64,000 bases of DNA from positions 1 through 64,000 of the forward strand of contig NZ_JAQYWB010000012.1 of assembly GCF_030145185.1 (NCBI RefSeq). Reading direction: 5' to 3'. A program made the position numbers and the translations under genes. Positions 1 through 64,000 of the stretch are shown here, piece by piece. Below the pieces are notes generated by a model, which ran no database searches, was not told where the DNA came from, and saw nothing but the letters and a program-made list of their open reading frames with translations. The stretch comes from Desulfoluna sp. GTDB taxonomy: Bacteria; Desulfobacterota; Desulfobacteria; Desulfobacterales; Desulfolunaceae. Within the stretch, counting starts at the first letter, position 1. Every line of letters begins with the position of its first letter.

Positions 1-158
1 ATGCAAAATGTAATCCACGGTATTCTGTTTGATTTTCTCACCCTTCGGGCGAGCCGGGTGCACTCATCTGCCGCGTTATCAGAGCTTTGAGGTAAACCAC
101 TACATCTTCAGCTCTGATGCCTTGCATATGAGCGCACCCAACTCGTGAAATATCCGGG
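1..158 (-). repeat. Partial copy of 245-bp MITE-like element
   Basis: These 158 bases are the reverse complement of 54321-54478, with no gaps and five mismatches by my alignment. The end at 146-158 carries the TGAAATATCCGGG motif that is the terminal inverted repeat of the complete copy at 54321-54565. The other end lies beyond the left edge of the window. No gene is visible in 1-283 apart from this repeat. Confidence 0.85.
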
Positions 159-283
159 ATAGTGGTTTCCATGAAATATTGACTTCTCTGTCAGGCTGCG
201 ATCATACTGCTTTCACCTTTTCGAAGACGCGTGTCTCACCACGCATCGTCTTTTTGTACTCGCTAAAAATAAGGACTCCAGCC

Positions 284-1126
284 ATGAAAGTATCAATCAC
301 GACCCTGGTAGAAGACTCACTCGGAGAGAACAGACAGTTAAACGCAGAGCATGGGCTCTCTTTTTATATAGAAGCAGGTGAAGAATCGTTTTTATTTGAT
401 ACGGGTTCTACAAACCTTTTTCTAAAAAATGCAGAAACACTCGGGCTCCACCCGGAAACCTTCAAATCCGTCATCATCAGCCATGGCCATTATGACCATT
501 CCGGGGGATACACGGCCTTTTTGGAGTGCACCGGGGGCCAGGAAACGCATCTGTTTGTCAGGCCGGGATTTTTTGATGGAAAATATGGATTTAAGGCCGG
601 GGGCATGGCCTTTCTGGGAAACCCATTTTCAAAAGGCGAGATTGAGCAGGCAGGGGTTGTGATCCATGAAATCGAAGAGGAGGTAAGCGAGATCCGTCCC
701 GGTGTGTATTCGGTGACTGGCTTTGAAAGAAACACGCCCCTTGAAACCGTCAACCCGCGATTTGTGGTTGACCGCAACGGAGAACGTCAGGTCGACACCT
801 TTTCCGACGAACAGATTCTCGTCATGAAAACCACCCAGGGCCTGGTGGTGGTGCTGGGATGCTCACACCCCGGGATGATCAACATTCTGGAGAAAGTAAA
901 AACCGTTTTTAAAGAACCCATTCATGCCGTCATCGGGGGCACCCACCGGGTGGAAGCAGACGCAAAGCGGATTCAAGTCACAACCGACTACCTGCTGAAA
1001 GAAAAAATTCCCCACGTGATGATCTGCCACTGCAGCGGAACGCCGGACCACCTGAAAGAGTTGATTTCACAATTGGGAGACGCGTATCGCCCGATACACA
1101 CAGGATCCGTGGTTTCATTTCAATAA
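284..1126 (+). CDS. Metallo-beta-lactamase-fold hydrolase (dihydropteridine-type family)
   Basis: A 280-residue soluble protein of the MBL superfamily. The metal-binding motif HxHxDH is present as SHGHYDHSGG near residue 67, and later histidines occur in CSHPG and GGTHR contexts. This layout resembles the branch annotated as 7,8-dihydropterin-6-yl-methyl-4-aminobenzene 5'-phosphate synthase-like, whose true bacterial substrates are mostly unknown. I chose the ATG at 284 because AAGGA lies just upstream; an earlier in-frame ATG at 179 would add a non-conserved tail that overlaps no ribosome-binding site. It stands alone and faces the Bat operon end to end. The family is secure; the substrate is not known. 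Confidence 0.85.
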   Translation: MKVSITTLVEDSLGENRQLNAEHGLSFYIEAGEESFLFDTGSTNLFLKNAETLGLHPETFKSVIISHGHYDHSGGYTAFLECTGGQETHLFVRPGFFDGKYGFKAGGMAFLGNPFSKGEIEQAGVVIHEIEEEVSEIRPGVYSVTGFERNTPLETVNPRFVVDRNGERQVDTFSDEQILVMKTTQGLVVVLGCSHPGMINILEKVKTVFKEPIHAVIGGTHRVEADAKRIQVTTDYLLKEKIPHVMICHCSGTPDHLKELISQLGDAYRPIHTGSVVSFQ

Positions 1127-1195
1127 ATGGGTAAAAACGTTCTTCGTGCTTTGTTCCTGGTTCTTCGTTGTGGAGTCGCTGCGCTCCATCCGTAT

Positions 1196-1228
1196 AAAAA
1201 AAAGCCGCACGGAAGTGCGGCTTTTTTG
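1196..1228. terminator. Bidirectional hairpin terminator
   Basis: AGCCGCAC (1204-1211) pairs with GTGCGGCT (1216-1223) around a GGAA loop, with A-runs on the left and T-runs on the right. It can end both the rightward MBL gene and the leftward Bat operon. The hairpin and the tail at 1139-1190 (GTTCTTCGTGC...GGAGTCGCTGCGCTCC) belong to a repeat also found at 53141, 54657 and 55243. Confidence 0.8.
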
Positions 1229-1286
1229 GAGGGGCCGTTCTCTCCAAGCGCATTCACAAACCCGCTTTCAAGGTGACGCCACCTTG

Positions 1287-2024
1287 TTAAATCACCCCGA
1301 CCGTTTCTTTTTTCACCCAGCCGATTTTGCCTTCGGAAAAGGCGATGCGGACCCATCCGCTGCGTGCCTGCTCGACGATGACCCGGCTTCCGGCGTGGAG
1401 GGTAAACAGCTCGGTGGCGGTATCAGAGAGGCCGGAACGGACAGAGACGGCTGCGGGAAGAACCACGCCCTTTTGAACGCGGGTTGCCACGGCGGTATCC
1501 CAGAGGGCGGTGGCAGCAAAAAGGGCAAAAAATGCTCCGCACAGGAGGGTTGCGTTTTTCAAGGGTGGCCGGCGCCAGAAGATCGTCAGGGCGAGCAAAA
1601 CCCAGAAGAGTCCCCCAGATCCGATGGCCAGCCACTGCAGGGTTTTCAAGGGAAGGCCTTTCTTCCAGAAAAAGAGCACGGAGAGGACGGGATTCTCCAG
1701 GTCCTCCTGCCGATCTTTAACCTCAGAAAGGGCGACATTCCGGTTGAAGATAAGGTCTGGGTCTTTTGGCATCAGGCGATGGGCCCGATCGTACCAGAGG
1801 AGGGCATGTCCCAGGTCCCCTTTCTGCATAAAGGTGTTGCCGATGTTGTAGGCCAGTTTTCCGTTTTCAATGCCCTGCCCGGAAAGGGTAAGAAAACTGT
1901 CAAGGGCCTCATCGTAATGCCCGGCTTCGTACTGGGAAACCCCGTCATAAAAAGCCTTGGAGAGATCACTTCCGAAGGCGACCGCAGGCAGCAGTAACAT
2001 TAAGACCAGCAGGATACGTTTCAT
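1287..2024 (-). CDS. batE: BatE-like TPR/SH3 membrane protein
   Basis: A 245-residue protein and last gene of the leftward Bat operon. It starts with a signal peptide (residues 1-19), then one or two TPR units (about 25-95; the YNIGNTFMQKGDLGHALLWYDRA stretch is typical), two membrane segments (about 127-170) and a C-terminal bacterial SH3-like domain (about 185-245, ending GWVKKETVGVI). This matches BatE of the Bacteroides aerotolerance operon family, thought to work in the envelope with the VWA proteins BatA/BatB. Its ATG overlaps the batD stop (ATGA), so translation is probably coupled. A rho-independent hairpin follows at 1196-1228. Confidence 0.82.
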   Translation of the reverse strand: MKRILLVLMLLLPAVAFGSDLSKAFYDGVSQYEAGHYDEALDSFLTLSGQGIENGKLAYNIGNTFMQKGDLGHALLWYDRAHRLMPKDPDLIFNRNVALSEVKDRQEDLENPVLSVLFFWKKGLPLKTLQWLAIGSGGLFWVLLALTIFWRRPPLKNATLLCGAFFALFAATALWDTAVATRVQKGVVLPAAVSVRSGLSDTATELFTLHAGSRVIVEQARSGWVRIAFSEGKIGWVKKETVGVI

Positions 2025-3760
2025 GCTTTCACCTCTTTCATCATCTGTATCAGGGTCTGCACCTTTTCTTTCCGGCGTCCTTCACTCTCGGCTCCACCGC
2101 CGTATCGTGCAGCCTCCACGCTGTCTAAAATCGCCACACAACGCTCTGCGGCTTCGGCGGTGCCCCCCACCCCTGCGACAATCCTGCGAATGTCCTCACC
2201 CGTCATGCCCTCCACGGGCCGGCCGGCAAGAGCGCCCATCACAGCGGCAAGGGCGCTGTGGAGTTTCGCATAAAACAACTCACCCTCTCCCACGGCCTTC
2301 TCCGCCTCTTTCACCTGCAGGATCGCTTTCCGGGCAAGTTTTTGCCCCACGCTTAAATCCCGGGTCAACCGTTTCAGAGCAAAGGCGATCACGAGAAACA
2401 GCCCCAGAGGGCCGCCCAACCAGGCCAGAAAACGAGACATCCCCATGGGCGCCTCATGGCGGACGGCGTCGGCGTCCATTTTCAAAGGCAGAATATCCTG
2501 CCCCTTCAGGCGCACCTCTTTTTTGGCCAGTCCAAAAGTCGTTCCCGGCCCACTGGATTGAAATACCTCCACCTGCTCGGCGGCCTTGTTTTCCAGGACC
2601 TCAACACGAAGGGGGGCGGAGCGCTGGGAGCGATACGTTTTCGTGGACGGATCGAACCACACCAGGGTCACAGGAGGAATCTCCACCGTTCCGGCTTTAA
2701 GGGGTACGATGGCTGTTTTAAAGGTCTTTTTCCCCTGCCAGCCTTCCGGCCCCAGGGCAATCTCCTCCACGGGGGTGTCGCCGTAATGCTTCATTCCCTC
2801 AGGCAGAGAGATCTGTGGGGCCGCGGCGTCCCGGATATTTCCCCGGCCTTCGAGGGTCAGGGTCAAGGTGACAGGGTCCCCGGCCTTGACACTCTCTTTT
2901 TCGATAGAGGCGGTGAGAGAAAACGTTCCCACAAGCCCTGAAAAAGGGGCATCACCGGAGTAAACCGGCAGGGGTTTGACCTCCATGGCCACCCCCTCTG
3001 TGGTGAGCTGTTTCTGCTCCATCACGTTGCGGCTTCCGAAAAAATCGTCAAACACAGGATCCGACGAACGACGGGAACGACCCGTGACAATGGCCACGGA
3101 GAGGCTCGCCGGCGCGATGGCAAGGGGACCCGGTTTCTGGGGAATCAACAGCTCGTTCACTTCGTGAATGGCGTAGCGTCGTCCGTTGATCACCTGCTCA
3201 AAGGCCCGGCCTTCGCCGAGTTCTTCGGCGGAGAACCCATCAAAGGCGGGCTTTCCAAGGCGGGCATTCTGAAAACGGGCCGCCGTTTGAAACCGAAAGG
3301 TCCACACCACCTGTTCCCCCACATAAGGAGACGGATTGGATATGTCCGCGGTGACCCGCCAGGGCTGATCCACGGAGGACGAGGCGCTCCGTTCGTCCAC
3401 CCGAATGCTTACAGGCTGGGTATGGTAAGCCTTCCTGCCATCCATAACGGCAATGGCTGGGATAACAAACTCACCGGCCTGGAGAGGGACCAACAGATAA
3501 AGACTCTCCACCTCCCGGGTGGTTCTCCCGTTGATGATCTGCATCCGGGAGCTGGTCCCCCGGGGTGACACACGAAAGTTCGCCATCTCCGGCATCTCAA
3601 CCCTCGGATCATCGAAATCGGCCATCACCCTCAGGGTCAGGGATTCCCCAAGCCTCAAGCGGGTGGTGTCCACCACTGCCCTTGCGCCCTCAGCACACAC
3701 AGCTGAGGCGCTCAGTCCACAGAGAAGGACCATCCCAAGAATGGATAACATGCGCTTCAT
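2021..3760 (-). CDS. batD: BatD, oxygen-tolerance family protein
   Basis: A 579-residue BatD (BatD_2/oxygen tolerance) protein. It has a signal peptide (about 1-23), a large periplasmic region of beta-rich repeats (about 25-420; blocks such as VGEQVVWTFRFQT and VKAGDPVTLTLTLEGRGNI recur in this family), one membrane helix near 447-465 and a cytoplasmic C-terminal helical domain. Length is normal for the family. It overlaps batE by four bases and starts one base left of the batB/C stop, so the genes form one transcript. The role in oxygen or envelope-stress tolerance is by family name; direct function is not established. Confidence 0.85.
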   Translation of the reverse strand: MKRMLSILGMVLLCGLSASAVCAEGARAVVDTTRLRLGESLTLRVMADFDDPRVEMPEMANFRVSPRGTSSRMQIINGRTTREVESLYLLVPLQAGEFVIPAIAVMDGRKAYHTQPVSIRVDERSASSSVDQPWRVTADISNPSPYVGEQVVWTFRFQTAARFQNARLGKPAFDGFSAEELGEGRAFEQVINGRRYAIHEVNELLIPQKPGPLAIAPASLSVAIVTGRSRRSSDPVFDDFFGSRNVMEQKQLTTEGVAMEVKPLPVYSGDAPFSGLVGTFSLTASIEKESVKAGDPVTLTLTLEGRGNIRDAAAPQISLPEGMKHYGDTPVEEIALGPEGWQGKKTFKTAIVPLKAGTVEIPPVTLVWFDPSTKTYRSQRSAPLRVEVLENKAAEQVEVFQSSGPGTTFGLAKKEVRLKGQDILPLKMDADAVRHEAPMGMSRFLAWLGGPLGLFLVIAFALKRLTRDLSVGQKLARKAILQVKEAEKAVGEGELFYAKLHSALAAVMGALAGRPVEGMTGEDIRRIVAGVGGTAEAAERCVAILDSVEAARYGGGAESEGRRKEKVQTLIQMMKEVKA

Positions 3761-5620
3761 CTACCAGTCCTTTTCCACACGTCTTTTTTCGGTGCGTCGC
3801 ATCATGACGCCGCCGGGTTTGTCTTTCAATCGATTGAGGGCAGAGGCGGCCTGCTGCATCTCCTCATCTCCGGGTTTCTTGTCCATGGGTTCGCCCTGGG
3901 CAGCCTGGGATTGCTTCGCATCATCGGGTTGCCCCCCGGCCTCTTCTCCCGCTTCGGGTGACGGTGGGGGAGGCTGCTGTCCACTCTTTTCATCTTGAGC
4001 GTCATCCCCTCCGGAAGATTTCTGCTGATCCTGTGGGCTCTGCGGGTCTTGCTTGTCCTGCTCACCCGGATCATTCTTCGAATCCTGACTCTGCGGCTGA
4101 TCTCCGTCCTTATTCTGAGCCCCTTCTTTTTTCTGACCCTTGTCCTTCGAGTCTTTCTGCTCTCCGTCGCCTTTCTGATCCTTGTTCTGCTCCTGCTGCT
4201 TTTTCATCTCTTCGAGCTTTTTCTTTGCAAAAGCGAGGTTCTCCGTAAGCTTTTTATCGGCAGGGGTCTCTTTAAGAAGACGTTCCCAGCTTTCAATGGC
4301 CTGCTTCACCTCCCCCTTTTTAAATTGACTGTTGCCCAGATTGTAGATCCCTTTATTTTGCAGGCCCTTCCCCGGAGCAGCAGCGGCGCGCTCAAAACTC
4401 CGGGCCGCCTCCTCAAATTTCCCCAGGCGATAGTAAGCGGTGCCGATGTTAAAATCAATCTCCGGGTTGTCGGGGTCATCGAGTTGTCCTTCGATGAAGT
4501 GGGTCAAAGCGGCTTCGTAATCCCCCGATTCATAAGCCGTCACCCCTTTCTCCATAGAAGATGCCAAATCAAAGGCACGGGCGGGCTGCGGGAGGAAAAG
4601 ACAAAGCGCCAGCAGCAAAACAGTCGCCCCGTTTCTCCGGGCATCCCCAAGCCCCAGATAGAATAAAAGACAGAGGATAGACAGCCCCAGAAGCCACTGG
4701 TAACGATTTTCCCACACTTTCTTGCGGGAACTCTCAAGGGACCTGGCCTCCATGGTCTTGCGGATCCCCTGGGTATAAATGGCCTCTAAGTCCATGTCGC
4801 CTGCAACCGAACGCACAAAACTGCCGCCGGTCACCGCGGCCATGCGTTTCAGGGTTCCGGCGTCCAGCTTGGAGAGAAGGATACTGCCGTCCCTGTTTTT
4901 CTTAAAGCCACCGGACGGATCGGGAACCGGCACGCCCTCTTTGCTTCCCACGCCGATGGTGAAGACTTTAACCCCCATCTCAGCTGCTTTTTTGGCCACC
5001 TCTTCGGGGTTGCCCCCGGTACTCTCCCCGTCGGTGATGAGAATCACCGCTTTGTCGGTGGCGTCCTCAGCCTTAAAAGCCTTCATGGAGACGGTGAGCG
5101 CCCCGGCGAGATCTGTCCCTCCCACGGGAAGATAATCCGGGGACAACGCCTCCAGAAAGATATTAAAGGAGCCGTAGTCCAGAGTAAGAGGACACTGAAG
5201 AAAGGCTTCCCCGGCAAAGGCCACCAAGCCGATGCGATCCCCCTCCAGCATGGCCAGCAGGTCGATAATTTCCCGTTTGGCCCTCTCCAGGCGAGAAGGA
5301 TTCACATCCTCGGCCAGCATGCTTCGGGAGCAGTCCAGGGCCACCACGATGTCCACCCCTTTTCTCTCCACGTCCTGCCAGACATACCCGTAGCGTGGAC
5401 CGGCCAATGCGAGAATCATAAAAAGCACCGAGCAGACCATCAGCACGGCTTTCACGCGACGCCTGCCCGCTGTCTTTTCAGGAAGCACGGAGCCCCGACT
5501 TTTTTCGGAGACAAAAGAAGTAAGAATCCGCTTGCGACGGGCACCCCCCCAGGCAAACAAAGCCGCCACGGCAGGCACCAACCAGATCAGATAAAGCATA
5601 TGAAGTTCAGCAAAGGTCAT
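3761..5620 (-). CDS. batB: BatB-BatC fusion: VWA domain plus TPR and acidic tail
   Basis: A 619-residue protein that joins two products usually made separately. Two N-terminal membrane helices (about 8-24 and 58-76) lead into a von Willebrand A domain with an intact MIDAS motif, DCSRS at 96-100, and the ITDGEST metal loop. A third helix follows near 310-325, another hydrophobic stretch near 333-350, then three TPR units (about 358-470). The last 130 residues are low-complexity, rich in Gln, Lys, Asp and Pro. In many Bat operons the VWA protein (BatB) and TPR protein (BatC) are separate genes. The stop and ATG overlap the neighbours, which indicates tight co-expression. Confidence 0.85.
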   Translation of the reverse strand: MTFAELHMLYLIWLVPAVAALFAWGGARRKRILTSFVSEKSRGSVLPEKTAGRRRVKAVLMVCSVLFMILALAGPRYGYVWQDVERKGVDIVVALDCSRSMLAEDVNPSRLERAKREIIDLLAMLEGDRIGLVAFAGEAFLQCPLTLDYGSFNIFLEALSPDYLPVGGTDLAGALTVSMKAFKAEDATDKAVILITDGESTGGNPEEVAKKAAEMGVKVFTIGVGSKEGVPVPDPSGGFKKNRDGSILLSKLDAGTLKRMAAVTGGSFVRSVAGDMDLEAIYTQGIRKTMEARSLESSRKKVWENRYQWLLGLSILCLLFYLGLGDARRNGATVLLLALCLFLPQPARAFDLASSMEKGVTAYESGDYEAALTHFIEGQLDDPDNPEIDFNIGTAYYRLGKFEEAARSFERAAAAPGKGLQNKGIYNLGNSQFKKGEVKQAIESWERLLKETPADKKLTENLAFAKKKLEEMKKQQEQNKDQKGDGEQKDSKDKGQKKEGAQNKDGDQPQSQDSKNDPGEQDKQDPQSPQDQQKSSGGDDAQDEKSGQQPPPPSPEAGEEAGGQPDDAKQSQAAQGEPMDKKPGDEEMQQAASALNRLKDKPGGVMMRRTEKRRVEKDW

Positions 5621-6612
5621 GGCACCCTCAAAAATCGTGTGTTACCCAGAGTTACGGAGGTTAAAAGAAAAGCCAGCGCGATAAGAAGCGGAAGACGGTA
5701 ATACTCCCGATACTCTGTCCAGGAGGTCACCTCCACCTCGCTCTTCTCCATGCGATCGATGGTGGCCCAGATCTTTTCCAAAGCCTCGGCGTCCTCGGCT
5801 CGGAAATAGAACCCGCCAGTCTTTTTTGCGATGGATTTCAGGGTTCCCTCATCCATAGAGACTTCCTGATAGACATAGCGTTTTCCAAAAAGCGGATGAT
5901 CCACCAGGAACGGCACCTTGCCCTCGGTGCCCACACCGATGGTATACACCTTGACGCCCCGCTTTGCCGCGAGCTCCGCAGAGAGGTCGGGAGAGAGCTC
6001 CCCCGCGTTGTTCTCCCCGTCGGTCAAGAGCACGATGATGTTTGATTTGCTCTCAATATCCTCCAGACGTTTGAGAGAAATACCCAAGGCATCTCCAATG
6101 GCCGTCTGCTCGCCCGCTGCGCCGATCTCAATCTCTTCGAGGATCGACGAGATGGTGTTGTAATCCCGGGTCAACGGAATCTGGGTAAAGGCTTCAGTAC
6201 CGAAGACCACCAGGCCGATGCGGTCCCCGCTTCGGCCCGCCACAAAGCGATCCACCACCTGTTTCACGGCCTCAAGACGGTCCACCACCTTGCCCTCGTT
6301 CTTAAAATCCAGCGCCGCCATGCTGCCCGAGGTATCCAGGGCGATGACAATATTCACTCCGGCGGTCTTCACCAGGCTGTGTTCAACCCCCTGCCGTGGC
6401 CTCGCCAGCGCCACAATCATCAAAAGAAGGGCCAGAACCGCACAAAGCGGAACCAGCTTGGCCCCCGAGACAGCCCAGGAGCGCCCCGCAAGGGAATACG
6501 GAACCGTGGTGGAGACCCGAAGCGCAGGGGCAACCCCTCGCCGCCGCACCCACCAGAGGAGCGGAAAAACAACGATTAAAATAAACGCCCACGGCGTTCC
6601 GAACTCGAACAT
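5617..6612 (-). CDS. batA: BatA, membrane-anchored VWA protein
   Basis: A 331-residue VWA protein. It has membrane helices at about 7-22 and 52-70, a VWA domain with an intact MIDAS motif DTSGS (93-97) and LLTDGENNAG, and a last helix near 308-325. It is the usual partner of BatB, and its stop overlaps the batB start by four bases. Upstream, the operon is interrupted by 353 bases of repeats (6613-6965), so batA may have its own promoter or depend on read-through from the MoxR genes. Confidence 0.87.
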   Translation of the reverse strand: MFEFGTPWAFILIVVFPLLWWVRRRGVAPALRVSTTVPYSLAGRSWAVSGAKLVPLCAVLALLLMIVALARPRQGVEHSLVKTAGVNIVIALDTSGSMAALDFKNEGKVVDRLEAVKQVVDRFVAGRSGDRIGLVVFGTEAFTQIPLTRDYNTISSILEEIEIGAAGEQTAIGDALGISLKRLEDIESKSNIIVLLTDGENNAGELSPDLSAELAAKRGVKVYTIGVGTEGKVPFLVDHPLFGKRYVYQEVSMDEGTLKSIAKKTGGFYFRAEDAEALEKIWATIDRMEKSEVEVTSWTEYREYYRLPLLIALAFLLTSVTLGNTRFLRVP

Positions 6613-6672
6613 ATGAATGCCTTTTTATGATTAAACGATTTCGATTAAGGGCTTCAAAAAAAAGCAAAAAAT

Positions 6673-6931
6673 GCCTCCGGCGGCAAGGTGAGCCACCTTG
6701 AAAGCAGGATTATGGCAAAATCGTACATTTATTTTTTCCTGCAGCCTGACGGCCACGTCACCATGATCTGGGCGCGCCGTGCTCCGCCGCGGCTCTTTTT
6801 GTCGGGGGCTTGTCCCGACATGAACCACCTACACAGCAAAAACTCGCCACACACCCGTTCTTTTATCCCAACGAATGGCATGCCTCCACCGGTATCCCAT
6901 CCATGCCGCGACGGAGCGCGGCGCGCCCGGA
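6673..6931. repeat. Two repeat elements in the MoxR-BatA gap
   Basis: The gap 6613-6965 has no gene. It holds first a 34-bp unit (6673-6708, GCCTCCGGCGGCAAGGTG with an AAGGTG/CACCTT hairpin) that recurs at 21325, 35034, 40886 and 46145. It is followed by a MITE-like element at 6771-6931 whose ends are inverted: GGGCGCGCCGTGCTCCGCCG on the left and CGGAGCGCGGCGCGCCC on the right. The inner part (CGCCACACACCCGTTCT...ATCCCAAC) recurs near 13248 and 40668. Confidence 0.75.
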
Positions 6932-6965
6932 AAAGCACACCGTCGAAGCCTTGGGCTACCTCTCC

Positions 6966-7625
6966 TTACGCCTCCTCTTCCTCAGATTGCCGTGACGTTT
7001 CCGTGACAAAGCAACGGATCTCTGACAAATCCTCGGCCATGTCCGTAGAATCCGGGGCGACCCCTGCGAACTTGACGGGCTCGGCATGGGCGAAGAGGGT
7101 GGAGACCCTGTTTTTCTGAGCCGGACTGACCGCAAGATCCAAAAATTTCGGCAACAGCTCTTCGGCGGTCATCTCCGGGGCGTTAAACCCAAAACGCCCT
7201 TTGAGGTAGTGCTTGGTGGCTTCAGAGAGTTCAAAGTAAAAGGCTTTTCCGTCTCGGCTCAAAAGGGGCTCGATACGATCAAAGGCCATATGGGCCAGGG
7301 CATCGGGGGGCTGAAAGATCTCAGCCGCTTTTTTAGCCCCTTGTTTCCGTCGAAACCAGAGCCAGAGGCCAACCAGGGCCAAAAGCACCAACCCAGCCGC
7401 TATCCCACCATAAATCATCGCCTTTTTCGCACCCGAGGAGAGCCCGGTGAACAACGGCGAAGCAATATCGTGAATATCGGTCATGGGGGCTTTTTCCACG
7501 GCTTGCGGTGGAACAGAAGGTGACAAAGGGGCCTGGGAGACCTCGTCAGCATAGAGAAAAGGCGCCAACATAAAAAGAAACAAGAAAACGAACAAAGTGG
7601 TCACAGGAATCAGACGTTTCATCAT
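6966..7625 (-). CDS. Single-pass membrane protein of the MoxR/Bat operon (DUF4381-like)
   Basis: A 219-residue protein with a signal peptide (about 1-27), a short periplasmic stretch rich in Pro and Ala, one membrane helix (about 70-92, GLVLLALVGLWLWF) and a cytoplasmic helical domain ending in an acidic tail (SEEEEA). Its position between the DUF58 gene and batA, and this layout, fit the DUF4381/BatD-like accessory proteins of MoxR operons. It overlaps the DUF58 gene by four bases. Two adjacent ATG codons (7625 and 7622) are possible starts. The function is not known; I rely on layout and context, not on a diagnostic motif. Confidence 0.65.
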   Translation of the reverse strand: MMKRLIPVTTLFVFLFLFMLAPFLYADEVSQAPLSPSVPPQAVEKAPMTDIHDIASPLFTGLSSGAKKAMIYGGIAAGLVLLALVGLWLWFRRKQGAKKAAEIFQPPDALAHMAFDRIEPLLSRDGKAFYFELSEATKHYLKGRFGFNAPEMTAEELLPKFLDLAVSPAQKNRVSTLFAHAEPVKFAGVAPDSTDMAEDLSEIRCFVTETSRQSEEEEA

Positions 7626-8500
7626 CTTCGCCTCCCTTCCCGCCAGGTAAAGTAGCGGGTGAGGGCATCGGTGGTGGAGGCTTCGGTGGAGAGATCGATC
7701 AGGTCCACCCCCGCGCGTTTCATCTCATCCATGATCTCCGCCTTCTCCGCCAGTTTAATCTCGCGAATTTTTTCCCGGCACCGCCGATCCGAAAGATCAA
7801 GGAGCACGGTCTGGCCGGTTTCGAAATCCCGCGCGGTGAGAAGGCCGGCCCCAGGCAGGAGAAAATCACCGGGGTCTGAAAGAAGAATGGAGATAAGCTC
7901 GTGTTTCTTGCCCACAAGCCGCAAGGTGCGGGTGCAGGACTCCGCGAGAAAATCGGAGATCACAAAACTCACCGTCCGCTTTCGACAGACCCGGCCCAGA
8001 AAGGCCACGGCTTCGTCGATGTCGGTCCCCCGGGATTCGGGTTTGAAGGTAAAAATTTCCCGAATCACGCGCCAGATGTGGGCCGTCCCGTTTTTGGGCG
8101 GAATGTACTGCTCCACCTTATCGGTAAAAAAGATCGCCCCCACCTTGTCCCCGTTCTTGATGGCGTTGAAAGCCAGCACCGAAGCCACTTCTGCGGCTTT
8201 GTCCACTTTGAGGTTTTCACCGGTGCCAAAGAAGCCCGAGCGGCTCATGTCGATGAGAAGCATCACCACCATTTCGCGCTCTTCGCGAAATTGTTTGATA
8301 AAAGGGCGCCCCATCCGGGCGGAGACCTTCCAGTCGATGCTGCGGATCTCATCTCCGGGAGAGTACTCCCGCACCTCTTCAAACTCCATGCCCGCCCCCT
8401 TGAAGACGGAGCGGTAGTGCCCCGCCATCATGGTGTCGGCCATGCGGCTGCTTCGAATATGGATCCGTTTGATCTTTTTCAAAACCTCGGCGGCAAGCAT
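7622..8500 (-). CDS. DUF58 protein (VWA-like) of MoxR operon
   Basis: A 292-residue cytoplasmic protein of the DUF58 family. The hallmark YSPGDEIRSIDWKVSARMG stretch is followed by FREEREM and a VWA-like core with LLIDMSRSGFFG. I start it at the ATG at 8500, preceded by GAGGTG and one base after the moxR stop; the frame is open further upstream but inside moxR. DUF58 proteins are encoded beside MoxR ATPases almost everywhere and are thought to be handled by the ATPase to mature or insert VWA-type proteins, here probably BatA and BatB. Confidence 0.87.
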   Translation of the reverse strand: MLAAEVLKKIKRIHIRSSRMADTMMAGHYRSVFKGAGMEFEEVREYSPGDEIRSIDWKVSARMGRPFIKQFREEREMVVMLLIDMSRSGFFGTGENLKVDKAAEVASVLAFNAIKNGDKVGAIFFTDKVEQYIPPKNGTAHIWRVIREIFTFKPESRGTDIDEAVAFLGRVCRKRTVSFVISDFLAESCTRTLRLVGKKHELISILLSDPGDFLLPGAGLLTARDFETGQTVLLDLSDRRCREKIREIKLAEKAEIMDEMKRAGVDLIDLSTEASTTDALTRYFTWREGRRR

Positions 8501-8501
8501 A

Positions 8502-9476
8502 TCAGGGCACCTCCACCCTCTCAAAGAGCCGCTCGATGATGGTGTCCGTGGTGATATCTTCGGCTTCCGCCTCATAGGAAGGAATAATCCGGTGACGAAG
8601 CACGGCCGGGGCGATCTGCTTCACATCTTGGGGCGTCACGTAGGTGCGACCCTGGAGGAAGGCCCATGCCCTTGCGGCAAGGCTCAGAAAAATGGTGGCG
8701 CGAGGAGAGGCCCCGAAGCGAATCCACTGGGCCAGGTCGCCGTCCACGGTTGCCGGCTCGCGGGTGGCGCACACCAGCTCCACAATATAATCTCTGAGCT
8801 TCTCATCCATATAAATGGTGTGAATCAAATCAAAAATCTCTGAGAGCTCCGAGGGCTTAATGACCGGAGAAATCACTTCCGGGGTTTGAAACCCCACCCG
8901 GCGCATGATCTCCTTCTCTTCAGACTTGCTGGGGTAGTCCACGAGGAGCTTGAACATGAAGCGGTCCACCTGGGCCTCGGGAAGCGAATAGGTCCCCTCC
9001 TGCTCGATGGGGTTCTGGGTGGCCAGGACCAAAAAAGGTTCGGGCAGGGGAAAGGTCTGGTCCCCGATGGTCACCTGACGCTCCTGCATCGCTTCCAAAA
9101 GAGCCGACTGCACCTTGGAGGGTGCCCGGTTGATCTCATCGGCCAGAATAATATTGTGGAACAAAGGCCCCTTTCGCGTAACGAAATCAGCCGATTGTGG
9201 GCGATAGATCTCAGTCCCCACCAGGTCGGCAGGCAAGAGATCCGGGGTGAACTGAATCCGCTTGAAAGCGGCGTCCACGACGTCGGCCACGGCTTTCACG
9301 GCGCTGGTCTTGGCAAGCCCCGGAACCCCTTCGATGAGGATATGGCCGCGGGTAAAGAGCCCCATGAGCAGCCCGTCCACCAGCTTCGTCTGCCCCACAA
9401 GCACCTTGCCGATCTCCTGCCGAACGGCGTTGATCCGCTCGTGGGCCTCTTCCACTTTTGCTTTGAGTTCTTCCAT
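8502..9476 (-). CDS. MoxR-family AAA+ ATPase
   Basis: A 324-residue AAA+ ATPase and first gene of the leftward operon. Walker A is GVPGLAKT (50-57, typical for MoxR), Walker B is IILADEINRAP, and the sensor region reads VLATQNPIEQEGTYSLPEAQ; the C-terminal lid follows. GGAGAG precedes the ATG. MoxR ATPases act as chaperones for VWA-domain partners, which fits the three VWA-type genes downstream. Upstream (9477-9860) I see repeats and a terminator but no clear promoter. Confidence 0.92.
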   Translation of the reverse strand: MEELKAKVEEAHERINAVRQEIGKVLVGQTKLVDGLLMGLFTRGHILIEGVPGLAKTSAVKAVADVVDAAFKRIQFTPDLLPADLVGTEIYRPQSADFVTRKGPLFHNIILADEINRAPSKVQSALLEAMQERQVTIGDQTFPLPEPFLVLATQNPIEQEGTYSLPEAQVDRFMFKLLVDYPSKSEEKEIMRRVGFQTPEVISPVIKPSELSEIFDLIHTIYMDEKLRDYIVELVCATREPATVDGDLAQWIRFGASPRATIFLSLAARAWAFLQGRTYVTPQDVKQIAPAVLRHRIIPSYEAEAEDITTDTIIERLFERVEVP

Positions 9477-9548
9477 ATGAGTCTCTCCAGTCTATTCAGA
9501 CGTAATGTTCAACCCGAACATGTCATAATCAATGTATAAAAAAAGGGT

Positions 9549-9600
9549 GCCTCCAGCGGTCCTGCCGGGGGCCAACCTTTTGAAAAGGTTGCCAAACAGG
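9549..9600. repeat. Short hairpin repeat
   Basis: The sequence CCTCCAGCGGTCCTGCCGGG followed by AACCTTTTGAAAAGGTT is closely matched at 53938-53990 (CCTCCGGCGGCCCTGCCGGG and AAACTTTTGAAAAGTTT). Both are non-coding and each contains two small hairpins. Confidence 0.65.
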
Positions 9601-9759
9601 TTTTATCTTTGGAATCTAATGCATGCGGCGGCAGGGCTACTGTAACGAAAGCAGGCTACAAGCAAAAAATATATAATCATTTTAAGTACAGATTTCAAGC
9701 GGAACAAAACTGCGTCTGCGAGTAAACCACATTGTTCACTCAAAAGCGCCCATAAAAAA

Positions 9760-9791
9760 ACCGCATCTCCACCCAAGGGCGAATATGCGGT
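9760..9791 (-). terminator. Terminator after the barrel gene
   Basis: On the minus strand ACCGCAT and ATGCGGT pair, followed by a run of seven T. It lies 70 bases past the stop of the leftward outer-membrane gene and upstream of moxR. The loop is large but contains an extra CCC/GGG pairing. Confidence 0.6.
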
Positions 9792-9860
9792 CACTTTATA
9801 CCGACATGCCACAACAGAACAAATGACTTCTCTGTAATGTTACCTTAACGGTAATAAAAA

Positions 9861-10517
9861 TTAAAAATAGTATTTCACATATAACACGGTCTCGGTTGAG
9901 GAGGTCGACTGGGTGATGTCCTCGTCAACTCGCAACACAGAGACATCACCGGAGTCAGACTTGTCTCGCATTATCTCATCATGACTTCCGGTCAATCGCG
10001 CATACGATACCGAAACGGTCCCGCCCAAAAAAACATGGCCGGTCAAAGCATACTCCAAGGAGACAAGAGGCTCGATGAATGCACCATCAAGGTCCTCATT
10101 AAAAACGCGACTGGACTGCTTACCGGACGAATACTCACGCATAACATCCGCCTCACGTTTCATGTATTGATAACCGACGCGCATGCCCACAAGCATGCGC
10201 GTCTTCTCCACAAGGTCAACAGACCTGAAGAACCCAACCCCGGCTTTGTACATCCGGCTGTCTAAGGATTCATCTTCCGTGAAAATATCTGTGGACGTGC
10301 CCCTAACGCTACTCGAAACGCCGTCCATATCCTTCTCGTCCCATGACACACGAATCATGGGCTCCACCACATACCGCCCCTTCTCGATGGGAAAATAGAT
10401 TGTCCCTTTGTCGTCATCCACGCTGAGACCAATTCCCATACGAAGAGGTTCGGCGACGCTTGTTCCAGACATCATCATCACAATGGCAATTGCTACTGCA
10501 AAACGAATGACACGCAT
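9861..10517 (-). CDS. Predicted outer-membrane beta-barrel protein
   Basis: A 218-residue protein with a clear signal peptide (1-22, cut near VAEP). The rest alternates polar and hydrophobic residues and ends in LYVKYYF, an aromatic C-terminus typical of barrels folded by the Bam complex. Blocks such as FLGGTVSVSYARL and VGMRVGYQYMKR look like transmembrane strands. I do not recognise a family. It is a single gene with AAGGAA before its ATG and a terminator after it. It could be a small porin or an adhesion barrel; nothing in the sequence decides. Confidence 0.65.
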   Translation of the reverse strand: MRVIRFAVAIAIVMMMSGTSVAEPLRMGIGLSVDDDKGTIYFPIEKGRYVVEPMIRVSWDEKDMDGVSSSVRGTSTDIFTEDESLDSRMYKAGVGFFRSVDLVEKTRMLVGMRVGYQYMKREADVMREYSSGKQSSRVFNEDLDGAFIEPLVSLEYALTGHVFLGGTVSVSYARLTGSHDEIMRDKSDSGDVSVLRVDEDITQSTSSTETVLYVKYYF

Positions 10518-10778
10518 AACAGATTTTCCTTCCCTGCATCCTAATAGCCATAACGGGCCTGCTGATGAGCCTTCCCATCAACAGTCTTTCAATAAAGGAT
10601 TTCCCGTCATTCTTTACAGAGATCAATATCTATACCCAAAAAAATAAAGTCAAGTATTTACGTCGCCGGCAACTCACATCAATTAGACATACTAAGCGAT
10701 AAGACAGATCCCCTCCGTTTCCCTGCAAGGGTATATTTTGCCCAGACTCAAACCCTCAGCTCCCGGAAGCACAAAAAA

Positions 10779-10811
10779 GGCGATACAGCCCATAAGCCGG
10801 GCCACATCGCC
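10779..10811 (-). terminator. Terminator of the P460-type cytochrome gene
   Basis: On the minus strand GGCGAT/ATCGCC encloses an inner GCCC/GGGC pairing, followed by CCTTTTTTG. It lies about 64 bases beyond the cytochrome stop codon. The rest of 10518-10874 shows no gene. Confidence 0.75.
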
Positions 10812-10874
10812 TCAGTCATCCAATCCATAGCCATCTACCGATTCGGCTTTTTATCGTGGTAAGTCACCAACACC

Positions 10875-11366
10875 CTATTCGTCTTCTCCCCCAAAGTCAT
10901 GAACCATGACATAATCGTTGTCTACGAGAGATGCGTGGCAATTGATACACCCCTGCGGCCTTCCGTATTTCTCTGCGACCCCCTTGGGGCTGTATTTTAC
11001 CCAGTACCAGTCTCCAGCCTCCGGATTGTAGCCCTTCACCTTGTACATGACCGTGACGGCTTTCAAGTCCTTTCCCATCGCATCGCCGTAATTCTCCTTG
11101 ACGATCAGGGTGCCGTACTGGACCGGTGCGTTCATGGAATAAAGACCCCGTTTGTTCACATAGACCTTATGATAGGGACCGTGGGGCGCGCCTCCCGGTT
11201 GAAGCCCCTCGTGGTCTCCCCAGAAGCCCCAGGTATCATAGGCGGACGAGTGGGTGATGTAACGCCAGAGTTTATCGGGGTTGGGTTCGGGCATCATGGC
11301 ATGGGCCACGCCAACCCCTGTTAAAATCAACACGGCCACAGCGGCCAGGATCCATCGATTCTTCAT
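10875..11366 (-). CDS. Periplasmic cytochrome P460-type haem protein
   Basis: A 163-residue exported protein. A signal peptide covers 1-23 (cut after AHA), and a single c-type haem site CINCH lies near the C-terminus, where cytochrome P460 and its relatives carry theirs. The start at 11366 follows GGAGAG; an in-frame ATG at 11402 would put 12 charged residues before the signal peptide. P460 cytochromes oxidise hydroxylamine or nitric oxide in some bacteria, but many members in anaerobes have no assigned job. The crosslinking lysine of true P460 cannot be confirmed by eye. It stands alone between its terminator and a 340-base gap with no gene. Confidence 0.75.
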   Translation of the reverse strand: MKNRWILAAVAVLILTGVGVAHAMMPEPNPDKLWRYITHSSAYDTWGFWGDHEGLQPGGAPHGPYHKVYVNKRGLYSMNAPVQYGTLIVKENYGDAMGKDLKAVTVMYKVKGYNPEAGDWYWVKYSPKGVAEKYGRPQGCINCHASLVDNDYVMVHDFGGEDE

Positions 11367-11704
11367 GATGTCTCTCCTTTTATGATGTGGTTTCCATCCC
11401 ACCTACACGCGCCTTAAGCCCGGTTTCCATGACGTATCCATGAACACCTGAGATCATGGGACATGAGTCGCCTGTGAATAATCACGACGAGATAAAATAC
11501 AGGTACGGATGGATCCGGATTAAGATCGGTACACAATCCGTTGAGCATTCATGACAATCCATTTAAAAGACTATACAATACCGTCGCTTGTTTGAACAGC
11601 CCCGCAGTCCTTATCAGGCAAGGATAACCCACCTGTAAAATGGCAGGTTTCAGGCGTGTTATTTCGGCCTCTATCAAGCACGATTTACCCCATTCAGACG
11701 CCAC

Positions 11705-13087
11705 TTATCGGTGATGAATCACAATCATCTTTTCCTGGGTCATCTCCCTCATGGTGTAACCGATCCCTCCCACCCCCAATCCACTCTGCCGCCTGCCGCC
11801 GAAGGGCATCCAGTCCACCCGGAAGGCCGTGTGATCGTTGATCATGACGGCGGAGGCGTCCAAGTGACGGGCCACCCCCAGGGCGGTATCGATATCCTGG
11901 GTAAAGACCGACGCCTGAAAGGCCATCTCCACATGATTGGCCCGTTGAACCGCTTCGTCCATGGACTCGCAGGGGTAGACGCAGATCACCGGTCCGAAGA
12001 TCTCATCGGTAGAGACCCGCACCGTGTCGGGAGGGTTCATCAGAATCGTGGGGGCATAGGCAGATTCCGCCACCTTGACACCACCACAGAGCACCAGCCC
12101 GCCAGCTTTCACGGCTTCATGCACCCATCCATGCACCCGATCCGCCTCCCCGGAACGAATCAAAGGGCCCACATCGGTGCTGGCGTCGGTGGGATCTCCC
12201 ACGGTAAGGGTCGAAGCGGCCTGGGCCATCTTTGCCGCCAGCTCATCGGCGATGCCCTTCGCTGCAAAGACACGCTGAACCGAGACGCACACCTGACCTG
12301 CGTGATAAAACCCCCCTTTCATCAAAGGAGGTACCATAAGATCCAGATCGGCGTCCTCCCCCACGATCACCGGGGCCACACCCCCATGTTCCAAGCCGCA
12401 TCGGGTTCCGGGAGCGAGCTTGCGCCTCAAATCCCACCCCACCCCGGCCGAACCGATAAAGCTGAAATAAGCCACACGCGCATCCGTGGCCAGGGCCTCG
12501 GCATCGGATCGACCAAGGAGCACCACCTGACACCAGGCGTCGGGAAGGCCATTTTTGTGCAGCAGCTCCACCAACGCGAGACAGGAGAGAGGGGTCTTTG
12601 TGGCGGGTTTCACGATGACAGGGCAGCCGACCGCCACGGCCGGAATCACCTGGTGTACAATAAGATTTAACGGATGATTGAACGCGCTGATGGCTGCCAC
12701 CACGCCGATGGGTTCCCGTGTTGTGACGGCAAGGCGCTTGGACGAGGCCGGGTTCAACCCCATGGGAATTTCCTGTCCCCCCATCCTGCCCATCTCCTCA
12801 GCGGCCAGCTCAATACCGCCGATGGCCCGGGTCACCTCAACCCTGGCATCCAGCAAGGGCTTTCCCCCCTCCTTTGCGATGGTGAGGGCAAACGCTTCCT
12901 GATTGAGCCTGAGGTCCGCTGCGGTTTTCAGCAGAATCTCCTTGCGTTCCCATACAGGCAGCCAGGCCTTTCCATTCTTAAAGACACCCGTGGCTCGTTT
13001 CAATACATCGTCCACGACCTCGGCACCCCCCAGATGAAGTGTTTCCAAAATACCGCCATCCCACGGGGATCGCACTTCCACTCTCAT
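11705..13087 (-). CDS. NAD(P)-dependent aldehyde dehydrogenase
   Basis: A 460-residue aldehyde dehydrogenase with the full catalytic set: Asn137 in FNHPLN, Glu233 in LEHGG and the nucleophile Cys267 in GQVCVSVQ. The substrate-side residues do not point to one aldehyde. It lies downstream of the ThDP-enzyme gene, in the same direction but 363 bases away, with repeats in the gap. A simple reading is that the ThDP enzyme makes an aldehyde from a 2-oxoacid and this enzyme oxidises it. GGAGG precedes the ATG. Confidence 0.85.
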   Translation of the reverse strand: MRVEVRSPWDGGILETLHLGGAEVVDDVLKRATGVFKNGKAWLPVWERKEILLKTAADLRLNQEAFALTIAKEGGKPLLDARVEVTRAIGGIELAAEEMGRMGGQEIPMGLNPASSKRLAVTTREPIGVVAAISAFNHPLNLIVHQVIPAVAVGCPVIVKPATKTPLSCLALVELLHKNGLPDAWCQVVLLGRSDAEALATDARVAYFSFIGSAGVGWDLRRKLAPGTRCGLEHGGVAPVIVGEDADLDLMVPPLMKGGFYHAGQVCVSVQRVFAAKGIADELAAKMAQAASTLTVGDPTDASTDVGPLIRSGEADRVHGWVHEAVKAGGLVLCGGVKVAESAYAPTILMNPPDTVRVSTDEIFGPVICVYPCESMDEAVQRANHVEMAFQASVFTQDIDTALGVARHLDASAVMINDHTAFRVDWMPFGGRRQSGLGVGGIGYTMREMTQEKMIVIHHR

Positions 13088-13182
13088 AACATCCTCCTTA
13101 CGGTAATGTTGGGTGTTCGGTTCATGGCACAGCCAATTAAATAGACCCGCAACGTGGACTCAAGACGTTACTCAAACGGAGC

Positions 13183-13432
13183 GCCGCACTCCGGTGCGGC
13201 TTTTTGGCCGGGGCCATGCCCTGGCTTGAACCACCCTCTCTAAAAAGAACTCGCCACACACACGTTCTCTCATCCCAACCAATGATTTTCTATCACCGGT
13301 ATCGCCTAACTGCCGCGGCGGAGCACGGCGCGCCCGGAAAACAACACCGTTGATAATTTGTAGGAAGGTGGGGCACACCAAAAACCAGCACCGCCTGAGG
13401 ATTAAACGATGAAGGTGCCACGACGCCCGCCC
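13183..13432. repeat. Composite intergenic repeat
   Basis: The gap 13088-13450 contains no gene. It has the hairpin GCCGCAC/GTGCGGC (13184-13200) and then the CGCCACACACACGTTCT...GGCGGAGCACGGCGCGCCCGG module (13250-13340) shared with 6842-6931 and 40668-40751. A third part, CCGCCTGAGGATTAAAC...GCCACGACGCC (13392-13427), recurs inverted at 40756-40790. So the same modules are joined in different orders at different sites. Confidence 0.7.
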
Positions 13433-13450
13433 TATCCTCTATCCCCGTCC

Positions 13451-15115
13451 CTATAACAGGCACACCCTGGCCGCCAACTCATCAATGAGCACCCGCTGAT
13501 TCTCGGAATAATCCACCGGCACCTCAATCAGATGAACGCCCCCCTCCTGAAAACACCGCTCCATGAGGGGAAGAAACCCCTCCGCGCTCTCCACACGGTG
13601 TCCACCCGCCCCATAGGCCCTCCCGTAAAGGACAAAATCAGGGTTCCCATACTCCAGCCCCCAGTCGGCAAACCCCAGCATGGCCTGCTTCCAGCGAATC
13701 ATCCCGTAGGCATTGTCTCTTAAAACCAGCACCACCAGATTGAGTCCCAGCCGCACAGCGGTCTCCATCTCCTGGGAGTTCATCATAAAACCTCCGTCCC
13801 CGCACACAGCCATCACCCGCCGCGTGGGATTGAGCATGGCCGCCGCCATGGCCGACGGGAGCCCCGCCCCCATGGTGGCCAGGGCATTATCCAGAAGAAT
13901 GGTGTTGTCTTTGTTGGTTCGGTAATTTCGGGCAAACCATAACTTGTAAATGCCGTTATCAAGGGCGACGATACCGTCGGCGGGAAGCACCTTACGAACA
14001 TCTGCCACCACGCGCTGCGGCAGCAACGGATAACGCGGAGAGTCTACATCCATGGTGATATGCTTGAGGACCTCCTGGCGGATTTTCATAAAATAGGAGA
14101 AGTCATGATGTTCCGAGACCACAAGTTGTTCGATCAACCGCCGAAAGGTATGGCCGATGTCCCCCACCACATCGTGTTGGGGAAAATAAACGGTGTCCAC
14201 CTCTGCCGGGCTGTAGTTGACATGGATCACCCTCTTGCCCCCGTGCCGCATGAAAAATGGAGGTTTTTCCACCACATCGTGACCGGCGTTGATCACCAGA
14301 TCCGCTCGATCGATGGCGCAATGCAGATAATCATTGTCGGAAAGAGCCGCGGTGCCAAGATATAAAGGGTGGGCACCCCCGATGACCCCCTTGCCCATCT
14401 GGGTGTTAAAAAATGGAATACCGGTCTTCTCCACAAAAGCTTTCAGGGGTTCGATCACCTGCTTCCGGTTGGTCCCCGCCCCAATCAGAAGAAGCGGTGA
14501 GACCGCCTCCTGAATCATCTCTGCCGCCCGGGTCACCGAAGACTCGGAGGCACAATTCAGGCAGGGCTCCCGCCGCGGGATAAGATGCCAGTCTTCGATC
14601 ATTTCGGACGCGATATCCTCGGGAAGTTCCAGATGCACCGGTCCGGGACGCTCCTCTTCGGCCAGCCGGAAGGCTTCCCGCACCAGCGCTGGAACGGTGT
14701 TGCCGTGGACAATCTGACGGGTAAATTTGGTCAGAGGCCGCATCATGCTCACCACATCCACCATCTGAAAGCGCCCCTGCTTGCTTCGAGTGATGGGCTT
14801 CTGACCGGTAATCATCACCATGGGCATGGCGCCGAGACGGGCATAGGCGGCGCCGGTCACCAGATTCGTCGCGCCGGGTCCCAGGGTGGCAAGGCACACC
14901 CCCGCCCGACCGGTGAGCCGACCATACGTCGCAGCCATAAAGGCGGCGGCCTGCTCATGACGGGTCAACACCAACGCAATGGATGAGGTACGGAGGGACT
15001 CCAGAAAATCAAGATTTTCCTCACCGGGCACGCCAAACACATGCCGTACCCCCTCTTCTTCGAGGGCTTTCACCAAAAGATCCGACGTCTTCACGGGGGG
15101 ATGGGAAGGGGACAT
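13451..15115 (-). CDS. Acetolactate-synthase-like ThDP-dependent enzyme
   Basis: A 554-residue enzyme of the acetohydroxyacid synthase/pyruvate oxidase family. It has the cofactor-activating Glu54 (TRHEQAAAF), the central FAD/acyl-binding-type domain, and the ThDP motif GDGGFMMN...RDN in the last third. The length matches catabolic acetolactate synthase. I start it at 15115 after GGAGAG; upstream codons in frame encode a non-conserved Phe-rich stretch. No small regulatory subunit gene is present, so catabolic acetolactate formation or decarboxylation of some 2-oxoacid is more likely than branched-chain synthesis. The neighbouring aldehyde dehydrogenase and sulfite exporter make a sulfonate or 2-oxoacid pathway possible (inference). 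Confidence 0.8.
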   Translation of the reverse strand: MSPSHPPVKTSDLLVKALEEEGVRHVFGVPGEENLDFLESLRTSSIALVLTRHEQAAAFMAATYGRLTGRAGVCLATLGPGATNLVTGAAYARLGAMPMVMITGQKPITRSKQGRFQMVDVVSMMRPLTKFTRQIVHGNTVPALVREAFRLAEEERPGPVHLELPEDIASEMIEDWHLIPRREPCLNCASESSVTRAAEMIQEAVSPLLLIGAGTNRKQVIEPLKAFVEKTGIPFFNTQMGKGVIGGAHPLYLGTAALSDNDYLHCAIDRADLVINAGHDVVEKPPFFMRHGGKRVIHVNYSPAEVDTVYFPQHDVVGDIGHTFRRLIEQLVVSEHHDFSYFMKIRQEVLKHITMDVDSPRYPLLPQRVVADVRKVLPADGIVALDNGIYKLWFARNYRTNKDNTILLDNALATMGAGLPSAMAAAMLNPTRRVMAVCGDGGFMMNSQEMETAVRLGLNLVVLVLRDNAYGMIRWKQAMLGFADWGLEYGNPDFVLYGRAYGAGGHRVESAEGFLPLMERCFQEGGVHLIEVPVDYSENQRVLIDELAARVCLL

Positions 15116-15430
15116 GGGACTCTCCACAGAAAATCCATCAGGGCCTCCGGAGACAATAAAAAAAGGCTCCAGGTGAAAACAAACAGCCACTGACACAATC
15201 CGGGCATCACAAAATGGAGGGAATAGAAAGGACTCAAGGTCTGACATAGAAAAAAACGAAGAAACGAATACAAAATAAATTGTAACTATTCAGCTCGATA
15301 AAAAGCCTCCGGCGGCAATCTTAGCTGTTTTATTTAATTTTCGATCCTAAGCGGCGATGGCGCGTGGGCGGAAGGAGAAGGAGAAGGAGAAGGAGCGGAT
15401 GATCCGCCACCTTTCGTTAAATTACCATAG

Positions 15431-15467
15431 TTATCCTGTCAGAACAAGCAAGGTTCCGACAGGATAA
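15431..15467. terminator. Long palindrome between lysR and the ThDP gene
   Basis: TTATCCTGTC and GACAGGATAA, with inner GAAC/GTTC, form a strong hairpin. There is no T-run, so it may be a factor-aided terminator or an operator. The same gap (15116-15519) also holds a partial CCTCCGGCGGC repeat at 15305 and a GGAGAA tandem run at 15373-15393, but no gene. Confidence 0.5.
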
Positions 15468-15519
15468 CAGGCTATATTTCAAGGGAAATAAATTTACAGA
15501 GGTTCTTCCCCCCCCCCTA

Positions 15520-16416
15520 TCAGCGGGACATGCCGTCCCAGCTTCGGGTAAACTCGATAAAGGTCGTGATCAGGGAGCTCATAAATTTGTTTTTATGCCA
15601 GACGGTGTAAAACGACCGCGAAAAGCAATAGCCTTCCACCGGCAACCGAAACAGCAAGCCGTACTTCAACTCTTTCTGTACGCTGTAGCGGGAGAGGCAG
15701 GAGACCGTGTCCCTGTTAGAAAGGATAGACTTCACCGCCCCGGTATGATCCAGCTCCATGAAGACATTCAAGGACTTTGACAAATCGCCCAAATGGTTCA
15801 TGAAGGTCTCCCGGGTGCCGGACCCCTTTTCACGCAGAACCCAACGCTTACTGAGGAGTTCCTCCATGCGATAAGGCTCTTCACGAACCAGGGACGCATC
15901 GCCGGTGACAACATAGAGTTCATCCTTGCCCAGAACCTCGTGCTGAACGTCCAGACCGTCGTACTCCCCTTCAATGAATCCCATATCCACACGACCGTTT
16001 TCAATCAGGGACACCACCTCATGGGTGTTGCCTGTATCCATCTTGAAACTCACCCCGTCATGGGACTGCATGAAGCTGTAGAAGATCTTCGGTATAATGT
16101 AGTTGGCAATGGAAGAGCTCACCCCCACACGAATCTCCCCATGCAGATGCTCATCCCTGAAAATGGACTCCGCCTCTTTCAGGCCCAGAACGAAATGTTC
16201 CACCCGGCCAAGGAAAAGACGTCCGTTTTCGTTCAACACAATTTTTTTGTTGATGCGATCAAAAAGCCGGGTCTCCAGAATCTCTTCCAGAGACTTGATG
16301 GCCATGGATACAGCCGACTGAGTCAGTCCGACCTCTTTGCCCACTTCACCGATGTGAGGTCTTTTGGACAGAGCCAAAAAGAGCTCCAGCTGCCTTAATG
16401 TCATGCGCATGTGCAT
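15520..16416 (-). CDS. yeiE: LysR-family regulator, YeiE-like
   Basis: A 298-residue LysR regulator with an N-terminal winged helix-turn-helix (MTLRQLELFLALSK...LTQSAVSMAIKSLEE) and a substrate-binding C-terminal half. The helix-turn-helix and the ENGRLFL stretch resemble E. coli YeiE, which senses sulfite and sits divergently to yeiH. Here too a yeiH-type gene starts on the opposite strand 534 bases away. The ATG at 16416 follows GGAGG. The shared spacer 16417-16950 is AT-rich in part and is the likely control region, though I cannot mark a LysR box with confidence. Expected effectors: sulfite or a sulfonate-derived signal (inference from the pair). Confidence 0.75.
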   Translation of the reverse strand: MHMRMTLRQLELFLALSKRPHIGEVGKEVGLTQSAVSMAIKSLEEILETRLFDRINKKIVLNENGRLFLGRVEHFVLGLKEAESIFRDEHLHGEIRVGVSSSIANYIIPKIFYSFMQSHDGVSFKMDTGNTHEVVSLIENGRVDMGFIEGEYDGLDVQHEVLGKDELYVVTGDASLVREEPYRMEELLSKRWVLREKGSGTRETFMNHLGDLSKSLNVFMELDHTGAVKSILSNRDTVSCLSRYSVQKELKYGLLFRLPVEGYCFSRSFYTVWHKNKFMSSLITTFIEFTRSWDGMSR

Positions 16417-16950
16417 GGTAACGTTGCCTCCGTCTATAAAACCGGCAAAAAAACCGGTATTTTCTCTATTCTTTGCGGTGCTGTCCACAAGCAATTCATG
16501 GCAACACGTTGGATTTTAACTCAATAGCCATTTTGAATCAAATTTTCTTATGAGCTTTTAAAATACAATGAATTTGACTTATCATAGCCCTATTCATAAA
16601 ACAAGCGCATCTCCTTCACGGAGTGGAACAAAAAAATGCAGTCTATCTCTCCTCTGCACCGGGCAGCGCGACCCATAAACGGTCCGAACCGCTCGATACA
16701 CGAGACACAGGATGTTGTTTCACCCCATTTGAGGACACAAATTCCGGCCTGGAACTTCGTGTGAAAGGCATATAAAAAAAACCAGACTCAAGAAGGCCTC
16801 CCACAAATGGAGAAAGAACTCTAATCCTGCGTCATATCAGGGACAGGAGAGCTGTATTCTCACTTTGGCGAGAGACTGAAAAACGAATCGTCAACGATTC
16901 AGGCTTTAAAAACGGACTGCCACCGGCAGGACACAAAGGAGCGGTAACCG
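16417..16950. promoter_or_regulatory. Divergent control region of yeiE/yeiH pair
   Basis: No gene is visible in these 534 bases. The stretch next to lysR (16510-16620) is AT-rich, as expected for a LysR-controlled divergent promoter. I could not identify a convincing T-N11-A site or a -35/-10 pair. Confidence 0.4.
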
Positions 16951-17985
16951 ATGTTTTTTCCAACAGATAGTCGCAAAGAAGCCATGAACGGACTCCTTTT
17001 CGTCACCCTCTTCGCCACAACAGCCATCTACTGTTCTGAGTTTCCCCCCATCAAAAGAATGGGGGTCAGCCCGCTGATCATCGGAATCGTCCTCGGCATG
17101 ATCTACGGCAACACCCTTCGCATTGCCCTGCCGGCCCGCTGGGTCCCCGGCATTGTTTTTGCCACACGAACGCTGCTGAAACTCGGGATCATTCTTTATG
17201 GGTTCCGCGTCACCTTTCAAGATATTGCCGCTGTGGGCACCGCCGGATTCGCCGTGAGCATCACCATGGCAACCTCCACCTTTCTTTTTGGCAGCTTCAT
17301 CGGCATCAAGTTCTTCAAACTGGATTATGAGACCGCCATCCTCACCTCCATAGGCAGTTCCATCTGCGGTGCGGCAGCAGTTCTCGCCACCGAGCCGGTG
17401 CTCAAGTCCGACGCGCACAAAAGTGCCATGGCCGTCTCCACAGTTGTCCTCTTCGGAACCCTGACCATGTTCCTCTACCCGGCTTTGTATAAGGCAGGCT
17501 TCTACGACATCAGCGAGAAACTCTTCGGGATCTATATCGGTGGGACCATCCATGAAGTCGCACACGCCGTGGCCGCAGGAAATGCCATCTCCGCTGAGGC
17601 CGCCTCGTCTGCCATCATCGTCAAAATGCTCCGCGTCATGCTGATCGCCCCTTTTCTCATCGCCATCAGCATCTGGCTGGGACGTAAAAAAGGTGCCATC
17701 GACGGAAAACGAGGTAAAATCACCATCCCCTGGTTTGCCATTCTCTTCATTATCGTCGCGGGCATCAACTCCTTGAATGTTGTGCCAACCCCGGTGGTGG
17801 CCTTCTGGAACCGACTGGACCTTTTTATCCTGACCATGGCCATGTGCGCCCTGGGCATTGAGACCAACTTCAACCGAATCAGAGGTGTGGGCATGAAACC
17901 CGTGTGGCTGGCCCTTATCCTCTTCTGCTGGCTGACCATTGGCGGCTACGGCGTCACCTGCCTGATGTCTGCCCTTTTTGCCTGA
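16951..17985 (+). CDS. yeiH: YeiH-family (UPF0324) membrane transporter, probable sulfite/anion exporter
   Basis: A 344-residue polytopic membrane protein with about ten hydrophobic segments. Two family signatures are clear: GSSICGAAAVLATEP in the middle and GTIHEVAHAVAAG. UPF0324/YeiH proteins are annotated as putative sulfate exporters, and genetic context in other bacteria links them to sulfite made from sulfonates. GGAG lies before the ATG. The divergent YeiE-like LysR gene is the expected regulator. In a sulfate reducer the protein could protect against or export sulfite, but the sequence alone does not show the substrate. Confidence 0.82.
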   Translation: MFFPTDSRKEAMNGLLFVTLFATTAIYCSEFPPIKRMGVSPLIIGIVLGMIYGNTLRIALPARWVPGIVFATRTLLKLGIILYGFRVTFQDIAAVGTAGFAVSITMATSTFLFGSFIGIKFFKLDYETAILTSIGSSICGAAAVLATEPVLKSDAHKSAMAVSTVVLFGTLTMFLYPALYKAGFYDISEKLFGIYIGGTIHEVAHAVAAGNAISAEAASSAIIVKMLRVMLIAPFLIAISIWLGRKKGAIDGKRGKITIPWFAILFIIVAGINSLNVVPTPVVAFWNRLDLFILTMAMCALGIETNFNRIRGVGMKPVWLALILFCWLTIGGYGVTCLMSALFA

Positions 17986-18328
17986 TCAAACAACACGCAA
18001 AAAGACTCAAAAAGGCCTTCCCGGCACGCCCCGAATAATCAGTCCCTCCCGGTTTTGCAAAGACTCGTAAAGCCCGGGAGGGCTTATCAATCCTATTGAT
18101 AAACTTGTTAAATACGTTGAATTTGACTTGCTCTAAAATATCTTATAATTCATGTATCACAGTATTGATTGGCCTTTGATGAAGTTGTTCGTCCCTTCTT
18201 CATCTCCTTCAAGCCAGTCATCACCTGCAAGCAACCTCGGTCCCCATCCGCGTTGGGGAATCGAAGGGGAAAGACAAAAGGGTTGATGATTCAAAAATGC
18301 TATACCTCCCTGAAAATCATCATCCAAT

Positions 18329-18375
18329 AAAAAGGCCCGGATCTAACTTCCCAAATTCTTCCTACGGGCCTTTTT
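18329..18375. terminator. Bidirectional terminator between yeiH and SCP2 operon
   Basis: AAAAAGGCCCG (18329-18339) and CGGGCCTTTTT (18365-18375) are perfect inverted repeats with U-runs on both strands. A second inverted repeat, CCCTCCCGG/CCGGGAGGG (about 18045-18080), lies closer to yeiH. The rest of 17986-18646 shows no gene. Confidence 0.7.
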
Positions 18376-18646
18376 ACCTCTTTTCTTGGACATTTTCATC
18401 CACACAACGTCCCTTATTTTGTCCTTTTTTAATCCCGACCAGCCGGGAGCAGACTTCTTTTCGAAGACAGCCCTGGACGTAAAGGCTTAAAAAAAGTGCG
18501 GATGAAAATGGCCACCCCCTCGGGGGAATTGTCTTTCCGGTAACATTTGATACTAATACACTCCTCCTCTTATTGTCAAACCACGCCCCCATCAGACACA
18601 GAACACACCCTCACTGCACCCCCACTTTTTTACCTCATCCACAGGG

Positions 18647-19423
18647 TCAGACAATCAGGGCCTGAATTCTCTGCATGTAATCATTTAAATTTGCGGCGTA
18701 CTCGGGAGAGCCCTCCACCGTCACCATCTGTCTCCCCAATGCCTCAACAAACTCCACATCCCCCATGAGCACCGGAAGCGCCCCCGCAATCCCATTAAAA
18801 CAAATATGAACAAAGGGACGCCTTCGGGTGTACATCCCCCGGCCGGCCTTGGTCTTACCAGCCTTCACCCGGACGTAAGCGGCGATCTCTTCGCCCTCCA
18901 CAGACATCTGATAAATGCGGTCAGGCTGCTTGCCCGTCCATCGAGACATCTCCGGATCCCCCCCTTTGTTGTACTGGCTCAAGGCGGTGGTGATCATATA
19001 AAGGATCATCTTGACCTTCAGGCGCTGCCTCTCCTCCTGCTTGGGGCGGGCATCGGGCATCAGAATCTTCATGGCCAGAAGCAGAGTGACGATCTTCAGG
19101 ATCAATCCGGGTCGTTTCCATCCACTGATGCCTGGAATAACGGGTTTCCCGGCCATAAAGGCGTTGAATTTATCGGCGCTCTTAAAACGGAACACCGCAT
19201 CCGGAGTCCCGCCCATGGCTGCATCCACAGAAAGTGCACCCGCCTCAAAGACCACGTCGGTCCCCAGGGGAGCCTCCTCACCCGCCACAGAAAAACGGAC
19301 CCTGGCCGTCACCCCGTCAAAGCGAGCCTGCATCTTCGGGTCATCCGTCACCACCACCTTCATCACGGGAAACAGGGCTTTCAATAAGATACGCGTTGCA
19401 AGCAGTGTTCTTTTTTCGCCCAT
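18647..19423 (-). CDS. SCP2-like sterol/lipid-binding protein, distal copy
   Basis: A 258-residue soluble protein and last gene of the operon. Residues about 30-110 look like an SCP2 (sterol carrier protein 2) fold: a beta-rich start (VTARVRFSVAGEEAPLGTDVVFEAGAL) followed by DAVFRFKSADKFNAFMAGK, the usual SCP2 helix. The C-terminal half is helical and unassigned. It is distantly similar in layout and length to the first gene of the operon (22758-23525), which suggests an old duplication. The ATG lies two bases after the transketolase C-subunit stop, with GAGGTG overlapping that end. SCP2 domains bind acyl chains or sterols, hence my view that the pathway handles a lipid (inference). Confidence 0.6.
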   Translation of the reverse strand: MGEKRTLLATRILLKALFPVMKVVVTDDPKMQARFDGVTARVRFSVAGEEAPLGTDVVFEAGALSVDAAMGGTPDAVFRFKSADKFNAFMAGKPVIPGISGWKRPGLILKIVTLLLAMKILMPDARPKQEERQRLKVKMILYMITTALSQYNKGGDPEMSRWTGKQPDRIYQMSVEGEEIAAYVRVKAGKTKAGRGMYTRRRPFVHICFNGIAGALPVLMGDVEFVEALGRQMVTVEGSPEYAANLNDYMQRIQALIV

Positions 19424-19424
19424 A

Positions 19425-20441
19425 TCACACCTCATCTTCCCAATCTTCGTCCTCTTCAAAATCCCGCCCCATGACCTCCCGCACCTTTTCAATCATCCCG
19501 TTGGTGTCGAGTTTGTAATGGGCGTAAAGATCTTCGGGATACCCCACCAGCGAGAAGGCATCTGGCAAACCCACTTTTTCAAAGGCGCAGCCCGTGCCGC
19601 TCGCGGCAATCACATCCGCCACCGCGCTGCCCATCCCACCGTAAATGTTGTGTTCTTCAAAGGTGATAATACGACGGGTCTCAAGAACCGCCTTCATGAC
19701 AGCCGCCTCATCCAGGGGTTTGATCGTATGAAGATTCAGCACGCGCACGCTCAAGCCATCCTCTTCCTTCAAGACCCTGGCCGCTTCCGCCGCCTGAAGC
19801 ACCGTAACCCCGCAGCAAATCAGGGTGATGTCGGTGCCCTCACTCACGGTGACGGCCCGGCCGATCTGAAATCCATACGCCTCCGTGTCGTACCAGGTGG
19901 GCTCAAAGCCCCTTCCGACCCGAATATAAACCGGCCCGTCCCAATCCACACAAGCGCGGACCGCATTGGCCGTTTCAATGCCGTCGGCCGGAATAATCAC
20001 CGTCATGTTCGGAAAAGAACGCATGATCGCCACATCTTCCTGGGCGTTGTGGGTACTGCCCGCTGTGCCGAAGGAGATGCCGCCATGGGTGGCGATAATC
20101 TTGCAGTTCAGGTTCTGATAACAGATGTCCGTCCGCACCTGCTCACAGGCCCGCATGGAGGCAAAAGCCGCCATGGTGGAGACAAAGGGGGTCAACCCGG
20201 AAAGCGCCATGCCCGCAGCCACACCAAAGAGATTCTGCTCGGCAATGCCCACATTAAAAAACCGCTCCGGAAATTTCTCGCCGAAAATCCCGATCTTGGT
20301 GGACTTCGCCAGATCCGCCGTCAACCCAACCACATCGGCCCGCTCCTCGCCAATTTCACACAGCACGTGGCCATAAATTTCTGCCTGGGTCATGGAATTG
20401 GCATCGTACACGGTCCAGGTGGTTCCGGTCACTTCACTCAT
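19425..20441 (-). CDS. Transketolase, C-terminal subunit
   Basis: A 338-residue protein with the pyrimidine-binding and C-terminal domains of transketolase. The catalytic-Glu motif is NVGIAEQNL (about 83-91), and the GPVYIRVGRG stretch and a C-terminal Rossmann-like domain follow. The N-terminal half is encoded just upstream, 11 bases away, so the pair makes an alpha2beta2-like split transketolase. AAAGGAGG precedes the ATG. The C-terminal tail is unusually acidic (EEDEDWEDEV). Split transketolases are known in many anaerobes; here the neighbours suggest a dedicated rather than housekeeping role. Confidence 0.88.
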   Translation of the reverse strand: MSEVTGTTWTVYDANSMTQAEIYGHVLCEIGEERADVVGLTADLAKSTKIGIFGEKFPERFFNVGIAEQNLFGVAAGMALSGLTPFVSTMAAFASMRACEQVRTDICYQNLNCKIIATHGGISFGTAGSTHNAQEDVAIMRSFPNMTVIIPADGIETANAVRACVDWDGPVYIRVGRGFEPTWYDTEAYGFQIGRAVTVSEGTDITLICCGVTVLQAAEAARVLKEEDGLSVRVLNLHTIKPLDEAAVMKAVLETRRIITFEEHNIYGGMGSAVADVIAASGTGCAFEKVGLPDAFSLVGYPEDLYAHYKLDTNGMIEKVREVMGRDFEEDEDWEDEV

Positions 20442-20452
20442 CGCGTCCTCCT

Positions 20453-21295
20453 TTAGGCCTTACCGTACATGCGGTCCACAGATGCCCGGGCCTTCTCAGC
20501 CAGGGTCGAGTCGATACTGCCGTAATGCCACTTCACGTTGCCTTCCATGTAATCGATCCCCCGTCCTTTTTTCGTATGGGCGATGATCACACAGAGCCCC
20601 TTTTCGCCGGAGAGCGAGACGTCGATGGCCTCGGCCAGCGCGGCAAAGTCATGGCCGTCGACCTCCAGAACATGAAACCCAAAGGCCCGCCATTTATCGC
20701 TGAAAGGCTCCAGCGACATCACCTCTTCCGTGGCCCCGTCGATCATGTAGCCGTTTCGATCCACAAAGGTCACCAGGTTGGTCAGCCCGAAATGAGACGC
20801 CGACATGGCCGCTTCCCACACCGCCCCCTCGTTGCACTCCCCGTCCCCCAGAATGCAGTAAGTCTTCCACGTCTTCTTCTGTGCCCGTGCCCCCAAAGCC
20901 AGCCCCACGGCCATGGGCAAACCGTGCCCCAAAGACCCGGTGGAGGTATCCACACCGGTCACCTTGGACGCGTCCAGGTGCATCCCGAAAGGCGACCCGA
21001 ACTGATTGAAGGATTTCAACGTATCAAAATCAAAATACCCCCGGCGGGCAAGGACCGGAGCAATCCCCACGCCCCCGTGCCCCTTGCTCACCACCACCCG
21101 ATCCCGATCCGCCATCTCCGGCCGGTCCGCGTCGATGTTCAAATAATTAAAATAAAGAAGCACCAGAATATCCAGCATGCTGAGTGCCCCGCCGATATGG
21201 GCACCTCCCGCCCACACCGTCACGTCGATGATGTCGTGCCTGAGCTGCCAGGCCTGCTCTTGAAGCGCCCCGATTTCCGCATCGGTCAATGCCAT
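20453..21295 (-). CDS. Transketolase, N-terminal (ThDP-binding) subunit
   Basis: A 280-residue protein carrying the diphosphate-binding half of transketolase. It shows GGAHIGGALSMLDIL, VSKGHGG, GSLGHGLPMAVGLALGA and the ThDP motif GDGECNEG...NGY. The start at 21295 follows AAGGAGAG. Transketolase moves a two-carbon ketol unit (HOCH2-CO-) from a ketose to an aldehyde. The gene sits between the aminotransferase and the C-terminal subunit, with a 34-bp repeat in the 174-base gap before it. Confidence 0.88.
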   Translation of the reverse strand: MALTDAEIGALQEQAWQLRHDIIDVTVWAGGAHIGGALSMLDILVLLYFNYLNIDADRPEMADRDRVVVSKGHGGVGIAPVLARRGYFDFDTLKSFNQFGSPFGMHLDASKVTGVDTSTGSLGHGLPMAVGLALGARAQKKTWKTYCILGDGECNEGAVWEAAMSASHFGLTNLVTFVDRNGYMIDGATEEVMSLEPFSDKWRAFGFHVLEVDGHDFAALAEAIDVSLSGEKGLCVIIAHTKKGRGIDYMEGNVKWHYGSIDSTLAEKARASVDRMYGKA

Positions 21296-21324
21296 CGATT
21301 CTCTCCTTATCATTAGAAAAACAT

Positions 21325-21358
21325 GCCTCCGGCGGCAAGGTGAGCCACCTTGAAAGCG
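21325..21358. repeat. 34-bp CCTCCGGCGGCAAGGTG repeat
   Basis: Nearly identical to 6673-6708, 35034-35067 and 46145-46180, with an inner AAGGTG/CACCTT hairpin. It lies within the operon, between the aminotransferase and transketolase genes. Confidence 0.8.
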
Positions 21359-21469
21359 TTGTGCCGCAGCGCTTTGCCCCTCGTGCCTCGGGTCAAATCA
21401 CAGCGGTATTTTTTTAACCCTGAAAAAGCGAGAATAACCCATCCCGTGAACCTGGGGTGCAGCCCGCAT

Positions 21470-22729
21470 TCATGAAGCCTGCCGCCCCTGGGCTGCGGCC
21501 TCTTTGATGACCTGAAACGCCTCGTCACAGATTTCAAGGGTCCGGGCCACCACCTCCTCGTCGTGGGCGGTGGAAACAAACCAGTTGTGGTGGGAGGCAA
21601 GAAAAACACCCCTTTTTGTGCACTCCGCGCACCAGGCCTGATGGAGCATCCCACTGGGATCGTCGGTGAGGCGCACGTTGGGCATGGAGAGTTCACCGGT
21701 CACCTTAAGATGAAAGCCGTACCCGGCGGCCAGGGTCTCCATCTTCCCGAACAGGTTCCCCCCCTGCTTCAGCAACCATTCAGGGGCCTCCAGCCGCTTA
21801 AGCTCCCCCAGACAAGCCAGGGCCGCGGCCATGGGCATGGCCTGATACCAGTAACTGCCTGTATAAAAAACCTTGGCGGCCTCATTTTTCATGGTATCGG
21901 TGCCCATCAGGGCGGAGATGGGGTACCCGTTGGCCAGAGCCTTGCAATAGCAGACCAGATCCGGGGTAAACCCGTAATGCACGTGGGACCCCTGCATGTT
22001 GAGGCGAAAACCATGGCGGATGTCATCTAAAATCAAAACGATCCCCTCTTTTCTGCAGAGGGCCTCGATCTTCTGCCAATACCCGGCCTCGGGCAACTCG
22101 CTGTCGTAAAAGGTGGGGACATGGTAGGGGGTGGCGATAAATCCGGCCACATCCCCGGGATGTTCCGCGATCACCTGTTCAAAGGCCCCCACATCATTCC
22201 AGGGAATACGAAGGGTGTGGGCGTGATCCTCCGCCAGAACCCCAGGGTGCCCCAGGGCCTGCATCCAGGGAGCCACCCCATGATAACCGCCCTTAATGGC
22301 CACCATCTTCTTTCGCCCCGTGGCGCTTCGGGCCACCATGGTGGCATAGTTCGTCACATCCCCACCGTTCTTGGCAAAAAAAGCCCAGGCCATGGAGCCC
22401 ACCATGTCCACCAGAAACTCAGCCAATTCCACCATCTTCGGAGAAGCGCACATGGTCAGATCCGCTTCCCAGCTCTGACGCTGCGCCGCTTCATCCACCA
22501 CCGGATTTCCATACCCCAGAATCATAGGGCCATACCCGCACATGTAATCAATGAACTCATTGCCATCCACATCCCAAAACCGGGCCCCTTCCGACCGGGC
22601 TGCATAAATGGGATACGCCGAAGGAGGAATGTTCACCGCCGGGCTCATATGGCCCGGAACACCACAGGGGATCACCTTAACGGCCCGGTCAAATAGAGCC
22701 TGCGACTGCGCATAACGGTATGTGTCCAT
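21470..22729 (-). CDS. Class III PLP-dependent aminotransferase (glutamate-semialdehyde aminomutase-like)
   Basis: A 419-residue fold-type I PLP enzyme. Asp235 (LDDIRHGFR) and the Schiff-base Lys263 (CKALANGYP) are in place, and GGYHG lies near 147. The common LDEV is replaced by LDDI. Sequence style is closest to the glutamate-1-semialdehyde 2,1-aminomutase branch, which includes many enzymes that aminate ketones or sugar-like substrates. The ATG at 22729 follows GAGG; a GTG six bases earlier is possible. In this operon it could aminate the ketone formed by the split transketolase (inference). Confidence 0.82.
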   Translation of the reverse strand: MDTYRYAQSQALFDRAVKVIPCGVPGHMSPAVNIPPSAYPIYAARSEGARFWDVDGNEFIDYMCGYGPMILGYGNPVVDEAAQRQSWEADLTMCASPKMVELAEFLVDMVGSMAWAFFAKNGGDVTNYATMVARSATGRKKMVAIKGGYHGVAPWMQALGHPGVLAEDHAHTLRIPWNDVGAFEQVIAEHPGDVAGFIATPYHVPTFYDSELPEAGYWQKIEALCRKEGIVLILDDIRHGFRLNMQGSHVHYGFTPDLVCYCKALANGYPISALMGTDTMKNEAAKVFYTGSYWYQAMPMAAALACLGELKRLEAPEWLLKQGGNLFGKMETLAAGYGFHLKVTGELSMPNVRLTDDPSGMLHQAWCAECTKRGVFLASHHNWFVSTAHDEEVVARTLEICDEAFQVIKEAAAQGRQAS

Positions 22730-22757
22730 GGTCACCTCACATTTTGATGTGATATTT

Positions 22758-23525
22758 TCACCCTAAATAATGGGGGATGCGGTCCATCAGGAGGTTGACC
22801 GCTTCGATCATGGGGATTTTGCCTTTCATGGAGACATCCCCTTTCGCCAGGGCGGCGAAGGCATCGCATTTACCATTCATCAGGTCATTGGCCACGCCCA
22901 TGTCCCGAAAACTCATGACTGCCATGGGGTTTTCCGGGTTTGGCTTGCCCACAGCGTACCCTCCGTTCTCTTTGACAATGGACACAGACGGTCCGTTGGG
23001 AAGCACGCGAATGGAAAGGGTCCCCTCCGGCATGGAGGCGGCGTTAAGCCGGCCCATGGAATCCGTGGTGGCCAACTCACGCACGGCATAGGCGGCCACG
23101 CCCAGGTTAAGGCGGGTGTTGATTTCGCAAAAGGCGTCATCAGCAAGGAGGGCTTCATCAGGTTTCAAAAAATATTCGAGGCGATCGGTCAGCTTGGGGA
23201 ATTCTTTGGTGAGAAAGGAGAGACGGGTGAACCCTTTCAAGGGGATTGGAGAGGCTTTTCCGTCCATCATGCGATTGAGATGTCTGGCCGAAAGGAAAAA
23301 AAGGCGTACATCCGGTGCGTGGTGGACGCCTTCCCCGGCCCGGCATCGTCCGTTTTGAAATTCAAGGTAGAGCGCCGGCCCCCGAAGCACAGAAAACTGG
23401 AGGGTCACCTCCCACGATTTAATCAGCTCCGCCGCCTTGTCATCACACGCCACAAGGGTTTCGAGATTTCGCAAGACGGCATGGAGGTTGAGATTGGCTT
23501 TCACGCGCTGGTACTCCATGGACAT
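22758..23525 (-). CDS. SCP2-like lipid-binding protein, first gene of operon
   Basis: A 255-residue soluble protein. The middle part (about 45-100; ALYLEFQNGRCRAGEG...DVRLFFLSARHLNRMMDGK) has the SCP2 pattern of a beta-hairpin sheet followed by a helix. A second SCP2-like half may follow (about 165-250, TLSIRVLPNGPSVSIVKENG...VMSFRDMGVANDLMNGK...). It has GGAGGGG immediately before two close ATG codons (23525, 23519). It opens the leftward operon and lies opposite the TetR gene. The function is unknown; lipid or acyl-ligand binding is suggested by the fold. Confidence 0.6.
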   Translation of the reverse strand: MSMEYQRVKANLNLHAVLRNLETLVACDDKAAELIKSWEVTLQFSVLRGPALYLEFQNGRCRAGEGVHHAPDVRLFFLSARHLNRMMDGKASPIPLKGFTRLSFLTKEFPKLTDRLEYFLKPDEALLADDAFCEINTRLNLGVAAYAVRELATTDSMGRLNAASMPEGTLSIRVLPNGPSVSIVKENGGYAVGKPNPENPMAVMSFRDMGVANDLMNGKCDAFAALAKGDVSMKGKIPMIEAVNLLMDRIPHYLG

Positions 23526-23658
23526 ACCCCTCCTTTTTCAAAAAAGGTTGTCATCACCCATGGCTCCACCCAGACACATCTCCCATCTCAACATCGTCTT
23601 GGCAGAGAGGCTTTCGCCTGCCCGCCTTTACGTGGATACCGGGCCGTGCTACGCTATA

Positions 23659-23686
23659 GAGTGAGCAATCACTCACTGAGCAATCA
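23659..23686. promoter_or_regulatory. Probable TetR operator
   Basis: In the 246-base divergent spacer, GAGTGA-4-TCACTC (23659-23674) is a perfect inverted repeat, and TGAGCAATCA occurs twice in tandem (23662-23671 and 23677-23686). This is what a TetR-family site often looks like, and it lies between the SCP2 operon and tetR, so both may be controlled here. Confidence 0.6.
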
Positions 23687-23771
23687 TTGAATAAATTTGA
23701 GAGGTTGTCAACACCCATTCCCATTTTAAGGCAGACCAGAGCACCGAGGCCATACGCAAGGAGACCCCATC

Positions 23772-24470
23772 ATGAAGCCAGCGTTTCCGGCATCCGACAT
23801 CATAGAAAAACTCGAAGAGACCCATTTCAAAACGGCCTTCGGAAAAATCCCCGTTGAAAAACGGGAACGCATCTTGAGGACCGCCGCCAAAGAGTTTGCA
23901 AAGCGGGGATTCTCATCGGCCAACATCAACGTCATCGCAAAAACCGCCGGCATCAGCATCGGCTCCATGTACAACTATTTTGCCTCCAAAGAGACCCTGT
24001 TTCTCACCTTAAACGACCTCAGCTACCATCTCATCGAAGCCATTCTGGACGCCACAGATCTTGAGGAGGGAACCCTCTTCGACAAGTTTGAGCGGCTGCT
24101 CAGAGCCGTGCAGGTCTACGCCCGCCTCTACCCTGAGTTCAACCAGATCTACCAGGAGCTCACATCAGAGGGGCTGTCCCACCTCTCCTGCCAGCTCTCC
24201 GGCAAGCTCGAAACCGTCACGGCACATTACTACCGCTCTCTTCTTCGAGAAGCACGGGATACGGGCCTCATCGCCTCTGATGTGGATGAATTCACCGCCG
24301 CCTTCTGCATGGACAACATCCTCGTGATGCTCCAATACGCCTACTCCTCCGAGTACTATTCACAGCGGATGAAAATTTTTGCAGGAGAAGACGCCCTTGA
24401 AAACGACGAAAAAATGATCCAGGGAATCATGACCTTTATCCGCAGAGCCCTGGGCCATCAGGAGGCATAA
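23772..24470 (+). CDS. TetR/AcrR-family transcriptional regulator
   Basis: A 232-residue regulator. A helix-turn-helix of the TetR type covers about 30-80 (RERILRTAAKEFAKRGFSSANINVIAKTAGISIGSMYNYFASKETLF), after an N-terminal extension of some 25 residues. The rest is the helical ligand domain. It is divergent from the SCP2/aminotransferase/transketolase operon, with a palindrome between them, so it is probably the local repressor. The ligand is not known; many TetR proteins with this layout respond to acyl-CoA or other hydrophobic compounds. Confidence 0.88.
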   Translation: MKPAFPASDIIEKLEETHFKTAFGKIPVEKRERILRTAAKEFAKRGFSSANINVIAKTAGISIGSMYNYFASKETLFLTLNDLSYHLIEAILDATDLEEGTLFDKFERLLRAVQVYARLYPEFNQIYQELTSEGLSHLSCQLSGKLETVTAHYYRSLLREARDTGLIASDVDEFTAAFCMDNILVMLQYAYSSEYYSQRMKIFAGEDALENDEKMIQGIMTFIRRALGHQEA

Positions 24471-24473
24471 AAA

Positions 24474-24957
24474 GGTGTGTGCAAGGCTTTGTTTGCCGGT
24501 TTGGGAACGGGTTGTGGCTGTATCCATCATGGAGGCAGAGCCTCCGGGAGGCATTCCCAAGCGGAGCTTGGGAACGAGGAAGTGTGAGACGATACAACCC
24601 GCGACACGCGACTCCTCCTCTCGCTCCCAGGCTCCGCCTGGGTGTGGGGTGTGCAAGGCTCTGCCTTGCCGGTGCGGGATGCGAAAGGGTGTGGATTAAT
24701 TTACAGGTTGTCGCGGCATCCACCATGGAGGCAGAGCCTCCGAGGGGCATTCCCAAGCGGAGCTTGGGAACGAGGACCTGTGAGATAGTGCCGCAGGTGA
24801 CGCGCGCCCCCCTCTCTCGCTCCCAGGCTCTGCCTGGGTGTGGCGTGTGCATGGCTCTGCCTTGCCGGTGTGGCGTGTGCATGGCTTTTTTATAATTGCC
24901 AGAGCGCAGCGACTCCTCGAACCAAGAACGAAGAACCAAGCACGAAGAACGCTTTTT
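24474..24957. repeat. REP cluster A (two units) with GAAGAACCAAGCACG tail
   Basis: The unit has four hairpins: GGAGGCAGAGCCTCC, CCCAAGCGGAGCTTGGG, CCCAGGCTCCGCCTGGG and GCAAGGCTCTGCCTTGC. Two units follow each other here, right after the tetR stop, and end in GAACCAAGAACGAAGAACCAAG (24920s). The same unit occurs near 37741-38000, 38690-39200 and 40430-40640. Weak frames across it are repeat-derived, not genes. Confidence 0.85.
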
Positions 24958-24967
24958 TAACGCCTTC

Positions 24968-26302
24968 CTACCACTTAAGCCCCGTCACAAAGATCCACCC
25001 GATAGCCACCGGGGCCACCACACAGCAGATCACGCGCCATGGCTTATAAATAGCCGAGGGCTGACCATCCGGGCCGGAGAGTTCCTCTCGGGCCATGGTG
25101 TGAAGCACCCAGCCCGTTAAAAGGGCAAACCCCATGCCCCCCAAGGGCATGATCACGTTAGAGGCCACAAAATCCATGGCATCCAGGAAGGACTTGCCGC
25201 CAATGTTCAGGCCGCCGCCCAGGCTGATGGCTGAAGGGATTCCCAGAAGAAAAGTAAAACAGGCCACCACGAGCGTGGCCTTGCGGCGGCTCCACTTGCG
25301 CTCATCCACAAAATAGGCGCTGATCACCTCCAAGAGACTCATGGAAGAGGTCAGGGAAGCGATCACCAGAAGAAAAAAGAACAGCACCGCAAACAAGGAG
25401 CCACCGGGCATTTTGGTAAAGACCGCAGGCAGGGTCACGAAGGTGAGGCCAGGGCCTGCACCGGGCTCAAAGCCAAAGGCGAACACGGCGGGAAAGATGA
25501 CCAGACCCGCGATCAAAGCCACGAAGCTGTCCAGAAAACAGATCTGAAAGGCGGGGCTCACGAGGGGTTCCGATTTTTTGAAATACGAGCCATAGGTCAG
25601 CATGACCCCGATCCCGATGGACAGAGAGAAGAAGGCCTGACCCAGGGCGGCGAGAATCGTGGCACCGTTCACTTTGGAAAAATCAGGTTTCAAATAGAAT
25701 GCAAGCCCTTCCGATGCCCCGGGGAGGGTCACGGAGCGAACAGCCAGGACAATGAGAAGCAAAAAAAGAATTGGCATAAAAATGGTGCAGAACTTTTCAA
25801 TGCCGTTGCCAATCCCACGAGCCACCACCCCATAGGTCCCCAGCATAAAAATGGCCTGGTAGAAAATAACCGAGGATGGGTTTTCCACAAAGGCACCGAA
25901 GACGGCACCAGCCGATTCAACATCGGTTCCCAGGGCGCCGATCAATGCGTCGAAGGTGTACTTGATGGTCCACCCGCCGACCACGGCATAAAAGCTCAAA
26001 ATAATCATAGACGCCACGATGCCCATGCCACCCAAAGGGGTAAAGAGCTTTCCGGCCACCCGACGAAGCGACCCCACGGGGTCTCCCTGGCCGCGACGCC
26101 CCACCACGAACTCCGCGAGCATCACCGGCATGCCAATGCAAAAGACCAGCAACAGATAGATAAACACAAAGGCCGCGCCGCCGTTTTCCCCGGCCACAAA
26201 GGGAAACCTCCAGATATTTCCAAGGCCCACGGCCGATCCGGCCGATGCCAGAATGAAGCCGATCCGGCTTCCGAATTGATCTCTGCTCTCTACGTCAGAC
26301 AC
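24968..26302 (-). CDS. Sodium-dependent transporter of the NSS/SNF family
   Basis: A 444-residue membrane protein with about 11 helices. The N-terminus carries the family signature GFILASAGSAVGLGNIWRFPF with sodium-site residues, and GGAAFVFIYL follows. Bacterial relatives import amino acids or similar amines with Na+. It stands alone after REP cluster A. It might serve the neighbouring aminotransferase operon, but nothing in the sequence shows this. The region 26303-26621 upstream shows no gene and no clear promoter. Confidence 0.87.
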   Translation of the reverse strand: MSDVESRDQFGSRIGFILASAGSAVGLGNIWRFPFVAGENGGAAFVFIYLLLVFCIGMPVMLAEFVVGRRGQGDPVGSLRRVAGKLFTPLGGMGIVASMIILSFYAVVGGWTIKYTFDALIGALGTDVESAGAVFGAFVENPSSVIFYQAIFMLGTYGVVARGIGNGIEKFCTIFMPILFLLLIVLAVRSVTLPGASEGLAFYLKPDFSKVNGATILAALGQAFFSLSIGIGVMLTYGSYFKKSEPLVSPAFQICFLDSFVALIAGLVIFPAVFAFGFEPGAGPGLTFVTLPAVFTKMPGGSLFAVLFFFLLVIASLTSSMSLLEVISAYFVDERKWSRRKATLVVACFTFLLGIPSAISLGGGLNIGGKSFLDAMDFVASNVIMPLGGMGFALLTGWVLHTMAREELSGPDGQPSAIYKPWRVICCVVAPVAIGWIFVTGLKW

Positions 26303-26621
26303 TGCGTTTCCCTACCCCTGATTGATCCGGTTAAAAAAATGGGCGTGATGATCCTGCGCCCCTTAAAGCATGGCTATTTTGTGCTATTCGCCTGAAATGC
26401 AAGTGTGTGTACGACTTGGGAACAACTCTGAAAGAAAGCATACATCGCATGAAAAAACACTGATGGAAGATACGTCGCAAAACAAACAGTCTCAAAATAC
26501 CCGGCACATCTCTACGTGACGGGAGGCTGTCTGGTCAAGAATAAAGTACAACCCCATGCGATCCGGTGATCCTTTAAAAAAGATCCCCTCGTCTTATAGG
26601 ATTGTACAAAATCAAGCCCGA

Positions 26622-27641
26622 TTATTTATGTTTGCTGTTGGACGGAAGCCTGGCGCGGGAATAGGCATCTTCATTGAGCCCCAACGCGCATCCTTCCACC
26701 CTTCGGTGGTACCCGATGGCACCGATCATGGCGGCATTGTCACCGCAATACTGAAGCTCCGGGGTGTGAAAGGAGAGGTGGTTCCGAGACGCCGCCTCGG
26801 CCACGATGGCCCGCACGCGTGAGTTGGCGGCCACGCCACCGACCACAGCGATATGACGACAATTTTTCACCTTGGCCGCATAAATCAGCTTGTGGCAGAG
26901 CACCACGGCCACCGACTCCTGAAAGCTGGCGGCGATATCATAAAGACGGGTCTCGTCAGGATCGGGGAAATCTTTCAGATAACGCCCCACGGCGCTCTTC
27001 AAGCCGCTGAAGCTGAAATCAAAGGCTTTCTTGTCCAGATAGGGCCGCGGAAAAGCGATGGCCTTGGGGTTGCCCTTCTGTGCCAGCCCGTCAATCACGA
27101 CCCCGCCTGGATACCCAAGCCCCAACATCTTGCTCACCTTATCATAGGCCTCGCCCACGGCATCATCCCGGGTCTGACCCATCAACTCATAGTCGGTGGG
27201 TCCGGTCACATAATAAAGGCTCGTGTGCCCACCGGACACCAACAGGGCCACATAGGGAAAGGCAGGGGGGTTGTCCCCCAAAAAAATCGAAGACATATGC
27301 CCTTCGAGGTGGTTCACCCCCACGCAAGGGATCCCCAGGCCCCAGGCATACGCCTTGGCATAGGAGAACCCCACAAGAAGCGCCCCCACCAGTCCCGGTC
27401 CCTGGGTCACCGCCACCGCGTCCAGTTCAGACCGGTCAATCCCCGCATCGGCAAGGGCTTCCCGCACGACGGGGACGATGGCTTCGACATGTTTGCGCGA
27501 GGCCAGTTCAGGCACCACCCCACCGTAAACGTGGTGCACCGCGATCTGGGACGCCACCACAGATGAGAGAACACGAGTCCCGTCCTCCACCACAGCGGCG
27601 GCGGTCTCATCACAGGACGATTCGATGGCAAGTATTTTCAT
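26622..27641 (-). CDS. tsaD: tRNA N6-adenosine threonylcarbamoyltransferase
   Basis: A 339-residue TsaD of the usual length. The N-terminal ESSCDETAAAVV block, metal ligands His111 and His115 (HLEGH) and VSGGHT are intact. It transfers the threonylcarbamoyl group to A37 of tRNAs that read ANN codons, with TsaB and TsaE elsewhere in the genome. GGAGAG lies before the ATG. A strong terminator separates it from purM upstream, so it must have its own promoter in the 33 bases before it or use read-through. Confidence 0.96.
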   Translation of the reverse strand: MKILAIESSCDETAAAVVEDGTRVLSSVVASQIAVHHVYGGVVPELASRKHVEAIVPVVREALADAGIDRSELDAVAVTQGPGLVGALLVGFSYAKAYAWGLGIPCVGVNHLEGHMSSIFLGDNPPAFPYVALLVSGGHTSLYYVTGPTDYELMGQTRDDAVGEAYDKVSKMLGLGYPGGVVIDGLAQKGNPKAIAFPRPYLDKKAFDFSFSGLKSAVGRYLKDFPDPDETRLYDIAASFQESVAVVLCHKLIYAAKVKNCRHIAVVGGVAANSRVRAIVAEAASRNHLSFHTPELQYCGDNAAMIGAIGYHRRVEGCALGLNEDAYSRARLPSNSKHK

Positions 27642-27674
27642 GGGTCACAACTCTCCAAATTACAAAAAACAAAA

Positions 27675-27712
27675 GGCCATTTTCATCAGATAAAAAACCG
27701 GTGAAAATGGCC
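27675..27712 (-). terminator. Terminator of purM
   Basis: GGCCATTTTCA and TGAAAATGGCC form an 11-bp perfect stem; on the minus strand a T-rich run follows. It lies 34 bases past the purM stop, between purM and tsaD. Confidence 0.85.
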
Positions 27713-27745
27713 GCATCATCGTATTTTTTTAAACACTCAAGAGGG

Positions 27746-28789
27746 CTACACCCATTCCACCTGGGGTGCCCCTTCTTCACGCTTGTCGATCTCACCGATA
27801 ACCCAGGCTTTCTCATTCATGGCATCCAGCATATCCAGCAGCGCCTCGGCAGACTCTTCGGGAACCACAGCAGCCAATCCGATGCCGTTGTTGAAGGTCC
27901 GCATCATCTCGCGATCTTCCACATTTCCCGCGGCCTGCAGCCATGAAAAAACGGGCAAAACATCCCAGCTGCCCCGTTTAAGAACGGCCTTGCATGCGTT
28001 GGGGATCACCCGAATAATGTTCTCGTCGATCCCTCCGCCGGTAATATGAGCAAAACCATCCACCTTGTTACTGCGAAGCATCCCCTGCATCAGATCGGAA
28101 TAGATTCGGGTGGGGGTCAGCAGCTCCTCGCCGAGGGTCTGCCCGAATTCGGGCACATGGGTCTCCACGGTCAGCTTCATCTTCTCGAAGCAAATCTTTC
28201 GCACCAGGGAAAAACCGTTGCTGTGAAGGCCGGTGGAGGCGATGCCGATGATCTTATGGCCCACATGAATTTCAGAGCCGTCCACGATTTTATGATCATC
28301 CACGGCGCCGACCGAAAAACCGGCCAGGTCGTATTCTCCGACACGGTACATGCCGGGCATCTCAGCGGTCTCTCCGCCGATCAGAGCACACCGTGCCTGG
28401 CGGCAGCCTTCAGCGACCCCCTCGATAATGGCTTTGGCGATCTCAGTGTCCAACTGTCCCATGGAGATGTAATCCAGAAAAAAAAGGGGCTCTGCCCCCT
28501 GAACCGCGATGTCGTTAACACACATACCCACCAGGTCAATGCCCACGGTGTCGTGCTTGCCCATCAAAAAAGCGATCTTGAGCTTGGTGCCCACCCCATC
28601 GGTGGAGCTCACCAGAACAGGCTTTTCCATACTGGAAAAGTTGGGAGAAAAAAGCCCGCCAAACCCCCCGATACTCCCCATCACACCGGGTCGGTTGGTT
28701 TTTTTGGCAATCTTCTTGATCGATTCAACAAGGGTCTTGGCCTTGGCGACATCGACCCCTGCATCCACATATGTTAACGACTCACTCAT
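27746..28789 (-). CDS. purM: Phosphoribosylformylglycinamidine cyclo-ligase (AIR synthetase)
   Basis: A 347-residue PurM. Typical blocks are DAGVDVAKAKTLVESIKK at the N-terminus, VSSTDGVGTKLKIAF (ATP loop), MCVNDIAVQGAEPLFFLDY, GGETAEMPGMY and ITGGGIDENIIRVIP. It makes aminoimidazole ribotide from formylglycinamidine ribotide with ATP in purine synthesis. GGAGG lies 12 bases before the ATG at 28789; the open frame continues 12 codons upstream without a better site. Confidence 0.96.
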   Translation of the reverse strand: MSESLTYVDAGVDVAKAKTLVESIKKIAKKTNRPGVMGSIGGFGGLFSPNFSSMEKPVLVSSTDGVGTKLKIAFLMGKHDTVGIDLVGMCVNDIAVQGAEPLFFLDYISMGQLDTEIAKAIIEGVAEGCRQARCALIGGETAEMPGMYRVGEYDLAGFSVGAVDDHKIVDGSEIHVGHKIIGIASTGLHSNGFSLVRKICFEKMKLTVETHVPEFGQTLGEELLTPTRIYSDLMQGMLRSNKVDGFAHITGGGIDENIIRVIPNACKAVLKRGSWDVLPVFSWLQAAGNVEDREMMRTFNNGIGLAAVVPEESAEALLDMLDAMNEKAWVIGEIDKREEGAPQVEWV

Positions 28790-29343
28790 GTTCTGGGGAT
28801 TCCTCCAAAGATTGATCATTCCCAAATCGGTTCATCGGATGGCCCGTCGTAAGGCTCAAACCACTGCGTCCGCCGTGGCCCTTCCTGTACAGGCCGATCC
28901 CCTGTAAAATCCGCATTTGCGGCTGTAATTTTGAAAATTCATACCTAAACAGATTCCTTTAAAAAGTCAAACCAAAACGGCACCCCCCAGCCCGACCTGA
29001 TCGGGCGAATATCGCTGTAAGACGGCCTGATTCTTGAGGGTCTGTCAAAAAGCAGGTGCCCCCATCACACAGACTTCCGGTGAAAGCAAACCGGAATCGA
29101 TCACCCATCCCCCTGTTTCGTAACCTTTTCCTTATCGCCCGATGGCCCGCCAGCTCCCTGAAACATTTTTTTTTGACATCATAGGCCTTTATATTGTAGT
29201 TAATGCCTGTATTTTACATGGTTTTCCGCCAAACGCGTCGAAAAGGAATACTGAAACAATTTCAAATAGTTGCCCTTCCTTTCTCCTCGGCCTGTTTTTT
29301 TAGATTATCACGTTTTGCCGCTGCCTCAAAGGAGCTCCCACTT
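28790..29343. other. Divergent spacer between purM and hom
   Basis: No gene is visible. A small hairpin TTCCGGT/ACCGGAA lies at 29075-29096, and a TTGACA-like box sits near 29173 with AT-rich DNA 11-13 bases on, so a hom promoter could be here. I looked for a threonine-type leader peptide and a known riboswitch and saw neither. Confidence 0.4.
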
Positions 29344-30648
29344 ATGAAAACGATCAAAATCGGTATCCTTGGACTGGGAACCGTGGGAACGGGTGTCGCA
29401 CGCATGCTGGAGAAGGAAAAAGACCTCATCTCCTCCAGACTGGGTGCTGAACTCGAGATTGCCGGAATTGCCGACCTTGACATCGAGACCGATCGAGGCC
29501 TCGCCATTTCCCGCGACCGCCTGACCACCGATGCCTTCTCCGTCATTGATAATCCGGACATTGATATCATCGTAGAGCTCATCGGGGGAGAAACCTTTGC
29601 CAAGGAGTGCTTTGAGCGGGCCATTGCCAAAGGCAAACACATCGTCACTGCCAACAAGGCCCTCATCGCCTCCCACGGAAACGCACTCTTCAGCCAGGCC
29701 GCAGAAAACGGGGTAGACGTCGCCTTTGAAGCGAGCGTGGCCGGCTGTATTCCCATCATTAAAACCATGAGGGAGACCCTGGCCGGCAACACCGTCCACA
29801 GCCTGGCTGGTATCCTCAATGGCACCTGCAACTATATCCTGACCAAGATCACCAACGAAGGGACCCGCTTTGAGGATGCCCTCGCCCAGGCCCAGGAGAG
29901 TGGATTTGCCGAAGCCGACCCCACCCTGGATATCGAAGGGTACGATACGGCCCACAAACTGGCCATCTTGAACTCCCTTGCCTACGGCATGGAGATCAAC
30001 CTGGACGACATCTATGTGGAAGGCATCACCCGGGTCACCCTGGAAGATATCCAATTCGCCGATGAATTCGGGTACCGCATCAAACTCCTGGCCATCGGCA
30101 AACGAACGAATGGGGCCATTGAAGCACGCGTCCACCCCACCATGATCCCCAAGGACAACCTCTTTGCCAGCGTCAATCACGCCGTGAACGCTGTCAATGT
30201 CTGCGGCAGTGCCACCGGCGACATGTTTCTGGTCGGCCAGGGAGCGGGCATGCTGCCCACGGCAAGCGCCGTGGTAAGCGATCTGGTGGACATCGCACGC
30301 AACCTCATCAGCGGAACCGGTCGAAGGCTTCCCTATCTTGCCTTCTACAGCGACCGCATGAACGATCTCTCCATCCTTCCCATGGATGAAGTCACCTGCC
30401 GATACTACGTTCGCTTCATGGCCCTGGACAAACCCGGAGTCCTCTCCCGCATCTCGGGTATTCTGGGAGAGTACAACATCAGCATCCGCTCCGTTCATCA
30501 ACGTGAAGGGAGCAAGGACGAAAACAGCGTGCCCCTGGTGATGCTCACCAGCGTATCCCGTGAAAAGGACATGAGGCAAGCCCTGGCCGACATCGAAGCT
30601 TTGGATATCATTCAGGGCAAGGCGGCCCTGATCCGCATCGAAGAGTAG
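29344..30648 (+). CDS. hom: Homoserine dehydrogenase with C-terminal ACT domain
   Basis: A 434-residue homoserine dehydrogenase. The NAD(P)-binding GLGTVGTG (10-17), the catalytic domain with GILNGTCNYIL and ESGFAEADPTLDIEGYDTAHKLAIL, and an ACT domain (about 350-430, RFMALDKPGVLSRISGILGEYNISI) are all present. It reduces aspartate semialdehyde to homoserine; the ACT domain usually gives threonine feedback. AAGGAG precedes ATG 29344; the frame upstream of it is open but not conserved. It is followed by a terminator-like hairpin, then thrH. Confidence 0.95.
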   Translation: MKTIKIGILGLGTVGTGVARMLEKEKDLISSRLGAELEIAGIADLDIETDRGLAISRDRLTTDAFSVIDNPDIDIIVELIGGETFAKECFERAIAKGKHIVTANKALIASHGNALFSQAAENGVDVAFEASVAGCIPIIKTMRETLAGNTVHSLAGILNGTCNYILTKITNEGTRFEDALAQAQESGFAEADPTLDIEGYDTAHKLAILNSLAYGMEINLDDIYVEGITRVTLEDIQFADEFGYRIKLLAIGKRTNGAIEARVHPTMIPKDNLFASVNHAVNAVNVCGSATGDMFLVGQGAGMLPTASAVVSDLVDIARNLISGTGRRLPYLAFYSDRMNDLSILPMDEVTCRYYVRFMALDKPGVLSRISGILGEYNISIRSVHQREGSKDENSVPLVMLTSVSREKDMRQALADIEALDIIQGKAALIRIEE

Positions 30649-30654
30649 TTTTTA

Positions 30655-30700
30655 CCATCGGGTCCACCCGGAATCTTTTCCTGGGGTGGGTCCGATCTTT
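30655..30700 (+). terminator. Hairpin after hom
   Basis: ATCGGGTCCACCC pairs with GGGTGGGTCCGAT (two G-U pairs) and is followed by CTTTCTT. It could terminate or attenuate transcription between hom and thrH. Confidence 0.65.
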
Positions 30701-30752
30701 CTTAACAGGCACCGCCCCGCCGGGCACCTTCACAAAATGGAAACCGCACACC

Positions 30753-31373
30753 ATGATGAACATCATCTGCTCCGACTTAGAAGGGGTCTTCATCCCGGAG
30801 ATCTGGATCAACGTAGCCGAAAAAACCGGGATTGAAGAGTTGAAACTCACCACCCGAGACATCACCGATTACAATGTGCTGATGAAAAAGCGGCTGGGCA
30901 TTTTAGACGCCCACGGCCTGAAGCTTGACGACATCACCGAGGTCATCGATACCATGGACCCCATGGAAGGCGCCGCCGACTTCGTGGCCTGGATGCGCGA
31001 TCAGTCGCAGCTCATCATCCTCTCCGACACCTTTGAGCAGTTTGCCGGCCCCTTCATGCGAAAACTCGGCATGCCCACCCTCTTCTGCCACCAGCTGAAA
31101 ATCGACACCGAAGGACGAATCACCGACTACTGCCTTCGCCAGCAGGACCAGAAGAAAAAAGCCGTGATCGCCCTTAAAAGCCTCAACTACCACGTGACAG
31201 CCTTCGGAGATTCGTACAACGACGTCTCCATGCTCAAGGAAGCCGACCAGGGATTTCTCTTCCGGCCCCCTGCCAACGTCATCGAAGAGTTTCCCCAGTT
31301 TCCCGTAACCACCTGCTACGAAGACCTGAAGCCCCTGATCGCGGCTTCCCTTCAAACAGGGGCTGATCGATAG
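30753..31373 (+). CDS. thrH: ThrH: phosphoserine phosphatase/homoserine phosphotransferase
   Basis: A 206-residue HAD-family protein. The nucleophile motif is CSDLEGVFIPEIW, the variant DLEG of ThrH rather than DxDxT of SerB; later motifs ILSDTFEQFA and FGDSYNDVSML fit. In Pseudomonas, ThrH dephosphorylates phosphoserine and can move the phosphate to homoserine, so it can replace ThrB. Its place directly after homoserine dehydrogenase supports a threonine role here. Two ATG codons (30753, 30756) are possible starts. It is two bases ahead of the DUF167 gene. Confidence 0.9.
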   Translation: MMNIICSDLEGVFIPEIWINVAEKTGIEELKLTTRDITDYNVLMKKRLGILDAHGLKLDDITEVIDTMDPMEGAADFVAWMRDQSQLIILSDTFEQFAGPFMRKLGMPTLFCHQLKIDTEGRITDYCLRQQDQKKKAVIALKSLNYHVTAFGDSYNDVSMLKEADQGFLFRPPANVIEEFPQFPVTTCYEDLKPLIAASLQTGADR

Positions 31374-31375
31374 CC

Positions 31376-31690
31376 ATGTTTGCCATTGAAGAGAAACAGG
31401 GGGACCTTTACTTCCGCATCTTTGTGCAGCCGAAATCCTCCAAAAACACGGTGGCCGGTATCCATGGCGACGCCTTAAAGGTAAAGATCACCGCTCCGCC
31501 CGTGGACGGGGCGGCCAATGCCATGTGCATTAAATTCTTTTCAAAATTTCTCGGGGTTTCCAAGTCCTCCATCGAGATTGTGTCCGGGCAGACTGGGCGA
31601 AACAAGCGGGTTCGAATCATCCTTGACGATACCGCCGTTGACAAGGAAAAAAGAGGCAAAATCAAGTCATTACTTAACGAATATATCTGA
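31376..31690 (+). CDS. yggU: DUF167/YggU family protein
   Basis: A 104-residue small alpha/beta protein. The family core is clear: RIFVQPKSSKNTVAGIHGDALKVKITAPPVDGAANAMCIKFFSKFLGVSKSSIEIVSGQTGRNKRVRI. The function of the UPF0235 family is not known. It starts two bases after thrH, so it shares that transcript. Confidence 0.92.
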   Translation: MFAIEEKQGDLYFRIFVQPKSSKNTVAGIHGDALKVKITAPPVDGAANAMCIKFFSKFLGVSKSSIEIVSGQTGRNKRVRIILDDTAVDKEKRGKIKSLLNEYI

Positions 31691-31714
31691 CGGCATTTTT
31701 TTCACATCGCCTGC

Positions 31715-31743
31715 TTGACAAGCGCTCAATGCCCATGTATATT
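31715..31743 (+). promoter_or_regulatory. Sigma-70 promoter of the initiator tRNA
   Basis: TTGACA (31715-31720), 17-base spacer and TATATT (31738-31743), with the tRNA starting 13 bases further on. A near-consensus promoter. Confidence 0.85.
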
Positions 31744-31755
31744 CCGTCTCATTGT

Positions 31756-31832
<77 letters not shown>

Positions 31833-31842
31833 TTTGATTTTG

Positions 31843-31877
31843 AAAGCCTTGAAGGTGCACACCTTCAAGGCTTTTTT
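31843..31877 (+). terminator. Terminator of tRNA-fMet copy 1
   Basis: AAAGCCTTGAAGGTG and CACCTTCAAGGCTTT form a 15-bp perfect stem followed by TTTTGTTTT. It begins 11 bases after the tRNA. Confidence 0.9.
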
Positions 31878-31905
31878 GTTTTCCGCGCAGCGATTCGCTG
31901 TCCCC

Positions 31906-32898
31906 TTAAGGCAGCCCCAGAAAATTCCAGGTCAACACCCCCGAGTTCCCATCGACGGTTCCGTCCCCATTGGCATCCACCGTCACCTGAAACCCCTCTG
32001 AAGAGACCTCAAACCACCCGAATGCCGGCCCGCCGGTGGCAGCTACCCCGGTCATTTTCAGACACCCCGTGTGGGGCAGTTCCAGGCTGGCATCCGCCGC
32101 AAAAGGGACCTCGGTGGCCACATCCACGTACCCGTAAACAGGGTGATAAAACCGTCCGGTCTGTGTCCAGGTGACTTCGGTGGCGGTGAGTTCTGTTTTG
32201 ATATCAAAGCTTGCGTACTGAGCCCCCAGACCTGTGGTGAGGTTGGTGACCGAATAATTCCAGGTCTGCAACATATGATCGCCGCTCCAGGTCACCTTCA
32301 GCGCCCCCTCATAGCGCTGGGTCCCCTCGGGCTCCGTCACCACATGACGGGTGTACCTCACATCGATCGCACCAGCGAAGAGTCCGTCCCCATCCGCGTT
32401 AACGGACAGGGTATACAAGCCATTAAGAGTAATCCCTTCGAAGCAGAAGGCGTCATAGGTGACTTTGATGTCATACTCACCTGCCGCTGCATCGATCGTC
32501 GTCGCAAGGGTAAGCGTTCCCCCGCAGGCACCGTCAATGGTATTGCTGCTGGTGACAGGGGCCTTCGTCAGTGGCAGAGATGGGGCTGCGACGCCTTTGG
32601 TCGCGGAGATCCCCTGCTCCAGGAAAGGGAGCGCGCTGGGAGGAAGCCCCTGATCCTGTCCCAGATAAAGCCCTTCAACGGACGAGAGGCTCTGCTGGGA
32701 CTGGGTCTGAACAAAGAGCGTTTTAGAAATCGCCGCCGCACTGGACGGGCTAATTACCGCCTGGGTGGTGGCCCCATTGTACCCGGGCGGCCGTTCCGGG
32801 ACGCTGCTTCCGCCGCTGTCCCCGCACCCCATCGACAGACCAACCAGAACAACAGGAACACCCACCCACATCGCAAAGATATCTTTCCATGCACCCAT
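31906..32898 (-). CDS. Putative lipoprotein with calcium-loop-like motif
   Basis: A 330-residue exported protein. The N-terminus MGAWKDIFAMWVGVPVVLVG is followed by the lipobox LSMGC, so it is probably lipid-anchored. The body is beta-rich, with repeated Thr/Ser-rich strands. The C-terminus has a loop DANGDGTVDG that resembles an EF-hand or dockerin calcium loop, and VNADGDG occurs earlier. I start it at 32898 after GGGAGG. I do not recognise the family; a surface or periplasmic binding role is a guess. Confidence 0.65.
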   Translation of the reverse strand: MGAWKDIFAMWVGVPVVLVGLSMGCGDSGGSSVPERPPGYNGATTQAVISPSSAAAISKTLFVQTQSQQSLSSVEGLYLGQDQGLPPSALPFLEQGISATKGVAAPSLPLTKAPVTSSNTIDGACGGTLTLATTIDAAAGEYDIKVTYDAFCFEGITLNGLYTLSVNADGDGLFAGAIDVRYTRHVVTEPEGTQRYEGALKVTWSGDHMLQTWNYSVTNLTTGLGAQYASFDIKTELTATEVTWTQTGRFYHPVYGYVDVATEVPFAADASLELPHTGCLKMTGVAATGGPAFGWFEVSSEGFQVTVDANGDGTVDGNSGVLTWNFLGLP

Positions 32899-33188
32899 CC
32901 TGGCCTCCCTCGCCTTGCATCGATGCCGGTCGACAGAACCCAGCCCGTAAATTGGCGACACCCCACAGCGAAAAGCCGCGAGGCCGCCTCAAACGCCCAT
33001 ATTGTTGGTTATACAGGCTATTTTACGCCACATTTCCACAAACTTCAATCCCTGTCCAGACATCTCCCCGGCCATATCAGAGATAAAGAGGATGCCATCC
33101 CCCCACGATTCTGATAAGACTCAAACCAACACAGACAGCCACGGCCATCGGGCCCCACCCCTTTTTTCAAGGAGCACGCATACCGCTC

Positions 33189-35024
<1,836 letters not shown>

Positions 35025-35033
35025 GGGAAAAAA

Positions 35034-35067
35034 GCCTCCGGCGGCAAGGTGAGCCACCTTGAAAGCA
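35034..35067. repeat. 34-bp CCTCCGGCGGCAAGGTG repeat
   Basis: Copy of the unit at 6673 and 21325, ten bases after the recQ stop. The rest of 35025-35450 has no gene that I can support. Confidence 0.8.
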
Positions 35068-35450
35068 GGTTGCGATCACATTCAACCCCAAAAATTCCGG
35101 TAAACGCCCACCTCTGCAGGGTGCGGCGTGCGCACCGCCAAGCGTTGCGTAAACCGACTGCAGCTCATGTTGTGATGGGCGTCATTGAAAATGGGCAGGA
35201 TGTGTGGCCGGTGGCTTGCCTAACGTTAAAAGGTGCGGGAGCCGCATCCTACCGGCCTCGACAACTCTGCTGCCGACGGCAACATGCCCCCTTCACGATT
35301 TGATATCCCACCGTCCTTGCTTGATTTTCCTTTCACCGGGACAACCATTTGAATCTTGGCTCAGATCTGATAAAAACAAGAAACAGGCAAGGGGCAATGG
35401 AGAGACAAGCCTACCGTTCAAAAACCTGCAGGCAACCTAAGGTGACCCAC

Positions 35451-37004
35451 ATGGCATTAAAAAAACTCCCCATCGGGATTCAGACGTTCAGTGAAATTCG
35501 AGAGGACGACTATGTGTATGTCGACAAGACCGGTATCGCCTTGACTCTCATTGAAAACGGGAAATACTATTTCCTCTCAAGGCCCCGACGATTCGGCAAG
35601 AGCCTCTTTGTGGATACCTTGCGGTGCCTCTTTGAAGGCCAGAAAGAACTGTTCAATGGGCTTGCCATCGAAGATCACTGGGACTGGAGCAGATCGTTTC
35701 CGGTCATCACCCTCACCTTTGCCGCCGGAGTCCTGCGCTCCGAAGAGCAGCTCCTGGAGTCCATCCACGATCAACTGGACCGTAACAGCCGAAAACTGGG
35801 CGTCAAAACAACCCACACCAACCCCGCTTTAAGGCTTCAGGAGCTCATTGAAAAAACCCATGAAGCATCCGGTAAGAAGGTCGTTGTGCTCGTGGACGAA
35901 TACGACAAGCCCATTCTGGACAATCTCGATAGCCCTGAGATAGCGGTTCAGATGCGTGAGGGTTTAAAGGATCTGTACTCCGTCATCAAGGCCCGGGACG
36001 CAGAGCTTCGGTTTGTTTTTCTTACGGGGGTGTCCAAGTTCAGCAAGGTGTCCATTTTCAGTGGGTTGAACAACCTTCAAGACATCACCCTTTCAAAAAA
36101 ATTCGGGAGCATCTGCGGCTACACCCAGGCTGACCTGCAGCACCACTTCAAGAACCATCTCACTGGATGTGACCCGGAACAGATCAAGAGCTGGTACAAT
36201 GGCTTCAACTGGCTGGGTGAGAGCGTTTACAACCCCTTTGACATCCTCCTCTTCATCGCCAATGACCACGCATTCAAAAACTACTGGTTTGAGACAGGAA
36301 CCCCAACCTTTCTTGTCAACCTTATCCAAACGGGCAAATACTTTATCCCGGCCATTGAAACTATCCAGGCCAGCGACGAGCTTATCGGAAGCTTTGACAT
36401 TGAAAGCATCAACGTGGCGACCCTCCTCTTCCAGGCCGGCTACCTCACCATCGACCGTGAGAAGCAAGTGGCCGACGACATCATTTATCTACTGAAATAC
36501 CCGAACAAAGAGGTTAAAAAAAGCCTGACAGGCTATCTACTCTCGCATCTTTCACAGAACATGGAAGAAAAACAGGGAATCAAGGGCAACCTATACGAGG
36601 CTCTGTGCAGGAAGGAGTTAGACGCCCTGCACGCCATCTTCCACAGCTTTTTTGCCTCCATCCCCAACGATTGGTACCGAAAAAACAATCTCTCCCGTTA
36701 CGAGGGCTACTACGCCTCCATCTTCTACTGCTATTTTGCGTCACTCGGCCTTAACGTCACCCCCGAAGACACAACCAACCACGGCCGCATCGACATGACG
36801 TTAAAGATGAAAGATACCATCTTTGTTTTTGAGTTCAAGGTGGTGGAGCTGATAAACGAGACAAATTCAGCCCTGGAGCAGATCAAGGCCAAACGGTATC
36901 ACGAAAAATTCGCGGGATACGGGGAGGCCTACCTGGTGGGCGTCGAGTTCTCCAAAGAGGAGCGCAATATTGTGGGGTATGCGTGGGGAAAAAGCAGCGC
37001 GTAG
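35451..37004 (+). CDS. AAA-ATPase-like/PD-(D/E)XK nuclease family protein (PF09820-type)
   Basis: A 517-residue protein with the N-terminal AAA-ATPase-like domain of this common anaerobe family: YVYVDKTG, then LSRPRRFGKSLFVDTL, the P-loop-like motif, and VVLVDEYDKPI as Walker B. The C-terminus carries a DUF1703/PD-(D/E)XK nuclease core (GRIDMTLKMKDTIFVFEFKV). Members often occur in many copies per genome; some authors link them to mobile DNA or phage response, but no function is proven. AAGGTG precedes the ATG at 35451. It sits with RecQ, an antitoxin, RAYT and Wadjet genes in an accessory region. Confidence 0.85.
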   Translation: MALKKLPIGIQTFSEIREDDYVYVDKTGIALTLIENGKYYFLSRPRRFGKSLFVDTLRCLFEGQKELFNGLAIEDHWDWSRSFPVITLTFAAGVLRSEEQLLESIHDQLDRNSRKLGVKTTHTNPALRLQELIEKTHEASGKKVVVLVDEYDKPILDNLDSPEIAVQMREGLKDLYSVIKARDAELRFVFLTGVSKFSKVSIFSGLNNLQDITLSKKFGSICGYTQADLQHHFKNHLTGCDPEQIKSWYNGFNWLGESVYNPFDILLFIANDHAFKNYWFETGTPTFLVNLIQTGKYFIPAIETIQASDELIGSFDIESINVATLLFQAGYLTIDREKQVADDIIYLLKYPNKEVKKSLTGYLLSHLSQNMEEKQGIKGNLYEALCRKELDALHAIFHSFFASIPNDWYRKNNLSRYEGYYASIFYCYFASLGLNVTPEDTTNHGRIDMTLKMKDTIFVFEFKVVELINETNSALEQIKAKRYHEKFAGYGEAYLVGVEFSKEERNIVGYAWGKSSA

Positions 37005-37050
37005 GGTGCGGCGCTCCAAGTCTCTGTCCCCCTACTGTGCCTCTGTCTTC

Positions 37051-37302
37051 TCAATGGGGTGTCTTGCCGGAAGATAGATTTTCTATCAGGCTGAAATAGG
37101 TCAATTTCCACTGGCCGGAGGCCACATCGTGGCGAATGAGATACTCGCCCCCATCGTCTCCCCTGCATTTGAAATAGCGATGGTCGGGGGCCAGCCATTG
37201 GTCCAGCACCTCTTCCACCTGAATTACGTTTTCACCCAACGTAATCATCCGGGGCGTCTCCTCTCCCCGGTAGCCCGCATAACAGCTGACATGGATTTTC
37301 AT
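37051..37302 (-). CDS. Small hypothetical protein
   Basis: An 83-residue protein with the sequence style MKIHVSCYAGYRGEETPRMI...YFKCRGDDGGEYLIRHDVASGQWKL. It is compact and beta-rich, without membrane segments. I do not recognise its family, but the regular coding pattern and GGAGAG before the ATG make it a believable gene. It lies convergent to the nuclease-like gene and divergent to the antitoxin. Confidence 0.6.
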   Translation of the reverse strand: MKIHVSCYAGYRGEETPRMITLGENVIQVEEVLDQWLAPDHRYFKCRGDDGGEYLIRHDVASGQWKLTYFSLIENLSSGKTPH

Positions 37303-37383
37303 GGGTTCTCTCCGTGCTGAGTTGACACAGGGCCAACTATAAGCCAAGCTCATGTCACAGGTCATAATGTAGTGAGGTCATGT

Positions 37384-37668
37384 ATGGAATTTACTGGAAA
37401 TACAATATCCCTCAGCTCTTTTAAAGCCCATGCCGCCAATATCATCAAGGAAATTTATGGCAACCGGGGCACCCTGATCATTACGCAAAACGGTGAGACC
37501 AAAGCTATTGACCAGGAGATTCGCTCTTACGAGGAGACCCAGACGAGCCTTGCCATGCTGAAAATCATCGCCGTGGGGGAAAAAGATATTGAAGAAGGAA
37601 GGGTCCAGCCGGCAGCCGACGTTTTTCGTGAACTTTACGAAAAGACAGGCAAAGAGAATTATAAATGA
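37384..37668 (+). CDS. Phd/YefM-family antitoxin, orphan
   Basis: A 94-residue Phd/YefM-type antitoxin. The N-terminal DNA-binding part reads ISLSSFKAHAANIIKEIYGNRGTLIITQNGETKAI, and the C-terminal helix is TSLAMLKIIAVGEKDIEEG. It normally pairs with a ParE/RelE toxin encoded directly downstream. Here the next ATG overlaps its stop (ATGA), but that frame ends after six codons at a repeat junction (see 37664-37684). GAGG is six bases before ATG 37384. Confidence 0.85.
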   Translation: MEFTGNTISLSSFKAHAANIIKEIYGNRGTLIITQNGETKAIDQEIRSYEETQTSLAMLKIIAVGEKDIEEGRVQPAADVFRELYEKTGKENYK

Positions 37669-37684
37669 AAATCATCTCGTTATG
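37664..37684 (+). pseudogene. Start of a truncated toxin gene
   Basis: ATGAAAATC... overlaps the antitoxin stop in the ATGA manner usual for toxin-antitoxin pairs, and reads Met-Lys-Ile-Ile-Ser-Leu-stop. The frame ends at the point where the 57-bp direct repeat (37684) starts. I infer that the toxin gene was cut or deleted by the repeat/RAYT insertion. Confidence 0.6.
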
Positions 37685-38115
37685 AGATCGTACGACTGAT
37701 CGCAACCAGCCCCTCACCCCCAAGATAATCTCTGCAACTTTGGCCTCGTTCCCAAGCTCCGCTTGGGAATGTCAGACGGAGGCTCTGCCTCCATGCTGAA
37801 GACCATGACGACCTGTGAACCCATTCATAGCCCCTCGCCTCCCGCACCGGCAAGGCAGAGCCTTGCACACCCCACACCCAGGCGGAGCCTGGGAGCGAGA
37901 GAGAATGCCGCGTTTCAGCCATTGTCTCACCTCACACGTCCTCGTTTCCAAGCCCCGCTTGGGAATGCCCCCCGGAGGCTCTGCCTCCATGCTGAAGACC
38001 ATGACAGGCCTCTTTTTTGCGATCGCAACGTCTGAGGCATTAAAACGCATCACGTCAGGAGATCGTACGACTGATCGCAACCAGCCCCTCACCCCCAAGA
38101 TAATCTCTGCAACTT
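37684..38115. repeat. 57-bp direct repeats flanking REP units
   Basis: 37684-37740 and 38059-38115 are identical. The second is the 3' end of the RAYT gene, so the first is a copy of that end. Between them are two REP units in opposite orientation to cluster A (CCCAAGCTCCGCTTGGG, GGAGGCTCTGCCTCC, GCAAGGCAGAGCCTTGC, CCCAGGCGGAGCCTGGG). This has the structure of a RAYT-mobilised segment. Confidence 0.85.
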
Positions 38116-38591
38116 GAATATCGCCAGTGTTCCGGTGCATCGACATACCATCTTTGCATCGGGTTGTTATGAATATACGTCGCTTTCTGAGTCAACTGTT
38201 CCATAGAGGTCATCTGTTTCGGGTGAAACCCCTCCTGCCAGACCTGGTAGCTTTGATCCACCTTATGGGCCTTCTTGCCGGCGCCCATCTCCTTCAGCCA
38301 GAACTGCGGACCGCGAGTCTTCAAATGATCCACGATACGCCGTGCCGTAAAGGATTTCATCCGCTTCATATCAGAGGACAACACGGGCGACGAGAGGATG
38401 AGGTGGGTGTGGTTCTCCATGAGAACCCAGGCATGGATATCTACATGCTCCTGTCGAGACAACCAATTTAATGAATCAATGAAAATTTGGGCGCATTCGG
38501 GAATGGAAAAAAGGGGAATCCAACGATTGAGAGAGCTTGTGACAAAATAGGTGTGACCGCCTTCAACGACATGGTACCTGCTGCGTCCCAT
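38055..38591 (-). CDS. REP-associated tyrosine transposase (RAYT, Y1/HUH family)
   Basis: A 178-residue Y1_Tnp family protein. The HUH metal motif is HTH (61-63) inside MENHTHLIL, and a conserved Tyr139 lies in the family motif YIHNNP. Start GGAGG-TCTCT-ATG. RAYTs are single-copy relatives of IS200 transposases that cut at REP hairpins. The gene is framed by REP clusters on both sides, as is usual for its class, and its last 57 bases are copied at 37684-37740. It may have spread the REP units seen in this window. Confidence 0.88.
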   Translation of the reverse strand: MGRSRYHVVEGGHTYFVTSSLNRWIPLFSIPECAQIFIDSLNWLSRQEHVDIHAWVLMENHTHLILSSPVLSSDMKRMKSFTARRIVDHLKTRGPQFWLKEMGAGKKAHKVDQSYQVWQEGFHPKQMTSMEQLTQKATYIHNNPMQRWYVDAPEHWRYSSCRDYLGGEGLVAISRTIS

Positions 38592-38689
38592 AGAGACCTC
38601 CTCAGATAGTCATTTCGAAGTAACCTCATGTAATATTCGTATCACATAGTAATTCCAACTGGTTATGATGTACAGATAAAACAGCCTCA

Positions 38690-39215
38690 CTCACACCGGC
38701 AAGGCAGAGCCTGGCAGAAAGAGAAAAAGCGTTCTTGGTTCTTGGTGCTTGGTTCTTCGTTCGAGGAGTCGCTGCGCTCTGGCAATTATAAAAAAACCGT
38801 GCATACTCCACACCCAGGCAGAGCCTGGGAGCGAGAGAGGGTGTCGCGTTTCACCTGCTGCATCATCTCACAGGTTCTCGTTCCCAAGCTCCGCTTGGGA
38901 ATGCCCTTCGGAGGCTCCGCCTCCACGGTGGATGAGGCGACAACCTGTAAATTAATTCTCACACTTTCGCATCCCAAACCGGCAAGGCAGAGCCTGGGTA
39001 CGAGAGAGGGCGTCGCGCGTCACCTGCTGCATCGTCTCACAGGTTCTCGTTCCTAAGCTCCGCTTGGGAATGCCCTTCGGAGGCTCCGCCTCCATGCTGG
39101 ATGACACGACAACCTATGCATTAATTCACACACCTTCTCCTCCCACACCGGCAAGGCAGAGCCTTGCACACCCCACACCCAGGCGGAGCCTGGGTGCGAG
39201 AGAAAATCGTCGGCC
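38690..39215. repeat. REP cluster B (three units)
   Basis: Three consecutive REP units (CCCAGGCAGAGCCTGGG, CCCAAGCTCCGCTTGGG, GGAGGCTCCGCCTCC, GCAAGGCAGAGCCTTGC). The GTTCTTGGTGCTTGGTTCTTCG tail lies at 38730-38765. It ends in GGTGCGCAAGCGCACCCTAC (about 39240), another small palindromic repeat also found at 51795 and 51970. No gene in 38592-39282. Confidence 0.85.
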
Positions 39216-39282
39216 TTGATGAGCTGTGCGGTATTTCGGCGGTGCGCAAGCGCACCCTACCTCATATCCCCCACACCGGTGA

Positions 39283-40413
39283 TCAGGCGTCACGCGTAGG
39301 GTATGCTTGCGTACCATTGACCGGGAAGCCGATACTCTGCAAAACCATCTCAATCTCACCCGCCCCAAGTCCCTCCTGGGGCCATCGCTCCTGAGGTGCT
39401 TTTACCAGATAGGCTTCTGCCAGCTCAGTCCCAAGCCAGGAGACGGCAAAGGCCGGGTCGTGATGTTTCAGCTGACCGGCATTGCAGGGGGTGAGGAGAT
39501 TTTTCTGAATCAATGCGGCGTAGAGACAACGCTCCGGTTCGACGGTAGACAAGCCCGCCTTTTCGCGCTTATCGCTCAATCCTTTTGGAATCGTCAACCC
39601 CTCGGGATCGAGATCTCCAAAATAGTAAACACCAACGGACCCCAGGGCATCTTCAACAGCCCAAAGCGCTTCGCAGCCAACCTCCAGGCTATTGATCATA
39701 TTGCCCTTGCCGTAGACCACGGCGGCAAAGCGCCCCACCTTTGCATTGGCTCGGCAGCAGCTCCAATAGGTGTTGGCGTTCTCCACCACGAGCAGCGGTT
39801 TCCCCTGATTCTCATCGCCATTTTTTGAAAAGGCTTCATAATGAAGAGGCTCCGGGCAATGGAAGCAGGAGAGATCTACAAGAGAGATACGACCGCCAAA
39901 AAGGGGCTTACGAGCCACGCCCTCAAGGGCCTTTTCATCACCAAAGATCTCAAGGGATCTTTCCCGGTGAGGAATATCGGGGACATTCCCTTGCCGCCCT
40001 TTGAGCCAGGCATTCACTGCGATGGCTTTCTGCATGATCTTTTTATTATGGATGATCTTGGGATCAACCGACACGGGCGTCATGCGAGGCACCCACACGG
40101 TGGATTCTATCCGCGATTTAAGGTCCTCATTTTCACGTAACTTTTTCATCTCTTCTTCGGTGGGACAACGCACAACCTTGGTTGGCCGCCCCGTCTTATC
40201 CCGAGCGACCTTGCTAAAGGCCTTGAGAACCCCTTCGGCCACCAACGATTCCAGAAGCTCATGAAGCCTGCTTGCCGCTCCAAAATCGCTTTCATGGGGC
40301 AACGCCAGCCGGGCAACCGCTTCGAGCTTTTTGACCTCCACTGTTTTTCTCTCTGACGCCAGCAGATGCCTCATCACATCGCGGCGGAGTTGTGTTTCAA
40401 TTTCTTTTCCCAT
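39283..40413 (-). CDS. jetD: JetD, Wadjet nuclease subunit (DUF2220/Toprim-like)
   Basis: A 376-residue JetD-type protein. The N-terminal half is a winged-helix, DUF3322-like arm. The C-terminal half is Toprim-like: Glu211 in VVENANTYW and the DxD of YYFGDLDPEG (267-269) are the metal site. In Wadjet, JetD cuts plasmid DNA that the JetABC SMC motor has wound up. It is the last gene of the locus, 518 bases after jetC, with repeats in the gap. I use ATG 40413 because GGAG sits six bases ahead; ATG 40416 is an alternative, and frames further upstream are REP-derived. The last residues (QAYPTRDA) are encoded by a GGTACGCAAGCATACC repeat, so the native end may have been replaced. Confidence 0.82.
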   Translation of the reverse strand: MGKEIETQLRRDVMRHLLASERKTVEVKKLEAVARLALPHESDFGAASRLHELLESLVAEGVLKAFSKVARDKTGRPTKVVRCPTEEEMKKLRENEDLKSRIESTVWVPRMTPVSVDPKIIHNKKIMQKAIAVNAWLKGRQGNVPDIPHRERSLEIFGDEKALEGVARKPLFGGRISLVDLSCFHCPEPLHYEAFSKNGDENQGKPLLVVENANTYWSCCRANAKVGRFAAVVYGKGNMINSLEVGCEALWAVEDALGSVGVYYFGDLDPEGLTIPKGLSDKREKAGLSTVEPERCLYAALIQKNLLTPCNAGQLKHHDPAFAVSWLGTELAEAYLVKAPQERWPQEGLGAGEIEMVLQSIGFPVNGTQAYPTRDA

Positions 40414-40429
40414 CATTGTCTCCTGCACT

Positions 40430-40925
40430 GGCGGAGGCTGGGTGCGAGAGAGGGTGTCACGCGTCGCGCGTTGTATCGTCGCACCCGACCTCGTTCCTAA
40501 GCTCCGCTTGGGAATGCCCCTCGGAGGCTCCGCCTCCATGGTGGATGACGCGACAACCTGTAAATCAATGCTCACACTTTCGTATCACAAACCAGGAAGG
40601 CAGAGCCTTGCACACACCACACTCAGGCGGAGCCTGGGAGCGAGAAAAAGAACCAGTGAATGATGCCACACACCCATTCTATTCATCCCAACGAGCGTCA
40701 TCTCCCCGCCGGTATCGCGTAAATGCCGCGGCGGAGCACGGCGCGCCCGGGATGGCGTCGTGGCGCCCTCATGGTTTAAGCCTCAGGCGGTTTTGTTTTC
40801 GGGCGCGCCGTCCCACACCCTCGTCTTCCTAAAGTGTCATTACGGTTTGCCCTGAGGAACGAAGGGCAAATCGCAATGGCTAACAGCTTTCGAGGTGGCT
40901 CACCTCGCCGCCGGAGGCTGCTTTT
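40430..40925. repeat. REP unit and composite repeats in the jetC-jetD gap
   Basis: One REP unit lies at about 40430-40640. A copy of the CGCCACACAC-type module follows (ACACACCCATTCT...GCGGAGCACGGCGCGCCCGG, 40660-40751), then a GGGCGCGCCG end at 40799-40808. The 34-bp hairpin repeat in reverse orientation (40886-40919) abuts the jetC stop. No gene is present. Confidence 0.8.
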
Positions 40926-40931
40926 CTGCCC

Positions 40932-43900
40932 TTAATTATCCACCGCCTCCACGTTCTGCTCCACCACTTCCAGGCAGGTATAATGGGTGTTGTCGATGCG
41001 CAGGCGCCGATCGCTTTTCCGAATGGCGACGCGGTGTTCAAAGAGGCCCAGGGATTCCCGGTCATTGATGCCGGTGAAATAAACACATTGAATGCCCATG
41101 GCTTCGGCCACTTTAAGCTGGGCGTCGAGGAAATCAGAACGGTTGCAGACGCCTAAGGGGTTATCGGCAATCAGAAAGGCCGGGATAAGATCTTCTTTTT
41201 TATTTCGTCTTCTCTGGCGCATGGAGGTGAGAAGGGAATAGAGAAGAACGGCTGTGGTGAGTGCTTCTCCGCCGGAGCCCAGGTCTTTGCCCACCTGCTC
41301 GTAGTGGCGGCCGCTGTCATCACATTTAAGGAGGCGCACGCCAAAGTGGGCTTTGCCGGAGGCGGCACGCAGAAGCCGATAGAGAAGCTCAGCCCCCAGA
41401 ACGTTGCCTGCCTTGGGGTTTACTTCGGGCATGCGACCCTGGGCGATGAGTTCATGCAGCCAATGGTCCAGGGTGGACCGAAAAATCTCGTCATGGCGCA
41501 TGAACTCCAGGCGGGATCCGCTTTTCAGGATCGCGTTGCCCCCATAGATATAGACCTCCTCGGGCATGGTCACCTTGGTTGCGGCCTGAAGCTTCTGGTG
41601 GCACTCTTTGGCATGCTCCAACATCTTATCAATCAGACTTTTCACAAACTTCTCGGAGCGGGCCAGATCGCTTTCAATATTTTTGGCGAGGTGATTGCAC
41701 TGATCGATAAAATCAGCACTTTGGTTCCCTAACGTCTCGGCATCATGACGCCGCAGCGCGTCCACAATGGTGGGAAGGCGCTGTTGGAGCATCTCATCAC
41801 GCAATTCGGTCTGAAGCCGATCAAAGGCACTGCCCATGGTACGGCGATGCGTGTTCACATCACTGTCTGCCTTGGCGGCCTCTGCCAGGCACTCATCAAC
41901 CAGGGTCAAAAAAGAACCCGTGGGGGCGGTCCCTTCAAATCCCACCAGATCCGGCCACCCGAGACGCGGGGAGATCTCATCCCAGAGCGGCTCATGGAGT
42001 TTCACCTGGGCTGTACCCACGGCAAGGTCTCTGGCCCAGGCGGCCATGGCGTCAAGCTGGGCTTTCAACTCGGGAATTTTCGCATCCAGGCGCTCCACCA
42101 TCTCACGAAGCTGGCTCACCTCCAGGGTGAAACCATCCAGCAGGGCAGAGGCCTCTCGGGATGCCAGATCATCTTCTGTCACGGTGGGCTGAACGCCTCG
42201 CTTAATCAGGAGTTTTAACCTCTCCTGATGATTTTCAAGCTTGCGGTAGCCTTCGTCTAATTTTGCGGAAAAACGTCCTTTATTCTCCATGGCGTCTTCG
42301 ATACTTGCCAGGAGTTCGGCGCTGCGATCGTCTCTTTCGCCCTTGCCCTTCCGCGACAGGCTGAGGGCCTGGCTCACATCAAAGGCGGTCTCCTTCCGAC
42401 AGCGTTCCAGCTCATTTGCCACCTTCTGGAGTTCGTTGCGCTGCCGCTGAAGGGTCTCGGTCAGGGTGGCGATCCCCAACTCCCCGGCCATCTGACGCTC
42501 CAGGGAGCAGGCTTCATGGTAAAGGGATTCCAGGCTCTCCAGATCATAGGTAAGAGCCTCTTCGCGTTTTGCCTCTTCAAGAGGCGTCTCACCGGAGAGG
42601 GGAATATGACCGCCTTTTTCATCCAGAGATTTAAGCTCCGATCGTTTTTCGGCCAGGGCTTCCAAGAGCGCCTGGGCCTCACCATCAAACGCCTGGAGCC
42701 TCTCGGCCATCTCGGCCAGGGTCCGGGTTAAGGTAAGCGCTTCCTGCTCTTTGGCCTGATGCGCCTCGCGCCATGTGGCAAGGGCGCCATACTGCCCCAG
42801 CCACCCGGTCACCTGCTTCAACTGCTCAACAAAGCGCCCCCTCGTCTCCACCAGGGTGCTCAATTCTTTTTCCAGCGGTTCCTGGCATCCATGCAGTCGG
42901 GTTCGCTCTGCCGACATCTTTGCCTTTTCTTCCTCAAGGCGGGCCACCTGCTCCCGGCTCTCCTCCCCTCGTCGGGATAAAGCCTCCACGGCCGATGGAT
43001 CCGGGTAGAGGCGCTGGTAATCTGCAAGGGAACGCTGCACCCCTTCAAGCACTTTCAAGCGTTGCCCCACCTGTTCTGCCACCTCAACCCGCTGAAGGAT
43101 CTCTGCGTTCACCGTCTCCAATCGCCTGGCAAGGTGCTCTGCGCTGTAGACCGACGGATCATCCGGTGCGATGACGTGGGGAACCCTCACCTCGACCTCA
43201 CTCAGCTCACACGGAGTGGAGATCACCACCGGACGGCACAGCCACTCCGGAACGGCCAGGGCCAGCACCTTTTCAATCACCGCGTCCGAGGCGGCCATAA
43301 GACCGGTAAATCGCCCGGGATCTTTGTTCAAATAAGCAGCAAGGGTCGATGGATCCTCATGCAGGGCCGTGAGGTATTCCGGAAATATTTTAAGCTCTGA
43401 GCGCGTCACCCCCAGCTCCAGATAGTGCTCCAGAAGCCTTCGCGTCTCTTCATCCACGGCAAGGGTCCCCATGGATTCCAGTCGATCTCGTTCCGCTTCA
43501 AGGCCCATCAGGGCCATGGCCCCTGCATGGACCTTCTCACCTTGACGCGAGACCGCTTCCCGAACCCGGGTCCCGAGATCGAGATGGGTGGGATCAAAAT
43601 CCATGGCACCGGCCAGGGTTGCCAGGTCGGGGTCTGCCTGAAGCGTTTTTCTCGCCTCGGCCTCGGCCTGCACCTCACGCCCGGCCTGTTCACAGGCCAT
43701 CTCGCCTTTAATCAGCAGGCGCTGATGTCCCTGGGCCTGCGTTTCAAGGGCATCAAGGGAGCCTTTCAGCTCGTTGAGTTGAGCCAAGGCGGCGTCTTTG
43801 CGGGAGACCATCTCAGCCAGACTTTCATTCAAGCGCGTTTTGGCCTCTACCGGGGTCTCCTGCCCCTCCAGCCCCAGGGACCGAAGCGCCTCCTCGCCGT

Positions 43901-45311
43901 TATCGATCATCGTGGCATGGCGCGTAATCTCGGTGCGAACGCCCTTCAGTGTCTCCTCCAGCGTCTGGGCCTCTTCCCGCCCCCGGACCTGCGCGGCCGA
44001 AAGAACCCGTTTCTGCTCCTCAAGGGTCGTTAACTGCAGACGCCGGACTCGTTGCTCCTCTTCAAGGCGCACATGATACTGGGCAGCCCGCAGCTCAATC
44101 TGTTCACGGATGGGGATAAGCTCGGCCCCCTTGGTGGAGAGCACCTTCTCTCCGTCTTTGATCTCCGCCTCGGTTTTGCGCTTCACCGCCATAAACTCGG
44201 CAGCCTTCAACGCGGCCTGCTCTGCCTTCCCGCGTTCCAGGAGAATAGCGTTTTCTTCGACCCGCTGCTGGCAGGCCTTCACCTCGTCGCCCATCACCCG
44301 GGCCTCGACCTGCAGGATATTCGCCTTGACCAGATCCTGACTGCGCAGTGTCTTTGCCTTGTCGTTGTGCGTCGCCTCCAGGGCGGCCTCGGCTTCGGCC
44401 ACTTTTTTCCTGTTGGCCCTGCCGGAAAGCAGAAGCAGATGGTGGGCCTCACCCAGATGACGCTGGACCTCCTTGACCTTGTCCCGTGCGCTGCGCCACT
44501 TTCCCCCCATGGTATCAAAGGAGGCGATGCGCTCCTTTAAGGACCAGAGGCTCTTGAGCTGCGCTTTTTTTTCAGGCCGACTCGCCATCTTCTCCATGGA
44601 TTGCTCCACGGCCGATCGAAGGCCCACGGCCTCGTCCATGTCCGTGACGCAGCCCAGAAAGAAGCTCATAAACTCCTCTTCGGTCTTGAACTTAAAGGCG
44701 TCTTTAATCCCCCCTTCGGTCCGGGCGAAATCGACCTGACGGTCCATGAGCCAGGGGTCTAACCCCATAAGCGTCAAAAGCCCCTCCCACTCTACCTGGG
44801 AGGAGGTGCTGTCCACATGGGGGGCGATAAAATCCCGCACCGCCTTGCGCGATTCGTCGCCATTGACCAGCCCCTCCCACCGCTTTCGCAGGGTGTCGAA
44901 GAATGCATGGTCATGGGCTCTAAAAAACAAGCGTTCCACCTTCCCGGCGTCATGCTTGTCCCGCATCATCAGCTGCCCCACCACCACCCGATCTTCAGGC
45001 TCGGCCTCGAACAGGGTGGGTTCCAGGGTCGTTACCAGCTCCAGCATCACCACGGCGGGCCGTCCCGGAATCAAATACTGCTCAAGGGTTTTGTCTCCGC
45101 CGGACTGAAGATGCTGGACAAATCGTCGCTTGGCCGGGCTGAAGACACTTAGCAGAAAAGAGAGGAGCGTGGTTTTGCAGGAGCCGTTGGGAGCAAAAAG
45201 CACCCCATGATCGGCCCGTTCGCCCTCTTTGCAGATGGGAAAATAGCCGTTTTGGATAATGTTCTCACCGGCGACCACATCACTGATAAAAAATCTACTG
45301 AGTCGATACAT
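40932..45311 (-). CDS. jetC: JetC, SMC/MukB-like ATPase of Wadjet system
   Basis: A 1459-residue SMC-type protein. The N-terminal ATPase half has a Walker A-like loop APNGSCKTT with Lys46. Long coiled coils (rich in Glu, Ala, Leu, Arg, roughly 270-620 and 780-1150) flank a hinge region. The C-terminal half has the ABC signature LGSGGEALTT (GGE at 1347-1349) and a Walker B-like stretch PAFLIADNPLG (Asp1383). Two positions are unusual: Cys45 replaces Gly before the Walker A Lys, and Asn1384 follows the Walker B Asp where SMC proteins have the catalytic Glu. It is much longer than MksB and close to MukB in size. It follows jetB by three bases. It loads DNA loops that JetD cuts (known for the family). 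Confidence 0.85.
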   Translation of the reverse strand: MYRLSRFFISDVVAGENIIQNGYFPICKEGERADHGVLFAPNGSCKTTLLSFLLSVFSPAKRRFVQHLQSGGDKTLEQYLIPGRPAVVMLELVTTLEPTLFEAEPEDRVVVGQLMMRDKHDAGKVERLFFRAHDHAFFDTLRKRWEGLVNGDESRKAVRDFIAPHVDSTSSQVEWEGLLTLMGLDPWLMDRQVDFARTEGGIKDAFKFKTEEEFMSFFLGCVTDMDEAVGLRSAVEQSMEKMASRPEKKAQLKSLWSLKERIASFDTMGGKWRSARDKVKEVQRHLGEAHHLLLLSGRANRKKVAEAEAALEATHNDKAKTLRSQDLVKANILQVEARVMGDEVKACQQRVEENAILLERGKAEQAALKAAEFMAVKRKTEAEIKDGEKVLSTKGAELIPIREQIELRAAQYHVRLEEEQRVRRLQLTTLEEQKRVLSAAQVRGREEAQTLEETLKGVRTEITRHATMIDNGEEALRSLGLEGQETPVEAKTRLNESLAEMVSRKDAALAQLNELKGSLDALETQAQGHQRLLIKGEMACEQAGREVQAEAEARKTLQADPDLATLAGAMDFDPTHLDLGTRVREAVSRQGEKVHAGAMALMGLEAERDRLESMGTLAVDEETRRLLEHYLELGVTRSELKIFPEYLTALHEDPSTLAAYLNKDPGRFTGLMAASDAVIEKVLALAVPEWLCRPVVISTPCELSEVEVRVPHVIAPDDPSVYSAEHLARRLETVNAEILQRVEVAEQVGQRLKVLEGVQRSLADYQRLYPDPSAVEALSRRGEESREQVARLEEEKAKMSAERTRLHGCQEPLEKELSTLVETRGRFVEQLKQVTGWLGQYGALATWREAHQAKEQEALTLTRTLAEMAERLQAFDGEAQALLEALAEKRSELKSLDEKGGHIPLSGETPLEEAKREEALTYDLESLESLYHEACSLERQMAGELGIATLTETLQRQRNELQKVANELERCRKETAFDVSQALSLSRKGKGERDDRSAELLASIEDAMENKGRFSAKLDEGYRKLENHQERLKLLIKRGVQPTVTEDDLASREASALLDGFTLEVSQLREMVERLDAKIPELKAQLDAMAAWARDLAVGTAQVKLHEPLWDEISPRLGWPDLVGFEGTAPTGSFLTLVDECLAEAAKADSDVNTHRRTMGSAFDRLQTELRDEMLQQRLPTIVDALRRHDAETLGNQSADFIDQCNHLAKNIESDLARSEKFVKSLIDKMLEHAKECHQKLQAATKVTMPEEVYIYGGNAILKSGSRLEFMRHDEIFRSTLDHWLHELIAQGRMPEVNPKAGNVLGAELLYRLLRAASGKAHFGVRLLKCDDSGRHYEQVGKDLGSGGEALTTAVLLYSLLTSMRQRRRNKKEDLIPAFLIADNPLGVCNRSDFLDAQLKVAEAMGIQCVYFTGINDRESLGLFEHRVAIRKSDRRLRIDNTHYTCLEVVEQNVEAVDN

Positions 45312-45314
45312 CGT

Positions 45315-46079
45315 TTACGCCTCCCCCTCTTCTGCGACGGGCTCATCGCTGTAGCTTGACACCACATCTCGAAACGCATGAAAGGCGTACACCGTGGCCA
45401 GCTTCATGGCGGTCTGATAGGTGGGGGTGGGACGGTACTCCCACTCCCCTTCGTGTTCTTCAAATTTCAACAGATACCCAGTCTCCACGATATGATCCAA
45501 GACCCGAATGATCATCTCCACCCAGCTGTGTCCCCCGCCCACCCTCTTGCTGTCCGGGTTGGCCTCGGGCAATTCACGAAACCGCTGGGCGGCGGTCCGT
45601 ACCTGGGGATGCACAATGTCATCATCGGCGGGCAGATCCTTCTCAACGCAGACAAACCGGCGTAAAATCTCCACCACATCCTCCACCATCACCACCCCCA
45701 GATCCTCTACGGGTGCGTCCAGATCAGCCTCGGTGGGAAAAAAAGCGGTGGCTATGGCGCAATGCACGCAAAGCAGCTCAGCCGCTTTCAGCTCGTTACG
45801 AGCCAGAAGCTTGCCGTACTCGGTCAGGGTCGGGGCAAACAGGCTCCCTGAATGACGGGCGGCAAGCCGCAACCCGCTCTCCTCTACTTCTAAAAGGTGA
45901 AGATCCATGGCCTTAAGCCCCTCGATCACCATCAATTGAAAGGACTCTTCAGCCTGAAACCTCTGGATCAACTCCGTGGCTTCACGCTGGTGCTGGCTCA
46001 CAAGGCTCTTTCGCCCATTGCTGTGCGCCACACCCAGATAAATAAGCCGATTCACCTGATAAATATCGTCCATGTCCAT
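45315..46079 (-). CDS. jetB: JetB, MukE-like subunit of Wadjet system
   Basis: A 254-residue protein with the layout of MukE/JetB: winged-helix-like parts and a DIVETGYLLKFE stretch near the C-terminus. In SMC complexes of this type JetB binds the JetA kleisin and the SMC heads. I assign it mainly from position and size between jetA and jetC, since JetB sequences vary a lot. GAGG precedes the ATG. The 335 bases upstream hold a 34-bp repeat (46145) and a partial inverted one (46390), with no gene. Confidence 0.75.
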   Translation of the reverse strand: MDMDDIYQVNRLIYLGVAHSNGRKSLVSQHQREATELIQRFQAEESFQLMVIEGLKAMDLHLLEVEESGLRLAARHSGSLFAPTLTEYGKLLARNELKAAELLCVHCAIATAFFPTEADLDAPVEDLGVVMVEDVVEILRRFVCVEKDLPADDDIVHPQVRTAAQRFRELPEANPDSKRVGGGHSWVEMIIRVLDHIVETGYLLKFEEHEGEWEYRPTPTYQTAMKLATVYAFHAFRDVVSSYSDEPVAEEGEA

Positions 46080-46144
46080 ATCATCGCCCTCTTTAAAACA
46101 TTGAGCTGAATTTTATTTAAAACGCCAGTTAGGGCCAAAAGCGT

Positions 46145-46180
46145 GCCTCCGGCGGCAAGGTGAGCCACCTTGAAAGCAGG
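46145..46180. repeat. 34-bp repeat between jetA and jetB
   Basis: CCTCCGGCGGCAAGGTGAGC with the usual AAGGTG/CACCTT hairpin. A related inverted fragment (GAGGTGGCTCACCTCG) is at 46398-46413, next to the jetA stop. Confidence 0.8.
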
Positions 46181-46414
46181 TAGCAAGTGCCATTTATCCC
46201 TCGTACCTCGGGCCAAATGGCACTCGCATTTTATTGATATCGGCCTGGGTCGTCGTTTAAACCGCGACCTTAAAAAAGCCAGAAAAATACGAGCCGAAAC
46301 GGATCAAGGTCCCGGTATCGTTCACCACGGGCGCAGCCCGTCAGCGAATGGGATCGACCTGAGGAACGAGGGTCGGAGCATTCGCGACCCTGCTTTCGAG
46401 GTGGCTCACCTCGC

Positions 46415-47977
46415 TCACCTCGCTGTCCCCACCTTCCGGTAGGGAACCAGGGTCAGGTTGTGTCCCCTGTAGCGCCTTCCACCGGGCAGGTCCATGGTGA
46501 AACTCTGGCCGGGATCGACCAGAAGCACCTGGACACCAAACCGCTCTGCAATACGCGGATCCACCAGGCACTGGAACACGCCCATGGCGATGGCCACGGG
46601 GAGAAGCGTCGCCTCCTCAGCCCCTTTCGCTGCCTCCGTAAACAACTCGGACAGCTGTACCACCCCATCTTTGTGCACGGAGGTGCCAAGACGCTCAAAA
46701 GCGCAGGCCATGAGTTCGTCCGTGAGCTCCGACTGATAGGTCTCGATGGGAACCCCATCGATCTCTTGAACAGCCTGACCCTTTCCCCCTTCGGGGTTTT
46801 GTCGATCCAGGGCCCGCTCGATGGCATCGATAATGGAGGCCGGATCAAAAAGCAGAGGCCGGACAGGCGGATCAAAACGGGAGATAAACTCACGGCCGAG
46901 CTGCGCGGCGTCCTCTTCGCCCATACCACAGACTCGCTTCAGGATCTCTTCAGGCGGTGGAATCACACCCAGGGAAGAGCGCCGAAACAGCTTATGGCTG
47001 TTGGCATGGTAATCATCGGGGAGGCGTTGCAGCTCTCCCACGAGCTCCATCTGGCGTCCGTTCAAGGTCTTCAGCTGGGCACCCAGGTGCAGAAGCTTGG
47101 CCTCCAGATCCTCATCTTCGGTCTCTTGAAGATTCTCCGAAACAAGATGCTGAAGCCGGTGGCTCTCCTGTTGAATCTGAAGGGCCTGGTGGGTCCCTTC
47201 GTCGGCCATGTCGTTGAGCCGTTCAAAATCCACCGCCTGGATATTTCTCTGGATGGACCTTCGCGTGTTGCGAATGTCGTGGGATTTTCTCAGGCACTGC
47301 TTCTGATTCTGCTCGGCAACGGCGATGGCGTCGTCCACGTTGCCCCGCTCAATGAACATCTTGATCCTCAGGTTGCCGATGGCCGTGGCATCCAGGGCGC
47401 TGGTTTCGTGGAGGCCGAAATAAGCGGCATATCCCTCGTCGGTCAAGGTAAAAAGGGTGGTCTTGCCCTGCCCGGTATACACGGCCTTGACCAACCAGAA
47501 TTTCCGGGTTTCAAACTGCTGCTTTGCGCCGTCGAAATAAGGGTACTCGAAAGGGAGATAGCGGTTGCTTCGATTGATCAGGTGATCAAAAATCTTATTC
47601 AGCACCTCATAAAGATCGGCTTCCGAAGGATCAATCCCGCTGGCTTTCCCCTGTGTTTCCACGGCAGGAAACACCTTTTCAAGGACCTCTGTACGGCTGG
47701 CACCCACATGGTATTCGGAGAGTTCCGAGACGGAATCCAGAATCGCAAAGGCAATCCACATAAGATCAAGGACATCCCAGGCCCGGTTTTTATCCTCGTC
47801 GGATCGAAACCGCCGCATCTCCAATTCATAAATGGGCCGCATGATCAACCCGGAATGGACCACCCGCGTCACATCGGTCGCCTGGCTCCGAAAGCCTTCC
47901 GGCATCCGGGAAGACTCGGGAACCGGTTCCGGTGTCAGGGTTTTATCCATATGTTCAAACAACACCTCTGTTGTCAT
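46415..47977 (-). CDS. jetA: JetA, MukF-like kleisin of Wadjet system
   Basis: A 520-residue protein with an N-terminal winged-helix region (about 40-190), a helical middle rich in Gln, Leu, Arg and Glu (about 200-330) and a smaller C-terminal domain, as in MukF/JetA. It is the first gene of the locus, preceded by GGAG. JetA links the two JetC heads. The Wadjet subtype is not clear from the sequence: JetA is not of the DUF3375 type as far as I can judge. The upstream 47978-48497 is AT-rich near the gene and may carry the promoter. Confidence 0.75.
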   Translation of the reverse strand: MTTEVLFEHMDKTLTPEPVPESSRMPEGFRSQATDVTRVVHSGLIMRPIYELEMRRFRSDEDKNRAWDVLDLMWIAFAILDSVSELSEYHVGASRTEVLEKVFPAVETQGKASGIDPSEADLYEVLNKIFDHLINRSNRYLPFEYPYFDGAKQQFETRKFWLVKAVYTGQGKTTLFTLTDEGYAAYFGLHETSALDATAIGNLRIKMFIERGNVDDAIAVAEQNQKQCLRKSHDIRNTRRSIQRNIQAVDFERLNDMADEGTHQALQIQQESHRLQHLVSENLQETEDEDLEAKLLHLGAQLKTLNGRQMELVGELQRLPDDYHANSHKLFRRSSLGVIPPPEEILKRVCGMGEEDAAQLGREFISRFDPPVRPLLFDPASIIDAIERALDRQNPEGGKGQAVQEIDGVPIETYQSELTDELMACAFERLGTSVHKDGVVQLSELFTEAAKGAEEATLLPVAIAMGVFQCLVDPRIAERFGVQVLLVDPGQSFTMDLPGGRRYRGHNLTLVPYRKVGTAR

Positions 47978-48497
47978 GTGTCACTCCAAGGTCCATGGAT
48001 CCATTAAAGATTTTTTTTAACACATAAAATATCGTTCAACACGCCGCACAAAAAGCCATGAGAATCAGTAAAAACAGACGGCACCCCGCCATCTCTCCGC
48101 TGCCATTCATCAAACGCCTTGCGAGGCCATCAAAAATAACACAAAAAGGACCCTTATCGGGACTTTTTTAAGGGGGCTGTTTTTTTTAGAGGAATCTTAA
48201 GATCAGGGGCAGATCGGGACGGCATCGTGCGCACATGCCCCCGGCCCACAAAAATGATCCACAGGGGAAAAACCTCTTTTTAATGGATCTCGAAACACGG
48301 TTGTTGCCGGAATCAAACAGCCATAGTATTCTTTCCCAGACGTTTCATACCGCCCTCCCTCGGTCAAGAACGCTTTGTTCTCCGGGCCTGGGATATGAAC
48401 ATTTTATTTGGCTTCATAGACGACTCAAACACCCCTGAGGCGAAGCACCTTGGGCGTTCATCGTCATTGATTGATCTTTTTTGGAGGGCTCCACCTT
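47978..48497. other. Divergent spacer between jetA and the SWIM gene
   Basis: 520 bases without a gene. The part next to jetA is AT-rich, and CCTTATCGGGACTTTTTTAAGG (about 48151-48172) could form a small hairpin. I cannot place a sure promoter. Confidence 0.4.
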
Positions 48498-49001
48498 ATG
48501 TCCCATCACCCCAATCCTTTTCGCAACCTCACCTTGGATGATATTGACGCCTGGATCGAAGACCCCGCCGCCAAAGCAGGAAAAAAGATCCATCGCCAGG
48601 GAAACGTCATCGATCTTTCCCTCACCGAAGATGGGGATCTCCTGGCCTGGGTGGAAGGATCTCCGCGTCACGCCGTCATGATCTTTTTTGAGGATCAAAC
48701 CCTCACTTCGGTCTGCTCATGCCCCAAAGGGGGAGCCTGTGAGCACGCCGCAGCCGCTGCGTTCGAGTATATCAGCCTGAACTCAAAAAAAATAAAGCTC
48801 CCCATTGCCACCGAGAACGACGAGCGACTGAACCTGCTCAATGACATGAACCTTGAGGTGTCGGGAGCCGAAGACTATCTCCAGCAGCTGTCTCGAGACC
48901 AGCTCCTCGACCTGATCCTTGACCTGGCCGACGAGTTCCCGGACGTGGACGAAGAGCTTGCCTTTCGTTCCCAGGAATCATTTGACAGTGAAGTGATTTA
49001 G
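48498..49001 (+). CDS. SWIM zinc-finger protein
   Basis: A 167-residue protein. The SWIM motif CxCx6CxH is present as CSCPKGGACEH around residues 75-85, in the usual position after a short beta-rich region. The C-terminal part is acidic and helical (DQLLDLILDLADEFPDVDEEL). SWIM fingers bind DNA or proteins, and such short proteins are often next to SNF2 helicases; none is present here. Start 48498 follows GGAGG. Its place beside the Wadjet locus may be chance. Confidence 0.85.
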   Translation: MSHHPNPFRNLTLDDIDAWIEDPAAKAGKKIHRQGNVIDLSLTEDGDLLAWVEGSPRHAVMIFFEDQTLTSVCSCPKGGACEHAAAAAFEYISLNSKKIKLPIATENDERLNLLNDMNLEVSGAEDYLQQLSRDQLLDLILDLADEFPDVDEELAFRSQESFDSEVI

Positions 49002-49055
49002 AGGCAGGCAGAAGGGAAATGACTCGAATAGAGCCGAAGGGATAAAACGGAAAAG

Positions 49056-49087
49056 CGCTGCCTCCGGCAAAGACGCCGGAAGCAGCG
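49056..49087. terminator. Terminator between SWIM gene and ychF
   Basis: CGCTGC-CTCCGGC pairs with GCCGGA-AGCAGCG; on the minus strand GCGCTTTTCCG follows. It can end ychF and possibly the convergent SWIM gene. Confidence 0.75.
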
Positions 49088-49100
49088 ATAGGCGCATGAC

Positions 49101-50210
49101 TTAAACGTTGAAACGGAAATGGAGGACCTCTCCGTCCTTCACCTCGTACTCCTTGCCCTCCACTCGCAGCTTGCCCTTCTCTTTGAGGGCGGCCTCGGTC
49201 TTGTACTCGAACAATTCTTCGCAGTGATAGACTTCCGCACGAATAAAACCACGCTCAAAATCGGAGTGAATCACGCCTGCTGCCTGGGGTGCCTTGGCCC
49301 CCTTGGGAAAGGTCCAGGCTCGGACCTCTTTCTCGCCTGCGGTGAAATAGGTCTGAAGTCCCAGCATGGTGTAACCTTCACGGATAAGGCGGTCAAGGCC
49401 TGACTCCTCAAGGCCGGCGTCCTCCAGAAAGGCCTTTTTCTCCTCCTCATCATCCATCTCGGAAATCTCGGATTCAAACTTGCCGCAGATCACCACCACA
49501 CCGGAAGCATCTTTTTTGGCAAACTCTCGCACCTGGGCGACGTAATCGTTCTCCCCGCCAAAATCGTCTTCGCCCACGTTGCAGCAGTAAAGCTGCTTTT
49601 TCAGGGTGATCAGGTGAAGGTCGGAGATGAGGTCTTCTTCGCGTTCATCGAAGCCAAGACTCCGCGCGGGCTCACCCTCCTCCAAGGCCGCCACCAGCCT
49701 TGTCAACAGGGGCTCCACCGCCTTGGCATTGCCGGAGATTACCTTATCCTGGGACTTGAGGAGCTTGGGCAGACCGGTCAGGCGTTTTTGAACCGACTCC
49801 AGATCCGCAAGGGCCAATTCGATGCTGATGGTCTCCATATCGCTGAGGGGGTCCACCCTGCCTTCCACATGGACCACATCGTCGTCGTCAAAGCATCGCA
49901 CCACATGAATAATGGCCCCCACCTGACGGATGTGCCCGAGAAACTGGTTACCGAGCCCCTCCCCTTTGGAAGCGCCCCGCACAAGCCCCGCGATGTCGAC
50001 AAACTCCACCACCGCCGGAATCACCTTCTGGGGGGGGATCAACTCCGTAATGCGATTCATGCGCGCATCGGGCACCGCCACAATCCCCACGTTGGGCTCG
50101 ATGGTGCAAAAGGGGTAGTTGGCCGCCTCGGCAGGTGCAGAGGTCAGGGCAGAAAAAAGAGTGGATTTACCGACGTTGGGCAGGCCAACAATACCGCAGT
50201 TCAATTGCAT
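49101..50210 (-). CDS. ychF: Redox-regulated ATPase YchF (OLA1 family)
   Basis: A 369-residue Obg-related P-loop protein. G1 is GLPNVGKST near the N-terminus, G3 is [17 protein letters not shown], and a C-terminal TGS-like domain ends in the conserved GKxRxEGKEYxVxDGDVxHFRFNV pattern. YchF prefers ATP, binds the ribosome and affects stress responses. AAGGAG precedes the ATG. It is nearly universal, which supports a chromosomal origin. Confidence 0.97.
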
Positions 50211-50240
50211 GGGTCACAAAACTCCTTATAAAATAAAAAA

Positions 50241-50266
50241 AGAAAGCCCAACCAACCAGGCTTTCT
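50241..50266 (-). terminator. Terminator of gluQ
   Basis: AGAAAGCC/GGCTTTCT stem with a run of T on the minus strand, 28 bases after the gluQ stop. Confidence 0.85.
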
Positions 50267-50293
50267 CATCGATTCAATACCTCACCACTCTCT

Positions 50294-51187
50294 TCAGAGG
50301 GATGTTCTGCAGATCAGGTCCTGGGGCGAATCCACGGACTCCGGGTCCAACCCCAGAAACAGGGCGGCTCTTTTCCAGACCTTGGCCGGAGCAACCCCGG
50401 CCTCGCGCATATCCTTCAGGGCATAAGCCCCCCGGGACTTCGACAGTTTTTCGCCAGCCTCACCCAGGACCAGACCGTGATGAACAAAGGTGCAACGCCC
50501 GAAGGTCTCCATCCCAAAAAGATCGGCCAGGTAGAGTTGGGCGGCCGTCGAGGGCAAAAGGTCCTCACCCCGAACGATGAAATTGACCTGCATCGCTTCG
50601 TCTTCCAGGAGGCTGGCAAACTGGTATGCCGGTTGATCGTCTTTGCGCCAGACCAGAAAGTCGCCAAAAGATTGCGACAGATTCACGGCATGGCCGTCCA
50701 CACGAATCACCGTGCCATCTGGCACCTGAACCCGCATGGCTGTTTCCCCGGGAATCAGCGCATGATGACGGTTACGACAGGTCCCGGGGTAGAGCCCGTC
50801 GGGTGCCCTCTTTTTGATCTCACTTCGGGAGCACGCACAGGCAAAAAGTTTTCCCGTCTTCTGCCTCAAGCGATCGAGCTCACGGCGGTAGAAACCACGT
50901 CTTTTCTGGAGGGAAAAATGGCGGTGAAAGGCATCCGGCCCCGTGGGTCCGGTATCCCAGTCCAACCCCAACCACTCCAGAGATTCGAAAATATCGACTA
51001 AGACCTCATCTCGAAAACGGATCCCGTCCATGTCATCGATTCGAAGGTGCAAAGCGCCTCCCCGGCTTCGAACCAGGGCCCAGGTCACGAGAAAATTCAC
51101 CGCGTTACCCATGTGCAGGTAACCGCTGGGCGTTGGCGCAATGCGCGACACCGGTTTTTCAGGTATTCCCGTCCGATCCAAAGGCAT
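50294..51187 (-). CDS. gluQ: Glutamyl-Q tRNA(Asp) synthetase
   Basis: A 297-residue class I synthetase-like protein without an anticodon-binding domain. The HIGH-type motif is PTPSGYLHMGN, the KMSKS-type motif is KLSKS, and a zinc site lies in FACACSRSEI...YPGTCR. Its size fits YadB/GluQ, which puts glutamate on queuosine in tRNA(Asp). The start at 51187 leaves a short upstream AGGGA; a GTG at 51223 is possible but gives a non-conserved tail. Confidence 0.87.
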   Translation of the reverse strand: MPLDRTGIPEKPVSRIAPTPSGYLHMGNAVNFLVTWALVRSRGGALHLRIDDMDGIRFRDEVLVDIFESLEWLGLDWDTGPTGPDAFHRHFSLQKRRGFYRRELDRLRQKTGKLFACACSRSEIKKRAPDGLYPGTCRNRHHALIPGETAMRVQVPDGTVIRVDGHAVNLSQSFGDFLVWRKDDQPAYQFASLLEDEAMQVNFIVRGEDLLPSTAAQLYLADLFGMETFGRCTFVHHGLVLGEAGEKLSKSRGAYALKDMREAGVAPAKVWKRAALFLGLDPESVDSPQDLICRTSL

Positions 51188-51388
51188 GACATCCCTATCC
51201 AAAAAAAGACCTTCGTATTCCACCTGTCAAAGTGAAGTTCATTAAAACGCACCTTCATATCACTGTTTTTATTCTATGTCCAATGCAGGATTGAATGGGG
51301 ATGGATCGTGAAGGGCAAATAATGAACCGTGAAGAGAACAGGGCTGGAAAATTAGAACCGGCGAGACGATCGGGCACTCAATAAAAAA

Positions 51389-51414
51389 GGCCCGGAAGAT
51401 TTCTCTTCTGGGCC
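51389..51414 (-). terminator. Terminator of tRNA-fMet copy 2
   Basis: GGCCCGGAAGA and TCTTCTGGGCC stem, TTTTTTATTG after it on the minus strand. The same hairpin follows the copies at 52320 and 54800. Confidence 0.85.
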
Positions 51415-51429
51415 TTTGTATTTTTTGAT

Positions 51430-51506
<77 letters not shown>

Positions 51507-51518
51507 TCAACGAAGGGC

Positions 51519-51547
51519 ACACTACATGGGGGGCGGATGGATGTCAA
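51519..51547 (-). promoter_or_regulatory. Promoter of tRNA-fMet copy 2
   Basis: On the minus strand TTGACA (51547-51542), a 17-base spacer, and TAGTGT (51524-51519), 12 bases before the tRNA. Confidence 0.8.
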
Positions 51548-52278
51548 TGGAAAAACAAAAGCGTTCTTGGTTCTTTGTTCTTCGTGCTTGGTTCAAGGAA
51601 TTCGCTCCGCTCATGGCTATTAGTGGGTAGTGAGTGGGGCGGCGTTGCCGCTGGAAAAGAAAAAACCATGGTAACGATTCAGCTCCTGTGAAATCAAAAG
51701 AGGTTTGATGGCCACAGGTGTGAAAAAATGGTGCGAAGCATATTCTACAGGGGTGACGCGTAACGGGCAACCGACGGTGCGTGGGCGTGAGGGTAGGGTG
51801 TGCTTGCGCACCGCGGATTAACCGTACCGGCCAGGAAAACCCATGCACAGCTCTCCCCCGCATCGCCCAGAAATAACCACCGGTGTTGGTTTTTCAAGCC
51901 AAGGGTATGCAAGCACTCTCTACGGGGGTGACGCGTAACGGGTAACCGACGGTGTGGGGGACGTGCGGGTAGGGTGTGCTTGCGCACCGCGGGTTAACCG
52001 TATCGGTCAGGAAAACCCATGCACGGTTCTCCCCTGCATCGCCCAGAAATAACCACAAACGTTGGTTTATCAAGCCAATGATGCGCAAGCAAACCCGGGG
52101 CGATGCGTTGCCGACGCTATGGTGGATATTAAGGGAGGGTGCCGCATGGCTTCAAGGATTGCGTGGAACCGCATGCCACGTGAAAGGAAAACAAAGGCGT
52201 TCGTGGTTCTTGAATCAAGGGATGAAAAGCCTGAAACGAAGAACCAAGCACGAAGAACGTTTTTAATAAACAAAAAAA

Positions 52279-52304
52279 GGCCCGGAAGATTTCTCTTCTG
52301 GGCC
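52279..52304 (-). terminator. Terminator of tRNA-fMet copy 3
   Basis: Same GGCCCGGAAGA/TCTTCTGGGCC hairpin and U-run as for copy 2. Confidence 0.85.
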
Positions 52305-52319
52305 TTTGTATTTTTTAAT

Positions 52320-52396
<77 letters not shown>

Positions 52397-52408
52397 TCAA
52401 CGAAGGGC

Positions 52409-52437
52409 ACACTACATGGAGGGCTGAGGGATGTCAA
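52409..52437 (-). promoter_or_regulatory. Promoter of tRNA-fMet copy 3
   Basis: TTGACA-17-TAGTGT on the minus strand, as in copy 2; spacer bases differ but its length is kept. Confidence 0.8.
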
Positions 52438-53140
52438 TGGAAAAACAAAAGCGTTCGTGGCTATTAGTGAATAGTGAGTGGGGAGTGGAGCGGCGTTGCC
52501 GCTGGAAAAGAAAAAACCGTGGTAACGATTCAGCTTCTGTTAAATCAAAAAAGGTGCGCAAGCACTCTTTGCAGGGGTGACGCGTAACGGGTAACCGACA
52601 GTGTGGGGGGGCGTGAGGGTAGGGTGTGCTTGCGCACCGCGGGTTAACCGTATCGGCCAGGCAAACCCATGCACGGCTCTCCCCCGCATCGCCCAGAAAT
52701 AACCACAAGCGTTGGTTTATCAAGCCAATGATACGCAAGCAAACCCGGGGCGATGCGTTGCCGACGGTATGACGGATATTAAGGGAGGGGGGCGCATGGC
52801 TTCAAGGATTGCGTGGAACCGCATGCCACGTGAAAGGGAAACAAAGGCGTTCGTGGTTCTTTGGTCTTCGTGCCTGGTTCGAGAGATGAAAAGCCTAAAA
52901 ACATGAACCACGAAAGGCACGAACAGAGAACAACTGCAAAAAAAAGGGGGACCAAAGAGGCCAAAGCACCTAACCCGAAATGTAAGGGTGTCCCTTCATT
53001 CGCCGCAGATAAACGCAGAGGGGAAAAAGCGGATGAAGCGTGATGACAAGGGGTGGGTTTTTGGCTCCTATCCCTTTTTCGTGTGGTTCGTGGTCATCCC
53101 TTCGTTTTTTGATTTTTGTCCAATACCGCAATTCTGAAGC

Positions 53141-53225
53141 GCCGCACTCCAGTGCGGCTTTTTTTGTCATGATGAAGCGTAGCGACTCCTCGAACGAAGA
53201 ACCAAGAACCAAGCACGAAGAACAA
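53141..53225. repeat. Hairpin plus GAAGAACCAAGCACG tail
   Basis: GCCGCACTCCAGTGCGGC hairpin followed by a T-run, then GAAGCGTAGCGACTCCTCG and AACGAAGAACCAAGAACC. Same arrangement at 54657-54740 and 55243-55325, and inverted at 1139-1228. Confidence 0.8.
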
Positions 53226-53269
53226 TTTTTAACCTTTTGCCTCTTGCCATTCCCCTTTAGCCTTTACCC

Positions 53270-53350
53270 TTTAGCCTATCGCCTATCGCCTATCGCCTAT
53301 CGCCTCTTGCCTTTAGCCTTTAGCCTCCCCCTCCCCCTCCCCCTCCCACC
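53270..53350. repeat. Microsatellite-like tract at the rhodanese gene end
   Basis: Tandem 7-mers GCCTATC (four, about 53276-53304) are followed by GCCTTTA units and then CCTCCC 6-mers (about 53324-53347). The 6-mers are inside the rhodanese gene and encode an EGEGEGE run. Confidence 0.85.
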
Positions 53351-53654
53351 CCACGATGCCCCCCTCAACATTGTACACATCAATAAACCCCTTTGCCGCC
53401 AGGATGCGCGATGCCAGCTTGCTTCGGTTGCCACATCGGCAATAAACCAGAACGGTTTTTCCCTTGCCCAATTCACCGGACCGTTTACCGGTTTGAAGCA
53501 AGGGTATATGAACAGAGCCCTTGATATGCCCCTGGGCATATTCAGAGGGTTCCCTCACGTCCAGGAGAATCCATCCTGCCTCGGCACCCATCATCTCCTT
53601 GGCCCTGAGCGACGTGATGGATTTCACCGGCGAAAAAAACTTCAACCATTTCAT
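53313..53654 (-). CDS. Single-domain rhodanese-like sulfurtransferase
   Basis: A 113-residue rhodanese domain: WILLDVREPSEYAQGHIKGSVHIPL, then the active-site loop YCRCGNRS with the catalytic Cys, then GFIDVYNVEGGIVGW. Rhodanese proteins move sulfane sulfur. The last residues, EGEGEGEAKG, come from a 6-bp tandem repeat. AAAGGA lies six bases before ATG 53654; longer readings upstream are not conserved. It stands alone in repeat-rich DNA. Confidence 0.87.
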   Translation of the reverse strand: MKWLKFFSPVKSITSLRAKEMMGAEAGWILLDVREPSEYAQGHIKGSVHIPLLQTGKRSGELGKGKTVLVYCRCGNRSKLASRILAAKGFIDVYNVEGGIVGWEGEGEGEAKG

Positions 53655-53937
53655 CGTTTGTCCTTTCGGTTTTCTAACATTTACAAAATCAGTATCAGCC
53701 CCCTCACCGATGCGAACCGCACAAATAAGGAGAACATGAGCGTCCATGCGAAAATCCCGTCGCATCATGGCAGACAATGCCACACACGACATGTTCAAAT
53801 TCAAAAACACCGACATGCAAAAAAACTCTCTCAGAATCTCATACCGATTCATTCATATTTTATCAACGAATGATCTATGTCGTTTTCTGTTAAAATATAT
53901 CTATAAAAAGCAAAAATGTCAGTACCTGTTCAGCTTA

Positions 53938-53990
53938 TGCCTCCGGCGGCCCTGCCGGGAGCTAAACTTTTGAAAAGTTTAACAAACGGG
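53938..53990. repeat. Short hairpin repeat, second copy
   Basis: Matches 9549-9600 (CCTCCGGCGGCCCTGCCGGG and AAACTTTTGAAAAGTTT). The region 53655-54320 around it has no gene that I can support. Confidence 0.65.
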
Positions 53991-54320
53991 TCTTAAATAC
54001 ATATTTCAGATTTACGTAGACCCAAATGCGGATGTTATTTGACCCGAGAAATCCGCCTATCTATCGGCATCACGATAAACAGTCGCACCGGACACCTCTT
54101 TGATCCCCGGTTTGGCCGGTACGCCACCCCGGATCAAAGCCATGACACCCCAGACGCGCCCAAGCCCTCTACCAACGCCGGACAGAGCCAGCCGACCCTC
54201 ACCTTTATACCCACATGAAACCGACGGGGGCCGCCATGAAAGAGGCCCTGGGAGTCCACGCCCGCTTCTACCTCGAGCAGATCTGGGAACATGCTCTCAT
54301 ACCTAAACCCCTTCTCATAG

Positions 54321-54565
54321 CCCGGATATTTCACGAGTTGGGTGCGCTCATAGGCAAGGCATCAGAGCTGAAGATGCAGTGGTTTACCTCAAAGCTTTGA
54401 TAACGCGGCAGATGAGTGCACCCGGCTCGCCCGAGGGGTGAGAAAATCAAACAGAATACCGTGGATTACATTTTACATTTTTGAAACGGCTGAAAATATT
54501 ACCGTAAAGAACTGTAATTATATGTTACTCCTTAGTTCTGGTTGTTTTCTCATGAAATATCCGGG
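54321..54565 (+). mobile_element. Complete 245-bp MITE-like element
   Basis: The ends are inverted repeats of 17 bases with one mismatch: CCCGGATATTTCACGAG (54321-54337) and CTCATGAAATATCCGGG (54549-54565). The element carries no transposase. The first 158 bases match 1-158 in reverse (five differences, no gaps). A short frame (ending PGSPEG-stop) is shared by both copies, but it is too short to call a gene. The ends resemble those of some IS elements, but I cannot name the family. Confidence 0.7.
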
Positions 54566-54656
54566 TTAGGACTGAACAGCTTCGGACTGCCCCTAGCGAA
54601 GGAATGAAAGAAATAAGGTGGGAATCAAATTTTGTTCTGGACGGCGATTCTGGAGC

Positions 54657-54740
54657 GCCGCACTCCGGTGCGGCTTTTTTATTATGGCGAAGCGCAGCGC
54701 CCCCTCGAACGAAGCACGAAGAACCAGGCACGAAGCACGT
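54657..54740. repeat. Hairpin plus GAAGCACGAAGAACC tail
   Basis: GCCGCACTCCGGTGCGGC with a T-run, followed by CGAAGCGCAGCGCCCCCTCG and AACGAAGCACGAAGAACC. Same family as 53141-53225. It lies just downstream of the tRNA terminator. Confidence 0.8.
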
Positions 54741-54758
54741 TTTTTAAAAAACAAAAAA

Positions 54759-54784
54759 GGCCCGGAAGAAATATCTTCCGAGCC
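54759..54784 (-). terminator. Terminator of tRNA-fMet copy 4
   Basis: GGCCCGGAAGA / TCTTCCGAGCC stem (one mismatch) with a T-rich run after it on the minus strand. Confidence 0.8.
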
Positions 54785-54799
54785 TTTGTAATTTTTAAT

Positions 54800-54876
<77 letters not shown>

Positions 54877-54888
54877 TCAATGAAGGGC

Positions 54889-54917
54889 ACACTACACGCC
54901 CCCCGGATGGATGTCAA
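54889..54917 (-). promoter_or_regulatory. Promoter of tRNA-fMet copy 4
   Basis: TTGACA (54917-54912), 17-base spacer and TAGTGT (54894-54889) on the minus strand. Confidence 0.8.
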
Positions 54918-55242
54918 TCCCGATTAGCAAAAAATATGCCTTAATTTCTATTTAAAAAATTTAACCCCGGCTGGACTGCCGGGCAAAGGGCAAGAAAAGG
55001 GTGTTCTTGCGCACAGCTGAAGCGCCGCACCGATCATCGAAGCCGATGAGAGTGGAGGGCCCTTACACCGTATATGAATAGAGAACGATCTCGGTTTTCC
55101 AAACAAATGGTGCGCAAGCGGACCCTACGGGATGTCGCATGGCGAGTTGTTTTCGCACGCCCGGGTCGAGTGAGGCCAATGGGGCTGAATCGTTTCCCTT
55201 TACCCGCTCTATTTCATGTCAATGTGTCCCACCCTCTGAATC

Positions 55243-55325
55243 GCCGCACTCCCGTACGGCTTTTTCAATGACGAAGCGGAGCGCCCCCACAACAACGCAC
55301 AAAGCACGAAGAACAAAGAACGCTT
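55243..55325. repeat. Hairpin plus GCACGAAGAACAAAG tail
   Basis: GCCGCACTCCCGTACGGC hairpin, T-run, then GAAGCGGAGCGCCCCC and AAAGCACGAAGAACAAAG. A diverged member of the 53141 family. The stretch 54918-55403 has no gene. Confidence 0.75.
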
Positions 55326-55403
55326 TTCTATCCTTTCAACCCTTTCAATCCCCCGCCAATGCTGTTATGCCACGAGGTGAGAAAATTAACCTCACCCCTA
55401 CTT

Positions 55404-56186
55404 ATGGATCACGCGATCATGGATCATCTCAAGCAATGGTTTGACGAATACACCGCCTCCTTTCTCACCGGCGTGGAAGACAACGACCGAAACATCCGCC
55501 TGAAACAGGAGCATACCCACCGGGTCTGCCAGGAATCGCTTTTTCTGGCAGATGCGCTGAACCTGGACGCGAAACAACGCGACCTCTCAGAAATCGCGGC
55601 CCTGCTCCACGATATCGGCCGCTTTGAGCAGTACCGGAGATTCCAGACCTTTGCAGACGACCGGTCCGTGGACCACGCCCGGCTTGGCCACGCGACCCTG
55701 AAAAAAAAGGGCTGCCTGGACCGGATAGCCCCTGCCGACAAAGATCTCATCGAACGGGTGGTCCTCTATCACAACCGGGCCTTCCTGCCGGAAGAAGAGT
55801 CTGAGGAGTGCCTTTTTCATACCCGTCTCCTGCGCGATGCCGACAAGCTGGATATCTGGTATGTGGTCACCTCGTATTACGCCGAAATGGCCACAAAACG
55901 AAACCCCACCATTGAACTCGGCCTCCCTGATACCCCAGGCATCTCCGATAAAATCCACGCCAGCCTCATGAATCGAACCGTGGTGCTCAAAGAGCACATG
56001 CAGAATTTAAACGACTTCAAGCTCCTGCAGATAGGCTGGGTCTTCGACCTCAATTTTGTCCCGGCCCTTCGCCGTCTCGAAACCAGAGGCTACCTTGACA
56101 TGATCAAAAAAGCCCTGCCGATGGACCCACGAATCGATGAAATCTACGAAAACATCGCCGATTATATGCACGAGAGAATGCGGTAA
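55404..56186 (+). CDS. HD-domain phosphohydrolase
   Basis: A 260-residue HD-domain protein. The first His lies in KQEHTHRVC, the HD pair in ALLHDIGRFEQYRRF, and the last Asp in LLRDADKLDIW. This layout is that of a small single-domain metal-dependent phosphohydrolase whose substrate (nucleotide or other phosphate ester) cannot be told from sequence. The start is uncertain: ATG codons at 55404 and 55419 lack a good ribosome site, and GAGGTGAG lies about 30 bases upstream. Confidence 0.82.
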   Translation: MDHAIMDHLKQWFDEYTASFLTGVEDNDRNIRLKQEHTHRVCQESLFLADALNLDAKQRDLSEIAALLHDIGRFEQYRRFQTFADDRSVDHARLGHATLKKKGCLDRIAPADKDLIERVVLYHNRAFLPEEESEECLFHTRLLRDADKLDIWYVVTSYYAEMATKRNPTIELGLPDTPGISDKIHASLMNRTVVLKEHMQNLNDFKLLQIGWVFDLNFVPALRRLETRGYLDMIKKALPMDPRIDEIYENIADYMHERMR

Positions 56187-56419
56187 AAGAGAAAACGAAA
56201 GCGTTCTTCGTTCAATGAACTCGTTTCACGAGTGCCGGTTTGAATAAAAAACAAAAACCCATTTTACTGAGAATAACGGTACTCCCAAAGCGCCCGTGTG
56301 CAAATGGACGGACGCTGTTGGGGACCGCAGCCCACGACGAATCACAGCCCCAGTGGATATGGACCACTTCAGCGGGACACGCATCCCGGGCTCTTGGCGT
56401 TATACGCCCCGCCTTATGC

Positions 56420-56620
56420 TCAGGGCTTGCGCCGTCTTGTAAAAAGGGGGCTCGTCAACACAAAACCAGCCAGCCCCAAGCCCATGACCAGCATGATGAT
56501 CGGAAGGCCGTACATCTCCCATGGCAGGGGTAAAAGAACCTTGGCCATAATCGGCACCTCGGTCAGAATAAGCCCGATGGAGGCCGCAATCAAAAAAAAT
56601 CGGGATACATTTAACATCAT
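56420..56620 (-). CDS. Small membrane protein, last gene of sigma-54 operon
   Basis: A 66-residue protein with two predicted helices (about 5-24 and 34-55) and a basic C-terminus (TRRRKP). GAAGGA lies seven bases before two ATG codons (56620, 56617). I do not recognise it. It resembles the next gene in size and layout, so the two may be related. The region 56187-56419 beyond it shows no gene or clear terminator. Confidence 0.6.
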   Translation of the reverse strand: MMLNVSRFFLIAASIGLILTEVPIMAKVLLPLPWEMYGLPIIMLVMGLGLAGFVLTSPLFTRRRKP

Positions 56621-56727
56621 CGAAAAATCCTTCGTTAACTGGCAACCGGAGGATAAACATGAGCCAGACGTCATCGTCCTTAATCAGCGGCAGTTTCTGC
56701 CCATAGGCACTGTTTATCCAAAGGCTG

Positions 56728-56925
56728 TCAGGGTTCACGGCAACCGTCCGGCAGCTTGGCACCGATACCCAAAAGTATCAGCCCAATGCCCAAAAAAAAC
56801 ATCATGCCAATACTGGCCAGAATCATCCAGGCGATGGGCGTTCCCACATCCAGAAGCACCAGACTGTTGTCAACAATCAGGATCAGAGCAACAAATAAAA
56901 GCAACCATTTGGCGACGCGTATCAT
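56728..56925 (-). CDS. Small two-helix membrane protein
   Basis: A 65-residue protein with two hydrophobic segments (about 5-25 and 32-55). GAGGAAGAG precedes ATG 56925. It overlaps the preceding gene by four bases, so it is coupled to it. No family known to me. Confidence 0.65.
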   Translation of the reverse strand: MIRVAKWLLLFVALILIVDNSLVLLDVGTPIAWMILASIGMMFFLGIGLILLGIGAKLPDGCREP

Positions 56926-57164
56926 CTCTTCCTCCTCGCCACAGTGGCATCTGGCTTGGCATCCGACCCCACTTTGGACGACCAAAACAACTCACGCTGA
57001 CAAAACGCCAGCAGGAGAACGGCGGCAGCCAAAAACAGATAACTTGTCGGGTTGGGCAATGGCCATCCAAACAACGGATTGGGCTTGCGACTGACCATGA
57101 TCAAGACGTCGAAAAGCCAAGACACGCCAGCTAAAATAAACAGAACACGGTTCAGGGTCGACAC
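56922..57164 (-). CDS. Small two-helix membrane protein with GTG start
   Basis: An 80-residue protein with two helices (about 6-25 and 40-56) separated by a Pro-rich loop (KPNPLFGWPLPNPTS) and a basic tail (VARRKR). It starts with GTG after GGAGAGG. It follows the DUF1329 gene by 98 bases and probably shares its transcript. Function unknown. Confidence 0.65.
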   Translation of the reverse strand: MSTLNRVLFILAGVSWLFDVLIMVSRKPNPLFGWPLPNPTSYLFLAAAVLLLAFCQRELFWSSKVGSDAKPDATVARRKR

Positions 57165-57262
57165 GATCCTCTCCTTTTTATTGAGTGCTTTGAGGCCACG
57201 CCACCATCAGTCGCGCGGCCTCCTGCCGTAAAGGCCCAGCCTTAAAACCGGGCCTCGGCCAT

Positions 57263-58579
57263 CTACCGGCAATAACGTACAAATCCACTCTTGCTGAACT
57301 CTTGTTTCTTGACCTGTTTGTCGGAGAGTAACATTTTATGGAATTCCCCTTTACGCGCGGATCGCGAGTAGGTCGTGGCTCTGTCCCGCTGAGGGTTAAC
57401 CGTCAAAAACATGGGCACGGTCATCAAACGAATCGTATGGTCGATAGTCTGGTACCCCTGAGAGACAAAGACCGTCTCCGTGCTGAACTTTCCGTCACTG
57501 GCCTGGGTCGTGTATTTATAAACGGGATTAAATGTTTCGGCATCCACCCATCCGACGCCAGAGCCAAAAAGATAATCCGAATCATCACGCGGCGTATACT
57601 CAATTTCATAGACCTTGCGTTTGACCCAAACGATATTGGTCATGGCCCAGGGAGCACCGGCCCACCCCTCGGTCTCAAAGCCAAGCGCCAACGGCTGATT
57701 CGCCCCGATGTTTACGTCCACACCACCGCCTTCCAGCATCTCCACGGAACGCGCCTTTTCATCTAAAAAGGGCACCAGCATTTCTCGCACGCCCTTCAGT
57801 TTATACTCGGCGTTACGCACTTTAAAAAACGGTCCGCCCCAGCACTGATCATCTTCCGTACTTTCCTGACCAAAATAATGTTCCGAGCTGGCGGTGGTCG
57901 ATGGCATGCGCCGTGTCTTGCGTGTACTGGGCATATAGGTGTAGCGTACCGTCCCCACATCTGGAACGATGGGTTGTTTGCACAGAGTCGCTATGCCCGA
58001 AATATCATACGGTGCTCGGTAGACCGCCAGCATCAGCCACTCATACTTGCCGTCATCGGGAGCCGGAATGAATGTGCGTCCTTCAAGTTTACAGGTCTGT
58101 TCAATTCCTCCTGCGCCGATGGTCAACTGTTTTGCGGCCATATCCTGATGACCGAGGGCGACATTGGCCTGATAAAAATAGTTATACATCAGCTTCCAGC
58201 CGAGTTTGGCATCATTGGCTGCCAACTCAGGAAAGGGGATCCCTCCGGCACGCAAATCCGTTGGGTATTTCTTGCCCGTTGCCGCTTCAATCAGATTACC
58301 GGCATCGTCCACCCCATAACGCCCGGAATTGGTCTCAAGGCTTTTTGCTATACCAGGAAGCTGAAAGCTGCCCGGGTCATAATCAAGCGCCCCGATTTTC
58401 AGTTCCACCCGCCCTGCCTTGACCTGATCCACTATAAAATCAGGCACCAACCCCTCAACCTGCTCCCAGTTGGCCTTGCTGACCACATCGCCCGGGGTGA
58501 CATCGGCCATGGCCCCGGGAACGGCCAAAAGCAGTGCCAGTGCACAAACAATCCATGCCCTACCTGTCATTCTTTGCAT
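57263..58579 (-). CDS. DUF1329 periplasmic protein (LolB-like)
   Basis: A 438-residue exported protein with a signal peptide (1-25, cut near AMADV). The DUF1329 family shows RYGVDDAGNLIEAATGKKYPTDLRAGGIPFP-type blocks early and a long beta-rich body. These proteins have an LolA/LolB-type fold and are almost always encoded with a DUF1302 barrel, as here. The pair is linked to outer-membrane handling of hydrophobic compounds in other bacteria, without a proven biochemistry. GGAGGAGG precedes the ATG. Confidence 0.85.
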   Translation of the reverse strand: MQRMTGRAWIVCALALLLAVPGAMADVTPGDVVSKANWEQVEGLVPDFIVDQVKAGRVELKIGALDYDPGSFQLPGIAKSLETNSGRYGVDDAGNLIEAATGKKYPTDLRAGGIPFPELAANDAKLGWKLMYNYFYQANVALGHQDMAAKQLTIGAGGIEQTCKLEGRTFIPAPDDGKYEWLMLAVYRAPYDISGIATLCKQPIVPDVGTVRYTYMPSTRKTRRMPSTTASSEHYFGQESTEDDQCWGGPFFKVRNAEYKLKGVREMLVPFLDEKARSVEMLEGGGVDVNIGANQPLALGFETEGWAGAPWAMTNIVWVKRKVYEIEYTPRDDSDYLFGSGVGWVDAETFNPVYKYTTQASDGKFSTETVFVSQGYQTIDHTIRLMTVPMFLTVNPQRDRATTYSRSARKGEFHKMLLSDKQVKKQEFSKSGFVRYCR

Positions 58580-58607
58580 TTGTTCCTCCTCCTTATTGAT
58601 GACTATC

Positions 58608-60140
58608 TTAGAAAAGATAACTCACACTCATCTGCAGTTCGTTGCTGTCCTGTTTAAAACCAAACCCCTTATAGGTATCTGAGAGGCACCATTGATACCT
58701 GAGCTCAACCTCCCACTGCTGGCAATCGCTGACGACGATAGACGGGATGGCCATCAAGCTTCGAGTGGTCAAATCACACATACCGGTAATATTTGTTGTG
58801 ATCCGCTGGTGCCAATACTCCGTACTGGCCACGGCAATGAGCTGGTGGTCATAACGGTCTTTGTAAAGCGTCTTGTCGGTATCCGGGTCTGTCCAGGGAT
58901 AACTGATCTTAGAATCATAATCGGCAAACTGACTCCCGACATATTCGAAGGAACAGAAGATCTTCTTGTCCCTGTTAAGCCATGGAGCGCTCACGAACTT
59001 GTCGACCCCCAACCCCCAACGATAAACGTCTGAGTGCTCAATGTAGCCGTCTTCGGTGACCAACCCTTTTGCCGTCAACTCAGCAGCTCTTCCACTGTTG
59101 ACCCCTTCGATGTTCAACGGCATATCTTTGAATATGGCCGCCTCGCCGCGCAGGACGAAATCCAGGCCGCTGAATGCGTAATTAAAACTCCCGCCATACA
59201 CCTTAATGTCCTCAGTCACCAAATCAACGTGGACCGAAGTGGGAACGGTACCGGCCCCGGGAATAGTCGCTGTGTCATAACGCACCCGGGATGTCGGATT
59301 TTCAGCGTACATGCGGTAGTGTGCCAAATTGAACTGCAGATCACCGACGCTCATGCCGAGTTTGAAGCCATACCGGTCGTTTTCTTCGTTCAACTCCTGC
59401 ATCGCAGTGGGCAATGCCGGTTTGGTACGAAGCCCCAAGGGCACCAGCAAAGCGGGGGCTCCGTCAGGCAGATCTTCACCGTTGGTATGCTCTACACCCC
59501 CAGGAATAAAATAACCTTCCAGAGAAGCACTATCGAAAGGACCCAGCCCGTAAATCGTGTGACTGCCCCGGGCGATCCACAGGGGCACCAGCCGTTCTTC
59601 CATATCGACTCCTGCCCCCTGGCTGTCCAGGGGGTTCACCCCGTCGAGAATGCGCATGGTGGTCATCTCGCCCCAGGAGAAAGCCTGTTTTCCCAGCCGC
59701 ATAAAGTTCCCATCCGATTGCAAATCGAGGTAGGCCAGAAAAAAATCAGCGTCCCATTTCAGGTCGTCGACCTCATCCTGATCGAAGTATCGATAGCTGG
59801 CCCGGGTATCGGCATCACTCATCACATCCGGCCCGATGTCCCAGGCGCTGTCGTAAAAAAAACGGGGCTGCAGAGTCATGTGAGATGTCACCCCACTGGC
59901 AACCTCACCGATATCCCAATCAAATAGAACAATGGCCGAGTTACGCTGTTGCACCAAATCACCCGATTCAATGGGCAAAGGGGTATTTTGGGTGCTGTTC
60001 GTACGCACCGCAGCCTGTGAGCGAAGGCGTCCCTGGACCGTCATGGTCCCCGAGTCGTTCAAGGGAAAGGACGCCCAAGCGCACGGGGTGATGATCCACC
60101 CGATGGCCATGAAAAGGGCAATTAGTTGAAATTTTTTCAT
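58608..60140 (-). CDS. DUF1302 outer-membrane barrel protein
   Basis: A 510-residue outer-membrane protein: signal peptide 1-23, then a long alternating beta pattern to a C-terminal aromatic end (MSVSYLF). DUF1302 blocks are easy to see (GKQAFSWGEMTTMRILDGVNPLD; VPLWIARG). It is paired with the DUF1329 gene 28 bases downstream. ATG 60140 is preceded by GAAACAG; an in-frame codon at 60170 would give a non-signal N-terminus. The pair may form an uptake or export route for a hydrophobic substrate. Confidence 0.87.
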   Translation of the reverse strand: MKKFQLIALFMAIGWIITPCAWASFPLNDSGTMTVQGRLRSQAAVRTNSTQNTPLPIESGDLVQQRNSAIVLFDWDIGEVASGVTSHMTLQPRFFYDSAWDIGPDVMSDADTRASYRYFDQDEVDDLKWDADFFLAYLDLQSDGNFMRLGKQAFSWGEMTTMRILDGVNPLDSQGAGVDMEERLVPLWIARGSHTIYGLGPFDSASLEGYFIPGGVEHTNGEDLPDGAPALLVPLGLRTKPALPTAMQELNEENDRYGFKLGMSVGDLQFNLAHYRMYAENPTSRVRYDTATIPGAGTVPTSVHVDLVTEDIKVYGGSFNYAFSGLDFVLRGEAAIFKDMPLNIEGVNSGRAAELTAKGLVTEDGYIEHSDVYRWGLGVDKFVSAPWLNRDKKIFCSFEYVGSQFADYDSKISYPWTDPDTDKTLYKDRYDHQLIAVASTEYWHQRITTNITGMCDLTTRSLMAIPSIVVSDCQQWEVELRYQWCLSDTYKGFGFKQDSNELQMSVSYLF

Positions 60141-60179
60141 CACTGTTTCCTCTATGGCTCTTGCTGGCATTGCCAGCCA

Positions 60180-61127
60180 TTAATTGTCATCATGATTCAG
60201 ACAGCTCGTCCCAAAGTGCTCACGGAGGTACCGCTCCACCGCCAGAGCCGCCACGGTACCATCGGCCATGGCCGTGGTGATCTGACGATAAATCTTTTGC
60301 ACCACGTCTCCAGCAGCGAACACCCCGCTGATGTTGGTTTCCATGCGACTACCGGTGACAATGTAACCGCTGTCGTCCAAATCAATACAATCGCGCAACA
60401 TCTCAGTGTTGGGGTGCTGGCCCATGTAAACAAAGATACCGTCAACCGAAACCTCTTGAATCTGACCCGTCACAACATCCTCAAGCACCACGGCCTTCAG
60501 GCGATCCTGACTCACGATCGCCTTGACCCGAGTCGAAGTCCGTGCCGATACATTCGTGCAGGCAAGTAATTCCCGCTGAATGAGGGGGCTAGCAAAAAAA
60601 CGATCGGCCATCTCAATCAACGTAATGTGCCCAACTCCCAGGGACCGCAGATAAAGCGCTTCGTCAAAGCCACTGTTGCCACCCCCCACCACGAGTATAC
60701 GTTTGTCTTTATAGCCAATACCGTCACAGATCGAACAGTAATGCACCTGCTGACACTCTTCGGCCACCGTCAACGGAACCGGTTTTCTCCCGGTGGCCAG
60801 AATGACCGCCCGGGCATCATAGGCACTCTCATCGGTCGCGACCGTCTTCCATTCGCCACCAAGCTTCATCTCGACGATATCGGTGACCTCTTCAACGGTC
60901 ACACCCAACAGGCGCATATGATCGGAGACCTTTCCCATCAACTCCATGCCATGAATCGCCGGGTAGGAAGGAAAGTTTTCCACCATATAAGTACTGTTCA
61001 CCAGGCCACCACAGATCTCACGCTCAAGGACGACCGTCCTGAGGTTGGCCCGGGCTGCGTAAATGGCCGCCGTCATCCCAGCGATTCCGCCACCAATAAT
61101 GATCACATCGTACGTGTCTTTGTTCAT
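60180..61127 (-). CDS. trxB: Thioredoxin reductase-like flavoprotein
   Basis: A 315-residue NAD(P)/FAD disulfide reductase. The FAD loop is GGGIAG, the redox pair is Cys131/Cys134 in CSICDG, the second dinucleotide loop is GGGNSGFDEAL, and FAAGDV closes the fold. The NADPH-binding arginine pattern (HRR of E. coli TrxB) is not clear after GGNSG, so the cofactor may be NADH or ferredoxin. It is 23 bases after a thioredoxin gene in the same operon, so the two probably work together. Confidence 0.87.
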   Translation of the reverse strand: MNKDTYDVIIIGGGIAGMTAAIYAARANLRTVVLEREICGGLVNSTYMVENFPSYPAIHGMELMGKVSDHMRLLGVTVEEVTDIVEMKLGGEWKTVATDESAYDARAVILATGRKPVPLTVAEECQQVHYCSICDGIGYKDKRILVVGGGNSGFDEALYLRSLGVGHITLIEMADRFFASPLIQRELLACTNVSARTSTRVKAIVSQDRLKAVVLEDVVTGQIQEVSVDGIFVYMGQHPNTEMLRDCIDLDDSGYIVTGSRMETNISGVFAAGDVVQKIYRQITTAMADGTVAALAVERYLREHFGTSCLNHDDN

Positions 61128-61150
61128 ACGTCCATTCCCAATTCATACGT

Positions 61151-61462
61151 TCAAATCGTTTTGTACAACTCAGCCAATTCTTTGACGTTGAGCAAACCGA
61201 TCTTGCGACCGACGATGCCTCCCCTTTTGATGAGGATCATTGTGGGGACACGTTCTACCTCAAGCGCCTGGACGGCCTGGGGGTTGGCCTCTGTGTCAAT
61301 CTGAGCCATTAAAGCCTCAGAACCCTTTTCCGCAAAGCGTTGCATGACCTTTTTAATCGCCTTGCAGTGCGGACAAAGAGACTTGTAAAAGAGCAGGATG
61401 CCATCTTGCCGGGCGATAAAATCGGCATAGTTTTCATCGGTAAGTTCCATCAGATCCGCCAT
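61151..61462 (-). CDS. Thioredoxin-like protein with CPHC active site
   Basis: A 103-residue thioredoxin fold with active site CPHC (30-33) instead of CGPC, and the cis-Pro loop VPTMIL. CPHC is found in DsbA and some thioredoxins and usually gives a more oxidising disulfide. There is no signal peptide, so it is cytoplasmic. Start 61462 is preceded by GAGGAG; longer frames upstream are not conserved. The 260-base gap upstream has no gene. Confidence 0.85.
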   Translation of the reverse strand: MADLMELTDENYADFIARQDGILLFYKSLCPHCKAIKKVMQRFAEKGSEALMAQIDTEANPQAVQALEVERVPTMILIKRGGIVGRKIGLLNVKELAELYKTI

Positions 61463-61722
61463 GTCCTTCTTCTCCTCTTCAATCGTAGTCCTCTGGTTTG
61501 TCACGCTATTCTTTTCCATCACAAAGGTGACACATTGATCATTCAACCCGAACGCGCAGAACAAACCAGAGAATTTTTTTTGTCTATTTGTGAGATAGGT
61601 TTCCAACCCGCCGATGGCGATGATGTGCCGCGAATATGCGGGAGCTGTCGATATGGAGATACCGACCGTTTATCCAGATACAAAAGCAGCGCTATGGATT
61701 CGTCTCAGCCAACAGCCCGCGG

Positions 61723-63045
61723 TTAATGGGTGGCTAACTCATGGAGATCCATCTCATCGGCTGCCGCAGAATCAGCCGGATAAAAACGCGAAGCGATATA
61801 GTAAAAGACGGAACCCATAAATGGAAACGGGCACAGGGCCAACATCCCGATACGCAGACCGTCACACCCCCCCCCGTACATATCCGAGACCATGCCCACC
61901 AGAAGCGATCCCCACCAGGAAAAGCCCAGGAACATGACCAGCACGCAGAGGGACGCCGCCTTGCCACGGTTGCGCAATGGCATGACATCCATGGTGATCA
62001 CCTGAAAAAAAACGATGGTCATATTCGTAACGAAGGTAAAAATCGCCAGCATGATCGTAAAAACGGTCAAGGAAACCTGGCCGACAAACCAAAACTGCAG
62101 GACCGCCCCGACCGCCACGAAGGCGACAATAATCGACGCGAGCAACGGACGCCCGTCTGCCCGACGCGCCTGGAATTTATCCGCTAAAAAACCGGCAATA
62201 AGAGGAGCCACCGCCCCCGGCACAAAAGCGATGCCCATCACAGCGCCAAGCCTGGCCTCGTTGATGCCATAACTTCTCATAATCAATGCCGGCAGCCAGG
62301 ACATCATGGTGATAAACAACACGTTGACGAATCCAGCGCCGAAAATGGTAAAGAGGAAGGACCGTACCTTTACCATCTCTTTAAACTCACTGAATAACGA
62401 TTGCCCTTTGGCCACTTTGTCCACGACCGGAGCGGGGTCCCGAATGAAAACGAGAATCATCGCCAACACGAACCCAGGGGCACCAAAAACATAAAAGGGG
62501 ACACGCCAATTGCCGGTAGAAGCGATCAGATAGCCGCCCAACACCACGCCGAAGATACTGCCGATAAACGCTCCGACATGCATCAGACTGATCACCCTGG
62601 CGCGGGTTTCCTTGGAAAAAATGGCTGAAAGCCAGGCGGCGCCTCCCGGATGAAAAGAGGACTCACCGGCACCGCAGCCAAAACGCATCATCATCATGAC
62701 GACAAAGCTGTGCACCGACGCCGTGCCTACGGTGGCCAGGCTCCACAAGAAGCCCATCAGAGCCAGCGCCTTCTTGCGACTCCAACGATCGACCAACACC
62801 CCGGCAGGCAAAGTGATCAAGCCGACACCGATATACAGGACCGTCTGCAGGGCCCCCATCTGGGTATCGGAAAACCCCAAATCTATTTTTATGGCCTCAA
62901 TCGCGATGGACAAAATCGAACGATCGGCATAATTAAAAACATTGAGAGTGACCAGAGTTAAGAGAATCGACCAGGCCAGCCCGCGACCGGAACTGCTTGT
63001 CTCTTCTACAGGCGGTCCTTTTAAAACTTCGGTAGTAACTTCCAT
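61723..63045 (-). CDS. MFS transporter (spinster-like group)
   Basis: A 440-residue 12-helix transporter. The MFS loop motif is GVLVDRWSRKKAL between helices 2 and 3, and GAGESSFHPGGAAWLS and NYADRSILSIA are typical of the spinster-like branch. Such carriers move organic acids, lipids or sugars in other organisms; the substrate here is unknown. GGAGG precedes the ATG. It is second in the sigma-54 operon. Confidence 0.87.
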   Translation of the reverse strand: MEVTTEVLKGPPVEETSSSGRGLAWSILLTLVTLNVFNYADRSILSIAIEAIKIDLGFSDTQMGALQTVLYIGVGLITLPAGVLVDRWSRKKALALMGFLWSLATVGTASVHSFVVMMMMRFGCGAGESSFHPGGAAWLSAIFSKETRARVISLMHVGAFIGSIFGVVLGGYLIASTGNWRVPFYVFGAPGFVLAMILVFIRDPAPVVDKVAKGQSLFSEFKEMVKVRSFLFTIFGAGFVNVLFITMMSWLPALIMRSYGINEARLGAVMGIAFVPGAVAPLIAGFLADKFQARRADGRPLLASIIVAFVAVGAVLQFWFVGQVSLTVFTIMLAIFTFVTNMTIVFFQVITMDVMPLRNRGKAASLCVLVMFLGFSWWGSLLVGMVSDMYGGGCDGLRIGMLALCPFPFMGSVFYYIASRFYPADSAAADEMDLHELATH

Positions 63046-63078
63046 TATGGTGTACCTCCAAAATGATATAGACGGCCA

Positions 63079-63384
63079 TCAAAGGATTGATTTCCTGGAA
63101 ACGCCCTCTTCCGAGGCACTCCTCGTGGCACTGATGCGCTCTGCCACGGTCGCCAGAATCCAACGAGCCATCTCATCGTCAATCACCCGACCCCGGCTGA
63201 CGATGGCGTCGTTGATCTCCAGAGCCGGCATGCACTCAAGGACATTAAAACGGCTTAACTCCAATGGCTCAGCTACCATCATCACACGGCCGTAGAGGCC
63301 GTTATATTTCAGTGCACGAAGCAAGGTCTGTTCTGATTTGATTAATCGGTGGTAATCTAAATCCAGAATCCTAATCTTTAACAT
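63079..63384 (-). CDS. Thioredoxin_3-like protein lacking the CxxC cysteines
   Basis: A 101-residue protein. The N-terminus (MLKIRILDLDYHRLIKSEQT...) matches the pattern of small thioredoxin_3/redox-active disulfide proteins (IQILGxGCxxCxxLE), and FNVLECMPALEINDAIVSRGRVIDDEMARWI fits their VMSTPALVINGKVVxxGRV end. But the two active-site cysteines are replaced by Tyr11 and Leu14; the only Cys is Cys51, next to the cis-Pro loop. It is the first gene of the sigma-54 operon, with TGGAGA before ATG. The last 25 residues are an extra charged tail. A binding or sensing role is more likely than disulfide chemistry. Confidence 0.7.
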   Translation of the reverse strand: MLKIRILDLDYHRLIKSEQTLLRALKYNGLYGRVMMVAEPLELSRFNVLECMPALEINDAIVSRGRVIDDEMARWILATVAERISATRSASEEGVSRKSIL

Positions 63385-63521
63385 TGTCTATGATCTCCAC
63401 TAACATGAATACTTATACCGCAACCATGAGGGTCGTTACGGTATTTACAAACGATGGTGGCAATCGGCCCCAGGCCGATTGTCGATGGCCAGGACAGACA
63501 ACCGACAGTCCCATCATGGTA

Positions 63522-63537
63522 AGCATATTGCATGCCA
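63522..63537 (-). promoter_or_regulatory. Sigma-54 (-24/-12) promoter
   Basis: On the minus strand TGGCATGCAATATGCT matches TGGCAC-N5-TTGC with correct spacing (GG and GC 12 bases apart) and two mismatches. Start of transcription is expected near 63511, about 125 bases before the first gene. It explains control by the divergent GAF-domain regulator. Confidence 0.75.
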
Positions 63538-63634
63538 GTCAGTGAGTCGTCTTTGAAGACAACCAAAAGATGGCCCACAATGCTACCCTTGAAAGTATGG
63601 AGACAGTTTTCATATGATAATTGGGGCTCACAGA

Positions 63635-63676
63635 ATTTGGCGCTCTAACCTTATTAGTAATAAGAGACTGCCAAAT
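63635..63676. promoter_or_regulatory. Candidate enhancer site (nested dyad)
   Basis: ATTTGGC (63635-63641) and GCCAAAT (63670-63676) surround a perfect palindrome CTTATTA-G-TAATAAG (63650-63664), nearly sharing one centre. It lies 100-140 bases upstream of the sigma-54 promoter, where activator sites are usually found. Confidence 0.55.
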
Positions 63677-63860
63677 GGGGAAATAAAAAATAGGACAACG
63701 GAAAAAATCTACCATACTTCAACTGAAATGATGATATACCGCAATTTGAATGATGACATTGCGCAATTAAGTCAAATCACGCAATTTTTAAGGATACGCA
63801 TGTGGGAACCGACCCCAGAGTGCCCGCAACATTCTCCAACCCATAGGGACACTGAGATAG

Positions 63861-64000
63861 ATGGATAACGAACTGAACGAAATCTTTCACCAGGTCACCA
63901 TCCGAATCTGCGGCAGCCTGGATATCGAAACCGCCATGGGCAATACCTTTGAATACCTGCTCAGGATCTTGCCGCTTGAAGGGTTGTATCTCTCTTATGA
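63861..64000 (+). CDS. Sigma-54-dependent regulator, N-terminal GAF domain (partial)
   Basis: The first 46 codons run off the window. MDNELNEIFHQVTIRICGSL, DIETAMGNTFEYLLRILPLEG is the usual start of GAF-domain enhancer-binding regulators in Desulfobacterota (x-LFREATLRICSSLDIEKAM pattern). The AAA+ and Fis domains should lie beyond 64000. It is divergent from the sigma-54 promoter at 63522, so it is the likely activator. There is no good ribosome site before its ATG. Confidence 0.7.
   Translation, partial: MDNELNEIFHQVTIRICGSLDIETAMGNTFEYLLRILPLEGLYLSY

What the first reader, a model, noticed from the sequence alone, without database searches (positions are those of the whole stretch)
18647..23686. 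Operon joining two SCP2-like proteins, a class III aminotransferase and a split transketolase: possible amino-diol (sphingoid-like) lipid pathway
Seen: five co-directed genes (SCP2-like, aminotransferase, transketolase N, transketolase C, SCP2-like) opposite a TetR gene with an operator-like palindrome. Known: transketolase moves HOCH2-CO- from a ketose to an aldehyde, giving HOCH2-CO-CHOH-R; a class III aminotransferase can aminate such a ketone; SCP2 folds hold acyl chains. Inference: with a fatty aldehyde as acceptor the product after amination would be HOCH2-CH(NH2)-CHOH-R, a sphinganine-like base made without serine palmitoyltransferase. Breakdown of such a compound, or a sulfonate/sugar route, are alternatives. 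I know of no described system with this gene set.
Basis: inference. Interest (0 to 1): 0.68.

Follow-up and report, generated by a model that had tools for sequence, protein, structure and literature searches.

The report
Bacterial operon for sphingoid base breakdown
Five genes side by side in a sulfate-reducing bacterium, repeated in the same order across many anaerobic bacteria, look like a so far undescribed way of taking apart the backbone of sphingolipids with a transaminase and a remodelled transketolase while two lipid-carrier proteins hold the greasy chain.

Summary
In detail: SCP2a, class III aminotransferase (AT), split transketolase (TKN, TKC) and SCP2b, opposite a TetR gene. The order recurs in 48 of 80 loci from at least six phyla. 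AT is nearest to FumI, which deaminates the sphinganine analogue hydrolysed fumonisin B1. The transketolase keeps its catalytic residues but has lost the R91-D469 salt bridge on both subunits (54 of 55 TKN, 51 of 51 TKC). A TetR operator, TGAGTGA-N4-TCACTCA, lies in 12 of 12 TetR/SCP2a spacers. Elsewhere in carriers it precedes neutral ceramidase (2 genomes), FadL plus MFS genes (2), alanine dehydrogenase (3), unlinked TK genes (2) and SPT-like genes (3). Proposed path: base + pyruvate -> 1,3-dihydroxy-2-ketone + alanine; transketolase moves the C2 unit to a sugar phosphate and frees a fatty aldehyde. Nothing was tested at the bench; the window's own genome has no ceramidase match, and SPT in the regulon cuts the other way.

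The parts
22758..23525 (-). SCP2a: protein of two tandem SCP2 domains, first gene of the operon
   Evidence: Pfam SCP2 4e-9; model pLDDT 94.6; SCP-2L 1ikt Z 10.3, rmsd 2.9, 111 aligned
21470..22735 (-). AT: class III PLP aminotransferase, FumI-like (likely start at the ATG at 22729)
   Evidence: PDB best hit 6hbs aminopentol aminotransferase 6.9e-95 against 9.4e-47 for the best glutamate-semialdehyde aminomutase; tree
20453..21295 (-). TKN: N-terminal (ThDP-binding) subunit of a split transketolase; the E. coli R91 position is Asn98 (numbering of P0003)
   Evidence: Pfam 1.9e-37; PDB 6yak 4.3e-70; residues
19425..20441 (-). TKC: C-terminal subunit of a split transketolase; the E. coli D469 position is Ala127, the R358 position Ala20
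   Evidence: Pfam; PDB 6yaj 6.9e-78; residues
18647..19435 (-). SCP2b: second protein of two SCP2 domains, distant full-length paralogue of SCP2a
   Evidence: Pfam 20.4 bits, just under the cut-off; model pLDDT 91.6; SCP-2L 1ikt Z 12.0, rmsd 2.5, 111 aligned; hhalign to SCP2a 99.6
23658..23675 (-). putative TetR operator TGAGTGA-N4-TCACTCT (one mismatch to the consensus TGAGTGA-N4-TCACTCA)
   Evidence: 12 of 12 homologous spacers within 2 mismatches, shuffles of each spacer reach this in 0-1 of 200; genome-wide sites
23772..24470 (+). TetR-family regulator, divergent from the operon
   Evidence: TetR_N 6.7e-14; a homologue (E <= 1e-20, at least 80% coverage) in 14 of the 80 loci

Best explanation
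The operon encodes a kinase-free route for breaking down sphingoid bases (long-chain 2-amino-1,3-diols), switched by the TetR protein at the conserved operator. (1) AT moves the 2-amino group of the base to pyruvate, giving a 1,3-dihydroxy-2-ketone HOCH2-CO-CHOH-R and alanine; alanine dehydrogenase, linked or co-regulated in several lineages, regenerates pyruvate. (2) TKN/TKC cleave the C2-C3 bond and move the two-carbon unit from ThDP to an aldose phosphate, so C1-C2 enter the pentose phosphate pathway and the rest leaves as a fatty aldehyde. (3) The aldehyde is oxidised to a fatty acid, in some lineages by an adjacent class 3 aldehyde dehydrogenase. (4) SCP2a and SCP2b, probably as a pair, hold the chain and present the head group to the soluble enzymes. 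Shown here: gene content, order, distribution, protein families, folds, residue changes and operator positions. Inferred: substrate, direction, acceptor, the SCP2 role and binding of TetR to the operator.
For: AT: nearest solved relative is FumI (6.9e-95), which moves the 2-amino group of hydrolysed fumonisin B1 to pyruvate, giving a 2-keto-3-hydroxy compound (passages of PMC2933618); module ATs and the FumI group form neighbouring clades apart from the HemL-like rows. TK: the E. coli D469 equivalent is Ala (47) or Gly (4) in 51 of 51 TKC and its partner R91 is Asn in 54 of 55 TKN, while human, C. hydrogenoformans and the own housekeeping TK keep both; catalytic Glu/His and the S385, H461 and R520 equivalents are kept in all rows; D469T, which breaks the salt bridge to R91, is part of laboratory evolution towards non-polar aldehydes (PMC5073344 passages). 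Operator: 52 sites in 19 carriers against 2 for the reversed pattern. 19 of the 52 are module promoters; 12 more precede neutral ceramidase in Desulfoluna limicola and a Desulfobacterium MAG, FadL/MFS operons in 2 genomes, alanine dehydrogenase in 3, SPT-like genes in 3 and unlinked TKN-TKC in 2. Neighbours: alanine dehydrogenase in 5 of the 80 loci and beside the AT of G033; class 3 ALDH, of which the L108 copy is close to human fatty aldehyde dehydrogenase (3.6e-125), in 4 of 80; a FadL-type gene directly after SCP2b in L077. A genome without the module, G015, has a homologous TetR (53%) and two operators before an alanine-racemase-fold PLP enzyme, a GMC oxidoreductase and an ALDH, much like the two-step route proposed for sphingosine in P. 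aeruginosa (PMC3900636 passages), whose SphR regulon also holds a ceramidase and a porin.
Against: No activity or binding was measured. The own genome has no neutral-ceramidase match, and its two other one-mismatch operator sites are probably chance; the regulon evidence comes from relatives. 21 of the 52 sites have no assigned link: 19 of them were looked at, two (G110:C40, G069:C966) were not fetched with their genes. One-mismatch sites also occur in genomes without the module (11 in 51). SPT, a biosynthetic enzyme, carries the operator in 3 genomes, two of them titled Spirochaetes, so the regulon is not purely catabolic there. Of five genomes with a strong ceramidase match (E below 1e-100) only two have the operator there; none within 2 mismatches at those of G069, G063, G062. 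R358 is kept in 15 of 51 TKC. Loss of the D469 Asp is not unique: 7 of 29 more distant TK-like rows have Leu or Asn there. G010 has TKN-TKC-SCP2b with no module-type AT, and eight gammaproteobacterial genomes inside the AT clade have no module-type TK, so the unit is not obligate. Plasmid relatives of AT sit beside sugar-acid and peptide-transport genes, so the AT family is not confined to lipids.
Confidence: 0.68

Rival explanations
1. Synthesis: transketolase condenses a ketose-phosphate two-carbon unit with a fatty aldehyde and AT aminates the ketone, making a sphinganine-like base without serine palmitoyltransferase.
For: Both enzymes are reversible in principle; many carriers show no SPT-like hit, the own genome included (18 of 50 have no hit of that enzyme superfamily at 1e-20, 22 more only hits of 206 bits or less; own hits Kbl and BioF); SPT-like genes share the operator in 3 genomes; xylulokinase near 3 Hydrogenedentota loci and an acyltransferase upstream in L072 and L080.
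Against: Ceramidase, FadL and MFS genes under the same operator point to uptake and hydrolysis; class 3 ALDH would remove the aldehyde that synthesis needs; FumI works catabolically with pyruvate; no recurrent N-acyltransferase or acyl-CoA reductase family among the 72 neighbours scanned.
Confidence: 0.12
2. Same chemistry, other substrate: a different long-chain amino alcohol, or an amino-polyol, is deaminated and cleaved.
For: AT relatives at about 38-40% identity lie beside sugar-acid kinase, class II aldolase and acetoin-dehydrogenase-like genes on plasmids; the G010 copy lies beside MFS and acid-sugar-kinase-like genes.
Against: Two SCP2-domain proteins, operator-linked neutral ceramidase and FadL argue for a ceramide-derived lipid. 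A 1-deoxy base would leave an acetyl-type unit, which a transketolase pocket would not be expected to handle (established chemistry).
Confidence: 0.13
3. Turnover or recycling of the cell's own sphingolipids, balanced with SPT by one sensor, rather than feeding on outside lipids.
For: SPT-like genes and module share the operator in G073, G078 and G109.
Against: Only ten of 50 carriers have a hit at SPT-like strength and 0 of 15 in the phylum sample; it can hold only for SPT-bearing lineages.
Confidence: 0.15
4. A sugar, sulfonate or aminocyclitol pathway that uses a specialised split transketolase, with SCP2 incidental.
For: Specialised two-subunit transketolases exist in such pathways (recalled; a sulfoquinovose transketolase pathway appears in the listing).
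Against: The TK loses contacts to hydroxylated substrates, SCP2 flanks the unit across phyla, and no sulfonate family recurs among the neighbours scanned.
Confidence: 0.04

Closest known systems
FumI and fumonisin catabolism of Sphingopyxis sp. MTA144
   Same: Class III aminotransferase of the same wider clade; FumI removes the 2-amino group of a sphinganine analogue with pyruvate and leaves an alpha-hydroxyketone
   Different: FumI's substrate has a methyl group at C1 (compound name); AT forms a separate clade tied to transketolase and SCP2 genes
SphR regulon of Pseudomonas aeruginosa (sphA, sphBCD, cerN)
   Same: A sphingosine-sensing regulon that joins a neutral ceramidase, an outer-membrane porin and base-metabolising enzymes (PMC3900636 passages)
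   Different: SphR is an AraC-family regulator, here TetR; SphC/SphD are an oxidoreductase and an aldolase-like enzyme, here AT and transketolase; the product there is still unknown (PMC11893366 passages)
Sphingosine kinase / sphingosine-1-phosphate lyase pathway of eukaryotes (recalled)
   Same: Yields a fatty aldehyde that fatty aldehyde dehydrogenase (class 3 ALDH) oxidises
   Different: Needs phosphorylation and releases phosphoethanolamine; here no kinase is proposed, nitrogen leaves as alanine and C1-C2 go to a sugar phosphate
Split transketolase of Carboxydothermus hydrogenoformans (6yaj/6yak)
   Same: Same two-gene architecture, nearest solved structures
   Different: Keeps the Arg/Asp pair and the Glu-Asp motif that the module enzymes lack
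UbiJ and the SdsA1 alkylsulfatase SCP2 domains
   Same: Bacterial SCP2 folds tied to ubiquinone synthesis or alkyl chains; structural matches
   Different: Those entries align over one SCP2 domain; here two two-domain paralogues flank the operon

Membership tests
FumI-type aminopentol aminotransferase | Class III PLP aminotransferase nearer to FumI than to HemL | tested here: met
   6.9e-95 against 9.4e-47; neighbouring clades, HemL-like rows apart
FumI-type aminopentol aminotransferase | Lies inside the FumI clade | tested here: not met
   Separate 75-row clade, support 98; FumI groups with five plasmid rows, support 100 (quick tree)
FumI-type aminopentol aminotransferase | Deaminates hydrolysed fumonisin or sphingoid bases with pyruvate | not testable with these tools
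   Needs an enzyme assay
Transketolase | Catalytic Glu and active-site His residues | tested here: met
   E411, H461, H473 equivalents in 51 of 51 TKC; H26, H66, H100, H261 equivalents in 55 of 55 TKN
Sugar-phosphate transketolase | R91-D469 pair of the hydroxylated-substrate pocket | tested here: not met
   D469 lost in 51 of 51, R91 lost in 54 of 55
Sugar-phosphate transketolase | Phosphate contacts R358, S385, H461, R520 (set recalled; S385 named) | tested here: inconclusive
   Three kept in 51 of 51; R358 lost in 36 of 51, the window included
SCP2 domain proteins | Pfam SCP2 score over the cut-off | tested here: inconclusive
   SCP2a yes (37.2 bits), SCP2b no (20.4 against 21.3)
SCP2 domain proteins | SCP2 fold | tested here: met
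   Both models match SCP-2L 1ikt: Z 10.3 (rmsd 2.9, 111 aligned) and Z 12.0 (rmsd 2.5, 111 aligned)
SPT-based sphingolipid synthesis | Serine palmitoyltransferase in the window's genome | tested here: not met
   The two own hits fit Kbl (over its cut-off) and BioF (best model, under its cut-off for the fragment given)
Hopanoid pathway (aminobacteriohopanetriol) | Squalene-hopene cyclase in carriers | tested here: not met
   2 of 50 genomes, partial matches only; own none
SphR regulon | AraC-type sphingosine sensor | tested here: not met
   The adjacent regulator is TetR family
Sphingosine kinase / S1P lyase pathway | Kinase and S1P lyase genes | not tested
   No search made for either

The most novel reading that the evidence does not exclude
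A complete, phosphorylation-free sphingolipid breakdown pathway of anaerobic bacteria: ceramidase frees the base, FadL and MFS proteins bring it in, SCP2a/b carry it, AT deaminates it to alanine, and a transketolase whose sugar pocket was emptied moves C1-C2 into the pentose phosphate pathway and frees a fatty aldehyde, all under one sphingoid-sensing TetR. It would be the first natural transketolase with a lipid substrate that I know of, in a gene set spread over at least six phyla.
Probability: 0.55. Interest if true: 0.88.

Novelty: new variant of a known kind. Interest (0 to 1): 0.78.

Why it matters
Sphingolipids are an abundant and perhaps unusually stable part of the lipid pool of Black Sea sediments (PMC12619533 passages), and even in Pseudomonas aeruginosa the product of sphingosine metabolism is unknown (PMC11893366 passages). 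A pathway common in anaerobes, which needs neither oxygen nor a kinase, would say how this pool can be recycled. It would add a natural lipid-acting transketolase, with pocket changes that recall those made in the laboratory, and gene markers for sphingolipid degraders in metagenomes. It is directly testable: the genes are small and several carriers are cultured strains.

Tried and rejected
Hopanoid or aminohopanoid role: rejected, cyclase matches in 2 of 50 carriers, both partial. Ordinary housekeeping transketolase: rejected, the own genome has a separate full-length TK and a DXS-like protein. Counting the Desulfoluna ALDH about 6 kb away (window 11705-13087) as part of the system: rejected, it scores best as lactaldehyde or succinate-semialdehyde dehydrogenase (under the cut-offs) and had joined the class 3 cluster only by single linkage. 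Neighbour survey for a recurrent partner: 70 of the 165 neighbour genes listed, plus two genes of L106, were scanned; no family hit more than two of the 72, so apart from TetR, alanine dehydrogenase, class 3 ALDH, a cyclic-nucleotide-binding regulator (six loci) and, in three loci, xylulokinase, the module stands largely alone; gene calls there were simple longest frames. Positive association with SPT across the phylum: not found; module-type TKC in 15 and SPT-like in 58 of 395 genomes, overlap 0, about 2 expected by my arithmetic, so the avoidance is not significant either. Ceramidase in 33 of 50 carriers: not used as a count, because many hits are weak, partial and multi-copy; five are strong. 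The tree is of the quick kind with long branches; only its main splits are used. Literature: ten searches; none of the papers listed joins transketolase or this gene set with sphingoid-base breakdown, but long result lists were shown only in part and the library lacks most subscription journals. No paper was read whole; passages only of PMC2933618, PMC11893366, PMC5073344, PMC12619533, PMC10204369 and PMC3900636.

Full report
WHAT IS THERE. The window lies in a Desulfoluna-like genome: five of the nearest genomes are placed in its genus, and the ATs of three named Desulfoluna are 87-89% identical to its own. On the minus strand lie SCP2a (22758-23525), a class III aminotransferase AT (21470-22735), transketolase N (20453-21295), transketolase C (19425-20441) and SCP2b (18647 to about 19435); a TetR gene (23772-24470) is divergent. 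SCP2b falls just short of the Pfam cut-off, but both SCP2-like proteins model with high confidence as two SCP2 domains, match solved SCP2 structures and are full-length homologues of each other.

IT IS A REAL UNIT. Among the nearest genomes the order SCP2a-AT-TKN-TKC-SCP2b is kept in six besides the window (G001, G002, G003, G005, G021, G011). A scan of one genome per species kept the best 80 of 338 loci (it meets those six again under their names). In the 80, SCP2a precedes AT in 67, TKN follows in 57, TKC in 53, SCP2b in 50, and all five are in order in 48; of 57 loci with enough flank, 42 have all five. Titles of the all-five loci include Desulfobacterota, Myxococcota, Spirochaetes, Hydrogenedentota, Nitrospiraceae, Bacteroidetes and a Chlorobiota MAG; the last falls among Bacteroidota in the AT tree, so I count at least six phyla. 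Of 14 genomes outside the Gammaproteobacteria whose AT locus lacks the transketolase genes or is cut short, nine have a module-type TKC (63-86% identity) elsewhere (L059, L061, L062, L064, L067, L071, L084, L094, L103) and five do not (L055, L057, L082, L093, L106). Eight gammaproteobacterial genomes within the AT clade have no module-type TKC; their AT follows a POT-type transporter gene instead. G010 has TKN-TKC-SCP2b without a module-type AT.

THE AMINOTRANSFERASE. Its best solved match is FumI (6.9e-95), far ahead of glutamate-1-semialdehyde aminomutases (9.4e-47). FumI transfers the 2-amino group of hydrolysed fumonisin B1, a sphinganine analogue, to pyruvate, giving a 2-keto-3-hydroxy product (PMC2933618 passages), and does not need oxygen (PMC10204369 passages). 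A tree of 101 sequences puts the module ATs (75 rows with their relatives, support 98) beside a group of FumI and five plasmid ATs (support 100), apart from the HemL-like rows. FumI-like ATs on Agrobacterium and Shinella plasmids lie near a ThDP-type alpha-ketoacid-dehydrogenase gene, so an AT paired with a ThDP enzyme for the resulting acyloin may be a recurring idea; this is inference.

THE TRANSKETOLASE. The own genome has another full-length transketolase and a DXS-like protein. In 51 module TKCs (the window and 50 from the 80 loci, those with at least 80% coverage and no stop) the residue equivalent to E. coli D469 is Ala (47) or Gly (4), never Asp, and the Glu before it is lost too; S385, E411, H461, H473 and R520 equivalents are kept in all 51; R358 is lost in 36. 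In 55 TKNs the four active-site histidines are kept, while the R91 equivalent is Asn in 54. R91 and D469 form a salt bridge in E. coli, and D469T is part of the laboratory route to non-polar aldehydes (PMC5073344 passages). The pair lies on two different genes here, so both sides changed together. Human, C. hydrogenoformans and own housekeeping transketolases keep both residues. In a second set, which partly repeats the same genomes, all 18 module-type TKCs have Ala; of 29 more distant rows 22 have Asp, among them the two nearest (45-46% identity), and 7 have Leu or Asn, so loss of this Asp occurs in other TK-like families as well. The role of D469 in contacting the hydroxyl next to the cleaved bond is recalled; a 2-keto sphingoid base without a 4-hydroxyl lacks it, and the kept phosphate contacts would suit an aldose-phosphate acceptor (inference).

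THE OPERATOR AND ITS REGULON. The palindrome TGAGTGA-N4-TCACTCA is found within two mismatches in 12 of 12 divergent TetR/SCP2a spacers; shuffles of each spacer reach that in 0 or 1 of 200. Of 20 further loci looked at upstream of SCP2a, five (L046, L058, L059, L061, L067) have it within one mismatch and two (L074, L085) within three; 13 do not. In 19 carriers, most of them chosen because their module promoter has the site, it occurs 52 times with at most one mismatch, against 2 for the reversed pattern. In the 58 nearest genomes the 7 carriers hold 11 sites and the 51 others 11; the reversed pattern has 3. Of the exact sites there, only G015's lies in a genome without the module. The 52 sites sort as follows. 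Nineteen are module promoters. Twelve precede: a full neutral ceramidase (both Pfam domains) in D. limicola (exact, about 440 bases before the longest frame, with another gene divergent on the far side) and in a Desulfobacterium MAG (exact, about 120 bases); an operon of an unknown protein, an MFS transporter and a FadL-type protein in G064 and G065 (one mismatch; MFS scanned in one copy, FadL in the other); alanine dehydrogenase in G073 and G078 (exact, 85 and 125 bases) and, in L063 of G075 (one mismatch, 25 bases); SPT-like genes in G073, G078 and G109 (one mismatch; the SPT model is the best match at 506-515 bits, under its cut-off of 640); and unlinked TKN-TKC genes in G109 and G110 (one mismatch, 21 bases). 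Twenty-one have no assigned link: three lie in the start of a peptidyl-tRNA-hydrolase-like frame in Desulfoluna-type genomes, one is just before a transhydrogenase gene in G070, one near an enoyl-CoA-hydratase-like gene in G110, several exact ones lie before secreted or unknown proteins in the Spirochaetes-type genomes, and two were not fetched. Not found: the operator within two mismatches at the ceramidases of G069, G063 and G062, or within one mismatch at the unlinked TKCs of G109:C217 and G113:C65.

A TELLING OUTLIER. G015 has no module, but has a TetR 53% identical to the window's and two operators before an alanine-racemase-fold PLP enzyme, a GMC oxidoreductase and an aldehyde dehydrogenase. 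For Pseudomonas aeruginosa a sphingosine route by an oxidoreductase and a threonine-aldolase-like PLP enzyme has been proposed, within a regulon that also holds a neutral ceramidase and a porin (PMC3900636 passages). So the same kind of regulator may drive either of two routes.

OTHER LINKS. Alanine dehydrogenase (over the NCBIfam cut-off) lies behind TetR on the same strand in L047, L048 and L063, just before SCP2a in L057 and L073, and after the AT of G033. Class 3 aldehyde dehydrogenase adjoins the module in L046, L108, L111 and L113; only the L108 protein was compared with solved structures, and its second-best match is human fatty aldehyde dehydrogenase. A FadL-type gene follows SCP2b in L077.

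WHAT SPEAKS AGAINST. SPT-like genes under the same operator mean the regulon is not purely catabolic in some carriers. Xylulokinase near three Hydrogenedentota loci and an acyltransferase in two loci could be read for synthesis. The own genome shows neither ceramidase nor a convincing second operator site. Nothing was assayed.

VERDICT. A real, widespread gene set that I found described in none of the papers listed by ten searches, most likely for the breakdown of sphingoid bases by transamination and transketolase cleavage. Its parts belong to known families and sphingoid-base catabolism is a known kind of process; the route is a new variant.

Noticed in passing
L270 (G015:C243:61000-70000), 1-5251: A homologous TetR and two operators before an alanine-racemase-fold PLP enzyme, a GMC oxidoreductase and an ALDH: a possible oxidative sphingosine route in a genome without the module.
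   Followed up: partly
window 11705-16494: Acetolactate-synthase-like ThDP enzyme (over the NCBIfam cut-off) with an aldehyde dehydrogenase and a YeiE-like LysR gene; the ThDP enzyme and LysR recur in related Desulfoluna loci. Substrate unknown.
   Followed up: partly
window 24480-24960 and 21315-21400: Dispersed repeats: the first has many copies, most at 37.7-40.6 kb and 51-55 kb of the window, the second (in the AT-TKN gap) copies near 6.7, 35.0, 40.9 and 46.1 kb.
   Followed up: partly
L252 3025-4014, L246 3240-3461, L247 2299-3303: Secreted-looking protein family in two Spirochaetes-type genomes with an exact operator just upstream; no Pfam match for the L252 copy. Candidate lipid amidase by context only.
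   Followed up: no
L098, L101, L106, L114, L115, L117-L120: Module-clade AT directly after a POT-type (oligopeptide:H+ symporter) gene, without transketolase or SCP2 beside it.
   Followed up: partly
L254 1964-3010 and L249 1665-2711: 349-aa protein, divergent from the SPT-like gene across the operator in two genomes; the L254 copy has no Pfam match.
   Followed up: no
L088, L096, L104: Xylulokinase (over the NCBIfam cut-off) next to the module in three Hydrogenedentota.
   Followed up: partly
L132-L135, L144, L203, L146: Other split-transketolase-like proteins that have Leu or Asn at the D469 position; their substrates are unknown.
   Followed up: no
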